The notes beneath the pieces were generated by a model. It was given only the letters and a program-made list of their open reading frames with translations. It did not search any database and had not been told where the DNA came from. The position numbers and the translations under genes were made by a program. A stretch of 64,000 nucleotides of DNA, taken from positions 31,245,382 to 31,309,381 of the forward strand of contig NC_092629.1 in NCBI RefSeq assembly GCF_039555335.1. Reading direction: 5' to 3'. Source of the stretch: Amphiura filiformis (Eukaryota; Echinodermata; Ophiuroidea; Amphilepidida; Amphiuridae). Each line of letters begins with the position of its first letter. The stretch's first letter is position 1. Shown in pieces: positions 1 to 64,000 of this stretch.

Positions 1-329
1 TGATGTCACAAGGAAACTTGTATGCATATTATAAACAGTCTGTATTCTTGGTCTAAAAAATAATAGGTTTTTTTCTTCAGAAAATGCAACAGATTTCACG
101 AAAGGCTACATGACTGTTGATTACATTTCACACTCCGTGGTATTATTCAAAAATATATGGTAAAAAACAATGGTAATCGTTATTGCCTTTATATTGACTT
201 CTCGAGTACCTCGGAATAAGCTCCTTATACAATTAAGCAAATGGGTGTAAATGGTAAAATGTACAATATTCGTTGTAATATAAAAAATGGTTTGAAATCT
301 TGTATTAAAAGTGGTTTACATCTTTCAGA

Positions 330-610
330 TCTTTTTGTTTGAACTTTGGTCTTCGCCAGGGCTGCCAAATTAGCCCAGTCTCCTTCTCAATATTTATTAG
401 TGAGCTTTCAAGACTTCTTGATGTTAATGGTGGACTTGGTGGTCGTAGAATTAATCTCGATAATAACACTGAAGTCAAAGTATTGTTCTATGCAGATAAT
501 ATTGTATTAGTTGTAGATAATGTTGGCAGTTAAAAAAACAAATTGATGTTTTTGAATCGTTTTGTAATATTTGGGCATGTCCGTAAATAAGACTAAAGTT
601 ATCATAAATA
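330..610 (+). mobile_element. LINE reverse-transcriptase fragment
   Basis: A short open frame (339-533) reads GLRQGCQISPVSFSIFISEL and then, after about 25 residues, VKVLFYADNIVL. These match the RQGxxxSPxxFxxFI and YADD blocks of non-LTR reverse transcriptases, with the second Asp of YADD replaced by Asn. Similarity continues in another frame to about 610 (FCNIW-like). It is a dead internal fragment with no 5' or 3' end visible. It lies in the intron or flank left of the last visible EGF exon. Confidence 0.7.
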
Positions 611-734
611 TAAAGGAGAGTCTTCTTCTTCTTCTTCCTTATAAGTGCCTCCCTCATTTGTATGAGTATTATCGTACTGCGTACAGACAAGCTGCACTCT
701 GGAACCTAGAGTAGATGAGTGTATTTTTGAAGTA

Positions 735-965
735 CAGTCAACAGTACCGGGATGATCCCCTGCTCTTTTCGGGTGCACACTACATTAATGTGGGAAAATA
801 TGCATGTAGACGGGACCGACAGCTTAAAGTGCCCTCCGAAGCACTAAGCAAGTAGAGTGAAGTGCCTTGCTCAAGGACACAAAGAGCCAGCCGAGCGCAG
901 GCGGACCTGGGATTCGAACCCTTGGCTGCTTGGATTCACAGTCCAACGCTAGGCCACGCTCCCCT
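735..965 (-). mobile_element. tRNA-derived SINE
   Basis: Read on the minus strand from about 965, the sequence has a tRNA-like head: an A-box-like TGGCCTAGCGTTGGA followed about 30 bases later by a B-box GGTTCGAATCC. The body contains TGTCCTTGAGCAAGGCACTT, which recurs almost unchanged in the SINE near 22.7 kb. The left end is not defined. It is a pol III-type SINE head rather than a tRNA gene, because the acceptor and D stems do not pair properly. Confidence 0.6.
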
Positions 966-1641
966 TAGGAAGATATCAAAGTGTTCTTTTTTCAAGGTAT
1001 TACCTCTACTGAAGCAACGGAAATGCAAGAAAAGCAATGCATGCTTTGTAATGAAAAACGTTGGTGGATTGTCCTTGTCAGCATATTGAAAAAAAAGCTG
1101 ATTCAGTCATTGCCCCTATTTTGCTTTAAGGTTTAAGATATGATGCTATTACGAATGTGTATATTAAGGCCTGCAATAGTTTTTTAGTGGCGTCGGGAGA
1201 GCGGATTCGCGCAGTGTTAGTTCAAGGCCCGGTCGTGTCCAAGGAATGTATGTGCACTTGGTTTATCCCGATTCCATACTCGCTCTCGCAAGTTTTCTTC
1301 GGGAACTCAAAAACTTCCTTCACCCAATGGAATTTGGAGAGCTGCACATATAATTGGTGGATGTTACGATCTTAGTGCGGATAGTTTTGCGCTGCAACTG
1401 GCCGCGGCCTAGTTGATGCGATTTGATTCACCATGGCAGCGAAGTTACAGTACTTTGAATCCCTTAAGATCTGAAAAAAGGCGCTATATGGATTCAAAAT
1501 GTATTTATTATTTATTTCATCACACAAAACATCAAATGTTGTTACTTTAGGATGGGGGAATGGCGACTCCCTATGTATACTTCTCAGGTTGTGCATTGCA
1601 TAAAATACTGGAAAATTGCAATATGGTACAAATAAACTAAC
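966..1641. other. No gene seen (intron or flank)
   Basis: AT-rich sequence between the SINE and the last visible EGF exon. Short open frames here have no recognisable motif. On the minus strand this would be the intron after the exon at 1642-1764. Confidence 0.5.
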
Positions 1642-1764
1642 CTGTACATATTACATCATCTCCACTGCAACTAGGAATACATGTACATATGAAGGAACCA
1701 ACGGTATTGTTGCAAGCAGCATTTGTGCCACATTTGTCAGTACCCAAAGCACATTCATCAATAT
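1642..1764 (-). CDS. Exon 14: cbEGF 11, with an extra cysteine
   Basis: 123 bp, phase 1-1: [18 protein letters not shown] then [20 protein letters not shown]. The usual NAGYxGDG turn is IPSCSGDD, so the module has seven cysteines and lacks the conserved aromatic Tyr. The donor (GTTAGT) is intact, so the transcript continues beyond the left edge. Confidence 0.85.
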
Positions 1765-4700
1765 CTGTACCAAATGTAAGAAATAAGTTATTCTCAATAA
1801 AGCTTAAATAAAGTGGATTTACCTGGAAACACATCACAAATATTGATACTAGAACGAATTTGCTTCAAAAACTTAGATCAACACAGTAGAAAATTGCGAT
1901 AGGAATTCTAAAAAGCTGTTTTTATTCAGTGACAATTATTTGAAATTAATAGAAGGGCAATATGATACAAAATAGACTAGTTCATGTTAGAATAGAATAA
2001 ATGATAATATTAATGTCAGTAATGCATCTTTCTTTACCTTGATATAAAATGCGTTAAAATAATCAGGGTAGTATTCATGAGTAACATTTGGTAATATCCG
2101 ACCCTTGCATGTCCTTCTGATATCAATATTTTTTTGAAATTCGCGATATTATACAATGCTACAATACAATGCTATGTACTGAAAGTTTATGTAGCTGGCA
2201 CGAAGGCCCGACCATCATGTGATAATGTCGACATTTTATGGTCTATTTTGGGAAACTTTATGTATATCTTCAATACAAAAAGGTCAACTTTTCATATGGT
2301 GGTCGGCTTTTCATTCCAGCTACATACATTCGAAGAACATATGATTAGATTTACTTAGAGGACTGTTAAATGTCAATAAAATAAAATTTGACTACCATAC
2401 ACGTGACAATTATTTGAAATAAATAGATATGATATGCCGATATGATATCAAAATACTAACCAAAGCATGTTACTCCATCTCCACTGTAACCAGCATGACA
2501 TGAACATATAAAAGAACCATCGGTATTGGTGCAGTTAGCATTTGTGTCACAGTTATCGGTGTTTAAAGCACAATCATCTATATCTGTACACAAATGTATG
2601 AAATAAAATATCTTTAAAAGGACTATTAAAACTCAATGTATCAGCTAAAAACAAATCACCCCCAACTTGAACTACCCACCCCTACACACACACATAAAAT
2701 ACAAACATTATATGGCAATTTATTGAAAATTGAACTTTTGACGTAAAGACGTTAATAAAATCTAATGCTATGTACTTATATTATATGCAGCCGGGATGAA
2801 AAACCGACCTTCATATGAAAATGTCAACCTTTCGTATTGAAGATATATAAAAGGCCTAAACATTTTAGGTCTTTTGTGAAACTTCATGTATATCTTCAAT
2901 ACAAAAGGTCAACATTTTTATATGATGGTCGGCTTTTCATCCCAGACACATACATTTTAAGTTTATATAATTAGATTTACATAGTTTACTTAGACGAAAT
3001 AAATATAACTATACCGATATGATATAACAAATATACTAACCCAAGCAGTTTTCTCCATCTCCACTGTAACCAGTATAACATGAACATATGAAAGAACCAT
3101 TGGTATTGATGCAGTTAGCATTTGTGTCACAGTTATCGGTACTTAAAGCACATTCGTCTATATCTGTACACAAATGTGTGAAATAAGGTACTTAAGGGGT
3201 AGGGTTGAACGTTTGGGCAGTATTTTTTTTGTGGGACATGAGAGCACATTACACATATCGAATTACATCCTGAATACGAAGAATGTCATTCTGATATCAA
3301 ATAATTTTGATTTTTTGAAATTCGCGATATAATACATATTTTATGGAAAATGATTAAAAATTGATATTTTTGATATTTAACAGTCCTCGAAGTAAACTTT
3401 ATAAATCTAATGATATGTGCTTAAAGTGTATGTAGCTGGGATGAAAAGCCGACGATCAATTGAACATTTTGACCTTTCGTATTGAAGATATGGATTTTTC
3501 CCCCAAAACACCTACAAAATTTAGGTCAAAATTTTCAATTGATCGTCGGCTTTTCCTCCCTGTTACATACACTTTAAGAATATATCATTAGATTTATAAA
3601 ATTTACTTCGAGGACTGTTTATATATCAAAAATGTGAAAAATATCAAATTTTAATAATTTGTCATAAAATTTGTATTATATCGTGAATTTCAAAAAATGA
3701 AAATTATTTGATATCAGAAAGACTTTCTTCGTATTCAGAATGCCATTCGATATGTCTGATGTGCTCTCATGTCCCACAAAAATACTGTCGAAACGCTCAT
3801 TCCAGATCCCTTAACGTTAAAAAGTGAGCTGTTGTAAACTGCTTATCCACAATAATAGCCTGTTAAATAAAATTTCAAAGTTTTAGAGGCCTGAGCTTTC
3901 GATCCTAGCAGGATCTTTATCAAAGGCAGAGTGACAAGACAACACACAAACATGCATATATATAGGGACATGGACATAAAGGTAAAGGAAATTAGCAAGA
4001 CAATAGAAGACATGAGTGTTTCTTAGGAAATATCAATTGGGGCATGAAGTGGGATGTCATGAATGGAAGTAAGCGGGATAAGGAAATGAATGAAGACAAT
4101 GGGCTGAATAGAAAAATGAAAATGAATGGTAAAATACAACTACAAACGTATTACATAATGATAGAAGTAAATGGGAAATAAAGCCTAAAATAATAAGTGG
4201 AGGGAAAATATTATAAAAATAATTAGGGAACAAATTAATAGGGGGCGAAATATTATGATAATGAAGAACAAGTTAGTCGTTTCCCTCTTGGATGTTAAGA
4301 GCGTCTGGCTGGATGGTACGTAGGCGCTTCATCCAGAATTTCTCCCTGCTGGCACGGACGGTGTCGGGCGGTTACTGAAAGACTCAATGCCCTGTAGAAT
4401 CATGTCGGAGAGTGATTGGGGAGGTTAAAGTGATTACCAACAGAGGTGTCAAGCTTCTTGGTGTTGAAAGTGGACCTGTGTCCATAAAACCGCCTCTTAA
4501 GTGCAGTCTTAGTTTATCACACGTACTGTATACCACAAACCATATGCACAAGCTCTGCAAGAAATGAGATACACAGCATTAGATCATAGATCTTTTTACA
4601 GTCTATGATTAGATGTGGTGCAGATGATGTTGCCCCTGATCCTGGGGGAGGAATTGTTGGAATTACAGGTGACAGAATCCCCTTCTTGGATATGGTCCTT

Positions 4701-7700
4701 GCAAACAACACACCTGTTGGAATTACACGTGAAAGTACCCTGTTGTGTTGAAGCAAAAGCATCAGAAAGAGGGGGGACTTCAGCTCTCACAAGAAGATCT
4801 CTAAGATTGCGGGGGTGTCTGTAGGCCAGGATGGGGCTATCGGGAATCGCTTGTTGTAGCTGATATGAGGTTTGAAGTATATGGTGATTGTCATTAGTGA
4901 TGCTACGGATAGGAGGGAGGTTAGGATGAAAAGTCACCAAAAGAGGGACTCTGGTATTGGTGTCCTGGCTTCTGGACTTCTGCTTCAGTACATCTGACCT
5001 GGGAAGAGATTTGACCTTGTTGATGGCCTGCTGCACTTTGTGTTCACTGTGTCCCCTAGATGTAAGGTTCCTCTTGAGGTCCGTAGCATGCTGTGAAAAG
5101 TCAGAATCATCAGTACCAATGCGGCGGAGGCGGAGAGCTTGACTATATGCTATACCGCTTTTGCAATGTTGGGGTGTAGATACTGGTGACTGTCTATGGG
5201 CTTGGTGTAGAGATCTGTGACAAGGGAGTCATTCTCCTTTCTGATGGTGACATCCAAGAACTTGTGGTGAGAAAGTTCAGATGTGAATTAAATTGTTCTG
5301 AGGAAAGAATTGGCATGGTCAAGCAAGGTGTTAAGGCTGTCTTCTTCTCTGGTCCAGATGAAAAACACATCGCCAATGTACCTCCACCAAATCCATGGAC
5401 GACATTGGGCAGCATCCAACATCTGCTCTTCAAGCCTAGACATTAAGAGCCATGGATTTCTTTCTCCTACAGATTCTAAAGCTGCTCGATTTTATCTCCT
5501 CCCCAAGGAATTCTGGTCGACCCAATGTATCCCGTAATGGTTCCCCCACATTGACCTTTCGTATTGAAGATATATATGTTCAAGGCCCATTCTCCGTTAA
5601 AGCGTCCAAGTTTGGTCTCAGGAATGACAAAATGCCAACCACAAAGAATTCATAAAATTCATTCAGAATCGTAAACTCTAATAGTTTAAGAACACAAAAC
5701 AATGCATGGGTGATTTTTCAACAATATTTCATTTTTGAGCAATATTACTTGTACGTATTGGGGGTAACGTATCAGTGGTAACGTATCTGTGAAACCCTTT
5801 CCCATCTTTGTCTTAATCGTGCAAGTGTAAAAACTGACCGACTTAATACCCATACTTGACCAGTCATCACCCAATGTACTAAAGTCTGGTATGGTATTTG
5901 GCTTAATTTATCACATCGTTTTTCCGAGGTGTGTAGAATTTAGGTAACGTATCTGTGAAGGCATGAACGTAACGTCAGGACTTTTTAGACCTGATTTTTT
6001 TACTTTGAAACCATTGTGTTTTGTTCCATATATAAAATATAACTATGGAGCCTGCTTGATCCATCACATTTGAGAACATTCATCTAGCCAATTATTTTCA
6101 CAGATTGTTATCCATTAGAAATATGGTAACGTATCTGTGAACAATATTGGCGACATAGTCTGAAAGACCTGTTGGAAACATTTAATGATCTGTGTTGTGA
6201 TGATTTATACTTTATAATTAGGGCATGATACCAGCTAATGAAAAGTACCTATAATCCATTATATGCGCGCATGTTTAGAGAGCAGGGACACGTTATACTG
6301 GACACACCTTGGCTGGCGACATGGAGGAAAACAATGGACATGCATAATCAGCTTTATTGTTTTATACTTTCTAGGCATGTTACAACCTCTAGCCTCACAC
6401 ATTTTAAAAAGCAACTCCTAAGTATAAGTTATATTAATAAAAGTTATTTCTTTCTGAAGAAACAAGTCTGAATACGACTTGAAACCATGGGCGACACATA
6501 TTTGGCATTTTGAACACTTTATCGGAGAATGTGCCTGAAGTTTCCACATTTTTGAAACTTCATGTATATCTTCAATACAAAGGTCAATTTTTATACCACT
6601 ATGATGATCGGCTTTTCATCCCAGCTACATACATTTTAAGTACGCACCCAGCAAACACAAAACGTTTTCGACATCATTCGCAAAAGGTTATAAAAGGTTG
6701 TCAGAAAACGTTTAATTGTCGGGTTATATAAAGGGTATATTAAGAGTATTAAACGTTTTCATAACCTTAAAAAACATTTTTTGATAATCTACTGCTCAGC
6801 AAACAAAATGTTTTACAGAAAACGTTTAAATGTCGGGTTATATAAAGGGTATAAAGTATATGATGTGGGGCCGTAGTGGTCAGCGACAACCTGTAAAGTG
6901 TGCTGTGGCTTGTGGATCAACGTCTAGGCGTTGTGCCTGTGCGTAACGCACTTTAAATCACTACGTTGTTTTTTGTTTTTGTTTTTTTTATAAAAACGTT
7001 TTAATAACATTCCAAAAACATTGCCCAAAATATTTTCAATAACGTTTTAAAAACGTTTTCATGACCTTTATATAACCCGAAATTTAAATGTTATTAAAAG
7101 GTTTTGAAAAAAAAAAAAACATTTTAAGAACATGTCTATGTTTGCTGAGTTCAAATATTTTAACATAATGTTATTTAAGTATTGACACAATATCTGGCAA
7201 AAATGTTTGCAAAATAGATTACAATAACATTTTTTTAAAACATTTAAAAATATTATTGTAGTGTGTTTCATACAAAACGTTTTAAAACGCTATCATGACC
7301 TTTATACTATGATCGACGGTATCAAAGGCAGCGCCTTTAAACCCGACATTTTAATGTTATTAAAACGTTTTTACCTAAACCAAAAGCCAAAATACAACTT
7401 ATTTAAAACGTTTTTAAAACGTTTTTGTGTTTGCTGAGCATCTATAAAGTATTTACTTAGACGACTGTTAAATATCAGAAATATAAAGTTTGACTACCGT
7501 ATATGTGACAATCAATTGAATTAAGGAGATCTGATATGGCGATATGATACCAAATCTACTAACCTGAGCATGTTACTCCATCTCCACTGTAACCAGCATA
7601 ACATGGACATATGAAAGAACCATCGGTATTGGTGCAGTTAGCATTTGTGTCACAGTTATCGGTGTTTATAGCACATTCATCTATATCTGTACACAAACAA

Positions 7701-10700
7701 AATTTGTATAGCACAATTTAATAATCTTGATGTAAAGGAACCAACCGCATTGGTACTATAACGAAATTGCTTCGTAAACCGAAAGTAACCAGAGTAGAAC
7801 ATTTCGATAGGAATGCACAATATCCAAATGTAGTTTGAATAAACAGAATGGCGATTTGGTACAAAATAGACTAACCTGTGCATGTTACTCCATCTCCATT
7901 GTAACCAGCATTACATGCACATGTAAAAGAACCGACGGTATTGGTGCAATCAGCATTTGTGTTACAGTCATCGGTATCCAGTGCACATTCGTCATTATCT
8001 GTATAAAAATGCACGAAATGAAACGTTTTTGAAGTGGACTATTAAAATTAAAATTTGTTTTGAAGAACTAGCAAAGGATAATTCAGATGACGAGGACGAA
8101 GAATCTGTTATTGAATACTTAACGCAATCAAAGCAGACAATTCATAAAGGATATTCTGCATTTTCAAAGGTAGTTTGCCTCGGTGATAAAGTATTTGACA
8201 TGGTGGTATGGACTAACCTGCACATGTTACACCATCTCCATTGTAACCGGCATTACATGCACATGTGAAGGAACCATCGGTATTGGTGCAGTTAGCATTT
8301 GTGTCACAGTTATCGGTATTTAAAGCACATTCGTCTATATCTGTACACAAATGTATAAGACAAGGACTATTAAAAAATAATTTATCAGTCAATTTATCGG
8401 CCTCCGAGATACTGTGGGATGAAAAGAAAAGAGACACTAATGTTTCTTATAAAGCTTGAATAAACTGACTTTGCTTATCAACATAATGTGGTACCACATC
8501 ACAATTAATATTTATATCATAGTACTTTGGCAGCATAGAATAACAACATCAACCCCCATATAGTAGACGCAAATTAAAAATAGAACAGAAGAATAAATAT
8601 TGCATATTATTCAACAATCTTGATGTTGGTGGAGTCAACGGTATTTGCACTAAAATGATATTGTTTATCAAAACAACCATACTATATAAAACATTTCGAC
8701 TGGAATGCACAATATAGGTAGTTCGAACAAACAGAGTGCTGATTTGGTACAAAATAGACTAACCTGAGCATGTTACTCCATCTCCGCTGTAACCAGCATT
8801 ACATGCGCATGTAAAAGAACCGACGGTATTGGTGCAAACGGCATTTGTGTCACAGTTATCGGTGTTTATAGCACATTCATCTATATCTGTACACAAACAA
8901 AATTTGTATAGCACAATTTAATAATCTTGATGTAAAGGAACCAACCGCATTGGCACTATAACGAAATTGCTTCGTAAACCGAAAGTAACCAGAGTAGAAC
9001 ATTTCGATAGGAATGCACAATATCCAAATGTAGTTTGAATAAACAGAATGGCGATTTGGTACAAAATAGACTAACCTGTGCATGTTACTCCATCTCCATT
9101 GTAACCAGCATTACATGCACATGTAAAAGAACCGACGGTATTGGTGCAATCAGCATTTGTGTTACAGTCATCAGTATCCAGTGCACATTCGTCATTATCT
9201 GTATAAAAATGCACGAAATGAAACGTTTTTGAAGTGGACTATTAAAATTAAAATTTGTTTTGAAGAACTAGCAAAGGATAATTCAGATGACGAGGACGAA
9301 GAATTTGTTATTGAAAACTTAACGCAATCAAAGCAGACAATTCATAAAGGACATTCTGCATTTTCAAAGGTAGTTTGCCTCGGTGATAAAGTATTTGACA
9401 TGGTGGTATGGACTAACCTGCACATGTTACACCATCTCCATTGTAACCGGCATTACATGCACATGTGAAGGAACCATCGGTATTGATGCAGTTAGCATTT
9501 GTGTCACAGTTATCGGTATTTAAAGCACATTCGTCTATATCTGTACACAAATGTATAAGACAAGGACTATTAAAAAATAATTTATCAGTCAATTTATCGG
9601 CCTCCGAGATACTGAGGGATGAAAAGAAAAGAGGCAATGTTTCTTATAAAGCTTGAATAAACTGACTTTGCTTATCAACATAATGTGGTACCACATCACA
9701 ATTAATATTTATATCATAGTACTTTGGCAGCATAGAATAACAACATCAACCCCAATAACATCAACATAGTAGAAGCAAATTAAAAATAGAACAGAAGAAT
9801 AAATATTGCATATTATTCAACAATCTTGATGTTGGGGGAATCAAAATGATATTGTTTATCAAAACAACCAAACTATATAAAAAAAACCATTTCGACTGGA
9901 ATGCACAATATAGGTAGTTGTGCTGATTTGGTACAAAATAGACTAACCTGAGCATGTTACTCCATCTCCGCTGTAACCAGCATTACATGCGCATGTAAAA
10001 GAACCGACGGTATTGGTGCAAACGGCATTTGTGTTGCAGTTATCAGTATTCATTACACACTCGTCAATGTCTGTATAAAAATGCATGAAATAAGAAAATT
10101 TATGAAGAGACTATTTAAATTCAATTTTTTTAAGAATTAGCACAACAGCCTAACATTTATGATACCGATGACGAGAACGACGAAGCTGGTAATCAAAGCA
10201 GAGAATTTGCAAAGGATATTCTGCATTTCCAAAAGTAGTTTGACTCGGTGATTATTATTTAACGCGATGGTATGGACTAACCTGCACATGTTACACCATT
10301 TCCATTGTAACCGTCATTGCATGTACATGTGAAGGAACCATCGGTATTGGTGCACACAGCATTTGTGTGACAGATATCAGTACCCAAAAGACATTCATCT
10401 ATATCTGTACAATAGTGTATGAAATAAGATACATTTTTTAATGGACTATGACAGGTAAATTTCCTTAACGAATTAGCACATTTGTTGTATCAACTATTAT
10501 TATTACTTATAATCTTTATTCAGGGTAGGTCCGAATCAGCTAACCGCTGGCCTTACCCGGGGCCCTGCAATAATACATATATACAAATTTAAAACAACAT
10601 ATCATAAAATATTTAACTTCAACCACCATATCAACATAACATATCAACTCATATTATAACAACAATATAATAAACTCAATATATTGAGCAGCGGCGTAGC

Positions 10701-13700
10701 TAGGGGTGGGCAGGGTGGGCGACTCGCCCACCCTGGAAAAATCTGGGGGAAATTTTGGAGCAAGAAGGAAAAAAAAGAAAGGAAAGGGGAAAGAAAGAAA
10801 AAGAAGGGAAAAGAAAGGAAAGAAGGGAAAAGAAAGGAAAGAAGGAAAAAAGAAAGAAGAGGAAAGGGAAAATGAAAAAACAAAAGGGAAGTCTAAGAGG
10901 GATGGGGGAAGGAATAGGGAAAAGGGGATAAAAGAGGGAAAAAGAGGAAAAAGAACAGCAACTTGCATGTTTATTGTGGGGAAGCAATTCATGCACAGGG
11001 GGAAGGAGTGTAAGAAAGGGGAAGAAATTGAAGAATATGAAGAAGGACAGGGAATTTAAGGAAGTGAATTGAGGGGAAGTAATTTAAGTGAGTGTAATAG
11101 AAGGGGGAAGGAATGAGAGAAAGGGGGAAGAAATTGAAAAATGTAAAGAAAGAAAGAAAGAGAACGAAGAGTAGAAGGGGGAAATAATTTAGTGAATGTA
11201 ATTAGTGAATGAAACAACTTGTTAAATCCACTCAAGAATATCAGTATTGTTTTATTGTATTGTTCTTCCATTGTAAATTCATTTTTGTTTCCTTTCAGAT
11301 AATTCTAAAATCAAAACTTTACATTTTTTACATGACAAATGTATGCAAGGAGACGGTATAAAAATGCACAAAACCCATGAGCTTCCCTGGACCCTCACCA
11401 GGGGCCCTAGAGCGGGCCCCTGGACCCCACGCCTATGGGGTTATATAAGATGAGAAATTGTTTTAGGTACCGCACCGCTCCCCGCAGCCCCGCACCGCAG
11501 CCCCGCTATAATATATCAGATGAGAAATTGTTTTTACGTACCGCACCGCTCCCCGCAGCCCCGCAGGGGGAGGTTGGAAAAAGGAGGTTTTTAAAAATCC
11601 CACAAAAAACACCCCATGGTTAAACTATGGTTTTGAATAGCTAAATGGTTGAAATGGCAAGCCCTTTGTGTAGATTTTCATGTTGGACCCTCATCCTGCA
11701 TACACTTCAAAGTTGAGGTACTGCGTTTATCATTTATATTTAAAGCCATTTCATTTGAGACCAAGGAAAAGGCATATAATAATTTATTAGTAAATGATTT
11801 AATTTTACTCATGATATGATGTGTTTTTCCCTGCAATGAAAAGCTGCTCTGTTAATTTATACAATCTTGAACTTCAGCAGCGATAGAAACACCAACTTGA
11901 AATTAGGAAAAGGTGTCGATATCGTAAAGCATTTTTAAACATTGTAGGCCTATGCATCGTTTTGTGATCAACACTGTTAAAACACAGTCTATTAAAAACA
12001 TTACACGTGATTTGATATGCTTCAACATTCACAAGGAAACTGGTCAAGAAAGGTATCAAAGCAATTGTTCAAGTTTCCTCTTTGCACGAATCCATCCATA
12101 TCATGATAATTTGTAGAAGAGATCACTTTAATGGTAAAGGAATTTTTGGGACACCCTGTACTTATAAATATTCATAATAAACACTAACTTTAACCATAAC
12201 CCTAACCCAATGGGCTTCTAAATTTAAAAAATTTCAAATTTCAAAATTAGCCAATGGACGACTATTATAGCTAAGCCTCTGCTGTGCGGGACTTCGGTGC
12301 GGGGCTGCGGGGAGCGGTGCGGGGCTGCTGGGAGCGGTGCGGTACCTAAAAACAATTTCTCATCTGATATAACCCCATACACGCCAGTGGTCGCTCCGCT
12401 CGCTATGCTCGCTTCGCTCTATTTTTAATTATATATTAACTTGGGGAAATTTTGGAGCCTTGCCCACCCTGGCAAAGAGGGCTGGCTACGCCCCTGATAT
12501 TGAGACAACCTGCNNNNNNNNNNNNNNNNNNNNNNNNNNNNNNNNNNNNNNNNNNNNNNNNNNNNNNNNNNNNNNNNNNNNNNNNNNNNNNNNNNNNNNN
12601 NNNNNNNNNNNNNNNNNNNNNNNNNNNNNNNNNNNNNNNNNNNNNNNNNNNNNNNNNNNNNNNNNNNNNNNNNNNNNNNNNNNNNNNNNNNNNNNNNNNN
12701 NNNNNNNNNNNNNCAACCTGCATAAGCACCACACAAAATACAAATTAGTGCTGTTTAAAGTGATGTCTCTTTTATACATCTCCTTAAAAGAATGCAAATT
12801 TAGAGAATTTCTAATTACATAGATCAATATGGTTCCATACTTTAACACCACTATAACTAAAAGAATGTTTAAAACACTCGATATCATAACCATTATTGAG
12901 TGGTGGAAGAGCTAGCTGACCAGTAGTAGCTTGTCTTGTATTACGATCATGGTTATCACTTTTTACAAAATTGAACATCGTAGATAAGTACTGCGGTGCT
13001 AGATTATGCAGAGATTTATATACCATAAGTGCTTTAAAATACTGATTGCGGACTGAAAGCCGCTCCCATCTAAGTTCATTAAACATGTAATCCGAAGGAG
13101 TGAAAAAGTCAACACCTAAAATAATTCGCGCACACCGTTTCTCGAATATATAAAGTTTAAACTATAATGCCTTTTTGCGGTATAGAACAAATAATACTGA
13201 TAGTGATAATGTGTCGGAAACATTATCAGTAATGAATGTTTATTATTTTAAGGGGTGTGCAATCATGATGAGCCTGGGTAACATTTCCAAATGGAGTGTC
13301 AACTGCTTGCCTCCCTCTTGGCCTGCCCAAATTCGCTTGTCCTCCTCTCAGCCTGCCAAAATATTCAGAAATTAATGTTTGATCAATGAAAAGTTTAATT
13401 GTTGGCTTTGTTTGACAAGATAATATAACCATTTTGGATTTATCACAGCGCTAATATTGCCATTGTAACGAAATTGTTTCAAAACTTTTAAAGTTTAATA
13501 ATAATAATAATTAACAACATTTATCAAGCGCAAAATGCAAAGGTTTCTAAGCGTTAACTACAACTTACACTACAACTTAAACCACTACAAAATGACATGA
13601 ACATGATAAACAAAAAAATGCAGAGTCATTTGAACACGAAAGTTGGCGACTATCCAGATATGAAACACACCATTGTAAAAGCAAGTGCCATATATGACAT

Positions 13701-16036
13701 ACCTTTCAGATAACATGATGTGGTTTATATTATCAAAGGCAGAGGAATAGTCGAGTAATACAAGCACTGCTTTTATCTTTTTACAGTCAGCCACTGTACA
13801 AGCGTAACGTTAGTAAGGTATCAAATTCATGTAAAATTGGTGTAAAAGGGTGTGTTTTTGGAACTCTTACGTACTTCAGGTTGTTTTGTTAAGCTTGGGA
13901 TTTTGTGCGTTCTCCTTTATTCTTGAAATTATTAAAAAATGATATTTTTGGCATTCATTTTATATTTAACCGTTACCTTTATAAAAACTAATGATATGTA
14001 CTTAAAGTGTATGTAGCTGTGATAAAAGCCATCAATTCAGAAATATTTATCTTCAATACGGAAGCCATTAAAGATAAACATTTGTATGTCAAAAAAAGAC
14101 TTAAAGTTTGATAAAGTGTACTTTGAGGACTGTTAAATGCTAAAAAATATCAACTATTAATTATTTGCCATACAATTTGTATTATAATGCGAACTAAATT
14201 ATTTGATATCAGAAGGATATTCCTCTATTCAGATTGCAATTAAAGGTGTCTGATATGCTCTTATAAAATACCCTGCAAACGTTGCTATCTGACCCCTTAA
14301 TGTTATGCAAAATGTTGCATTTTTAAGATGTTTTATTAGAACGAAGCGTGGCGTAACAAATAATTTAAATCCTTAACATATTGAGTACTTCTACGGTAGT
14401 GATTAAATCGGAAAGTTTTGTCATCATGATTTTGTATTAACTTTACTTACCATTTTCACATCGATCACCGGAGTATCCATCCAAGCATGTGCAGATGTAT
14501 TTACCAGTTCTGTCGTGGCAGGACCCTTCATTCACACATGGATTCGAAGCACACTCATTGTTCCCTAGAAACAAAGTACAAAATAAGTAGGCCTATAAAA
14601 TAGAACTATAAAACCGGGTTACTATTGATCATTTGACATAAAAAGAATGAAAAGACAGAGACATTTACATAATAAAACCATGTTATAAACATTAATGCTT
14701 ACCACAATATTCAGCACGTTCTAATAACATATCAAGCGACTCTTTATTCCAATTCATGCGGTTGATTAATGGTGTTGGGTCATCAGCATACCACAGTTTT
14801 ACATCTTCTGCATATCCGTTTATCATTTTTCCATCAGGACAAGAATGAGCAGACGAGTGTCTAGGCGCTACCACTCCTTGACAAAAACATCTCTCGTTAT
14901 AGGGCAGTGACCACCTCAAAGCGCCATCTTGGGCTGGGTCTGGTCTTTGTTTTAACACGCACACTTGGCAATTGCCAAGACATAATGCTAAAGAAATTAA
15001 ATAATATTAAATTTAACAAGACAGAGCCTCCTTATTTTAGACCGCAATAAATTCACCTTTAGCACGCACACGTTACAAGAGACTATTGTAGACAACAATA
15101 GTAAAAAAAAAAATTTAAGTAAACCAGACAATCTGGCATTTTTTCTTTCAACTTGAAAAGTAGCATAAAAACGATGCATACTATTGTATTGCTCTCAACA
15201 TAGGGATTTAAGAAATGTATAGTTTCTCTGACATATAGCGCGCAAGTTAAACATTGGAAAATATCAAAATTAATCAATGGGATTGTCGTCTTACCCACGT
15301 AATAATACACCTGGATATGGCGAACTATTATGTGTTTAAAATGTGTTTGCAAGTTGGAAAAAAATGATACTTTTTAAGGAACAACGTCTTTTTTGGTCCT
15401 ATAGCGCTATCGGTGAACTAAGAGGTACCGATGGTACTTTTTATTTTTACCCTGAACGTTCGTACAGTGCATTCGTTTTTTATTTAAATGAAAAACAATA
15501 ACACTATGCAAATGTTCATTATTATGCTTGATACAATGCATTTCATTTCCAGGGAGCGAAGAGTTATCGATACCTATAAACCGGGCACTAATCAGAGCAT
15601 TTTTCAATTTTGACCCAATAAAATGTGACCTTTTGCTTATATCTCAAGAACTGTTTCTCATAGATAACCCAAGCTTTTGAAATTTGACCCATGCATAATT
15701 GACCATTTTGCACTTTTCTTAGGATATTTAGTATGATGTAATGGGGACCTTTGCCTGGACTATAACGGGATGCTTACATCTCCTTCTGGGTTTAATAAAA
15801 TTATCATTAAAATCAGTTCATCATGACAGTACATTGACTCTATATATTTCTCAATGTTTAAGTATTAAGTACGTTTGTCATTTTTTTCTTCTTAAGTCAA
15901 ACATTGATTTAAAAACAGTTTCTTAAATCTTACTTTAACTCCAGTAATATTACGAGTGTGTATAATAAATACCTTGTATACTAAAAAGTATTGACACCAC
16001 TTGTACGCGATTGATGCACTCCCACCACGACCACAT
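1642..16036 (-). CDS. Secreted multi-EGF protein gene, 5' part (14 exons visible)
   Basis: Gene model read by eye on the minus strand: exon 1 (15973-16036, signal peptide), exon 2 (14703-14987, cysteine-rich module), exon 3 (14451-14564, EGF), then eleven 123-bp calcium-binding EGF exons from 10282-10404 down to 1642-1764. Every visible junction has AG/GT sites and is in phase 1, so the exons join without breaking frame. The product enters the secretory pathway and would be an extracellular or membrane-anchored protein; the C-terminus is beyond the left edge. cbEGF arrays bind calcium and form rigid rods, as in fibrillins, Notch ligands and matrix proteins, but nothing here shows which class this is. 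Two large introns (10405-14450 and 3164-7563) are filled with mobile DNA. More exons could lie in unrecognised sequence or in the N gap at 12514-12713. I do not assign a gene name. Confidence 0.75.
2088..2395. mobile_element. TTAA fold-back MITE, partial copy
   Basis: Internal part of the family described at 3192-3814: GAAATTCGCGATATTATACA, the ATGTAGCTGGxAxGAAxxCC block and its inverted match, ending in the AGGACTGTTAAATG block. The TTAA ends are missing. Confidence 0.65.
2461..2583 (-). CDS. Exon 13: cbEGF 10
   Basis: 123 bp, phase 1-1: [18 protein letters not shown] then [20 protein letters not shown]. The usual Glu of the DxDEC calcium motif is Asp (DIDDC), which may weaken but not abolish binding. 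Confidence 0.88.
2755..2990. mobile_element. TTAA fold-back MITE, partial copy
   Basis: Contains the two opposed central blocks of the same family (GCCGGGATGAAAAACCGACC and GGTCGGCTTTTCATCCCAGA) around a CTTCATGTATATCTTCAATA centre. Ends lost. Confidence 0.6.
3041..3163 (-). CDS. Exon 12: cbEGF 9
   Basis: 123 bp, phase 1-1: [18 protein letters not shown] then [20 protein letters not shown]. All six cysteines and the calcium and hydroxylation motifs are present ([12 protein letters not shown]). Confidence 0.9.
3192..3814. mobile_element. TTAA fold-back MITE, full-length copy
   Basis: 623-bp near-palindrome flanked by TTAA (3192-3195 and 3811-3814), beginning GGGGTAGGGTTGAACG and ending CGCTCATTCCAGATCCC. 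The arms contain GTGGGACATGAGAGCACAT and GAATACGAAGAATGTC and pair along most of the length. No coding capacity. TTAA targets are used by piggyBac and Kolobok transposases; which one moved it cannot be told from this copy. A second full copy is at 36958-37613. Confidence 0.85.
3850..5570 (-). mobile_element. Penelope-like element, 5'-truncated and decayed
   Basis: On the minus strand, in order: RT palm remnant [20 protein letters not shown] (near 5330-5390, where the family has WWRYIDDIF), then the long linker in the frame 4596-5036 ([47 protein letters not shown]), then the C-terminal remnant [18 protein letters not shown] before a stop near 4270. This order (RT, Cys-rich linker, GIY-YIG nuclease tail) is that of Penelope-like retroelements. 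Several breaks are present and it cannot be active. It sits in the intron between EGF exons 11 and 12. Confidence 0.8.
3889..3930 (-). ncRNA. Hammerhead-ribozyme-like motif of the Penelope element
   Basis: Minus strand: TTGATAA, then GATCC-TGCTA-GGATC (a 5-bp stem II with a 5-base loop), then GAAA. This is the layout of the minimal hammerhead core (CUGANGA, stem II, GAAA) known in Penelope-like elements. Two core positions differ from consensus, so cleavage is doubtful. Confidence 0.55.
5661..6240. other. Intron sequence with a recurring 17-base motif
   Basis: No gene. GGTAACGTATCTGTGAA occurs at 5777-5793, 5943-5959 and 6125-6141, with a shorter form (GGTAACGTATCAGTG) at 5763-5777. The sequence between the copies is unrelated. 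Confidence 0.6.
6545..7505. mobile_element. TTAA fold-back MITE split by another element
   Basis: 6545-6646 and 7439-7505 are adjoining pieces of the 3192-3814 family (CTTCATGTATATCTTCAATA and CATACATTTTAAGTA on the left; TTACTTAGACGACTGTTAAA on the right). The AACGTTTT element at 6647-7438 lies between them. Confidence 0.6.
6647..7438. mobile_element. AACGTTTT fold-back element
   Basis: Begins CCCAGCAAACACAAAACGTT and ends AACGTTTTTGTGTTTGCTGA, an inverted pair. The interior repeats AAAACGTTTT and TATAACCCGAxAT many times in both orders, so much of the element can pair with itself. A non-repetitive block at about 6865-6960 (GGGGCCGTAGTGGTCAGCGA onward) looks like a later insert. No coding capacity. 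Confidence 0.7.
7564..7686 (-). CDS. Exon 11: cbEGF 8
   Basis: 123 bp, phase 1-1: [18 protein letters not shown] then [20 protein letters not shown]. Last exon of the tight cluster; a 4.4-kb repeat-filled intron separates it from the next. Confidence 0.9.
7876..7998 (-). CDS. Exon 10: cbEGF 7
   Basis: 123 bp, phase 1-1: [18 protein letters not shown] then [20 protein letters not shown]. Duplicate of the exon at 9076; the flanking introns are also nearly identical over the 1200-bp unit. Confidence 0.92.
8218..8340 (-). CDS. Exon 9: cbEGF 6
   Basis: 123 bp, phase 1-1: [18 protein letters not shown] then [20 protein letters not shown]. Donor GTTAGT and acceptor ACAG, as in its neighbours. Duplicate of the exon at 9418. 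Confidence 0.92.
8764..8886 (-). CDS. Exon 8: cbEGF 5, hybrid exon at the duplication joint
   Basis: 123 bp, phase 1-1: [18 protein letters not shown] and [20 protein letters not shown]. Its first (N-terminal) half equals the exon at 7564 ([13 protein letters not shown]) while its second half equals the exon at 9948 ([19 protein letters not shown]). It therefore looks like the product of an unequal crossover inside this exon. Confidence 0.9.
9076..9198 (-). CDS. Exon 7: cbEGF 4
   Basis: 123 bp, phase 1-1: [18 protein letters not shown] and [20 protein letters not shown]. The first calcium-site residue pair is DN rather than DI. Same peptide as the exon at 7876, exactly 1200 bp away. Confidence 0.92.
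9418..9540 (-). CDS. Exon 6: cbEGF 3
   Basis: 123 bp, phase 1-1: [18 protein letters not shown] and [20 protein letters not shown]. Differs from the exon at 8218 by one residue in the part read (INTDG here, TNTDG there): it is the copy produced by the 1.2-kb tandem duplication. Confidence 0.92.
9948..10070 (-). CDS. Exon 5: cbEGF 2
   Basis: 123 bp, phase 1-1: [18 protein letters not shown], then [19 protein letters not shown]. The second half is the same type as exons 8 and 11 of the array (ending TCSG), part of a period-three pattern of exon types. Confidence 0.9.
10282..10404 (-). CDS. Exon 4: cbEGF 1
   Basis: 123 bp, phase 1-1, encoding [18 protein letters not shown] and a normal second half ending NGNGVTCAG. 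Calcium motif DIDEC and the Asx-hydroxylation pattern CxNxxxxFxCxC are present. First of the cbEGF array. Confidence 0.9.
10755..11220. repeat. Purine-rich low-complexity tract
   Basis: Almost all A and G on the plus strand (GGAAAGAAGGGAAAAG-type units drifting to GAAATTGAAGAA). It opens long frames on both strands with very biased composition, which are not genes. Such homopurine DNA can form triplex structures. Confidence 0.8.
11434..12376. repeat. Inverted GC-rich repeat inside the hAT-like element
   Basis: ATGAGAAATTGTTTTAGGTA followed by CCGCACCGCTCCCCGCAGCC occurs at about 11447-11510, again in direct order at about 11519-11570, and inverted at about 12290-12366. The inner arms are about 80 bp. 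A separate transposon end-like GGGACACCCTGTA at 12148-12160 lies between them. Confidence 0.6.
12514..12713. other. Assembly gap (200 N)
   Basis: Exactly 200 Ns. Both sides carry CAACCTGC (12506-12513 and 12714-12721), so the gap may hide a repeat or may be a nominal-length gap over a mis-joined repeat. Open frames running through it are meaningless. Confidence 0.95.
12800..13160 (-). mobile_element. LINE C-terminal coding fragment (host of the hAT insertion)
   Basis: The minus-strand frame 12811-13086 reads [20 protein letters not shown] and [14 protein letters not shown], then ends GVKVWNHI. This is the thumb and C-terminal region of CR1/L2-like ORF2 (LxWLxxxxRxxxK...HxxxPxYL...LWN). The 3' part of the same copy appears to lie left of the hAT element (about 10495-10680, ending in an AATAAAGATTATAAGTAATA-like tail on the minus strand), so the LINE is older than the hAT insertion. 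Confidence 0.6.
13248..13375. mobile_element. TTAA-flanked MITE, truncated copy
   Basis: Starts TTAAGGGGTGTGCAATCATG, matching the end of the full element at 17199-17627 and sharing its internal GCTTGCC-rich sequence (CTTGGCCTGCC, CTCAGCCTGCC). The other end is missing. Confidence 0.5.
13497..13800 (-). mobile_element. 5'-truncated LINE fragment with (ATT)n tail
   Basis: The minus strand encodes [20 protein letters not shown], the palm-start block of CR1/L2-type reverse transcriptases (LDxSxAFDTINH). The plus-strand run of aataataat at about 13498-13512 is its 3' tail read in reverse, so the copy keeps only part of the RT and a short 3' end. Decayed, and inside the large EGF intron. Confidence 0.55.
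13925..14300. mobile_element. TTAA fold-back MITE, one end kept
   Basis: Same family as 3192-3814: GATATGTACTTAAAGTGTAT and ATGTAGCTGTGAT centrally, then TGTCTGATATGCTC and CTGACCCCTTAA, keeping the right TTAA (14297-14300). Confidence 0.65.
14451..14564 (-). CDS. Exon 3: EGF domain (non-calcium type)
   Basis: This 114-bp phase 1-1 exon encodes [15 protein letters not shown] followed by [16 protein letters not shown]. Cysteine spacing CxxxxCxxxxxC...CxCxxGYxGxxC is the classic six-cysteine EGF fold, without the DxDE calcium motif. It separates the N-terminal module from the cbEGF array. Confidence 0.85.
14703..14987 (-). CDS. Exon 2: unrecognised cysteine-rich module
   Basis: This 285-bp exon, phase 1 at both ends, encodes 95 residues beginning [17 protein letters not shown] and ending RAEYCG. 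Six or seven cysteines sit in CxxC (CQVC) and CxC (CFC) patterns; the middle reads [13 protein letters not shown] and [15 protein letters not shown], and the end is helical with a [16 protein letters not shown] segment. The acceptor (tttctttag) and donor (GTAAG) are good. It is not an EGF, sushi, laminin or TSP module that I know. It sits directly after the signal peptide, so it is the N-terminal domain of the mature protein. Confidence 0.65.
14988..15972 (-). other. Intron 1 of the EGF gene
   Basis: AT-rich intron between the signal-peptide exon and the cysteine-rich exon. I see no open frame with recognisable motifs and no clear repeat structure. Confidence 0.5.
15973..16036 (-). CDS. Exon 1: start codon and signal peptide
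   Basis: The ATG at 16036-16034 opens [18 protein letters not shown] and continues SIQ before a GT donor at 15972-15971. One base is left over, which with the next exon makes Ala and gives ALCLGNC. Short N-region, then a hydrophobic stretch ([16 protein letters not shown]) before the first cysteines: a plausible signal peptide cleaved near Gly-Asn. The same frame is open upstream to an ATG at 16156, which gives a second hydrophobic leader (DGVFVFLSVVLCFF). I prefer the inner ATG because an acceptor-like ttacatttcag lies just before it and the leader is the usual length. Confidence 0.55.
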
Positions 16037-16788
16037 GATAAACTGAAATGTAAAATAATATAATTTGTTATCCTGGTCTTCACATAGCTCATCTACAAAA
16101 TTAAAAAAACACAAAACGACAGAGAGAAACACAAAGACACCGTCATATTTATCCATTTAGGCCTACATAAACCCAGGTCCAGATACTCTTACATACAATC
16201 ACCGGCAACCGTGGAATTTAACTACAGAAACTAAGATATGTTCTCATCTAACTGGGGACGTTTTGAGATTTTTGCACAAATTATTCAAAATCGGTACAAT
16301 ATGCATCGGTTATGAAATCACGTATTGGCAAAGAATTAAGGTACCAGTTATGTTCACCCCTTTAAGACAAATATGTCAATATTAAAACAAGCAGCCAATA
16401 TCAGTACTCTGTAGCTCTGATTTAAGAAATCACTTGTCGAAATTGGTTGACAATTAAATAAAACGGTGATCTAAAATCTAAGGAGGTACGAAATCAAAAG
16501 TTGCACATTTATGTTCTAGTCAATAAAAGCACGACGCTAGTTTTAGTGTACGTGCTAATCAATGTGCATGGCGCCAGTACTCTTGTTTGAGAACGCTATT
16601 ATACACAAATCAACAGAGCATGCAATAGTGCAATCTGCAGCTTTTGAATTAGTATCTTCCTTGCGGTTTGGATCAACATGTCTTTACTTTTGAAGACTTT
16701 TTGAGCGATTTTAATGAATGAGATCTTAAATCTGAGCTAACAGTTGCAGCCTTTGCTGCCGGTTCCAATTATGACAAAATATGTCTTT
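16037..16788. other. Upstream flank of the EGF gene
   Basis: Would hold the promoter and 5' UTR of the minus-strand EGF gene. I see no convincing TATA box or CpG island, and no other gene. Confidence 0.4.
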
Positions 16789-17043
16789 CCCAGTGCGCAC
16801 ACAAGACGCTGATCACGTTTAAATCACGTTGAAATTTCGACGTCGAAATCAGTTTGAAATCATGTTTTATTTGCATATGGACTTCAACCTGACTTCAACC
16901 TCCTTAATTTTTGTATTGAAAGATGGTTGAAATTTCAACTAACCTCTAGGTTGAAATCAGGTTGAAATCAGGTAAGGTTGAAACTTCCACGTTGTATCAA
17001 CGTTGATCTTCCAACGTCGAAATCCTAACCTGTACCCACTGGG
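16789..17043. mobile_element. MITE with CCCAGTG ends
   Basis: 255 bp from CCCAGTGCGCACACAAG to ACCTGTACCCACTGGG. The interior is made of TTGAAATC and CGACGTCGAAATC units in both orders. Typical non-coding fold-back. Confidence 0.65.
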
Positions 17044-17198
17044 TTTGTTTAAGATATGCAGGGGTAAACATAACTGGTACCTTAAATCATTTGCGCACTG
17101 TAGTGTGGATTTGAAATTTCATTTATTTATTTTAATACCACCAAATCCACCATGAATAACGTCATTTTGCAACATCCCCGTGCTGCAAAAATACTTCA

Positions 17199-17627
17199 TT
17201 AAGGGATGTGCAATAATTATGAGCCTCCCCCTAGGGGTAAAATTTCCAAACGGCTCGCCAAAAATTGCTTGCCCCCCCTCTCGGCTCGCCAAAAATTGCT
17301 TGCCCCCCCCTCCTCTCGGCCCGCCAAAAATATTTGCCCCCCTTTGAACGTGCCAAATCTTTGGGATCTCAATTTTCAAACTTTAATGGTCTATAAAAAT
17401 GTATGTTGCGATCGCAGCGAGCAGGAAAATTTGCATATTTAAGCGTTTCCGTACTGTTTTCCTAAGCCTTTTTAGAGCGTTTTATTAAAAAGGCGCCAGT
17501 GAATGGGTGCCAAAAATGCTTGCCCCCCCCACTCTCGGCTTGCCAAAAATTGCTCGCCAAAAATTTCTTGTCCCCCCCCCCAATTTTACCCACCCCCAGG
17601 GCTCATAATTATTGCACAACCCCTTAT
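17199..17627. mobile_element. TTAA-flanked C-rich fold-back MITE, full-length
   Basis: TTAAGGGATGTGCAATAATT...AATTATTGCACAACCCCTTA: about 27-bp ends in inverse order, with the right TTAA decayed by one base. The interior repeats CTCGGCTCGCCAAAAATTGC with runs of C. Related pieces are at 13248-13375 and about 37786-37957. Confidence 0.75.
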
Positions 17628-18229
17628 AGGAGTTGAGTAAATAAAGCGCTCATTTACAACCGACGTTAATGACAACGGTAGTATGGAAAACAATCAGCTA
17701 ATTAGTTTTCACTTTCGATTCGTTTGTTCCCTAATTCTAATTACTCTTGTTGTCGTCTAATGGGTTTCATGATGCATTCAACACAATTAGTGCCGTTTCA
17801 CAAACACGTATTTTTCAGCATACAAATTGAAGAAAGCATTTACACGACCTTGGCAACCAGGTAACGCAGTGTCATTAAAAAGAACTTGAGCAAAAATACT
17901 TTCTTGTCTATCGATGTGTAATGGTTTCTATATTGACTGTGAAGGACAAATGATCAACAACAATCATCAGCATTATCAAAGCTACAAATATAACAGAAAA
18001 ATGTACGTGTAGAATATAACCACTAACATTATAAACTAGACAATATTAAAAGTAAGGTATTTTGCTGAATATGTACGTGACCCACCTCTGATAAACCGGG
18101 CCAAAGTTAGTCAATCTATTTTTGTTAAAAATGCTCAAGATATAGTGTTTGAATTGATACATCACGTGCTAGATTACCTATTTTAACTATATCCATACTA
18201 TAACCATAAGTATACAACAGCCCGAGGTA

Positions 18230-18890
18230 CACTCATAGAAATGACTTGTTCGCATTGTTGGCGCTATTCAAAAGGAATAAGTTTGGACTACTCAAAAATA
18301 GTGTAAAAGTTGCCAAAACAAATTTCATTTTAGTTATCCGAACTTAAAAAAATGCTGAAAAAAGCTCAAAAGTTCCGTCAACTAATCAACTTTGTTGGCA
18401 TTACTTAAAAAGTTGATGTAAGTCGTTGCGTCAACTTTTAAGTAATGCCAACTTCTGAATTCAAGTTCAGGAACTTAGAAAATAAACAAGGTTTAAAGAA
18501 CCAATTAGTTGAGTTATTGTAACTCAACATGTAAGTTGATGTAACTCGTTCATATTAAGTTACTGGTACTTATGTTTTGAGTTATTCCAATTTGTTACTT
18601 AATTCACGTAATTGGATCATTTTCTGCACAATTAGCAGTATTCAAATATTTATTTTTGAAATCAGTGCAAAATTTTGTATACTATAGCACACCTCTAGAA
18701 AATTATGCTAACCTAGTTTCATTTTCTGAGTTGTAAAAACTCAATAAGGTAAGTGCAAATGAGTGCGACCAACATAATGATATCGAGTCAGCGTTACTCA
18801 AACTTAGTACGCGTTGGCATTACTCGGAAAGTTGACGCAACGACTTACGTCAACTTACTGAGTAATGCCAACGAACAATTTCTATGAGTG
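18230..18890. mobile_element. TA-flanked fold-back MITE
   Basis: 661 bp; ends CACTCATAGAAATGACTTGT and AACAATTTCTATGAGTG, flanked by TA on both sides (18228-18229, 18891-18892), consistent with a Tc1/mariner target. The interior repeats TTGGCATTACT and AACTTxAAGTAATGCCAAC in both orders. Confidence 0.75.
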
Positions 18891-19107
18891 TACTCATACC
18901 TCCGTCACTACGATTTCCACTGGCCTTCTCCGCGTCGAGGTCTGAGACTCCTGGGCATATCTGGCCCCAGAGGATGATTTAAGGAAGCCCCATCATGCAC
19001 TGTAAAAGTGTTATCACGCGAGTGATCTGGTCCAGGGTACACATAAAATACCACTTGTTCTCATAAATACCACTTCCTATATACCATTCCTCACATGAAG
19101 ATGAGAC

Positions 19108-19338
19108 TTAAGGTTCGTTCATACTACCACCGCATTTGCGATGCGTTGCTTTGCAATACCGATATATCGATTACTTTTGCCGCAACTCAACGCAACTCGT
19201 CGCATTTCCAAGTTAAAATGTATTCAACTTTGTTGCGATATCGCAGTGCAGTAGTTTGCAGTACGATGCAGTGCGGCATCGCACCGCATCGCAAAGCAAC
19301 GCATCGCAAATGCGGTGGTAGTATGAACGAACCTTTAA
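19108..19338. mobile_element. TTAA-flanked short fold-back MITE
   Basis: TTAAGGTTCGTTCATACTAC at the left and GTAGTATGAACGAACCTTTA at the right, arms of about 45 bp continuing ATTTGCGATGCGTTGC. 231 bp, no coding capacity. Confidence 0.8.
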
Positions 19339-19837
19339 AAAATATATTTGGTGCGTGTTCGTAAATTTTGAGCACATTTGAGGATGTAAAAGACCAGACT
19401 TGTGACTGTTATCGTCGCCGTGTTTTGAATTCTTCCTAAAATAGATGCCGTCAGTGTGACGTCATCACCGCGACGTGAGTTCACGGTGCCCCGTTTTTAC
19501 GTACGTATAGCACTCATGGCCCTATTGAGGAAGGAACAGGAGCTAACAGGGCCATGATGTTTCGGGCTAAGTATACAATAGCCTATTGTGCTAACATAAT
19601 TATTATCATGATTCCTGGAAATCTATCCTCGCGGACGACAGTTGATGCTCTCTGTCGAAGGTGGATATCACACCCCGAGTTCTAGGCCTAGAAATCATAT
19701 ACATGCGCGTATATTGAGGGGTGGGATGGGGTGGGGCTTTGCGTGTTTATATGAAACATAAACTATGCATGGAGATGATTTGGTTATGAACTAGTTTATT
19801 ATCCCGGTAAGCACAACCCATACCGCTTACTTTGAGG

Positions 19838-20100
19838 CTCCCCTCTCCCCACCTATATAACCTCCTCTTCCCTAAGTGTCTCCTTCTCCCCCCCCTCGCC
19901 TCCCCTACATTTGATATTCTATCTCGAGCTCTCCTCCCCCTTACCTTTTCGCTTCCTATGCTCTATCCTATATGTTTCTCTTTCTTCTTGCCCTTGCCCT
20001 TACCCCCCCCCCCACACCCCCACACACACACACACACCACACACTCTCTCTTCCCCAACCCCCAATTAAAAACCCACTTTCTTTCCACTTCTATCTCCTA
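19838..20100. repeat. Pyrimidine-rich tract with a CA microsatellite
   Basis: C/T-rich plus strand with a run of C at about 20006-20014 and (CA)n at about 20023-20037. Open frames here are composition artefacts. Confidence 0.8.
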
Positions 20101-22680
20101 ATTTTTTTTCCAGTAAAAATGCTTCAGTAAAAGTCATTAGTCATAGACCTTTCATCGATTCTGGTACATGGGATTAAGGACATGAATCGATTTTGTTTTG
20201 AACACCTGAGTCGCCCCCTTTGTAATGTCGAAAGAATTATTTCGATGGTCTATATGTTTTCACAGCTAAAATAGCCCTAGCTTATTGGCTTTTTCAAACC
20301 ACGTTTTTCAATGTAGATCGACATGCCCGATTTCTCTCGTCGTGAATATTACACTGCGAAATTTAAACTTTTTTTGTATACTTAGATCAGGTAATTTCAA
20401 ACCAAATGATTTCTTCTTCACACCATTATATATAAGAAACTGAAATAAAAACCGAACCTCCTTTTTAATTGTTTTTACCAAAAGGTAGAAACAAAGATAT
20501 CAATATCTTGTGAGTCAAGAGGTTAGGCAGGCTAATAGGAAACCACGTGACCAAAACCAAAAGTCACTATTTTAAATGTGGCAATGTTGAATAAAGTGCG
20601 AAATTGTGTACCTCACAAAGCTCAAAATCAGCCTTCTTAAATCCATTTTTAGGTAAATGCACTACATTATGAGCACCATAATTGAACTTGTGGATAGCAC
20701 ATTTTCTATCAAAAAAAAATTACAACATCTCCCGACACATAAGCAAACACCTGGCATTTCGTGAAAAAAATATTCCATGTCAAGGACATGAGAATCAAGA
20801 GGGCTGGTAGACATTTCTTATCAATGACCAGCGGCTGATCATTTTTTGTCATTAGTTCTTCTCAATTTGATCTGGCAATGGGAAACTTGACAGACTTCAA
20901 AGTTGTATGTACTTCATCATCAAACAAGCATATCCATGCTAATCATCCATATGTACGAGGTTTCCAACGAAAACAGTATGGGCCTTTTATATAGTTCCAG
21001 AAACAAGAAACGAGGTTTTTATGACGAGCACTTGTAGAACGAAAAAAAAATAGTCGTCTTGTCTTGGTCATGAAAAACAAAATTATAACGCAACGCCTGA
21101 CACTGTAATGTTATAATTATTAAAGCCTTAGACACGGACGTCGGGGCCACTGGACTTTGTCTATCAAACCCTGTCCACCCGTATGCTGCATGCGCCCCTG
21201 GCCTTAGACGTACGTGTACGTCTAAAATCGCATCTTACGCACAATAATACAATAATGATAAGCTTGCGCAATATAATTTAGCATCTAGTATTTAGTACAT
21301 ACCTTAATTTTAATCATGTACGGACACCTATATCGTCACCACGAGTTAATGAATAAGGCAGAATCAGCAGTAATGTTTAAGAAATGTTTCGCTAGGCAGA
21401 CTTAAGAGGAACCAGCAATATGGCCAACGCCGCTGTTTAGCCACGACATTGGGCTACGATCTATGGCAAGATACGTGGGGAACATTTTAAGCGCCTTGTG
21501 AATTAGAAACCAATAATCGTCGTATATATACAAAGTGGCCGTATTGTCAGATGCCACTTTTTGGGTAGCAACAACAGGGATAATTACGCATGCGTATTAT
21601 GATCCTCATAAATTATAGAAACATTACTGCGCTAACGCACTTTCATTCCCGCGCATGTTTAATCCTCCAACTGTCAACCGGGACGTTTCTCTTACGCTTC
21701 AAATACAATGTAATAATTCTCTACCGGTAAATACCTACGTATTTAGCGGAAGTCCAGCATAAAAAATTCGCGACATTTAATCTGTTTTAAGATCAAATTT
21801 AAATTGCGCGCTGTACAGTATTGTAGCTTGTCAAGTTTAAATGACTATTAAACGGTATCACTCACTAAATCTTCACCATTATTGATACTACTAGTACTAC
21901 GCACGTTGCCGCATATCGCCCACTAAAAATCACCTGAAAAGGTCACCGTGGTTGATGGCTGACCGTAAGGTTAACCCGTATCAGCCTCCACCCGATCTCC
22001 ACACATAGGGTGCAGGGATCAAACGGAGTCACCCGTTTAGGTGGTATACACCCCTGATAAATAATTGTGTGATTAATTTTGCATTTTTCTCACAAAGTAA
22101 CTACACACTGGTAACTAAAGTTATGTACATTATCCAATTCCAATCCAATTACTTCACTGAAATTTCAGTGATTCAAGACAATTAGTTCATTATTTATGTT
22201 AAGAAATGAGGTACATTCTAGCGGTACCACTTTTCTCATCATAAAAAAACGTACCGTTTGTTTTGAGTCACTGAAATTCCAGTGTCGTAACCGCATTTTT
22301 TGCCCCTATAATATACAAAACTTTTGTTACCAGTGTGCTATTATTATTTTTTGAGAGAAAAACGCAAAAATAGTCACCCCTTTCAAGGGTGTACATGGTG
22401 TAGTACCACCTTAATGCAATCCCTTTACCACTATCACCGCTCACCCGATCTTCACACACGTGCTTCGAGTACACTTAAACAGAGACCCTTTTGAAATGAA
22501 CACTTAAAAGGGAGGTTTTATTACACACTAAAATGGTGACTCGCAGGTCAAATTGCAAGAATTGTACATTAAACATACCTAAACAGACACAATGTAATTT
22601 ACAGGCAGCAGCTTAACATCTTAATCAGCGCCAATATTGCAACATTGAAACAAACAACTATATAAACATCCAATCCAACC
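20101..22680. other. No gene or repeat structure recognised
   Basis: About 2.6 kb of AT-rich sequence. Only short open frames without motifs, and no paired repeats that I can see by eye. Confidence 0.45.
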
Positions 22681-22689
22681 CAACCCCAT

Positions 22690-22806
22690 CCCCAGAAGGC
22701 AATGAGGATAAAGTGCCTTGCCCAAGGACACAACACGTTGGCACGAGCGGGGCTCAAACTCGCAACCTATGGATTATGAGCTTATCCACTCTACCACACG
22801 TGCTCC
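22690..22806 (-). mobile_element. tRNA-derived SINE
   Basis: Minus strand: A-box-like TGTGGTAGAGTGGATAAG, then a B-box-like GGTTGCGAGTTTGAGCCCC, then TGTCCTTGGGCAAGGCACTT. The last block matches the SINE at 735-965, while the tRNA-like heads differ. The 3' limit is uncertain. Confidence 0.6.
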
Positions 22807-23165
22807 CACTTCATGTGCGGAAGATAAAAGGTCATGTCTTCCATAGGGCGTGTATGATATCAGCTAGCGCAATACGGTCAGTGGATGCGCTACGACGTTG
22901 TACTGGTAAGGGGCATCCCCATAAGTTTCTTACCCCCCCCCCCCTCTACAAACCCAAAATTGCACAAATTACCATTTTTTGTGGCAATTTTGCGCGAAAT
23001 TGGTTGAATAACTTGCACCCCCCCAAACAATTACATACAAATTCCGCTGCTCTGTTAGCATTGGTGGTCTTATTATGGCGGCAACCATGGTTCACGTGAG
23101 CATTAAATTAAGTGCTTTTTATTAAATAGCTTAGGATGACTGATAACTGCTTATGTTGTGCAGAT

Positions 23166-23215
23166 AGTGGCGGCAACAGGAACTTTTTTCGGGGGGCATG
23201 GTAGCGCCGCCACTG
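23166..23215. mobile_element. 50-bp miniature inverted-repeat element
   Basis: AGTGGCGGCAACAGG...GGTAGCGCCGCCACTG, with inverted ends AGTGGCGGC/GCCGCCACT, flanked by an exact 9-bp repeat TGTGCAGAT (23157-23165 and 23216-23224). Size and ends fit an extremely short hAT-like MITE (8-9 bp target). Confidence 0.6.
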
Positions 23216-23486
23216 TGTGCAGATGTTCAATTATATTCAAAGTTGTGTTAAATTGCCCTTAGGAAAGTACTATATGCAATTAACAATACTTTTTTATACT
23301 ACTTGGGGGCTTCATAGTTCATTGTTCAATGATTCGGAGGCTGAAACTAGTACAGTACATGAGAAACAGTCGAGGGAATAATACGAATACACGTAAAGTC
23401 CAGGCCAGAGACACGGAAAAAACTCACTTGCCTACATTTTGTACATATAAACGGTTCCAAAAAAATAAGCCCCCCAATAATTTTTG

Positions 23487-23612
23487 GTGTAATCCAAAAA
23501 CAGCTTGATCAATTCTCATGTTTTAAAGTTTGGAATATAGACTGATTAGTTTTGCATCAAATGAACGGTGTTTTCTTGTTATCTGTTATCATCTTCACTG
23601 AGAAATACAGCC
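23487..23612. repeat. Left copy of a 125-bp direct repeat
   Basis: GTAATCCAAAAACAGCTTGA to about CAGCCATTTATAC, roughly 85% like 33960-34090 in the same direction. The pair brackets the LINE/Polinton-like nest. No coding potential clear. Confidence 0.65.
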
Positions 23613-23975
23613 ATTTATACAATTTTCAGCCAAAAAAAAGCTGCACTTTTCTACATAGGCTTTTTATGCATGACTTTTGGTTTCAGACCTATTGCACTTG
23701 TATAAAATTAATAAAAAAGGAATGTTTCTATATTTTGTTTTTGTTTTTTATTAAAATAACTTAAGTAAATATGTTCATGAATTATTTTTTACACTTTTCA
23801 AACATGTTTTATGGTTCAGTGATTAATCATATAGCCATTTATGAAATTTTATTCATCAACAAAAGCTGGATTTTCTAAATTGGCTTTTTGTATGCATTAA
23901 AATTCGTAAATTTAACAAGTTTTTCATTCTAATTTAATTTATTGGGAAGGAACAACTGTAACTTCAATGATAAAT

Positions 23976-24235
23976 CTTGATTGATTGATTGATATTTAAT
24001 TTTATTGCCAATTCGTGGACCGTAGGCCAAATTACATACAATAAATTACAATATAAAAATACACATAAGAACAATTAGTATTAAATATTTAGGCAGGCAT
24101 TGCACAAGATATAAAACACACAAAAATATACAATATGAATTAACATTTAGAAAATTGATTATAAAAGTCACTAAAATCGTATTATGAAATATTGCACTAT
24201 TTTTATGTATAAAATGACATTGAAAGTATAATGTA
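23976..24235 (-). mobile_element. LINE 3' end, left part of a split copy
   Basis: On the minus strand this ends in TCAATCAATCAATCA, a LINE microsatellite tail, preceded by an AT-rich 3' UTR with GGCCTACGGTCCACGAATTG. Its continuation towards the 5' end lies right of 31818. The Polinton-like element interrupts it. Confidence 0.65.
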
Positions 24236-24688
24236 AGTAGTTAGATAGACTCTAAAAGTGGTGAAAATTTATAAGCGCTATAAAATTTATAAACGTGATG
24301 TGTTTATAAACGCGTTAAATTTAGAGGCGTATTACCTTAATTACGTGTATCAGATTTATAGGCGTGAGGGGCGTAGAAACATTGGTAAAATATCGCCTTT
24401 TGGATGCAAATATTTCAAGCTCGAGGGGAAAAAACAAATTAGGTCCTTGAATAAATAAAGTTGTTCCGTTATGCAATAAGTATAGCAGTGTATTACGTTT
24501 ATACAGAAACATATAGAATCAAATTCAAGTTGCAAAAGTTTGACCGTTAAGAAAATATTTGACCGAAATGAAAATACAAACGTGTCTTATCCATAGATTA
24601 ATTTTCTTTATAGACGTTTTGTTTTCTTTGTAGAATATATGTATAACGTTATAAAAGGCCTACAACTATCCGAGCTATGTAATATTAA
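24236..24688. repeat. Left terminal inverted repeat of the Polinton-like element
   Basis: 453 bp, matching the right end with about one substitution and one 9-bp indel seen by eye. The outer part is made of TTTATAAACGC-type units; the inner end carries the TATA box of the first gene and stops at AATATTAA. Confidence 0.85.
24650..24657 (+). promoter_or_regulatory. TATA box of the 165-aa gene
   Basis: TATAAAAG at the inner end of the left repeat, 88 bp before the ATG at 24745. Because it lies inside the terminal repeat, the right end carries an inward-facing copy at about 31387-31394. Confidence 0.55.
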
Positions 24689-24744
24689 CCCTGTACTCAA
24701 ACAAATTGAATAAAGAGTAAAAGAACGAACAAACCCGAACAAAT

Positions 24745-25242
24745 ATGGCGTCCGTAGAACCGATGGATTTTGAAGACGAATTTGTATTCGGGGATCGCGG
24801 GGAATTGAAAAAAATTTTACGATCCTTGTACGGAAAATTAATCAAGGAAAATTTCGAAAAAAGGTTGGAAGAGTTACACCGCGGGAGGCGTTGTTTGAAG
24901 GGATTTTCGGCCTTTGCTCAGCAGAAATGTTGCTGCTACGACAAGAGTAGTTATCCTTATTATCATTTCATGGTGGAAGCAGAAAACGACTTGGACCCTC
25001 AATTCTTGTACAATCTTTACACCGAGGTATCCATTTGTTTAGGCCTCGATCTAAATATGATAGATGCGTACGCCGCTATCGACGAATTCAGACAATATAA
25101 CCGATTGACGGAATATCGTGAAATTGATACGTTTATCAAACAATCCGAAGACTCGAAAATGGCCGAACGGTACGCTAGATTTAAGATTCATCGTCGGAAT
25201 GCCCAGGATAAGAGATATTACGAACCGATGGAAACATCCTGA
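24745..25242 (+). CDS. Accessory protein of the Polinton-like element, 165 aa
   Basis: Intact frame from ATGGCGTCC. The protein starts MASVEPMDFEDEFVFGDRGE, is charged, and has a cysteine cluster (AQQKCCCYDKSSYPYYHFMV, about residues 54-73), then a helical acidic part (ENDLDPQFLYNLYTEVSICL). Overall layout (short acidic N-terminus, Cys/His cluster, YxExx helix) parallels the 136-aa protein at 26115, so the two may be distant paralogues. Function unknown. TATA box at 24650. Composition is less AT-rich than the surrounding DNA. Confidence 0.6.
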   Translation: MASVEPMDFEDEFVFGDRGELKKILRSLYGKLIKENFEKRLEELHRGRRCLKGFSAFAQQKCCCYDKSSYPYYHFMVEAENDLDPQFLYNLYTEVSICLGLDLNMIDAYAAIDEFRQYNRLTEYREIDTFIKQSEDSKMAERYARFKIHRRNAQDKRYYEPMETS

Positions 25243-25399
25243 AATTCATGAACGATATAATTCCAGTTAGACGCTCGGGCTGATTCAATCATCCGGGGAC
25301 TGTTTCACGTACCTTTACCATATAAACGACAATAGACAAAGTTGATTTCAAACATCCGGGACCTCTGTAATGGAGATAATTCCGAGGGTCTAATAAACA

Positions 25400-25500
25400 A
25401 ACGGGGTGAAAATTTATAAACGCATCTTGCCCATAGGCTATGTTTTCTTTTTAGGTTATTTAAATAACGATATAAAAGGGGGATACAACGACTCGAGATA
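25400..25500 (+). promoter_or_regulatory. Internal promoter resembling the terminal repeat
   Basis: GTGAAAATTTATAAACGCAT followed by CCCATAGGCTATGTTTTCTT and the TATA box TATAAAAG (25471-25478). The same order occurs in the left repeat (GAAAATTTATAAGCGC far outside, then CCATAGATTAATTTTCTTTA and TATAAAAG). It precedes the small gene region at 25614. Confidence 0.5.
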
Positions 25501-25613
25501 GGTATTAACAACGAACGTAACTTGGCAGTACAATCATCATCATCATAGAGGAATTACATATAAGACGTTTAAGCGATTAATCGAGATGTTGGTTTGAGCG
25601 TACGGACGGTAAG

Positions 25614-25897
25614 ATGAAATTTGTGAAAGATGAAAAAGAATGCGATTGTCCTTACTGCGATCCATTTTTCGGTTGTTGCGGTGCCGGCAGTTTAATCGAT
25701 CAACTTTCGGTGATCATTACTTCAGCGCAGACAACGATATCAAGAAGTACCTTACAGCTGCGAACGAAAAGAGAATATCCCGGAATTTCCGTATCAAATT
25801 GGAACGGTTATTAACGACGACGTTTTCTCGAAAATTCACGATTGGGAAACGGAATCTAGAGCTCTATGCACGATTCATCCTGACGTGTTTTTGCTAA
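25614..25897 (+). pseudogene. Small cysteine-rich gene region of the Polinton-like element, probably broken
   Basis: The start region encodes KECDCPYCDPFFGCCGAGS, a dense CxCxxC..CC cluster that looks metal-binding. The region as a whole looks broken. It has its own TATA box 136-143 bp upstream. Function unknown. Confidence 0.4.
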
Positions 25898-26114
25898 TCG
25901 CGTTGATAAAAATGCACCCTGACTTTTGTATAAAAAAAGAAAAGGAATAATTCAACGAGAGCTACGTATCAGCGGAGGGTTATAGACAATTGTTATCGTG
26001 TTGACACGACGGAGGAGAGACTCGAGAGCAAACTAAAGAAGGAGAGACTATAATAATCGTATATTTTAAAGGGAACATTTTCTTCGCGCAGTCGCAAATA
26101 AAAGCAGGGAACCA

Positions 26115-26525
26115 ATGGCTTCGCCTTACGACACCTCGAGAGAAGGATTTGATGACTCGAAAGAATGGGAAAATTCAGGCAAAAAGCAAGTTCTTCGTAA
26201 CTTTTTATGTTATATCATAGGGGATGAATTGGGGCATTTGTCCGGGACGTTACTGGAAAAGCGCTGTAACGGCTGCATCATCGACCATCCTAGCCAGTCG
26301 CAACATACGTGTTTAGAACTTGACGAAGATGACCCGCTACGAGAGATAGTATACGAGGAAGCTTTCGCCGAACTAGATCTCAACTACGTGCACATCGTGT
26401 TTTTGAAAGTGGCGAACATCCGACGATTAGACGCGAGTTTAATCAATTTTGCGAGACTGCGGAGGAATGCCTCGAAAAATGGAAGGACACTCAGTTTAGA
26501 AATGGATACGCCGGTCGCGGATTGA
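26115..26525 (+). CDS. DHPSQ-motif accessory protein of the Polinton-like element, 136 aa
   Basis: Intact frame, MASPYDTSREGFDDSKEW. Key feature at about residues 50-66: KRCNGCIIDHPSQSQHTCLE, a CxxCxxxxHPSQxxxHxC arrangement likely to bind zinc. From memory, small proteins with a GCxxDHPSQxxHxCL signature accompany Polinton-type elements in invertebrates and fish; I could not check this. The rest is helical with an acidic middle (LELDEDDPLREIVYEEAFAE). No known enzyme motif. Confidence 0.6.
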   Translation: MASPYDTSREGFDDSKEWENSGKKQVLRNFLCYIIGDELGHLSGTLLEKRCNGCIIDHPSQSQHTCLELDEDDPLREIVYEEAFAELDLNYVHIVFLKVANIRRLDASLINFARLRRNASKNGRTLSLEMDTPVAD

Positions 26526-26760
26526 TGCGAATCATGCGTCATTCGCACAAATTTAGTCAGAATCCTGCCCTCGATTCTGAAGCGGTCGCTCTAGCTCGGG
26601 AAAGAGTGGACGGTTTAAAGAAACGATTCCACAAAACTTTGAACTCGTGAACGATGTAAATAACTTTTAATGATATACATTGGCTTTTAAAGAAAGCGTT
26701 AATTGTCAATTTGAATTTGTAAGCGCGACCTAATTGAACGCGCGATGGGAAACAAAATGT

Positions 26761-26790
26761 GTAAATAAAATAAAATAAATAAATAAAATT
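26761..26790 (+). terminator. Clustered poly(A) signals
   Basis: Overlapping AATAAA words (AAATAAAATAAAATAAATAA) about 235 bp after the 136-aa frame; likely 3' end signal for the upstream genes. Confidence 0.45.
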
Positions 26791-26847
26791 GCTTTTTTAT
26801 CGTTTTCTTTACGCGTCAGTCAAAAAAAAAAAAAAAAGAAAAGAAAA

Positions 26848-27063
26848 GAGTAATTAGTAACGAATGAGTAAAATGAGCAACGAATGAGTAAAATGAGTAA
26901 ACGGATGAGTAACGCATGAGTAAAATGAGCAACGAATGAGTAAAATGAGCAACGAATGAGTAATATGAGTAACGAATGAGTAAAATGAGTAAAGGATGAG
27001 TAAAATGAGTAACGGATGAGTAAAGGATGAGTAAAATGAGTAATCGATGAGTAGAATGAGTCA
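26848..27063. repeat. AATGAGTAA minisatellite
   Basis: About 216 bp of near-perfect 10-bp and 20-bp units (AACGAATGAGTAAAATGAGC and variants). It ends about 90 bp before the zinc-finger gene. It opens a long artefact frame on the minus strand. Confidence 0.9.
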
Positions 27064-27154
27064 ATGAGCGTTGAAAAGAGCGGAGTACGGAGCGCCTAAA
27101 TGACCGGTTTCGTTAGTTTCTCGTCATTCATAGATTATCCTTCAAAGAGTCAGC

Positions 27155-27847
27155 ATGAACGCGTTATCCGCTACGGACAAAATATACGCTTGCTCCTCCT
27201 GCGACAGAAGCTTTAGTCGGCGATACAACTTGCAGAGGCACGTTGAAAATTCGCACAAAGTTGGTGACAATCCTGAAATGGAAGCTAATCAACCCGATTA
27301 TTCCGACGTAGATGATTACGAACCTCCGTTTAAAAAGCGCAGGTTTGAGAATTCGGAAGATTCCGAATCTACGGAGGATGAAGATTCCAGCGGAAATTCC
27401 GAGAATGAGGAATCGGAGATGGAAGACGACGAGTTATCGGATGATGACGAGTCGTTTCGCGAACTAGAAGACAACGCCGCGTACAGAGAATGGTACGCGC
27501 AAGCCATGGAAGCCACCGAAGAGATGAGAACTGAAAAATACGAAAAGTACATCAACGAGGGTATGAGCGAAGATGGAGCCAAAGAAAAAGCCGGTAGGAA
27601 GACCCTCTGGGGGGTCAAGCGCATCTTCTTCAATCACTACGAAGACTTTTTGACGAGTTATATGCATTTGAAAGACGACGATACTCACCTAGATGTCGTG
27701 GAAGATCTCGAAGGAAGAGTAGATAAAGGCATGGACGTAGACAAAGCCATGAGGAGAGTGATACCTAAATACCGGGCCAACTTTGAGGCACTGTTTCAAC
27801 AAGACGAAGAGGACGATTACGAGGACATCGAAGGCGATGACCATTAG
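27155..27847 (+). CDS. C2H2 zinc-finger acidic protein of the Polinton-like element, 230 aa
   Basis: Intact frame. Residues about 11-35 are one C2H2 finger: YACSSCDRSFSRRYNLQRHV then ENSHK. Next comes an acidic Ser/Glu/Asp stretch with a basic patch (PPFKKRRFE, a likely nuclear signal), then a helical C-terminal region: YEKYINEGMSEDGAKEKAG and LTSYMHLKDDDTHLDVVEDL. I recall such one-finger acidic proteins with a GMSEDxAxxxA segment among Polinton-associated genes of marine invertebrates, unverified. Likely nuclear and DNA-binding; possibly a transcription factor of the element. Confidence 0.65.
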   Translation: MNALSATDKIYACSSCDRSFSRRYNLQRHVENSHKVGDNPEMEANQPDYSDVDDYEPPFKKRRFENSEDSESTEDEDSSGNSENEESEMEDDELSDDDESFRELEDNAAYREWYAQAMEATEEMRTEKYEKYINEGMSEDGAKEKAGRKTLWGVKRIFFNHYEDFLTSYMHLKDDDTHLDVVEDLEGRVDKGMDVDKAMRRVIPKYRANFEALFQQDEEDDYEDIEGDDH

Positions 27848-28088
27848 AAACCAAATCATTCACTACAGGATATTGTAATTTAATCTAATAGCGTTTCTAA
27901 AATGATCTCGACTCGAAAGCTACCGTAAATCTTGTATAAATATTACGTTCGGCTTCAAAGAAGGAGAGAAACCTCGTGTCGAAAACTACGAATATATTCT
28001 TTCTCCAAATCGGACGAGGAACAAGAGATCGCACATTCTCACCAACTATCCCGAAGATCGGAAATCTGTTATCGCTATCAAAAACCAA

Positions 28089-28096
28089 TATAAAAG
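28089..28096 (+). promoter_or_regulatory. TATA box of the 95-aa gene
   Basis: TATAAAAG 74 bp before the ATG at 28170, followed by CGTGACTGAACCG around the expected start site. Third use of the same octamer in this element. Confidence 0.5.
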
Positions 28097-28169
28097 ACAA
28101 AGTATAACGTTGTGGGGAAGAACGCACCGTGACTGAACCGCAGACTTTATTGCTTTAGTACTGACAGTA

Positions 28170-28457
28170 ATGTCTACAATGACGGAATGGGTCAGTCCCG
28201 AAAATGACTTCGGAGAACTCGGACGACCTTTGCATCGAAGCGTCTGTAACGGCAGCTACGAAGATTTAATCGTTGGAAGAAACGTCTACCGAATGATAAA
28301 CATTTGTACAACTCTGAATGAAATGAATCGCGAACGCGAAGAATGTACGGATTGTAAGACGTTACGAAGTCTCTCCGAAAAGATCAACTCTATTAGACAG
28401 CATCCTGATTACGTATCAACTTTGGATTGGACTTTAAAAAAATGGAGCGTCGGTTGA
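28170..28457 (+). CDS. 95-aa protein of the Polinton-like element
   Basis: Begins MSTMTEWVSPENDFGELGRP; a CxxC pair occurs in ECTDCKTLRSLSEK. Mostly helical, no recognised domain. May be incomplete at its 3' end. AATAAA signals follow at about 28769 and 28793. Confidence 0.45.
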   Translation: MSTMTEWVSPENDFGELGRPLHRSVCNGSYEDLIVGRNVYRMINICTTLNEMNREREECTDCKTLRSLSEKINSIRQHPDYVSTLDWTLKKWSVG

Positions 28458-29089
28458 AGGTTTCAAAACATTGATGGAAGAAGTATTTACGGAAAAACAG
28501 CAAGGATCTTCAAAAAATTCTTACAGAGCTTTGACTTTACTCGTATGTACTTTCGACGTATGCGCCGGAATTAAAGACAACGACCTGAGAGAGATATTCT
28601 TATAACGGTAGACAAATGCGTAACGAGACAAAACATTGATTGGGGGGTCTTGTTGAATGACGATGATCGTTACTATACTACAAGGTGGGATATTTTCAAA
28701 ACTATAAGCGTAAAATGTTGTACATTTTTTCTTAATTATTACTCGTATTATCTCAATAACTCGTAAAAAATAAACGTTGAGAAGGATGATATAATAAAGT
28801 TTTGTGAAGAACCCATACCGATGATAGCGTCGAGTATTTTCATTGTTTTTTAAGTGTCTCCATAGTAACTGGTAGACTTGACCGAGTAGTTATGGTGTTC
28901 TTAAGATAACATTTTCAATGAATCTTTGGAAAAAAAAACATGTAGGCCTATAAAACTTAAATCGTTTCTTTTTGCGAACTCCCATTAAAGTCAAGGTATA
29001 TAATTTACCGTGACATTTAAGGGCGCCATTTGCTCATCGGATCCTATTACATTGCAGGTACATATCTGTAGGCATATTATACCCCTCTA

Positions 29090-30045
29090 TATGCAGTTAG
29101 CAGCCTGGACAACCGATTCTTTTGTTCTGCAAGGCTCACTCAGTCATTTAATGAGGCAATACAAACGATCGAATTTGGTGTTGAAATGAGCTAAATTTTG
29201 AGTTACACCTTTTCAATGTAAAATTAATTTTCTCGGCCAAATAAAAAGCAATCATTTTCATTTTTTCAGTACATGTCAGGTCAAATTGTAGCGCTTGATA
29301 CTGTATTTTTTTCAAATCCTAGTGTTAAACTTAGGCGTGAAATTCAGTCATTTCGTGTAAGATTTTCGATTTTGATAGGCTTAAACTCTGTCCGCGAGCC
29401 TTTTTTTTTGGATCAAATTCCCAGACCTATAGCGCTCCTACTGATCATGTTTAACCAGAACACCCAATTGGGGATTTAATCGCTGGTCGGGCAATTTGCT
29501 TTCAATGAAAAATTGACCTGGATAACAACAAAGGAAATATCGACTATTTCTGCTGGTTGCTCTCGAGATAAAAGTACTGATTTGACATTTTCCGAGCATG
29601 AATGGAAAAAGGGTAAAACAAAAACGGAAATTCTGACAAAACTATAACATATAGACCCACACGATGTGCTTTACAGAGGTGGGAAATATCTTTCTTTAGC
29701 AAACTATATTAGTTTGAGACGCTAAAACATGAATTCCGTAAAAAGCTCGCAGGCGAATTCAAGGCCTATAAAAATCAAAAATATCACACTAAAAGACACA
29801 ATTTGATGCTTAATTTTAACACCAGGATTTTTAAAAAAAAATGTATATACAAGCACCAAGTTTTTAACTGTCATTACTGAAGAAAAAAAAATTATTGCTT
29901 TATATTTGACCGAGAAAATTAATTTCATAGCAAAAAGGTGTATCTCTGAATTGTGCTGATTTTACATGTATCGATCGACTTTTAGCGCGACTAAGCATTT
30001 CTAAAGAATTGGTTGTCCAGGCGGCTGACTGTATGAAGCATGTTA
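29090..30045. repeat. Fold-back insertion inside the Polinton-like element
   Basis: Left arm about 29090-29500 (AGCCTGGACAACCGATTCTT ... TTTTTCAAATCCTAGTGTTA) pairs imperfectly with about 29720-30045 (TTAACACCAGGATTTTT ... AAGAATTGGTTGTCCAGGCG). Arms of 300-400 bp, loop about 200 bp. No coding capacity. Confidence 0.65.
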
Positions 30046-31356
30046 AATCATAGACAATTGTTAAATGCACTATAAACCGATGATGCGTGAACGACATAAT
30101 AGTCCCTAGAGCTCTGAGTTGCTTAATTGGGGGGGCGTGGCACTATGCGTAATTATAGGACTCCATTTATACTAAGGGCTAACATTGCAAAGGTAAACAA
30201 AACAAAACAAACAAAAAATCATCCGAGAGGAAATCACCATAAGTTATCGATACCAGTGCCAAAGCTTTGGACCAATGCTAAGTAACTAGATCCTGTTTAA
30301 GGTATTACCCACCCTATACACCTTACAAAGAACATGGATGTACTAGAGACGCTACACTGCTCTAAGATTAGGACTCCCAAAATTACCCATCCACCGGACG
30401 CCCCCTTAACACTGCCTCGAGGTGAGGCCACGCTCTATAAACCGGATAAACCTATACTATGATTTGCACTTCCCTGTTCTGACGTAACTATCAACCAGTA
30501 AATGATAATTAAGGTGTTTCCTAACTGACCGCTTCTAAACAAAGCAAATGGCTCTTGGCCTCAGGAAGTTCAACTGTGATGTATGTAAGATAATGGGGGA
30601 TATTGTTTACAGAAAATGTAATCGTGCATGGGGCAAGGTATTGGTGTCCTTTTCTTAGTTAAAACAAACATTCACTGTTACCAGACAATTCTATAAAACA
30701 TACCACAGAACTTTCTTTCTAAGTGGTATTTGTGCAAAGCGATATGAGCAACAGAAGGTAATGTTTGACTTAATTTTTGAACTGAAAAAAAAAATACTCG
30801 TTTGATATGGATTGATCATAATTACAAATACTATGATGGACTACCGGTGGAATATGGTGGACATTGCATGAATTTAACCAAAGGAATTATAATAATTATA
30901 CAATTATTGTACTATCATAAATAATACAATTATTGTACTATCATAAATGGACATTAATACCTATGTATGCGGCACTCCATATAAACCGGGATGCGTGGAG
31001 TCTTCTGGAATAAGCAGAACTGAATTTTGCGCAAGATTTTCGACAACCAGAACCACATCGAACGTACATCTCGCGATTTAACGTTTATTTTTTTCAATCA
31101 ACGATTAAAGGAAAACAAAGACGTGACAATGAGATCTACAGACAGTACTAAACCACGAATAACAACGATATAGTATTTGTTTTTGTCCGTCGATCGGATA
31201 TACAAATTTATTTACACGCCGTGTCAATGCATCTACTATTGAATTTATATTACAATTTACATGTACTATTCTATCATAATATATTTAATGGAAATAGAAT
31301 GTTCGGTATCATCTTCCGAATGAAAATAACGGGATCTCGTCCAAGTTGTTGCTGAC
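30046..31356. other. Right part of the Polinton-like element, no gene seen
   Basis: No substantial frame. A 28-bp tandem pair (ACAATTATTGTACTATCATA repeated) lies at about 30898-30948. It should receive transcription from the inward-facing TATA box of the right repeat, but I find no matching gene. Confidence 0.5.
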
Positions 31357-31818
31357 TTAATATTACATAGCTCGGATAGTTGTAGGCCTTTTATAACGTT
31401 ATACATATATTCTACAAAGAAAACAAAACGTCTATAAAGAAAATTAATCTATGGATAAGACACGTTTGTATTTTCATTTCGGTCAAATATTTTCTTAACG
31501 GTCAAACTTTTGCAACTTGAATTTGATTCTATATGTTTCTGTATAAACGTAATACACTGCTATACTTATTGCATAACGGAACAACTTTATTTATTCAGGC
31601 ACGTATAGGACCTAATTTGTTTTTTCCCGTCGAGCTTGAAATATTTGCATCCAAAAGGCGATATTTTACCAATGTTTCTACGCCCCTCACGCCTATAAAT
31701 CTGATACACGTAATTAAGGTAATACGCCTCTAAATTTAACGCGTTTATAAACACATCACGTTTATAAATTTTATAGCGCTTATAAATTTTCACCACTTTT
31801 AGAGTCTATCTAACTACT
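31357..31818. repeat. Right terminal inverted repeat of the Polinton-like element
   Basis: 462 bp, inverse match of 24236-24688. The extra length comes from a 9-bp insertion near 31600 (GCACGTATA). Confidence 0.85.
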
Positions 31819-31824
31819 AGTGTA

Positions 31825-33950
31825 TGCAGAACAATTCTGGGTGGCAAAGCAAAAACACAAACTATTTATTAATGAGATCAACGAAATACGGAAGAGGACT
31901 GTATTTAAAACGACTTGTCCTAGTCCTAAACTGAGATAATTTGCTGCAATTACGTAAAAGCACGACCATGACACTCCTTCCTGGTAGGAGGGATAAGAGA
32001 ACTTGTACGATTTGTTTTGGTAAGCCCTTCGGCGAACCTAAGACAGTGCTCCTCCCTCCTATCAGAGAGGGTGTCAAACTTGCAGACTTGAAGCGCATTA
32101 CTGTAAGATAAATAGTGCCGACCCAGAATTGTTCTGTAGGCACGTTTTTGGATGGCCTCTATTTCTTTGGACTGTTTAGCTGAGATTCCAGAATGCCACA
32201 CCACATCAGAGTACTCAAGAATTGGCCTGACATAACCACTATATACGACACCGAGCTCTTGGTTGGTAAAACCAAAACGCTTAAGGGTTCGTAGCATGAA
32301 CAACCGGGAATTAGCCTTTTTAACATCGCGTCCATCTGGACATTCCATTTAAGGTTGTTCTGTAGCCACAAACCAAGTACCTTGGTTTCGGTGACGTATG
32401 ATAGTGGTTCAGTGCCAATTCTTCGCGATGTGGCGGCAATGGATTAGAAAAAGCAATTTGAATGGCTTGACACTTGCTGGGATTCAATTTCAGGTGGCTG
32501 TCACTAGCCCACTCTGATAACCGATCAAAATCGCCCTGAAGTGGACTAGCACAACCACCAGAAAAATTCTCAGCAAATGTCAAGTCATCAACATATTTCC
32601 AACACCGACTACCAGCGTCTTGTGCTGCTTCATTAATAAGAATCTGAAACCCAATTGGGCCAAATTTTGTACCCTGGGTTACACCACCATGAAGAGTTGT
32701 ATAATCTGAGAGCATACTGTTGTATCTGACACACTGTTGACGGTTACGGAGGAAATCGCAAATCCAAGGAACAATGGACCTACGGACTCCCATATCGATG
32801 ATCTTACCAATAAGAAGCGTATGGTCGACGAGGTCGTACGCCTTCGAGAAATCCGTAAGTACCACCGTTCCTATGTTGCGACTCTTTCCGCTCCCTGGAA
32901 AAGAAAATGAACAAGAGAAACTAAATAATGAGAAGTTGACACTCCTTTTACATTACCATATTGGCGGATGTCAATATCATTTTGAATATCGTTTAGGACC
33001 CAATCAGTAATGAAACCTTCAGCTATTTTGGCAAAAATTGATGTGAGCGAGACAGGTCTCAACTTATCAATACTTGGTGGATACTGTTTAGGAATAGGGA
33101 TGACAATTGCTTTCTTCCACTGCTCAGGAACATAACCCTCACTATAAGAATTATTCAAAATATCGGTAAGCGGCACACTTAACTCATATGCAAACTCTTT
33201 GACCAGTTTGGGCGGAACTTGATCAGGACCGCAAGATTTGGCAGACTTAAGTTTACGTAACTCAGCATAAACTTCCCATGGGTATAACTGAGGACTGGTT
33301 CTTCAGCAGGAAGATAAGATGGTAAGCTGCTACAGTCGAGAGGATCTAAACAATCAGACACATGAGCGAACCTGGAATTAATAGCATTGGCAATGCCTTT
33401 CAAATCTTTGTCCTCAATACCCTGGATGTTTATCTTGAGATCAGGTTTGCTGGAGTTTGTGACAGTTCTAATTTGTTGATGCCATTTTCTTGGTTCTGTT
33501 GTTTGCAAGTTCCTAATTCTGGTGGCATGATAGTGAAGTTTAGCTTTTTCAATTTCACGTTTTACTAAATTTCTAAGTTTGCGCCACTGCTGCTGGTCTT
33601 TATTTGCAAATGCAACTTGACGCTCATGAATAAGCTTCTTAATATGTGGTGTTAGCCACGGTTTGTCATTGTCATGCATTTTTGTTTTCTTAACAGGAAA
33701 ACAGGAATCAATAGCAATTTCAAGCATTGAATACAACACATCAACTTTATTTTGTGTATCACAACACTCAAGAACCTCATGCCAATCTTGATCCTGAACC
33801 CACTGACCAAAAGCACTCATGCCAGATTTCTGCAAAGGGCGTGACTTGTTGATCTTAAAAGTGTTTTTAGTTTTGGCCTGAAACTGGGGTTTCCACAAGA
33901 CACAAACATGATCACAAAACCCCAAGGGTGACATTGGAATGTCACCCTTG
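31825..33950 (-). mobile_element. LINE (CR1/L2 group), 5'-truncated, right part of the split copy
   Basis: Minus strand, in order: end of the endonuclease (LGFCDHVCVLWKPQF, where the family has SDH), connector, RT with DFSKAYDLVDHTLL, GGVTQGTKFGPIGFQ and KYVDDLTFAE, then the C-terminal part (SGYVRPILEYSDVVWHSGI, QKRAYRTILGRHYLSY, RTSRFKYSPLPYFVDLINK then stop at 31862). YVDD replaces YADD, as in several CR1-like families. At least three frame breaks and one small inversion-like palindrome at the 5' joint. The 3' UTR is cut by the Polinton-like element and resumes at 24235. Confidence 0.8.
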
Positions 33951-33952
33951 GG
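33921..33952. repeat. Perfect 32-bp palindrome at the LINE 5' joint
   Basis: CCCAAGGGTGACATT, GG, AATGTCACCCTTGGG: 15-bp arms without mismatch. It sits where similarity to LINE coding sequence stops. Confidence 0.85.
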
Positions 33953-33957
33953 ATTGT

Positions 33958-34090
33958 TAGTATAATCCAAAAACGGCTTGATCAATTCTCCTGTTTTAAA
34001 GTTTGGAACATAGGCTGATTAGTTATGCATCAAGTGAGCGGGTTTTGTTGCTGCTGTTTATCATCTTCATTGCAAAATGCAGTCATTTAC
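33958..34090. repeat. Right copy of the 125-bp direct repeat
   Basis: TATAATCCAAAAACGGCTTG to GCAGTCATTTAC. See 23487-23612. It leads directly into the repeat-associated gene at about 34180. Confidence 0.65.
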
Positions 34091-34179
34091 GATATTATGA
34101 TGTCGTACCTTCCCCATTGCTGTTTGGTGATGACGGGAATTAGAGGAAACCCTCAAGCCTGATGACTATAATTCCTACC

Positions 34180-35475
34180 GGCATAAAGATGATTCAGCCT
34201 TCCTGATAGATGTCATGGCAGCAATCCGCAGAGTGCCTCTATCAGGACTTACAAGTTTCTCTGATCTGCTCTCAAAGTTTGCAGAAACAACCTCTCTGTA
34301 TCATCACCATGGCAGATGTGATTATCTTTGACATTTACCATGGCGACCCATCGGTGAAAGATAGAGAGAGGTTGAGGAGATGCAGCACAACTCCAGTGGT
34401 ATTGAGCTCAATTGAGCTATCTACACCAATTCCAAAGGACATGTCAATGTTCTGGCCGTCAAGACAAAATAAACTGCTGCTGGAAACACTGGTGTATGCA
34501 TTCTTGCGTGATATGTCCATGGAAATGCATAAAGAGCCAACTGTTCTTAGCCAGCTATGCATTGACAGTGACAAATGGAAGTGCATAAAGATCCATAATG
34601 GAATCCAGAATGAGGCAGAGCTCCGTATACCCATACCCATGCATGTCCTAGATTGTGTCCGAGCTGGTCACAAAACATGCGTTGTTATATCCAACGATAC
34701 TGATGTAACAGTCTGCTGTTTTATATGGCTACCTTTCTTCATGAGGCCTAGGGTCTTCAGGAGCTGTGGGTAAGAGCAGGAGATTCAACACTACCGTTTT
34801 GTCTCTCTCCCCATTCTGTATGCAAGATTGGGCCCTCAGATGTGCACAGTTCTTCCTGCGCTACATAGCCTTACAGGATGTGACATCACCAGTAAAATAG
34901 GCACAAAGAAAGCAGCCCTTATGGCCAACCCTGTGGTTTACTTGCAAGGATTTGGTGCAACAGCTCCACTAGGTCCTTCTTCTATCCAGCAGGCAGAACA
35001 GTAGCCTACTTGGTGCAAGTCATAGATGCTGGAAACAAGTCCAATAATTTTCTGCAATTCAGAGTATATCAGTTTAACTTCTCAAAGTCAGCTTCACACC
35101 AGAGTCTGCCACCAACATCTAAAGGTTTGGAACCTCACATCTACCGTGGATTCTTTAATGCATGTGCCACCATGTTCTGGATAGGCAACTTAACATCCAA
35201 ACAGCGGATCTAGATCCACTAGACTATGGTTTTCTACATGAGAATGGAAACCTTCTTCCTTCGACATCATGGAGATCATGGAGCTATATTGAAGTGTGGT
35301 ATGTCATTGCGGCAAATGTACTCGTGTAACTTGTCCTTGCTGTGCAGCAATATGTATTTTGCAAGTGTCAGAAGACAGATAGCTGTAGAAATCTCAACAA
35401 CTGACCTTATAGACATCGACAATATATATGAACTATTATTCCGGGCTATTATTGAAGATAATCAAGTTTCTTAAA
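34180..35475 (+). pseudogene. Repeat-associated gene of unknown role (TGCD family), decayed
   Basis: The plus strand keeps blocks of a widespread invertebrate repeat-borne protein I remember but cannot name: HVLDCVRAGHKTCVVISNDT then DVTV (a PIN-like aspartate motif, about 34640-34715); LPALHSLTGCDITSKIGTKK (about 34855-34912); SLPPTSKGLEPHIYRGFFNA (about 35102-35160); and a terminal CxxC cluster CTRVTCPCCAA (about 35320-35355). They are spread over at least three frames with stops between, so it is dead. Probably the cargo or coding part of a DNA transposon. Confidence 0.5.
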
Positions 35476-36957
35476 AATCAAATGGTAAATTGGTACGCTT
35501 TCTTTCAATCACAACCTAAGTTTAACTGGCTAATGCCTAATAATGAGAAACTCTGTCGACCAGACGAAACTGTCAGGTTAATAGTCATGTGAGCTTAGGT
35601 CTGATTTGAATAGTATTATACCATATAAAATGCATTTTAAGCATGGAAAAAATCATGTAGATGTTAAACTTTAATGAATATTCCTAATACTCCCTTGGAC
35701 ACTATTAGACCTTACAAACAAAAGTATAGCCACCAAAACTACGACTCTTTGCTTATAAATAACTAAGTTATAAATAACAACTGGTCTTATTGGATTCCTT
35801 GGTAGTAAAACATAGGTATAGACATCAAAATCGTGTCTCTACGCACTCCAGAAGCACTCCAGAGATATTGTCAAAAGTAATAACTTTGGCGGCCATTTTG
35901 AAAAACGCCCTCTATAGAAAAAGTTAGGCAAATTCAGATCAATCACCCAAGTTTTTCTGAAAGCCCTTCGCTTGTACAACAATAAAATCATGGTTGACTG
36001 AGTACAACAGAGATGGCGGACACGAACTCGCCATTGAGCCTAGAGTATTGTGTCTATGTATTAGCCACCCATTAACAATGAGAGGTTATTCCTGAACCTC
36101 GTTGACTTTGGATTAATTTAAAGAGCCCGTCAATCAGGGGGCGGCAAAAACGAAGGGGCGGCGGAAGAAGAAGGGGCGTCAAAAAGAATTAGTAAAGAAA
36201 AAGGGCGGAAAAAATGTGAAAAGTATAAAAAATTCGGAAAATTTTTACTATACATCAAAATGTGTTGCTTTTAGGGCGCTAGCGCTTATAATCCTTTTTT
36301 TTTTTTTGCTCTTCACTTTTTAAACTACCGAAAAAAAAAAAATTGGGTCAACCTTTTCGGGCTGTTGAGGAAGGGCGGCAAAATTGAATTTCCTTCAGCC
36401 CCCTGGGTAGGAGTGGCCCCGGTACGCCACTGATGTATATTTTTTTTAATTCGCATCGTTTTCACCGATTGTGTTAATCGCATCGTTTTCAGTGTTTACT
36501 GAGCAAAGAAAGCATCAAGGTAGACTTTCCTGGTTTTGGTTCCTCTCCCAAAATAAATAAGCTTCTGATATCTCCCTGCTCCGACTACACCCATAAACAC
36601 CACGCATGAAAGTCTCAGATTAACCAAATTTTGCTCGCATTTTCAGCTGGTATTGTTCAGGTTTAGATTAGAACCCGTGATCGTAACAAACGGACATTGG
36701 AGTCACCAGACAAAACAGTAATATGAGGCAAACTGAATTTCAAGGGGAATGTAAAAACCATGGATTGAGGGTATAGATTTCTTGATTTTTCCATTTCTGT
36801 TGAAGGATGACGTACATACAGTGGCGTTATAGGCAACTCCCTGATTGGACCCCCCCCCCCCCACTCCAATAGAGAGATGACCCAAACAAGCAGGCAGGCA
36901 GGCAAGTAAGCAAGCTAATGCAAGAACTGATTTTCGGGCAAAATACTAGTAAGTGCT
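35476..36957. other. No gene; scattered repeat pieces
   Basis: Holds a 45-bp piece (TTAACAATGAGAGGTTATTC, about 36072-36120) also present near 47860, a possible hAT-like end GGTACGCCACTG near 36420-36431, A-runs near 36298-36345, and a C-run at 36851-36861. Confidence 0.5.
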
Positions 36958-37613
36958 AGGGAACTGGAATGAGCGTTTTGAGCGTTTCGACAGCATTTTT
37001 TGTGGGACATGAGTGCACATCAGACCTATCGAATTGCATTCTGAATAAGAAGAACGTCTTTCTGATATCAAATAATTTTCATTTATGAAATTCACGATAT
37101 AATACAAATTTTATGACAAATTATTAAAATTTGATATTTTTCACATTTTGGAGATATAACAGTCCTCGAAGTAAATTTTATAAATTTAATGATATAGTCT
37201 TAAAGTGTATGTAGCTGGGAGGAAAAGCCGACGATCAATTGAAAATTTTGACATTTCAAATTGAAGATATGGATTTTTTTCCCCAAAAGACCAATTTTTT
37301 TGGGTGTTTTGGGAAAAAAATCCATATCTTCAATATGAAAGGTCAAAATTAATCGTCGGCTTTTTATCCCACCTACATACACTTTAGGTACAAATCATCA
37401 GATTTATAAAGTTTACTTCGAGTACTGTTAAATATCGAAAATATCAATTTTAATGATTTGCCATAAAATGTGTATTACATTGCGAATTTAAAAAAATCAA
37501 AATTATTTGATATCAGAAGGCCATTCTTCGTATTCAGAATGCAATTCGATATGTCTGATGTGCTCTAATGTCCCACAATAAATACTGTCCAAACGTTCAT
37601 ACCCCTTCCTTAA
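36958..37613. mobile_element. TTAA fold-back MITE, second full-length copy
   Basis: GGGAACTGGAATGAGCG...AACGTTCATACCCCTTCC then TTAA (37610-37613); the left TTAA is mutated. Same arms as 3192-3814 (GTGGGACATGAGTGCACATC, GAATTGCATTCTGAATA). 656 bp. Confidence 0.8.
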
Positions 37614-37785
37614 TGAAGTGAAATTAGGGCGAAATTAAAGGCTGTGTATATATATTTTTTTTCAATTTGAAATTAAATTTGTTATCAGAGTTTGATGCTC
37701 AACGAACTGGCGCAGATCCAAATTTGGGGATTAAAGAACTGTGGGAGAGCCTGACCACCGAACATACCTGCACCACCTTTTCTGT

Positions 37786-37957
37786 TGAAGGATGACCCCC
37801 CCAGCCATAGGCCTATTCTTGTCATCACTTGCCCCCCCCCCACCTCTTGGCTTGCCAAAAAATACTTGCGCCTCCTCTCCTTTTTGGCTGGAAAAAACTT
37901 TCTTGCCCCCGCTCAATTTTACCCTCCCCTAAAGACTCGTAATAATTGCACAGCCCA
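37786..37957. mobile_element. C-rich fold-back MITE, partial copy
   Basis: CTCTTGGCTTGCCAAAAAAT, runs of C, and AATAATTGCACAGCCC at the right: the end of the 17199-17627 family. Left end replaced by unrelated sequence. Confidence 0.55.
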
Positions 37958-39265
37958 ATGGGCAACATGTCTGATGAAAAACAGGTCACCTCGGGGAGGT
38001 GCCATTTCTCCAAACACAATATAAAAACAGGTATAATATATAATGTTTTTTGACTTTTTCGAATATATGATTTTTTTTTGCTCTAATATTGTAATGTTTA
38101 CATAATGTTAAACCTACATGGGATCAACCAAATTCCTTGTGTTTGTAGGTCAACAGAGCAATTAAGTCCCCCATAGAACTCTAATAAAGAACTTTGGGAA
38201 TAGGACTCGCTAAATATTTTAGCCGGCGAGGTAGGTACCAGGGAATAATCACACGGCTTGGTAGATGCGTCTTGGTTCACTCGTCTCGGTTAGTCTCTCT
38301 GATTGGTACTTCTGTTCCTCGGCTCTTCATCGTTGATTTGGTATGAGTAGGGGCGCTAAAATAAAGTTCTTCATAGAACTAGAGGTTCAACCAGGGACTT
38401 AGTTAGGCTTTTAGATTCAGCCAAGCACGAGTATTATCACACAAACATGAAGACACTTAAAACCACAATTTACTGATAATTAATTTCTATTTATTACTTA
38501 CTACATATTCTTCATTCGGTAAGAAACTTTATGTTAAAACTAACATGTGAACTAGGAGTAGAACAAACTCCATTAACCAGTAATAATTAGCAAGAATTGT
38601 TCTCGCCCTAAACTAAGAAGTTGTGTTCAAATCTTGACGCACACGGAGAGTTTATGGAGAGGTGTTATGCCTCTGAGTGAATGCCACAGACTACAATTAA
38701 ACATCCGTTTGCGTCGTCCACAAGAACTTCGTTTACAAAAGACTATTGTGACGTATAACGATAGTCTATTCGACATGATACGAGAGAGTGATCTCCCTCG
38801 GGGTGAATAACACCATAATTTTGAATAAATAAATAAATTAAAATAGAAGGCACGGGATATAAAATAATATATCGCCACAACAGAACCATGATAATGGACG
38901 CAACGTTCCCGGAACCACCGCTAGGTGGCAGCACACGACGAAAGCTCTGATGGAACACCTTAATTACTTTCATATGGAAAAACCAGGTAATGCTCGGAGA
39001 TGCCCGAGATATCTAAACGTTAATGCGCTGATCTCGACCTGCGGCACGTAGTGTTTACCTCTCTGTTATGATATGGTTTTTTCACTGTTTCGAAGCATCG
39101 AATAACTGTTTGTTTCTTATTAAGTGATTTGTAAGTACACCAAGATAAACTGTGTTAACTTCAAAAACTCTTAATTCACGTCGTTTTTATGTATTTTGAG
39201 AAGATTTTATCGTGTTGAATTTACTGTATCAGTATTATGTTAGTTACTCTGCTGCCTGTCTTCGG
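37958..39265. other. No gene recognised
   Basis: AT-rich. It may include 5' sequence of the plus-strand LINE that continues at 43001, if the minus-strand LINE is inserted in it. Confidence 0.4.
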
Positions 39266-39383
39266 TCATTTACATCGACCATATTGATCTGTTTATCACT
39301 TCAACTTCAACTTCAACTCTGGTATTGGCAGGACCCAGAACGTCTGGGTATGACAGCCAAGCTTGTGCGGGGATTAAGCGTGG

Positions 39384-39677
39384 TTACTGAGCCTGTAGGT
39401 GTGCTTTGAATGCTTGGTTACTTGGAGCTTGGATTATGTTTTCTTTGAGGTTATTCCACTGGGGTATTGTTCGTGGGAAGAAAGAATACTTGTGACTTTG
39501 GAGTCTGGTCTGATGTTGGATAAAACTTCTGGAGTTGCAGCGGCGAGAAGGTCGGGTAACTGGCGTTAGGTAACGGTCACTGGGGATGTCCACCTCATCG
39601 TTGATGATCTTATACAACAGGGTCAGACGTGCAGATCTTCTGCGGTCCTCCAGCGACTGCCACCCAAGGTCTTTCAA
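39384..39677 (-). CDS. LINE ORF C-terminal part
   Basis: LGWQSLEDRRRSARLTLLYK, then HKYSFFPRTIPQWNNL and a stop at 39384. Standard CR1 C-terminus (SFFPRTIxxWNxL). A short 3' UTR and hexamer tail follow. Confidence 0.85.
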   Translation of the reverse strand: MKDLGWQSLEDRRRSARLTLLYKIINDEVDIPSDRYLTPVTRPSRRCNSRSFIQHQTRLQSHKYSFFPRTIPQWNNLKENIIQAPSNQAFKAHLQAQ

Positions 39678-39685
39678 GAGAGTTG

Positions 39686-40210
39686 TTACCGTCCCTTGGT
39701 GCGTTCATAGTTTGACTTGACAAAGCGAGCAGCACTTCTCTGGATCTTCTCCACTTTCGCCTTGTTGTTCTTCTGGTGAGGATCCCAGATCACGGAGCCG
39801 TACTCAACGTGGGGTCTAACAAGGCTGAGGTAGGCTGTCTCCTTCAACTTCTCTGGACAGTTTCCAAGGTTTCGACGAACCACACCGAGCATTCTGCTTG
39901 CTTTGGATGTTGCAGAGCCAATCTGAGTATTCCATCCTAGATCATCCTGAAGATGGATTCCCAAGTATGGATGTGACTTCACGACGGCGAGTGTCTGGTT
40001 GCTCAGCTTGTAGTCATGGTGTACTTGACTTCTAGCGTTGGATACATGCATCACATAACACTTGCTTGGATTAAATTGCATCTGCCAGTCGTGTTGCCAC
40101 TTGGTAAGATGGTCTAGGTCAGCTTGGAGAGCTTCAGCATCGGTTGGTGAAGAAATGGTTCGGTATACAAGGGCATCATCTGCAAATAGACGTGCTGTTG
40201 ATGTTAACAC
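39686..40210 (-). CDS. LINE RT palm (FADD) and thumb
   Basis: ARLFADDALVYRTISS is RT motif C (YADD as FADD), followed by QMQFNPSKCYVMHVSNAR, HPYLGIHLQDDLGWNTQI and LVRPHVEYGSVIWDPHQKNN. Confidence 0.85.
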   Translation of the reverse strand: MLTSTARLFADDALVYRTISSPTDAEALQADLDHLTKWQHDWQMQFNPSKCYVMHVSNARSQVHHDYKLSNQTLAVVKSHPYLGIHLQDDLGWNTQIGSATSKASRMLGVVRRNLGNCPEKLKETAYLSLVRPHVEYGSVIWDPHQKNNKAKVEKIQRSAARFVKSNYERTKGR

Positions 40211-40646
40211 CTCTGGTAAGTCGTTGATGTAGAGAAGAAAAGGAGCGGTCCAAGGACCGTTCCTTGTGGAACTCAGAGTCGACGGAAACTGCAGATGAAG
40301 TTCTACCTTCTAGCACTACTCTCTGGGATCGGTCTTGAAGAAAGGATGATATCCAGGACAGCAGCTGATTGTTTATGCCGTAGTACTTGAGTTTGGAGAG
40401 GAGGCGGAGATGAGGCACGGTGTCAAATGCCTTTGTGAAGTCGAGTATGATGACATCCACGCTCTTTCTCTGGTCCAAGGCACTGCTGAGATCATGATGT
40501 GTGATTAGCAGCTGTGTATCACATGAACGCCGTTTCCGAAATCCATGTTGCTGGTCAGATAAGATACGATGGTGGTCAAGATGATTCATGATTTGGCTGT
40601 GGATGGCATGTTCCATGGTTTTACAGGAAATACTCGTCAACGACAC
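40176..40646 (-). CDS. LINE RT fingers and palm
   Basis: SLTSISCKTMEHAIHSQIMN, then QHGFRKRRSCDTQL and VDVIILDFTKAFDTVPHLRL (RT motif A with its Asp). The frame slips before the GVPQGTVLGPLLF-like block. Confidence 0.85.
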   Translation of the reverse strand: MSLTSISCKTMEHAIHSQIMNHLDHHRILSDQQHGFRKRRSCDTQLLITHHDLSSALDQRKSVDVIILDFTKAFDTVPHLRLLSKLKYYGINNQLLSWISSFLQDRSQRVVLEGRTSSAVSVDSEFHKERSLDRSFSSLHQRLTRGVNINSTSICR

Positions 40647-42102
40647 AGGTCTGTAGTTTTAGCGTCCGCTCTATCTCCTTCTTGAAGATTGGTGTAATGT
40701 TGGCTGATTTCCAATCTTGCGGTAAAACTCCTGATTGAAGAGATTGGTTGTATATGAATGTCAACACTGGTGCAAGTTGAGGAGCAAGCGTCTTCAAAAT
40801 ACGACTCGGAATTCCATCTGGCCCAGCGGCTTTTGAAGGATTGAGCTCGGAGAGCAACTTCTCCACTCCTGGTACCGTGATCTTGAAGTTTGGCATAGGA
40901 GGAAAAGGGCTAGGACCTTTCTCGGGTATGCAGGTGGTATCCTCTGTTGTAAATACCGATTTGAAATACGAGTTCAAAATTTCACATTTCCCTGTTGCAT
41001 CTGACGTCAATTGTCCGTTGTGGCGAAGAGTTGAGATTCCACTGCTGTTATCTCTCTTTATGCCTCGTTTGACGTGACGCCAGAAAATCTTCGGATTCTC
41101 TTCCATTTTTGGTCCAAGGATGTTGCTAATGTATTGGTTGTAACAGCTCCTCATTTTAGTTTTGACTAACTTCTGGAGATGGATGTACTTCTCCCACACG
41201 CGGCTGCTGTTAGATTCTTTGCTTTTCTTGTGCCACCGGTTTTTCTGCCGTATTATGTGCTTCAATTCCCTTGTCATCCATGGAAGATCACTACTAGCTC
41301 TGATGGTCTTCATGGGAATGTGATCCTTAGCCATCTTCATTACACAGTCTCTAAACTGGATCCAGTTGTCTTCAACAGAGTTCCGTTCAGGGTCTGAGTT
41401 GAGGAAGGATGAGCAGAACTCATGAGCATCATTTATTAGTTCTTCTGTGTTCATCTTTCTGTACAGGAAGATCTTTCGTGGTGGTGTCTTTGAACGTTGA
41501 GGCTGGATGTCAACTGCTATCAGGATTGTGTCATGTTTGCATGCACCGAGGCCTGGCATATGAAAGATATCTTGTACTGTTGTTGGATTTGTAGTCAAAA
41601 ATAAGTCAATAAGGCTTTCAGCATCTTCTGTGCGGTGCGTAGGCTGCGTAACCATCTGAGTCAAGTTATTACTGGTGGTGATTTCCAGTAACTGGTGGCA
41701 GAGTGCACTCTTATTGGCATACTTCATGACAGTGGTCGTACTCCAATCAATATCCCCCAAGTTGAAATCACCGCCTAGCCACACATTCGGAGATTTAACA
41801 CTTCCATGGAGACTGGCGAGGGACTTGTCAAGTTGCTCTAAGCTGCTTGAACCATCATCCGGTGGTCGGTAGAAACATCCCAAGAACACTGATTTGGTAC
41901 CCTTCATCTGGAGTTGAGCCCACACTATTTCGCAATCTGCATCCAAATCAGGACGGTGCGTAAGTATGAGGTCATTTCGGTAAGCTATGAAAACTCCACC
42001 ATGTCCTCTTCCAGAAGTACGGTCCTTACGGATGACCCCATAATTTTCAGGGAAAATTTCACCATCAAGAATATTCGGAGTCAACCAGGATTCAGTTCCC
42101 AT
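40621..42102 (-). CDS. LINE endonuclease and start of RT
   Basis: Minus-strand frame of 493 codons. Endonuclease motifs in order: GTESWL (catalytic Glu), FYRPPDD, LGGDFNLGDIDW, and LGACKHDTILI where the family has SDH, so the catalytic Asp appears replaced by Lys. RT starts PSKAAGPDGIPSRILK and LPQDWKSANITPIFKK, after which the frame breaks. Confidence 0.85.
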   Translation of the reverse strand: MGTESWLTPNILDGEIFPENYGVIRKDRTSGRGHGGVFIAYRNDLILTHRPDLDADCEIVWAQLQMKGTKSVFLGCFYRPPDDGSSSLEQLDKSLASLHGSVKSPNVWLGGDFNLGDIDWSTTTVMKYANKSALCHQLLEITTSNNLTQMVTQPTHRTEDAESLIDLFLTTNPTTVQDIFHMPGLGACKHDTILIAVDIQPQRSKTPPRKIFLYRKMNTEELINDAHEFCSSFLNSDPERNSVEDNWIQFRDCVMKMAKDHIPMKTIRASSDLPWMTRELKHIIRQKNRWHKKSKESNSSRVWEKYIHLQKLVKTKMRSCYNQYISNILGPKMEENPKIFWRHVKRGIKRDNSSGISTLRHNGQLTSDATGKCEILNSYFKSVFTTEDTTCIPEKGPSPFPPMPNFKITVPGVEKLLSELNPSKAAGPDGIPSRILKTLAPQLAPVLTFIYNQSLQSGVLPQDWKSANITPIFKKEIERTLKLQTCVVDEYFL

Positions 42103-42911
42103 GATGATATCAGGATCTGAGGATTCAATAAGGTTCTCCAGTTCCTTGTCTTATTCTTGATGCTTTGACAGTTCACAACAATCACCTTGAGTTTCTTGCC
42201 TATGATGTTCTTTCTGTGTTTTGAGGAGGATGTAGTACACGTTGACTTCAACGAAGAAGTACGTCTCTTGGCGCCGTTAGGGTTAACAACCTTTGGAGAG
42301 GAAGTAGCTGACGGGGCTCCCATCCACAGCTCAGTTTCATCAATGGTGGTGTTAGACAAAGGTTCAAAAGAGTTGGAATGCGTAAAGTCAAAGAACCCGC
42401 CTAAGATGCTGAGACTGAAGTTGGGCGTGCCACATGCACAACAAATCCATGAAGCTTCAGTTTTATTTAAGCTAATATATTCATCTGTAGTCATTAACAT
42501 ACAATCCTTGTGATACCACTTACAGCATGTATCGCATCTAATAGCCTGCTGTCCCCACTTGCATGCAAGCTTGCATACTTGGCATGGATACTTCAAAGGG
42601 CGTGGCCCAGGGTTAGTTTCAAGGTCGCCAGCTTGAAGAAGCAGAAAAGTACACAAGAAATGCAGCAACACATTTTTATCAGATCTTACTACGTCAATGT
42701 TACACTTATGGGAGTTGTAAAGTAACACCTGGAAGTGATTGGCACTATCTATTACCGATGTCATGGAACTGTTTATCTTGAAGTTGTTTCCAGGGTAAAT
42801 ATCATCATCTTGCACAATGTAACTTTCATTTACTAATTTTGCATACGAGTTCACTGTAGTATATAGTAGAATACCAACAGCATACAATATAAAAACTGCT
42901 TTGACATCCAT
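42081..42911 (-). CDS. LINE ORF N-terminal part: leader, 2A, PHD finger
   Basis: 276 codons from ATG 42911. Residues 1-24 form a signal-like leader (MDVKAVFILYAVGILLYTTV). Residues 95-103 are GDLETNPGP, the 2A consensus DxExNPGP, encoded at 42629-42603. Residues about 108-166 are a C4HC3 PHD finger (YPCQVCKLACKWGQQAIRCD, CKWYHKDCM, WICCACG). The endonuclease starts LKVIVVNCQSI near residue 236. A one-base loss near 42140 shifts the frame, and the downstream frame continues at 42102. Confidence 0.85.
   Translation of the reverse strand: MDVKAVFILYAVGILLYTTVNSYAKLVNESYIVQDDDIYPGNNFKINSSMTSVIDSANHFQVLLYNSHKCNIDVVRSDKNVLLHFLCTFLLLQAGDLETNPGPRPLKYPCQVCKLACKWGQQAIRCDTCCKWYHKDCMLMTTDEYISLNKTEASWICCACGTPNFSLSILGGFFDFTHSNSFEPLSNTTIDETELWMGAPSATSSPKVVNPNGAKRRTSSLKSTCTTSSSKHRKNIIGKKLKVIVVNCQSIKNKTRNWRTLLNPQILISSWELNPG
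42603..42629 (-). other. 2A-like ribosome-skipping motif
   Basis: Encodes GDLETNPGP; the Gly-Pro bond would not be formed during translation, releasing the 102-residue leader from the PHD-EN-RT protein. The preceding residues (LHFLCTFLLLQA) are hydrophobic and Leu-rich, as in many 2A sequences. Known from 2A-bearing non-LTR elements of sea urchin and other animals. Confidence 0.8.
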
Positions 42912-43014
42912 TATGAAGAAAGGAAGAATGGTTGGATCTCACCTGGATTACCGCTGCTCCCCAGTCATGTTGTGATCATCGATTGTTCATTCACTTTGAC
43001 TTAGTTTATGTATC

Positions 43015-44577
43015 ATGCGTCCTTTTTGCTATAACCGCGACCTTTTCAATCGTGTTTGCAAAGGTGTGATCAACAACTGTTTCACTAAAGGATCGCAATC
43101 GAAAAATCATTACCAAGTGAATATTCGTGGTTGTCGTGGTGGAACTCATAAAAAGCGTAAAATTCAACAGGTCCTTAATCCAAGAAAGGACATTCACCTT
43201 CAAAATAACTTTGCTAGAACTGTTAATAAAAGTAATCTTCTTCAGATTCCACTTCTTTCATCAAATGAAATCCGCAAGAAGTGCTGCACTAGACTAGCAT
43301 CATGGAACACACGATCAATGCAAAAGAAAGCAACCCATGTATGTGATCTTATTATCTCCGAAAAACTTGACATACTCTCTGTCACGGAAGCGTGGCTTAC
43401 TGGATATGATCGTGACAACCATGTCCTTGCCGACATTAAAGTTACCCTCCCTGATTATGAAGTCCACTGTGCCCCAAGAATTGCTAGATCAGGGGGTGGT
43501 TTATGCATCGTTTATCGAAAGGGATTCCAGGTTAGAGAGTATACTTCTGCAAAGTTCCAGTCGTTTGAGTGTCTGGATCTTCTAATAACTTCTACAAACC
43601 AATCGTCCTTCCGCTTATTGACAATTTATCGTCCACCTCGCTCGAAGGCTAATCCAATCACTATGACGCAATTCTTCAGTGACTTTTCTTTGCTACTGGA
43701 GGATCTGTCTGCTTACTCAGGAAAGTTCGCTGTCGTCGGTGATTTTAATATACATGTTGATGATCTGAAAGATTCTGATGCCACTACTATGCTAAACATC
43801 TTGATGTCAGCAGATCTTGTGCAACACATTAAGGGTAGTACTCACAAACATGGTCATACACTTGACCTCATCATTTCGCGAGAGTGTGATGATTCAGTCA
43901 GTGATCCTTTCACAGTTCATGGTCTTAAATCTGACCATTCTGCTGTGTGCTGTACCATTAATGTTTTCCAACCTCAGCCGGGTAAACGTGTCATCAGATC
44001 TCGTAAACTTCGCGATATTAACAGAGTAGTCATGCAAAATGATATCAAGTCGTCTTCTTTGTTTAATGATCATGAAGATCGTGATCTTTCAGCTCTTGTT
44101 AAAACGTACGACTCGGTGCTTCATGATGCATTTGACAAACATGCACCTGAATGTGAACGTGAAATATCCCTCCGGCCGCACGCACCTTGGTACGATGACA
44201 GTCTCCGTGCTTCAAAAAGAGAGAAACGTCGTCTGGAAAGAAAATGGATCAAGTCTGGTCTTACTATTGACAAACAGATTTTTCATTCTTTCTGTTCCGA
44301 CTATCGTACATCACTAGAGTCTGCAAAGCGAGTATATTACAACACAAAACTTTCGAATTGTAATCAACGCGAACTGTTTCGCACTGTTGACAAGCTCACC
44401 ACTGCTAAGCCAGCCAAGACCCTTCCGGACTCCAATTCTCTTCAGAGCCTCACCAGGCAGTTTCAAGATTTCTTTGATTCAAAAGTAGACAATATTCGCT
44501 CGCAACTTGTCACTTCTGATCCGGGAACTATGTCTGTTGATGTATCTGACTCCTGCACAACTGAGTCCGGGAACTGA
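43015..44577 (+). CDS. LINE endonuclease and connector, 520 codons
   Basis: Basic N-terminal part (NIRGCRGGTHKKRKIQ), then AP-endonuclease motifs ASWNTRSMQKK, VTEAWLTGYDR, TIYRPPRSKA, FAVVGDFNIHVDD and LKSDHSAVC (intact SDH). Connector: HAPWYDDSLRASKREKRRLE. All visible catalytic residues are kept, so this domain is younger-looking than that of the neighbouring LINE. A frame shift separates it from the RT. Confidence 0.9.
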   Translation: MRPFCYNRDLFNRVCKGVINNCFTKGSQSKNHYQVNIRGCRGGTHKKRKIQQVLNPRKDIHLQNNFARTVNKSNLLQIPLLSSNEIRKKCCTRLASWNTRSMQKKATHVCDLIISEKLDILSVTEAWLTGYDRDNHVLADIKVTLPDYEVHCAPRIARSGGGLCIVYRKGFQVREYTSAKFQSFECLDLLITSTNQSSFRLLTIYRPPRSKANPITMTQFFSDFSLLLEDLSAYSGKFAVVGDFNIHVDDLKDSDATTMLNILMSADLVQHIKGSTHKHGHTLDLIISRECDDSVSDPFTVHGLKSDHSAVCCTINVFQPQPGKRVIRSRKLRDINRVVMQNDIKSSSLFNDHEDRDLSALVKTYDSVLHDAFDKHAPECEREISLRPHAPWYDDSLRASKREKRRLERKWIKSGLTIDKQIFHSFCSDYRTSLESAKRVYYNTKLSNCNQRELFRTVDKLTTAKPAKTLPDSNSLQSLTRQFQDFFDSKVDNIRSQLVTSDPGTMSVDVSDSCTTESGN

Positions 44578-45175
44578 GTTCGCGAAATTTCGTAATGTGG
44601 CAGATGACGAAGTTCGCAAGATTATCATGCAGTCTTCGAAAACATCTTGCACCCTGGATCCAATTCCGACACCGCTTCTCGCTGAGATACTGGATTCGAT
44701 CTTACCCGTCATCACGAAGATTACCAATGAGTCGTTTTCAAGTGGTTATATCCCTGCTGAGTTGAAAGTGTCGTTGGTTTCACCTCTGATCAAGAAGCCT
44801 ACATTAGACTCAAATGTGCTGGCGAACTATCGTCCAATATCAAACCTGCCATTTTTGCATAAAGTTTTGGAGCGTGCTGCGGTTCTTCAAATTCAGCAAT
44901 ATCTGTCTGAAAATAACTTGCATGCAAAAGCCCAATCTGCTTACCGACAGTTCCACAGCACCGAGACAGCTCTAGTTCGTGTCACAAATGACATCCTTCG
45001 TGCCGTTGATAAACATTGTGAAGTCATGCTGGTGCTGTTGGATCTGTCGGCAGCTTTCGACACGATTGATCATCATGCGCTCCTTCGCCGTCTGAAATCG
45101 CTTCGGTATTTGTGGCCTTGCACTCAAGTGGCTGGAGTCATATTTTCACGAGCGTCAACAGTATGTTGTGATTGA
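44507..45175 (+). CDS. LINE RT, N-terminal part
   Basis: SCTLDPIPTPLLAEI, then ELKVSLVSPLIKKPTLDSNV, NYRPISNLPFLHKVLERAAV, QSAYRQFHSTETALVRV and LVLLDLSAAFDTIDHHALLR (motif A). The frame then shifts; the following bases still spell VTRGVPQGSVFGPLAF and CIIYADDTQV up to about 45330. Confidence 0.9.
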   Translation: MSLLIRELCLLMYLTPAQLSPGTEFAKFRNVADDEVRKIIMQSSKTSCTLDPIPTPLLAEILDSILPVITKITNESFSSGYIPAELKVSLVSPLIKKPTLDSNVLANYRPISNLPFLHKVLERAAVLQIQQYLSENNLHAKAQSAYRQFHSTETALVRVTNDILRAVDKHCEVMLVLLDLSAAFDTIDHHALLRRLKSLRYLWPCTQVAGVIFSRASTVCCD

Positions 45176-45478
45176 TGGTACGAAATCTAATCCTGTACCC
45201 GTGACACGTGGTGTGCCACAAGGGTCGGTGTTTGGCCCTCTCGCTTTTACAATGTATATATCACCCATTGAAGAAATTGTAGAAGCCCACGGCTTACAGT
45301 GCATTATTTATGCAGACGATACACAAGTGTAGGCCCTATATCACCTTCAAATCTTGTGAATTGGACAACGTTGTACCCATTGTCGAAAGCTGTGTAAAAG
45401 ATATCAAGTGCTGGATGGTGAAAAACATGCTTATGCTAAACGACAGCAAAACAGAGATTTTGCATCTTCATTCTCGTT

Positions 45479-46180
45479 TTGTACCAACAACACCGATTTC
45501 TTCTCTCCATATCGGCGACTTCGACCCGGGACTTCGACGTTGAAACAACATCTTCAGCTCGCAACCTCGGTGTTGTTATTGACAGCAACGTAACCATGTC
45601 CAAGCATGTCAGCAGTGTCTGCAAGAGTGCTTCGTTTGCGCTGTACAAGATTGGTAGACTGCGTAGTTTCCTTGATCAACCTTCAACAGAGAAATTGGTA
45701 CACGCCTTCATCACCTCGCGATTAGACAACTGCAATTCGCTCCTGTTTGGTCTTCCGAATTCTGAATTGGATAAATTACAGCGAATACAAAATTCGGCTG
45801 CGCGTTTGGTTACCAGAGTAAAAGGCCGTTGTCATATGAAACCTGTGTTGCGCCAACTCCACTGGCTGCCTGTGAAGAAAAGAATTATCTTCAAAATTCT
45901 TCTGCTTAATACCTATAAAGCCATCCACGGTTTCGCGCCTGATTACATCAAGGAGATCATTGTAGTTCGCAAGCCTACTCGTACCCTTCGTTCATCGTCT
46001 GAAGTGCTTCTAAAACCACCGCCAGTTACATCACTCAAGACTGCTACATACGGCTATCGCGCATTTTCGTCATCCGCGCCGTCACTTTGGAACAAACTCC
46101 CACCATTCATTCGCGGTTCAAAATCTATTGAGCAGTTCAAGACCAGCTTAAAAACGCATTTATTCACGCTGCCAGATTAA
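45479..46180 (+). CDS. LINE RT thumb and C-terminal part
   Basis: SARNLGVVIDSNVTMSKHVS, LVHAFITSRLDNCNSLLFGL, LQRIQNSAARLVTRV, LRQLHWLPVKKRIIFKILL and SSSAPSLWNKLPPFIRG, ending THLFTLPD then stop. This is the usual CR1/L2-group C-terminus. Confidence 0.9.
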   Translation: MYQQHRFLLSISATSTRDFDVETTSSARNLGVVIDSNVTMSKHVSSVCKSASFALYKIGRLRSFLDQPSTEKLVHAFITSRLDNCNSLLFGLPNSELDKLQRIQNSAARLVTRVKGRCHMKPVLRQLHWLPVKKRIIFKILLLNTYKAIHGFAPDYIKEIIVVRKPTRTLRSSSEVLLKPPPVTSLKTATYGYRAFSSSAPSLWNKLPPFIRGSKSIEQFKTSLKTHLFTLPD

Positions 46181-46248
46181 TCTGATTTCACAGTTTGGGG
46201 TTTTATATTTTGATGTACCTAGCTATTATACAACCATTTTTCATGTAT

Positions 46249-46865
46249 ATGTTTATTTAATTTGATTACCCTGCCGATTTGTCATCTTACGGAGCAAGTT
46301 GCTGTTGCACTTGTTGAGAGTGATGTGCTGGTAACCTCTCCTCTCCACGGATTTTTCTACGTCATTGTTGTGCCGGGCACATCGCTTTTTATCATTCTCG
46401 TGAATTTAGCCCATTTTTGATGCATATGTTTATTTAATTTGATTACCCTGCCGATTTGTCATCTTACGGAGCAAGTTGCTGTTGCACTTGTTGAGAGTGA
46501 TGTGCTGGTAACCTCTCCTCTCCACGGATTTTTCTACGTCATTGTTGTGCCGGGCACATCGCTTTTTATCATTCTCGTGAATTTTGCCCATTTTTCATGC
46601 ATATGTTTATTTAATTTGATTACCCTGCCGATTTGTCATCTTACGGAGCAAGTTGCTGTTGCACTTGCTGAGAGTGATGTGCTGGTAACCTCTCCTCTCC
46701 ATGGATTTTTCTACGTCATTGTTGTGCCGGGCACATCGCTTATCATTCTCGTGAACTCAGCCCTAGTGTTTCAGGGAGTATGTTGCTGTTGCACATACTG
46801 AGAGTGAAGTGCTGGTAACCTCTCCTCTCCTGGGTTACAAATTTCCTGTTATTGTGCTGGTCAAG
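46249..46865 (+). repeat. 177-bp tandem repeats in the LINE 3' region, about 3.5 copies
   Basis: Units start ATGTTTATTTAATTTGATTA at 46249, 46426 and 46603, period exactly 177 bp, with a shorter, diverged fourth copy to about 46865. 177 is 59 codons, so an open frame runs through the copies (LPICHLTEQVAVALVESDVL in each). Confidence 0.9.
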
Positions 46866-47300
46866 CGTCTTCGCATTCCCAAAGTTATTTTAATTTGTGC
46901 TATTTCTGTAAATTATATGATACTTTTAAATATGTACTTTGTTTTTGTATATCCTAATTTATATTGTTGATGTAATATTTAATATACTCGTAAATGTAAA
47001 TTGGTTTTGTATTATCTTGCTTATCTTAAGGTGTTTAATATATAAGGTATTTTATTTGTTAATTAAAGCAACTCACATGGTGCTGGTCACGCTCTCTTTG
47101 TATCTATGATTTGATATTTGAAACTATATATGTGCTTTGATCTTTTATAATGTTTTTGCTTGTGTCAGATATATGCTTGTTATTATCATGTTTAAGTTAA
47201 GTATATCTGTATTTGTAGCTTAAGGTATTTTATTTGTTCAGCGCCCAGAGGCTATCAGCGTTGGGCGCTATATTAAGTCTCTCTTATTATTATTATTATC

Positions 47301-47941
47301 TATGATGTAGCCACAATTTTGACATTGTAGCGCATGGAATGCCTTCAAAGGGGTTGGAAACGCTGATAAATATACGAAACAGCACAGATCTGGGCCAAAA
47401 AAGTGCATATTGACAGATCTAATAGACCCGTGACGTCTGCGTGACGTCACAGGTCTATACATGTACAGGTAGTCGGGTATAGCCCCCTTCATCTGGCCAG
47501 ACACCACCAACGGCATCTATCTCTAGTTCCGAAAAACTCTGGATATTTCTCCTTAAAATGGACAGAGCCCCTTCCTGACAGTTATTGCAATGTACATTGT
47601 ACAAAATGTATTCTAAGCTACAGTGTAAAATGTGCTTGAAGGTCGTATTCATAAGTACCTCAATTTTTTGTGACATGTTTCTCATTTGATAGCGTTTAAA
47701 CCAATCAATAATCCTATTGCTGAAGAGGATAATAATCTTCTACCTATTTCTATAGAATCCTTAAATAGTTCTAGTCTTTGTTTGCTTTGGCTAAATCCTG
47801 TTCAAGAGGTCTGTTACAAAGCATTGTATTTTGTCTAGGTATGTATAAACAACAATTAACAATGAGAGGACATTCCTGAACCTCTTTGACTTGGGGAGAT
47901 TTGAAATGACCACCAATTATGACTGTATGATTATATTACCA
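47301..47941. other. No gene recognised
   Basis: Includes TTAACAATGAGAGGACATTC (about 47858-47905), also present at 36072, and a self-complementary GTGACGTCTGCGTGACGTCAC near 47430. No coding evidence. Confidence 0.45.
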
Positions 47942-48742
47942 GGCCCATTCCATGTCAACTCCAGGGATGTGCACCGCAGCACCTCTTCAATTTTTTTCTT
48001 TTTCTGTGTGGTGGTAGATATTGATGAGAAAGTAAAATCCTGACAATTTGAGCTTCATACTCCATTTCGTTTTCCGTGGCATCAATTTGAAATTTAGGGG
48101 TTCAGCGTAAAAATGTATGCATAGCTTGAAACAGCGTTGGAGGTCCATAAATGTATAAAGGAACCCTTTAAAACTTTGAAAAGTATGTATCCTGGGGTAC
48201 TTTTTGGTGTAGAATTCAAATCTGCTATCAGAAAACTTGTAACTCCTTTACTTTAAAAGATATAGGGCCCTCAAAATGCAACTTCGTCCAACCAGGACCA
48301 ACTTTGGAGGTCAGAACTCCAAAAGTAAAAATAATTTTAGCGTCAATTTTTTGGCCAGTCAGAGCCCTTTGGTAGGACATTACTCTTATCCAATATTGAG
48401 CATATTAGAATACATTTAGCTGAGATATTACCCATGGAAAACCACTTTTTTTACATTTTGACCCCCCTGAAAACCAATGTCAGACAATTTGCCCCACCAT
48501 CAACTTCAGGTATGTTGAAGATATGTTCTTGGACAACATTTCTGAGAGATATTAGCTTTAGTTCTTGATAAAGCTTCAACACATTAGTAAGGTTTGCCTA
48601 CTCCATAGAGTTGTACACATTTTGATTTTGCATGTATAATGATTTCATGTACAACTCTGTGGAAAAAAGAAAAAATTGAAAAGGTGTTGAATTTATTATT
48701 TAAAACTACCAAAAAGAACAAAAAGTTGATATGGAATGGGCC
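47942..48742. mobile_element. Possible non-autonomous element with GGCCCATTCCAT ends
   Basis: GGCCCATTCCATGTCAACT at the left and, inverted, GTTGATATGGAATGGGCC at the right. About 800 bp, no coding capacity, target duplication not clear. Confidence 0.45.
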
Positions 48743-49878
48743 ACCAGCAATGTGGAAAAAGAGATACATGTAGAACCGAAAAAAGTACCATTTTATCGAA
48801 GGAGCAGAGTTCAAGAAACCATAACCCCGCTTCTGGATATCGTTTGAAGTCAAATGATATACCAATATAAAGATATATATTTTCTAAACCGAGGGCCAAC
48901 TTTACGGATGATTCGTAGTGTCCAGTCACATTTTAGGTAAAGACTAACAAAAGTAAAATTTGATGGAAATCATACATTTTGGCTATATATCTACATGTAA
49001 TAGAATAAAACACTGGTCAAAGTATCTTGTTTATATCGCAAAAAGCTTCATCATCATTGTTTATTACTACTGCAGTACTTGGCCCATATTTACAAAGCAA
49101 CTTGAAATCAAAAATTAGAAAAATAAGAATATTGCACACACAACACAAAACCTTTGTTCTACTTGGAATGTGGAATGGCATGAAAACTAATCACTTCTTA
49201 TGTTTATGACTTGTATTGCACACATCAAGAAAATTGTGAATATCGCCATACAAATCTGATATGGATACAGAATATGAACAAAATTTATTTAGTATTTTAG
49301 TTAAACAAAATAAAAACGGTCTGTACGCATGCATGACCAAAAAACAAGTATAAAGGTTTTTTTTTTTTTTAGGCAAGGTGCTGTAGTTTTGTCCAAATCC
49401 AAGATTTTTAACCGTCTTAATATATGATGGTTTATTATTACGATGAAAATATTAGTCAATCACGTATGTGATGTTCATAACACAATACGTACGGCGTGCG
49501 GGATGGTCACACAATTTCATCAAAGGATTGTATTACAACCGTCGGAGTAACACACATTAGCGCTGAAAATTCCAGCTCAAAGGAACATATCTGACAGTAT
49601 TGCTAACATTTTATAGAAAAGAAATTTATTTATTTATATAATAGTAAATAAATAAATAAATAAGAAATACAAATGTTTTTCATAGAAAAGTTACAATATG
49701 GCTTTAAATGAGTATTTTGTGATCCTAGTATCCTCTTTTTATGACATTTTTCAATAGATATCCACGAAAAAATCTAATTCCCGAAATTTCAATTGATTCT
49801 GAACTTGTAAGTTATGTATGATTATGTATATTACACTGCTCCATAGGCCACTGTATTGAATTACATTCTGGTACAATA
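48743..49878. other. No gene recognised
   Basis: AT-rich; a T-run near 49358-49371 and an A/T palindrome TTTATTTATTTATATAATAG near 49624. Nothing coding. Confidence 0.45.
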
Positions 49879-51249
49879 CAGGGTGTCCCAAAAAAAAGAG
49901 GCCCCACATTGCACCCTCTTTTTCTCCTATTTCTGAAAAGTTGATCAAATATATTTTGGTATATAAAGAAACCTTAAATCGTTAGCTTTAATAAACCAAA
50001 ACAATTATTTCAATCAGCTCATAACTTTTGAAGATATGTCCTTTTAAAGAAATGTATCCGTTTTTCACTCTGTCCACGGAGGAGGTTTGGCTACTTCAAA
50101 GATTGAAAAGTGCATAATACCATGCATGAATATAAAACATTCCTCGATGATAACTTTATAAAATAACAACTTTATTTTAGGGAATGGGCTTTACAGGTGG
50201 GCTTATGGGTTATGGATTTTGTTAAGTGTCATTAATTTGGGCGAAATTGATGTGGGATGGGACTTCTTTTGCTATACTTGCAATTACTTATGTTTTTCTC
50301 GTTTCTTGCTTTCTTTTTATTGACAACATAAGTCATTTCTCTTTTTGGAATAAAAGGTAGCCCTGAAAAGGGTTGTTTAGTTTGTCTTTGGTTCTTTTGA
50401 AGTGAGTTTACTGTGCTGCCCTGCCCTCTACCTGGTTGCCTCCATGACGAATACAGGTTTCAGCCCTAGTTCTCATTGCATTAATTGCGTTATGTACCAT
50501 CCTTGTGCGCCGGATACTTGCGAATGCAGCAGAAATCTGGGGTTTAAGATGTTTGAAGCTAGCTGGTGATCCTCGCTTATAGTGAATGCTTTCCCAAGCC
50601 TAATGCTATTATCTATCCATATGTCATTAACCGTGTGTTTCGTTTAAATCTTTGATGTAGCCAAACCTCATCCGTGGACAGAGTGACCACCTTGGTCTGG
50701 GGCGGACATTTTAAAAATGAATTTAGAAGAGCAGCAACGACATCACTTGCATTACATTCCAGATGTTAAATCTACATCATATGCAAAATTTGAGGAAATT
50801 AAATGCGAGTCCGTTTTATTTTAGGGCCATTTGTCTATAACTGGTCTTTACATGTAACCCTATGGAGAGAGTGCCCGTTGAGGGCGCTTATAACCCCCAT
50901 TTTAGGAACAAAATGTGATTTAAAGAAAAGCGGACTCGTCTGAATTTTCTAAAATTTTCAGAGTATGTAGTATGAACATGTAGAAATATAATCAAGTAGT
51001 TGCCTTACCTGCTCTTCTCCTAAAAAATAAAAAGTCCTATACCTCAATGATAATGAAACCTATATGACAAACGGGTACATTTCTTAAAGAGGGCATATCT
51101 TCAAAAATTGTGAGCCGATTGAAAGGATTGTTTTGGTTTATGAAAGCTAACGATTTAAGGTTTCTTTACATACCAAAATATATTTGATCAACTTTTCAGA
51201 AATAGGAGAAAAAGAGGGCAATGTGGGGCCTCTTTTTTGGGACACCCTG
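49879..51249. mobile_element. TA-flanked DNA transposon remnant with 190-bp inverted ends
   Basis: CAGGGTGTCCC ends with TA on each side (49877-49878, 51250-51251). Inverted ends pair for about 190 bp (GAGGCCCCACATTGC..., CTTAAATCGTTAGCTTT...). Inside, the minus strand keeps transposase pieces: VVTLSTDEVWLHQRFKRN near 50640-50697 (the SDExxF region of Tc1/IS630-type DDE enzymes) and FASIRRTRMVHNAINAMRTR with AETCIRHGG near 50430-50530 (the C-terminal HTH-like tail). The middle of the transposase is missing. Dead. Confidence 0.75.
50075..50692. repeat. Inner inverted pair of transposase sequence
   Basis: CACTCTGTCCACGGAGGAGG TTTGGCTACTTCAAAGATT at about 50075-50112 is the inverse of about 50650-50690. 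Both copies encode the STDEVWL segment, one on each strand. Confidence 0.75.
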
Positions 51250-51865
51250 TATAACATAATGTGGCGATATTTTTGCTACATGAATCAATCTGCAAGAAAT
51301 GTTTTGTACATAAACATTATGTAGTCAGAGGTTTCTAGTGGTATACAAATCTCAACTTATTTTTAGAAAAGTAGGGGGATGAGGCTGTGGATCACGAAAT
51401 ACCCTTTTAAAAGAGCATTTCATAATCCTGAAGTTAATTTTTTTATTACTTTTATTATCTCCAGGTACGAGCTGGTGATCGGTGATCGCGGAAAGTGGTG
51501 AGGTCTCCTCCCCTTCTATGCACCGACAAACCAATGGGTGAACTGTCTTGATGTCATGACCGTTGATCAGCCAATTGGGGTGATTGTTCATCACTTCTTC
51601 GTTTACGCTTGTGCACGTGGCACACAGTTCACGACCATGGAAGTAATAAAAAATTAACTTTAGCATATTCTTTTTATGGCATGATTCAAGAGATATCCAC
51701 AAGAAAACCTTATTCCCAAAATTTCAGTCGATTCCCATTTCATGGGAGTGTAGATTGAAAATGGAGAAATTCACACTCCCTGTGTGGGAGATTAAGGTTA
51801 TTTTTTTAAAATATATCTTCCATAGGGATTGTATATGATTTCAACTGAAATAGCCCATGTGTAAG
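51250..51865. other. No gene recognised
   Basis: A frame at 51352-51702 on the minus strand has no motif. A self-complementary stretch TCACACTCCC...GGGAGTGTAGATTG near 51745-51780. Nothing else. Confidence 0.4.
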
Positions 51866-52029
51866 TACAGGGTGTCCCTGAAATAGCTGTATTGTCGGAA
51901 AGTGAATTTTTTTGGGTATTTTAACGTATAAACCAAACATAAACATATAGCCGATGTGGTTGAGGAATATATCCGCTAATTTTGTAATTTTGACAACCTC
52001 ATTTCCCATCCGTTCCACTGACTCAAATA

Positions 52030-52095
52030 TCTTTCAATGACAATAGGCGCATCATGCGCTGCTTTCAATGACAATAGGCGCATCATGCACTGATG
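52030..52095. repeat. Two tandem 34-bp units
   Basis: CTTTCAATGACAATAGGCGC then ATCATGCGCTG, repeated once with one change. Confidence 0.7.
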
Positions 52096-52263
52096 ATGTG
52101 AAGTGATTAGCACACCAAGTACAGATCATTGATTAATATTTGAATCTGTGGAAAGGTTTAAAAATGAGGGAGTTTTGTATAATGATTATATGACAAGAAA
52201 GGTGTGGTCAATTGTTAAAATTCAATATATGTGATAACCGATTTATTCAGTTATGTTGAGTTC

Positions 52264-52639
52264 CGGGGGGGGGGGAGTACTCAAGTTTGGTTTTGGTAGG
52301 GACGTGCCGCTGAGATTTTGGAAGTGGACCCATAAATATACCAATTTTTCAAGAAATTTGGACCCATTGATATACCAAAAGTCAAAATGTTCGGCTGAAT
52401 TTAACCAAAATTGTCTGTTTTACAAATTTTCCCAAAATGTTGGGCAAATTTTGAAAATTTTTGCTAGTTTAAGGAAAAAATGGGCTGTTTTTAGAAAAAA
52501 ATAGAAAATTTTGAAAAAAGGACCCATTCATATACCAAAATAGGCTTTGAAAAAGGGGTCATTGATATACAAGAAGGCGAAAATGCTACCCATGTTTGCG
52601 GCATGTCCCGTATGGTCATTTGTACTGAGTACCCCGGGT
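52264..52639. mobile_element. 376-bp non-autonomous element with 8-bp target duplication
   Basis: G-run then GAGTACTCAAGTTTGG at the left; TGTACTGAGTACCCCGGGT at the right. TTGAGTTC flanks both sides (52256-52263, 52640-52647). The interior repeats GGACCCATTxATATACCAA three times. An 8-bp duplication suggests a hAT-type origin. Confidence 0.6.
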
Positions 52640-53166
52640 TTGAGTTCTGGCACACAGTGTCGACGTCCTATACAATAAATATAAATTTAATACTCCGTTG
52701 GTGAGCGACGGGCGAGTGGTAGTGAGCGACAGGCGAGTGGTATTTCACTGAACGCAAGAAAAGGAGTTCTATCTGATGGCTAGCAATCGATCGCTTAGGT
52801 CGCTCAGTAGTCAACTACAAACTCAAAATGGAGCAATGTATTCAATTCGATTGAAATTGATTATTCTATTACTGACGTAGATAAAGAGAGTGATAGTGTG
52901 TCAATAATGTACATTGTATTGCACCTGGTTTTACATGCATTCCTTTATATAATTTTTTCTCAAAGAGTTGAATATTATCACAATTTTTACAGCGGATTTC
53001 AAATGTTTTACATCAAAATTGCAGTTAAACATATCCACAGCAAAATACCGGTCCTCACTAATTAGTTAATTTAATTTCCAGGTAGTTAATTTAAAGCGAA
53101 ACCTGTGATTTACGTGACAACAAATAAAATTTTCTTACAATAGAAATATCATATGGGATACTGATA

Positions 53167-54658
53167 TGGTAGGCCGCAACCGCCACAACGTGGAGCTGCT
53201 ACGCGTAGCTGACTTTTTGCTCCATGGAGCCAAATTGACCAATCATGTTAGAGTTTTTCATTACTCGGAGGTAAAACTGACCAATCAAGTACGGCTTACT
53301 CATTACGTGAAGCGAATTTATTCATTGAGAATTTGCCAGACGAGCTTCACGTAGTTGCAAGATATCCTCGGTCACGAAAGTTATGATTCAAAAAGTAGTT
53401 TATGAAAAGTACGAACCGACTTATTATTAAGATGGACATGCACTCACAAGAAACTCATACAGTATTGTACACAACTATATATAGGCAGAGTGGTGGTAAA
53501 CCATGCACACAATTCTGCGATCTGCAGTGTATCGCCGGGAGCTGATTTGTACATCTTGCTCGGCGTGGCCTGCGGAATTCGACCTTCAGCAAACCAGTTC
53601 GGATTTACTTTATATACCAGTAGTAGGCCATACATACTGTAGTTACGGTACTGCCCGTTTTCCTATACACAATACTCAGTGCGCTCACCATTGACGAGTG
53701 ACCTAGTGTATGTTAGAAGTATTATGCCATCGCCTAGTTGACGTCACTGTGTAAAAAATAACCAGCCAATATTTAAAGTATTCTCTGATATTCTAGAAAT
53801 TCTAGTTTTGTAACATTTCCTAAATTTTTAGCTAATTTAGGTGTTTGGAAATATTGGTACTTTTGTGTTTTAGGAAGGATATGTAAACGACAGATAACAC
53901 CAAAAAAATATGAACAAATAATTTCTAAACCATGTTAAGTCTGCAAACCATTATGCTTCTCATTTTCAAGAACGCTGGTTAACAATAAGCAGACTATTGT
54001 CTCATTTCGTAAACAAAAGCCCAGACAGTATTGTTACCTTTCGTTAGCTTTATAATCATTCACCCAACTGAAACTATAATACCAGCTCATTGCTCATTGC
54101 ACAGGTAAAACAGACACAAGTGCAGTGTGTATTTAACCAGAGAAGATCTGATGTAACATAGTTGAGCTGTTTTCATTGAGTGTTATCTTGGTTTAATAGC
54201 TTTTAATGGGGTTTAAGTCCTTCAAAGGTCGTGGTGAATTCTACTGTAGACATGACTGCATCATGATTATTTTAAAGTCAACAACATTCAACAATATGAT
54301 CACCGTGATAGTATGACAGTATCAGTACCGTGGGTGTCAGTGATCCTGGCCTGACACAGTAGACAAACAAACAAACACGCCACACACATGACACATGCAT
54401 GCAAGGTAACATTGACTATACACTAATCAAACAATGGTATTGATCCTGTACAACTGTTTGTGGTTTATTTACATTCGATTCATTTAAAATCCACATAGTA
54501 AACATTAATTTTGGCAAGAGTTTTCTCTCTCTGGAACGAGGATGCATCAACTGGCTCCACGTAATGAAAAGACCTAACATGATTGGTCAATTTAGCTCCG
54601 CGAAGCGAAAAGTAAGCTACGCGTAGCAGCTCTACGTTGTGGCGGTTACGGCCAGCCA
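53167..54658. mobile_element. TA-flanked element with about 130-bp inverted ends
   Basis: TGGTAGGCCGCAACCGCCAC, AACGTGGAGCTGCTACGCGT on the left; the inverse (ACGCGTAGCAGCTCTACGTT, GTGGCGGTTACGGCCAGCCA) on the right; TA at both joints. The arms continue through ACCAATCATGTTAG. No transposase seen in the 1.2-kb interior. Confidence 0.65.
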
Positions 54659-54985
54659 TATCTGATCATGCGAAAATCGTAAAAACATAGTGTGGCAGAC
54701 TCTCAAAATCTCACATTGTATGCTTAGCCTGAGTCGCTCGGCCTATCTCGAATAAAATCACCATGCGTAGCTGTTGAAAAACGTGAGGATTCATCGTACT
54801 ATCACGGCAATTTTTGACACGAAGATATAAGCACGCTGGTGGTGTGTGGCATTTAGTTTCCGACGATACAGTTCTTTCAGGGACACCCTGTATATTCTAT
54901 TCTAAAAATGTTTACAACAATAGAGCAATCTTAATCTTTTAAAAAAATTTATAATATATTTGTATGTGATCCTTAATTATGAAAT

Positions 54986-55078
54986 CTAGAATGGTTCATT
55001 AAAAGGATAGTACTGATGGTCCTTGTCTCTGGGTATAGGATGCCCATGATCATCTAGAAGAGGCTTGTTGTCAGGGCC
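54986..55078 (-). CDS. Aldo-keto reductase terminal exon
   Basis: 93 bp, phase 0: GPDNKPLLDDHGHPIPRDKD then HQYYPFNEPF and TAG. Acceptor TTTTACAG. No AATAAA within the roughly 95 bp before the transposon at 54890, so the poly(A) site may be inside it. Confidence 0.9.
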   Translation of the reverse strand, partial: GPDNKPLLDDHGHPIPRDKDHQYYPFNEPF

Positions 55079-58000
55079 CTGTAAAACAAAAACATCATGG
55101 TAAATTAAATGGTGATTTATAGTGCACAGGCATAATCCGACAAGCCTCAGCACACTTAACAGTAATTCACTGATTACTTTGCCCCAAGGTACACCTTATA
55201 AATAACCATCATTTCATTCAAAGACACAGATCTATATAGGTGCAGAACCTTAACCACCCTACATATAATCATCACAACCAGGATCAGCTCCACGAGTTTG
55301 GACAGGTAGACAGATATACAACTTATATGGTCTGCATGCCATAGGCTTCAACATAAAAATTTTGCGATATTTTTTCTTAAAGTATCAAGAGCTATCTTAA
55401 GAACAACTAAACCAATACTATGCTTATTTGTACTAATTTTTATGCATTTTATTCATGCTGATTCCAAATACAGTCATGAACATTTTGAATTCTGGAATTT
55501 TTTATTTAATAAAAAAACTGAAACTTGTTGTCTGCAATTGACACCTGCAGGGAGTAGTGATTCAAATGTGGGGTAGAAAGTGAACACCACATTGTAAAGC
55601 ATGACGATGGACTCTTGTCAGAGGATGTTTAAAGACATTCCCATAACCCAATGGGGTTTCTGACCTTGGTATGTCTGCCTTTTGTACACATGTGGCACAC
55701 TTGACCATACCTTGCATTGGAATTGTGTTCAAATATCTGGTGTTTTCATCCTTTTATTTCACATTCAAAACATTGAGACTTATGAATAAAATTAATGCAG
55801 TGGGACATTATGAATATTTTCTATATGAAAATCCAATTTAATTTAATAAGTCTCGACTATTTAAAACTTTTTAAAATTACCATTTTGTGTGTGTGGTAAT
55901 GGGGACTTTGCTTTTAAAATTAGGTTATATTGATCAAATTTCCCAATCATAGTGCATTGTAGGAATGCCTTTAAGCCTCCTCTGGACTCTTGTCATGCAA
56001 TTGAAATTAAAGCTCTGTGGTGAAACATAATTTCCCAAATTTTTGTTGGGCAGGTGGGGCAAGTTCAAATTTGTACTGCATATAATAGCATGATTCAAAG
56101 AGTTTTGTCACAGGTTGGTTCTCAATTTCCTCCGGCAAGAAATTTCATTTCATATAATTTCATTTTATTCGCCAGAAAACATATAAAATACATATATTGA
56201 ACATTCAAAAGCACTACATCAAAAATACAATTAGATATTCAAAAACATTTATATAAGCCGCTTGAGTAAGTCCATCAGGACTGTTAGATATCATACTATT
56301 GGTAGGAGTGCCGCCAGCCTACCGCATCACCGATGACGTCCCCCGATCAGAAGATGAAAAGTCCAAAATGCAAGCGTTTTACTGCACCCGCAAAACAAAA
56401 TTCACCAATAGTATTTTATAAACACTACATGTGGGAATTGAGTAACATGGCCTGTTGAGCAGATAGCATCAACCCCGCGGGAGGGTGGGTCGGAGCAGCA
56501 AAATGACAAAACAGGACGGAAAACAAGAGAACCCTGGCAGGGAAGACCAAATAGTGACATGGAGTCAACTTTTTAAGTGGCTCTCTACAAACACACAAAC
56601 AACAAAAAGCGCTGAGAGACCCTCACCAAAGACGAAAGAGCTCCCGCCAGTATTTTTTAGTATGAATTTTCATGCTGAATATATCAGGTCGTATTGGGTT
56701 TGATGTGACAAAAGAAAAATGTGTCTGCCTCTTATATACCTCAGGTTGGGTTATATGCTGAGAGGAAGAAAAATTTTACTTCTCTTCAAGTTCCATTTTT
56801 ATATAGAACCTTTCAATTTTAATGAATGAATGCTGATGGGAAGGGCCATACAAATGGCACCATGTAACATTGACTTATCATTTAATAGTAATTTAGATTT
56901 GTCAATTAATTAGACAATAAAGGTATTGTTTTTACCTCCTGGAGTGCATCAATCGTCTGATATAACACAGGCGATATCATTATTTTAATATGCTAAAAAT
57001 AATGATGTCGCGTATTATCTGAGACGATAGATGCACAAAAGCGACTAAAAACAATACCTTTATCTCATTCTTAAACACTTCAATTCAAATTTATTGATCA
57101 TAAGTATACCAATCATATTAATCACAAGTATACCAAATTTAATCAAATTAAATCCTTCATTTTACAAGACATTACCTAGAGCCTAAAATCGTCAGTCCCG
57201 TTGTTGCTATGCACCTCCGATTCGGTCAAATAGCGCTTAATTACGAGTAATGCGTCGACATGCATATGCTAAAGTGTGTGTATCGTTTCATATCACACGA
57301 CTGAGAACCAATAAGATTGCAGGAACTTTCTTAAGTGTTTAAGAATGATAATTATTTCTCCCATCCCAATCCCTGGTACCTTAGCTGGTGGTATTCCCAT
57401 CCTATGTGTCTTTAGAGAGGATATCTGACGTATATCATCTTCAGACAGTGAGAAATCAAATATCTGTAACAAAGAAGAAGAATGAAAAACATTAGGAAAA
57501 AAACTATTTGTCTTTGCATTTTAAGTTAACCAGGGTTGGAACAATTTAAATCAATTGATTTAAGTCACTGATTAGAGGTTACTAACTGCGGATCAGTTAT
57601 TTGGAGGGCATTGTAAAAAATCTAAACATTTTGCTTTTGGAACCGAAGAATATCCCCGAGGGATATTCCGAGGTCTAAAGCAAAATGTTTATATTTTTCA
57701 CAATGCCCGACATATAAAACCGATGCAAAGTTATTAACCTCATTCATAACCGTCACTTTCATCTCTTCACTTTACAAAATAACACACAATTTTCCTCAAA
57801 AATATATGTTTTGCCTTTCCGAAAATCGATCAGGCTAAAACAGGACAACCAATAACAAAAGTGTGAATCACAATCTGTGCAAATATGGTAACATGCAATC
57901 CAAATAAAATATGGCAGCCATCGCGCTGTTGACCCACAACACGGCGTGCGGACGTTACTAATATTTACGCTGATGGCGCGGAGGTCCACTGTTGCTTATT

Positions 58001-61000
58001 GTTCAGCGTTTGTGTTTTGTGAAATAAATAAAAATGATTGGGATCGCATGTATCGCGTATATTAATGAGGTTATGAATTTAAATCAAAATATTTTCTTTT
58101 TAAATCACTTATTTAATTCAACTGTTTTCATTTTTGACCATACCTGTGCATTTTCCTCTATCCATTTTGGTGTGACACTCTTTGGTATTGTGACTACTCC
58201 TCTCTGTACTTGAAATCTAAAGAGGAAAACAAATCAAAATTCTTGTGTTAAGTTTTTTGTTTGTTTAACAATTATGCCAAGGTGATTTACATGGAATAAA
58301 CAATGAAAATTGCATTAACAGTGCAGGATTTACTTTAACACACAAATCACACATGTACAAATGCAAAGCAAAAGTTCAATGCGTACAAAATCTTTAAAAT
58401 GTATGTGTTTATATATTCAATGATTTAGAACATAGAAATACATAATTATAAAAATATATATATGTGACCATCCACCACAACTGAGCCCGGATGTCTCCAG
58501 TGCCACTATTGAGATATGCTCCATTGAACTTAACAATAAACAATAGGAAACAAAGGATTTATTGACTGTTTTATTGATTTTCACTACTTAAATGTCAAGT
58601 ACTATGAGACATGATATACATCATTTTAAAGCTAATTTCAAGCAGAATATTTTGGTTGAATATCTCAAAAATGATGATTGGTGACTTCAGGGCTCAGTTG
58701 TGCTGGATGGTCACATATTTTGATATAGAAAAACCCATTTGGTAGTGCTAAGGATGAAACAATGAAATATACCCTTCCCTAATATGAAAATGAACCATGA
58801 GATTAAGGTCCCCGGCCCCCCCCAAAAAAAAAAAAAATTAGATTCTTGAGCATCCTGGGCAATGTTTTATACCCTTTCAGATGAAATATTCACAACTGAA
58901 AGGGTAAACTGAACCATACAGTACACCTATCTATAATGTTAGACACATGAACGGGGATAATGCGACATGGGTGTGTATCTTGTCGAGCCTGTATGTGTAT
59001 TCGCATGATTAGGCACTAGCATCACATGGGATACTTGCTGTTGCTATGTGCACTGAGGTTTTTTAATGTATGGTTTGGTTTATGATATATTTCCCTTATT
59101 ACTAGTACCATATTCATTCCATTAACCGCCCAGGGCGCTTAACAAAGTCAATTTGGGTGGACGCTTATTTTTTATATTGTTTACGTAATTACCTATGTAA
59201 AAAATGGCCCATAAGAGGCCCTGTGTATACACAAGTAGTTGCATTCATGGAACCGCACATAATGATAAAGGATCATCGTGTGTATGGGTGGGCGCTTATA
59301 GGGCATGGGCAGTTAATGGAATGAATACGGTACCCATTTATTTGAAACCAAGCTCTTTTGAATTGATAAACTGATCAAGTGAACTGGTGCACTAGTTGGT
59401 TGGATTTCAGCATGACATAACATTTACACATAAACACACTAAAAAAGGTTTTTTTTTAATGATTTTTAAATAAAATATTAAATTATTTAGTATGCAAATA
59501 ACCTATTTCCATGTCACACAAAACTTGTGCAGCTATCGGGAACTAACCTTTTGTTATGATAAGTAGCCTTCTGGAATAAAGCAGTAGCTCCGAAGGCTTG
59601 TGGATGCAAGCCGCAGGCTACCACTGAATAATATAGTCGTGAGCGCAGGTCGCACAGCGATATTTCATCTATTGACCACGTACCAAATTATAATTTCTCT
59701 ACTGGACTCGAACCCAAGACTGCATTGTACTTTATTTCAAGGTTGTACCAAGCACGGCCAGAGCATGTTCAAGAGACAATACCAGGCATTTATCATGAGG
59801 GCTACCATGCTGGTTTCATGAATACTCGGATTTACTCTTTTGTTCATATTTCTAACAGAGTATATTCTTGTGACGAGTTTATAAAAACTTTAGAGTTTAA
59901 CTGATACCATAGGTATATTTACATTCCATGCTAGAAACTGAAACTCGCTTCTATTAACCTCTACTTGTTCAAGTATGTCTGTGTACTGTAATACATCCGA
60001 ACGCATGCCGAGGCATGGAATATGTAGTAAAAGGCAGGTCTGATAAAATCCGAAGATATGACCAAATTGATGGTTGAAGGCGGAAAAATCCGCTAAAAGG
60101 CGGAAGATGCCATATGCATGTATGTGTGCATTGTACTTGCAAACCTTAGAAAACTTCCAAAATTCTCAACAAAACTCAAAAAATATTGTAAAATTGGAAT
60201 ACAAAATGTCATCATCATATTGGCCTTTGATGAAAATTGTGTCAAAATAGCCCTTCGGACTTTGCTTCAATCTATTCAAATATCAACCCATTTATTTTCT
60301 ACAATACAGTATGAATTCTTGGGATATGAGAGTTGTAAAATGATCTTCTACATGAAAGGTTTTGTTTTGATAGTGGTTGTACGGATAGTTTTGCATAGTT
60401 CAGTTACTCGGGATGTTTCGGAAACGCCTAAAAATATCGCCGTCAAACATATCTATATATCAAGAGATGGCGCTATTTTATGGGTAGGGAAATATCGCTG
60501 TGGGTCGTGAGACGTAAGTTAAAACTTTCTTATACTATAGCCATCCTAATTTTGACCTAAATTAACAATGAAATACATAGTCTGATGTATGCTATCTACT
60601 GAAGATAGCAATATCAGAATATTCTCATGGGCGCAATTCTAGAATCTAGTAAATGATGTTGTTTATCATATCATACATGGAATAAATCACAGCTCCTGGG
60701 CGGCATACTTGATTGTAAAACATAACCTATCGCTATTGGGTAGGAAAAAACGGCTTCCTTGTACTTGCCTACCAAGAGCTCACATTAGAGGTTTTCTTTT
60801 AAACATGTTCAAGGGCCAATCAACATAGGAGGTTTTTTTCTGCCCAATGACATATATAATAATTAGAAACAAACTACCCTTATACCAACCTTAATGCTAT
60901 TTGTGCAACAGACTTGTTGTGCTTTTTGGCGATATCCATCAACTTTGGGTCTCCAAATAGATCAGGATCACAGGCATACCTCCATGCTCTGTCTCCACAA

Positions 61001-63665
61001 CACAGGGGACTATAAGCAGTGAGAACTATGCCATGCGAGTGACAGAAATCTATCAGCTTCTCTTGACGAAAGAATGGATTACACTCAACCTTGAACATGT
61101 GATGAAGTAAAGCAAAGAAAAACTACATTAATGACATTAAAGGCCTATTCAGTAATTTGCTAATACGGAGGATCGTAAAAATCATCAAAATTTGGCTTTT
61201 GGCCCCTTTGTTAGTGTTATAAATATGTTAACATAGCCTGCTAGTGGTTAAGCCAAAAGCTGTGACAGTATTAAAGACAAAATAAGACATTTTACATGAA
61301 TCTGTAATTTCTCTACTTGAATAGAGAAATTAGCTACATGTATTTGAATGGGGCATTTGTCAAAATTGTTGTTTGCCTCATGTTTTCACCAAATTTCTCC
61401 TTTCAAAAATACCTTTTGATGGCATCTTTCCAAAAGCAATTTATACACAATTTTATTCATTTTTTTTTTTACATTTTCAGTGGGATCACTGAATGGGCCT
61501 TTAATTGCCAAATAAATTGATGACAAAGTCATGAATTTAGATTATAAGCACTTCTGCCTAAAAGTTTATAGCAGAGTCAGAGAATATCTCTATAAGATAA
61601 GATTTTACACAATTATTACCAATTAAGGAATACTGTGCCAGCTAGGCTGTAAGGAAATATTGCAGCGAAAAACTGTGAGTTGGAAGTTTATTTATAACAT
61701 TCGGCCGAAGTCAGGCAAAGCCCAATATAGTGCTCAGAGGCTACTAAATTCAAGGGATGCCGACCGGACTTTACGGGACGGGGATATAGGAAGAGGTCCG
61801 ATTTTAGATACAGGAGGAAAACCGGAGAACCAGGACAAAAACCTGTGAAGACGAGCATGGATCGGCCACCAAACTCACATGTGGCACCGCAGGGAACTGA
61901 ACCACAGCCGCAGTGGTGAGAAGCGAGTAAGAAGACCACTACACTAAAAATTGTTGGGACTGCATGAGTGTCGTGTTCACTCAAGCAACTGACAAGCCTA
62001 CTCAAAGCAAAAATTATGTACCTGAAGAGAAATATAGACCAATTTTTGCAGCAATTCACTCGTGCATAATACATTCCTATACCGTTTGCACAGTCATCTC
62101 AAAACGAGATTATACCCACAAAGTGTGTGTTGTGTTTGCGTGTCAAACCTGTGCTTTAATTACCGAGTACGCTTTGCAAAAGCCTTCTGGCACATAGCTA
62201 AAAAAGGGTGAGAAATAAAAATGCACTTTTTGCGCATGCATTTGCAGGGAGAACCTCATTTTGGTAGCAAGATGACAGATCCAGACAAAAGTAAACCCAT
62301 GCATATATATCCATGACAATCATACACACAGCAGCCATTATATGGCATGATCAAGGGCAATGAATTAGATGTCAGTAATATTGTCACACGGTAGACTGTA
62401 AAATCGCACCAGCCAAATTTGCACGCTACGTAGAGCCTGAAAAAAAGATCCAGCGAACCACAAATTGACACACGTATGGGCGCTGCCATGGGGTGCTAAT
62501 GGGGTGCTGGGGTGCTAATGAACGCCTCGCCAGCACAAGTCCAACGCGATGTCCAACGCGATCAATAACGCGTATAGGGCGCAATCCCCGCGCATACAAG
62601 TGCGCCTACGCAGCCGGTAGTTCCTGGATACGCGATTACTGGGTCAATGGCCGCTTCCACGCAGTAACATACTTCTGAACTGAGTGTCAGGGCCCTGATA
62701 TTGTTATTATAATATTGACAAAAACAGTATTCAAATTCTTTTGCTTTGTATTGTTTTCAGCTATTGATAAATTCCTCATAAGGCCAAAAAAAATAATTGT
62801 TTGTTTGTCCTCCACAGCTTTGAAAGAGGAGGTGCGGGTGGCGGATTTTTTTTTTTTTTTTTTTTCGGATTTGGCTTATTGCTGGACCTAGCTAGAGCTA
62901 AAAGCTACTATCATTCATGGTGACTTAAAAAAAACCAACATTTTGCTTCTTTAATATGCAAATTAATAGTTTGTGTTCATGTCATAGTCTTTTAATGATT
63001 TCAAAATGGATATAAATCCAATGTATTTTGAAGACATTTGAAATAATAATAATTGACTATGACATGAACACAAATTATAACTTTGCATACAAATGTATAG
63101 AAGACACAAAATGATTTTTGGGGGGCTTTTTATTTTCAACTATGAACGATCCTAGCATTTTTTAGCTCTAGCTAGGTCCAGAGATACTCCAAATCTGAAA
63201 AAAAAAATGAATTTTTTATTTATTAAAAAAAAAAAAAATGAAAAAAAAAATATTGGTCAGGTCTTAAACTGAGGAGCGGGCGGTGGAGGACAAACAAACA
63301 ACTTATTTTTTTGGCCCTAACTTGGTAACTAGATGTCCAATTTTGATGGGGTTTGCATCATAGTGTAGTATTTCCGTTTCCGTTGATCATGTCACATATG
63401 TCTACCTGCCGCTAAGCGATAAAATGTACAACATGTGCAAGTGTATCAAGGTACTAATCGTCATACCTGTAATACAGCAGGTTTAATCCTGGCCTTGTCT
63501 ATGACATCCAACACTTGCTTATGATTGAAGTTAGATAGCCCAATAGCTTTACACAGACTTTGATCTACCAGGCCTTCCATAGCCTTCCAAGTGTCACAAT
63601 AATGAACATCAGAATAAATTATGGTTCCGTCTGGATTCTTGGGCATCATTTGACCATCTTTCTTC
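54986..63665 (-). CDS. Aldo-keto reductase gene, last five exons (AKR1A1/AKR1B-like)
   Basis: Five minus-strand exons join in frame: 63467-63665, 60890-61089, 58144-58216, 57380-57463, 54986-55078 (stop). They give about 216 of an expected 320-330 residues; the start and the catalytic Asp, Tyr, Lys and probably His lie beyond the right edge. Aldo-keto reductases reduce aldehydes and sugar carbonyls with NADPH in the cytosol. Motifs seen: GLSNFN, VLQVECNPFF, TAYSPL (the Tyr that stacks on nicotinamide), IPKSVTP (phosphate-binding Lys and Ser). The C-terminus PFNEPF resembles AKR1A1 (alcohol dehydrogenase, NADP+); DRAW also fits AKR1A1, whereas IPKSVTP is shared with AKR1B. Substrate cannot be assigned. 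Confidence 0.9.
55079..56912 (-). other. Aldo-keto reductase last intron, left part
   Basis: AT-rich intron; no repeat with clear ends. A small frame at 56485-56703 has no recognisable motif. Confidence 0.5.
56913..57068. mobile_element. Fold-back MITE in the aldo-keto reductase intron
   Basis: AATAAAGGTATTGTTTTTAC and ATCAATCGTCTGATATAACA pair with the right arm (TAAAAACAATACCTTTATCT); about 70-bp arms and an 8-base loop. A second pair, ATTCTTAAACACTT at 57067 and AAGTGTTTAAGAAT at 57335, may mark an outer element. Confidence 0.65.
57380..57463 (-). CDS. Aldo-keto reductase exon
   Basis: 84 bp, phase 0-0: IFDFSLSEDDIRQISSLKTH then RMGIPPAK. Acceptor GTTACAG, donor AAG/GTACCAG. The frame stays open past the donor, so read-through would give a different tail; the join to GPDNK restores the family C-terminus. 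Confidence 0.88.
57605..57709. repeat. 105-bp hairpin repeat in an intron
   Basis: GGGCATTGTAAAAAATCTAA, ACATTTTGCTTT and inverted AAAGCAAAATGTTTATATTT, TTCACAATGCCC, with a palindromic centre GAATATCCCCGAGGGATATTC. A short fold-back. Confidence 0.7.
58144..58216 (-). CDS. Aldo-keto reductase exon with NADPH-binding motif
   Basis: 73 bp: completes Arg with the previous exon, then FQVQRGVVTIPKSVTPKWIE, ENAQ. IPKS contains the Lys and Ser that hold the 2'-phosphate of NADPH. Confidence 0.92.
58461..58717. mobile_element. MITE with TGTGACCATCCA ends
   Basis: TATGTGACCATCCACCACAA, CTGAGCCC and inverted GGGCTCAGTTGTGCTGGATG, GTCACATA. 257 bp, about 30-bp ends, no coding capacity. Confidence 0.75.
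59108..59330. mobile_element. TA-flanked MITE (CCGTATTCATTCC family), copy 1
   Basis: CCATATTCATTCCATTAACC ... GTTAATGGAATGAATACGG with TA on both sides. 223 bp. Second copy at 63684-63923 in another intron of the same gene. Confidence 0.8.
59331..60889 (-). other. Aldo-keto reductase intron, no further gene
   Basis: A B-box-like GGTTCGAGTCC occurs on the minus strand near 59707 without a convincing A box. A 130-codon plus-strand frame at 60118-60510 has no motif and AT-rich composition. Confidence 0.45.
60890..61089 (-). CDS. Aldo-keto reductase exon with nicotinamide-stacking Tyr
   Basis: 200 bp, phase 0 to 2: VECNPFFRQEKLIDFCHSHG, IVLTAYSPLCCGDRAW and HNKSVAQIALR. TAYSPL is the conserved strand with the stacking Tyr. 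Most relatives have SPLGSxDRxW; here LCCGDRAW. Confidence 0.93.
61740..61955 (-). mobile_element. tRNA-derived SINE, third type
   Basis: Minus strand: A-box-like TAGTGTAGTGGTCTTC near 61945-61930, B-box GGTTCAGTTCCC near 61905-61894, then a body with CAGGTTTTTGTCCTGGTTCT. Different head and body from the two SINEs at 0.8 and 22.7 kb. Confidence 0.55.
61956..62778 (-). other. Aldo-keto reductase intron, no gene seen
   Basis: A GC-richer patch at about 62490-62680 (CCAACGCGATG repeated twice) stands out, without a gene. Confidence 0.4.
62779..63320. mobile_element. 540-bp fold-back MITE
   Basis: TAAGGCCAAAAAAAATAATT, GTTTGTTTGTCCTCCA and inverted TGGAGGACAAACAAACAAC, TTATTTTTTTGGCCCTA. Inner pairs include GGACCTAGCTAGAGCTAAAA and TTTAGCTCTAGCTAGGTCC, and TTGTGTTCATGTCATAGTC with its inverse. 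Contains T and A runs. Confidence 0.8.
63467..63665 (-). CDS. Aldo-keto reductase exon with SNFN motif
   Basis: 199 bp, ends in phase 0: KKDGQMMPKNPDGTIIYSDV, then DTWKAMEGLVDQSLCKAIGL, SNFNHKQVLDVIDKARIKPA and VLQ. SNFN binds the carboxamide of NADPH. First visible exon; upstream exons are outside the window. Confidence 0.93.
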
Positions 63666-63683
63666 CTGAAAGATATACACGTA

Positions 63684-63923
63684 CCGTATTCATTCCATTA
63701 ACCGCCCAGGGCGCCTAACAGTCATTTTGGGTGAGTGCTTATATTTTACATTGTTTAGGCCTACAATACGTAAAAAAGGGCCCAAAATATTCATCCATTA
63801 CCATCGGTGTGTTGTGTTTCAGACCATGATTTGGATTTACACAGGCAGTTAATCCATCACAGTTTGCTTCAGTCAATGGATGGGCACATATTGGGGCATG
63901 GGCGGTTAATGGAACGAATACGG
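63684..63923. mobile_element. TA-flanked MITE (CCGTATTCATTCC family), copy 2
   Basis: CCGTATTCATTCCATTAACC ... GGTTAATGGAACGAATACGG with TA at both joints. 240 bp, only 18 bp from the 5' side of an aldo-keto reductase exon on the minus strand. Confidence 0.8.
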
Positions 63924-64000
63924 TAATGACATTCAGACAACAGTTAACTGAATGAAAATTTTGTTAGTGTTAACCAGTAATCATTAGGCTACAATGCCGT

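What the first reader, a model, noticed from the sequence alone, without database searches (positions are those of the whole stretch)
24236..31818. A 7.6-kb Polinton-like element with accessory genes but no core genes
Long AG-initial inverted repeats and a 6-bp target duplication fit Polintons, and the small genes (DHPSQ-type zinc motif, one-finger acidic protein) resemble what I remember as Polinton companions. Yet I see none of the replication, integration or particle genes. It may be a satellite that borrows functions from full elements, or a compact undescribed element type.
Basis: partly seen in the sequence, partly recalled or inferred. Interest (0 to 1): 0.85.

Follow-up and report, generated by a model that had tools for sequence, protein, structure and literature searches.

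The report
Core-less Maverick (Polinton) transposon copy
A 7.6-kb piece of what looks like an animal genome has the ends of a Maverick/Polinton virus-like transposon and a few small genes but none of the core replication, integration or capsid genes, so it looks like a defective copy that could only have moved with help from a complete relative.

Summary
The element is real. Inverted repeats of 453/462 nt (452 identical positions, one mismatch, one 9-nt gap) bound 24236-31818. The flanking duplication is 5 of 6 bases, not perfect. No core gene was found in 101 stop-to-stop frames scanned with Pfam, and the 2.75 kb behind the last gene cannot hold a core set. Five small rightward gene candidates follow the left repeat, three with a TATAAAAG box 81-143 nt upstream. 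Two are open throughout (165 and 230 aa). The 136- and 95-aa frames called intact are probably parts of frameshifted genes. The 230-aa protein (one C2H2 finger, acidic linker, helical domain) belongs to a conserved family: 17 clusters, 61 sequences, best 89% identical. No relatives of the others were found. Best reading: a non-autonomous, probably decaying Maverick derivative that kept its ends and some small genes. Whether it moved core-less, as a satellite, or lost its core after landing cannot be settled: no host genome or second copy is held.

The parts
24230..24235 (.). left copy of target duplication, AATGTA (5 of 6 with the right copy)
   Evidence: sequence
24236..24688 (+). left terminal inverted repeat, 453 nt, beginning AGTAGT; carries an inward-facing TATAAAAG box at 24650
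24745..25242 (+). gene 1, 165 aa, open; no relatives found
25399..25479 (+). second promoter-like stretch (TATAAAAG at 25471) resembling parts of the TIR
   Evidence: families D4 and D8; (67 nt, 75% to the TIR)
25614..25950 (+). gene candidate 2, spread over three open frames (25614-25811, 25634-25894, 25714-25947): apparently frameshifted
   Evidence: weak similarity of one piece to gene 1
26115..26650 (+). gene 3; 136-aa frame with CNGCIIDHPSQSQHTC (26265-26312), overlapped by the open frame 26333-26647: apparently frameshifted
26852..27061 (+). tandem repeat, unit about 20 nt (AATGAGTAACGAATGAGTAA)
27155..27847 (+). gene 4, 230 aa, open; one C2H2 finger, acidic linker, conserved helical C-terminal domain
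28170..28605 (+). gene candidate 5 (weakest: no codon-position signal); 95-aa frame, then open frame 28441-28602: apparently frameshifted; TATAAAAG at 28089
28606..31356 (.). 2.75 kb with no recognisable coding sequence
29091..30034 (.). nested inverted-repeat structure (arms 29184-29404 / 29740-29962 at 76%, outer arms 29091-29122 / 30003-30034 at 88%), probably an old MITE-like insert
31357..31818 (-). right terminal inverted repeat, 462 nt, ending ACTACT on the + strand; TATAAAAG at 31395 on the minus strand with no gene of note behind it
31819..31824 (.). right copy of target duplication, AGTGTA
   Evidence: sequence

Best explanation
It is a non-autonomous derivative of a Maverick/Polinton. 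Shown: both ends (long TIRs, (AGT)2//(ACT)2 termini, a 6-bp duplication with one mismatch) and a left array of small inward-pointing frames are present, and no core gene was found. Inferred: a full-length Maverick lost its middle, keeping the cis-acting ends and what was its left accessory region. The ends would be replicated from a terminal protein by the protein-primed polymerase of a full-length partner, the (AGT)2 repeat serving the jump-back step, and joined to a staggered 6-bp target by the partner's integrase. The small genes would be early or regulatory accessory genes run from TATA promoters, one of which sits in the TIR. In this copy three of five candidates appear frameshifted, so it is probably decaying. 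That it is Maverick-derived is likely (about 0.85). That it last moved already core-less, with enzymes supplied in trans, is about even.
For: AGTAGT/ACTACT ends and 453/462-nt TIRs match the published vertebrate Maverick end motif and TIR size (46-1,447 bp, mean 402, in 134 intact elements; PMC8097293). Near-identical TIRs: 1 mismatch in 453 positions plus a 9-nt gap. No core family among 40 plus 61 stop-to-stop frames in Pfam at E <= 0.05. Element 7,583 bp against 12,723-24,620 bp for intact vertebrate elements, most of which have accessory regions of diverse ORFs beside the core modules. The 230-aa family has 17 clusters with up to 23 members each, which fits a repeated-element gene, though repeated sampling of one species could give the same.
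Against: The target duplication has one mismatch. No protein of the element was matched to a known Maverick protein, so the assignment rests on the ends alone. No second copy and no full-length partner were seen: the genome is not held, the element has no match elsewhere in the window, and the first 20 nt of the end have no exact match in viral contigs. No known Maverick was run through the same scans as a positive control.
Confidence: 0.7

Rival explanations
1. A complete Maverick inserted here, and a large internal deletion then removed its core in place. It never moved in the core-less form and is simply a dead copy. (This also counts as Maverick-derived, so its odds overlap those of the best explanation.)
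For: Three of five gene candidates look frameshifted. In the vertebrate survey 96% of Maverick loci are eroded (PMC8097293). Only one copy is seen.
Against: The TIRs have only 1 mismatch and one 9-nt gap, leaving little time; the 2.75 kb of non-coding DNA with a 76% nested inverted repeat looks older than that, though arms of such inserts need not start identical.
Confidence: 0.3
2. A true satellite: a core-less element kept as a stable lineage whose small proteins are selected, for example to redirect a full Maverick's polymerase and capsid to itself.
For: The 230-aa protein is open and deviates at 1 of 23 columns invariant among the others, no more than its 17 relatives (0 or 1 of 19-23). 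The 165-aa frame is open.
Against: Three of five gene candidates look broken. The conservation of the 230-aa family shows selection on the family, not selection in a core-less element. No sister copies seen.
Confidence: 0.12
3. A different DNA transposon superfamily with long TIRs and a 6-bp class duplication, unrelated to Mavericks.
For: No protein links it to Mavericks; from memory (no call), other superfamilies such as IS3EU and Dada also make duplications of about 6 bp.
Against: No transposase gene was found either; the 6-nt end motif matches the Maverick one exactly (chance 1 in 4,096 by arithmetic). Ginger elements differ: metazoan Ginger1 and Ginger2 make 4-bp duplications and Ginger1 begins TGTNR (PMC2836005, passages).
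Confidence: 0.08
4. Assembly artefact: a mis-joined or consensus-error-ridden Maverick, with the middle lost in assembly and the frameshifts being read errors.
For: The frames that follow each other stay open, so frameshifts rather than stop substitutions break them; an A run (28436-28442) lies just before the end of the 95-aa frame.
Against: No one-base indel separates the two TIR arms over 453 positions, which include homopolymer runs, although shared systematic errors would not show there. The near-duplication closes the element.
Confidence: 0.05

Closest known systems
Maverick/Polinton elements (vertebrate Mavericks, PMC8097293)
   Same: (AGT)2//(ACT)2 ends, long TIRs of typical size, 6-bp class target duplication, small ORFs beside an end
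   Different: 7.6 kb instead of 12.7-24.6 kb; no polymerase, integrase, ATPase, protease or capsid gene found; duplication has one mismatch
Adintoviruses (as defined in PMC11071296, section read)
   Same: placed by that paper in the broader consortium traditionally called polinton-like, typified by PolB and integrase
   Different: none of the defining PolB, Hexon and integrase was found, so it cannot be filed there
Non-autonomous DNA transposons (MITE and deletion derivatives of cut-and-paste elements; general knowledge)
   Same: works like one: cis ends kept, enzymes missing
   Different: multi-gene interior and Maverick-type ends
Ginger1/Ginger2 transposons (PMC2836005, passages)
   Same: integrase-related eukaryotic DNA transposons with TIRs
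   Different: 4-bp duplications in metazoans, TGTNR start (Ginger1), a transposase gene; none of these seen here

Membership tests
Maverick/Polinton | long terminal inverted repeats (46-1,447 bp in intact vertebrate elements) | tested here: met
   453/462 nt; range
Maverick/Polinton | end motif (AGT)2//(ACT)2 or (AG)3//(CT)3 | tested here: met
   AGTAGT...ACTACT; motif from PMC8097293
Maverick/Polinton | 6-bp target site duplication | tested here: inconclusive
   AATGTA/AGTGTA, 5 of 6
Maverick/Polinton | protein-primed DNA polymerase B | tested here: not met
   0 of 101 stop-to-stop frames match a polymerase in Pfam at E <= 0.05; no positive control run
Maverick/Polinton | RVE-family integrase | tested here: not met
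   0 of 101 frames
Maverick/Polinton | packaging ATPase, cysteine protease, major and minor capsid proteins | tested here: not met
   0 of 101 frames in Pfam; I did not check that Pfam holds Maverick-specific capsid models, but 2.75 kb of residual space is too small for the set
Maverick/Polinton | length 12.7-24.6 kb (intact vertebrate elements) | tested here: not met
   7,583 bp
Maverick/Polinton | accessory genes homologous to those of full elements | not testable with these tools
   17 relatives of the 230-aa protein found but their contigs could not be fetched; no loci in viral contigs or genome contigs
Non-autonomous Maverick derivative mobilised in trans | further copies sharing internal structure, and a full-length partner with the same ends | not testable with these tools
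   host genome not held
Adintovirus | PolB with OTU-like domain, adenovirus-like Hexon, integrase with chromodomain | tested here: not met
   definition from PMC11071296; no polymerase or integrase match; whether Pfam covers adintovirus Hexon was not checked

The most novel reading that the evidence does not exclude
A capsid-less, polymerase-less satellite of an animal Maverick: a lineage that keeps the protein-primed ends and up to five small regulatory proteins, replicates and integrates with a full Maverick's enzymes, and may be packaged by it, an animal counterpart to satellite elements that parasitise larger viruses.
Probability: 0.12. Interest if true: 0.75.

Novelty: new member of a known kind. 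Interest (0 to 1): 0.4.

Why it matters
Core-less Mavericks that moved would show that the ends alone suffice for mobility and would give simple markers for present-day Maverick activity in animals. If sister copies share this layout and their genes are under selection, it would be a candidate Maverick satellite. The 230-aa family, whose conserved C-terminal domain no Pfam family claimed above its cut-off, is also a usable probe for accessory regions in unannotated elements.

Tried and rejected
Searches without result: relatives of the 136-aa protein (viral contigs; protein database, 7 candidates, none at E <= 0.01; phages; motif pattern in viral contigs); of the 165-aa protein (viral contigs; protein database, 13 candidates, none at E <= 0.1); of the 230-aa protein as loci (single sequence; alignment in viral contigs; in genome contigs); of the 95-aa frame and the 26333-26647 frame in viral contigs. 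NCBIfam: nothing for 8 proteins or pieces at E <= 0.1. PHROGs: nothing better than E 0.019 for 6. Pfam's 'Actin_micro' hit on the 230-aa protein (E 0.0022, 17.7 bits against a cut-off of 27; 3 of 18 family members) stretches 72 profile positions over residues 8-202; rejected. Other weak hits among family members (C2HC_ASCIZ in 2 of 18, and singles such as DDHD and ComFB) were not pursued. Single weak Pfam hits to circovirus ORF4, TIL, IFNGR1 and CLN3 among the 101 frames (E 0.0041-0.023) were taken as chance. A relation between the small genes: of 36 pairs tested by shuffling (300 shuffles each, best 12 printed), gene 1 against a gene 2 piece was reached by 1 shuffle, gene 1 against gene 3 by 3, a gene 3 piece against the 230-aa protein by 3; after 36 tests this is suggestive only, and BLASTP of gene 1 against gene 3 gave E 0.51. 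The solved-structure search with the family (192 sequences at E <= 1, 60 shown) gave zinc fingers and, at E 0.015, ornithine aminotransferase chains over residues 163-219, which I took as chance. A literature search for 'HPSQ' (108 papers, 20 listed) showed mostly questionnaires; one listed title concerns transposons of Verticillium (PMC3441728), which I did not open. A search for six phrases on non-autonomous or defective Polinton/Maverick found only 'Polinton-derived', in 3 papers. These cover only the open PMC library.
Full report
Boundaries. Aligned, the arms (453 and 462 nt) differ by one substitution and one 9-nt gap; BLAST gives 97.8% over 462 columns, that is 452 identical. The element has no other match in the 64-kb window (E <= 0.01). 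Outside the arms lie AATGTA and AGTGTA, so the 6-bp duplication is 5 of 6.

Ends. The element begins AGTAGTTAGATAG and ends CTATCTAACTACT. A survey of vertebrate Mavericks (PMC8097293; [quoted passage not shown] It explains the end repeats as serving the jumping-back step of protein-primed replication. The window element meets the motif and TIR criteria and fails the size criterion. The host here is unnamed and need not be a vertebrate; that it is an animal is my inference from the LINE retrotransposons around it.

Missing core. Polintons are described as encoding a protein-primed polymerase, RVE integrase, FtsK-like ATPase and cysteine protease (PMC4028283, passages). All stop-to-stop frames of at least 35 codons in 28440-31370 (40 frames) and of at least 38 codons in 24236-28500 (61 frames) were scanned with Pfam at E <= 0.05. 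Apart from the C2H2 finger of the 230-aa protein there were only single weak matches (E 0.0021-0.023), none to a polymerase, integrase, ATPase, protease or capsid family. Shorter frames, and the right TIR as such (a near copy of the scanned left one), were not scanned, and no known Maverick was run as a positive control. Outside the element, 64 frames of at least 85 codons gave only reverse transcriptase, endonuclease and PHD-finger matches at E <= 0.001, which fits ordinary LINE retrotransposons; no Maverick partner was found in the window.

Genes. Five gene candidates run rightward from the left TIR. Three have TATAAAAG 95, 143 and 81 nt before the start codon (at 24650, 25471, 28089); a fourth copy lies in the right TIR facing inward (31395), being the partner of the first. 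Four of the 11 occurrences of this word in the window fall in the element, which is 12% of its length. The stretch before gene 2 resembles the TIR promoter (67 nt, 75%), so gene 2 and its promoter may be a duplicate of gene 1; a piece of gene 2 shows weak similarity to gene 1 (reached by 1 of 300 shuffles, 36 pairs tested). Genes 1 and 4 are open throughout. Candidates 2, 3 and 5 each continue in another open frame, most simply read as frameshifts; with no relatives to compare, this is inference. G+C at the three codon positions dips at the second position in gene 1 (0.45, 0.32, 0.48), both gene 3 pieces (0.54, 0.32, 0.51 and 0.52, 0.39, 0.48) and gene 4 (0.55, 0.31, 0.54), but not in the 95-aa frame (0.42, 0.41, 0.42), which resembles the two non-coding controls (0.38, 0.38, 0.36; 0.42, 0.36, 0.35); gene 2, counted in one frame across its breaks, is uninformative (all). 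Candidate 5 is therefore the weakest.

The 230-aa family. A protein-database search with residues 95-230 gave 17 clusters at E <= 0.1 among 56 candidates, all at E 1.2e-30 or better, standing for 61 member sequences; one cluster has 23 members and another 10. The closest is 89% identical over the alignment. Nineteen columns are invariant, all between residues 105 and 172. Eleven of the 18 aligned proteins match the Pfam C2H2 finger; the other seven, as given, begin within or after it. The AlphaFold model has a mean pLDDT of 68 and pTM 0.47, with a confident helical region (block means 90-96 over residues 111-160) and a low-confidence, probably disordered acidic linker. The window copy deviates at 1 of 23 columns invariant among the others; 8 of its 17 relatives also deviate at one and 9 at none. 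A KKRR patch after the finger suggests a nuclear protein (inference). Five of the 17 clusters have contigs of 16.5-57 kb, but these could not be fetched, so a Maverick context is untested.

The rest. Between gene 5 and the right TIR lie 2.75 kb without recognisable coding sequence, 0.94 kb of it a nested inverted-repeat structure with arms 76-88% alike. The contrast between young TIRs and an old-looking interior weakly favours the view that the interior was already core-less when the ends were last made identical; inserts whose arms were unequal from the start would remove that argument.

Judgement. It works like, and very probably derives from, a Maverick, but it fails the gene-content tests and should be called a non-autonomous derivative, not a Maverick or an adintovirus. 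Satellite status needs a second copy. Searches of the open PMC library for Polinton/Maverick with non-autonomous, satellite or internal-deletion terms showed nothing directly comparable in what I saw (25 of 32, 15 of 15, 3 of 3 and 15 of 62 papers listed, titles and starts of abstracts; passages from PMC4028283, PMC10175614, PMC2871265, PMC6431247, PMC8504770, PMC10294476 and PMC2836005). PMC8504770 reports only short fragmented Maverick copies with polymerase or integrase domains in a midge. I recall, without a call to support it, that repeat databases list some non-autonomous Polintons, which is why I rate this a new member of a known kind.

Noticed in passing
26852-27061: Tandem array of about ten 20-nt units (AATGAGTAACGAATGAGTAA) between genes 3 and 4 of the element.
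   Followed up: no
29091-30034: Nested inverted-repeat structure, arms 76-88% alike, probably an old MITE-like insert; no clear target duplication was identified.
   Followed up: partly
26541-26567 and 27249-27275: 27-nt stretches 85% alike (D7) that fall in the same codon phase of the gene 3 continuation frame and gene 4 (RHSHKFSQNP / ENSHKVGDNP); may be chance or a short gene conversion.
   Followed up: partly
24265-24323: Inside the TIR, 17-nt repeats with TTTATAAACGCG; a related stretch recurs at 25399-25423 before gene 2 (D8). Candidate protein-binding sites.
   Followed up: no
32323-34018 and 39387-46177: LINE retrotransposon remnants: reverse transcriptase in 4, endonuclease in 2 and a PHD finger in 1 of 64 frames outside the element (which does not name the frames; the places are my reading).
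   Followed up: partly
1614-3190 and 7536-10480: Family of local direct repeats, one pair about 1.7 kb long at 87% identity (7541-9255 / 8741-10462).
   Followed up: no
46234-46763: Three 177-nt tandem copies at 96% match beside a LINE frame.
   Followed up: no
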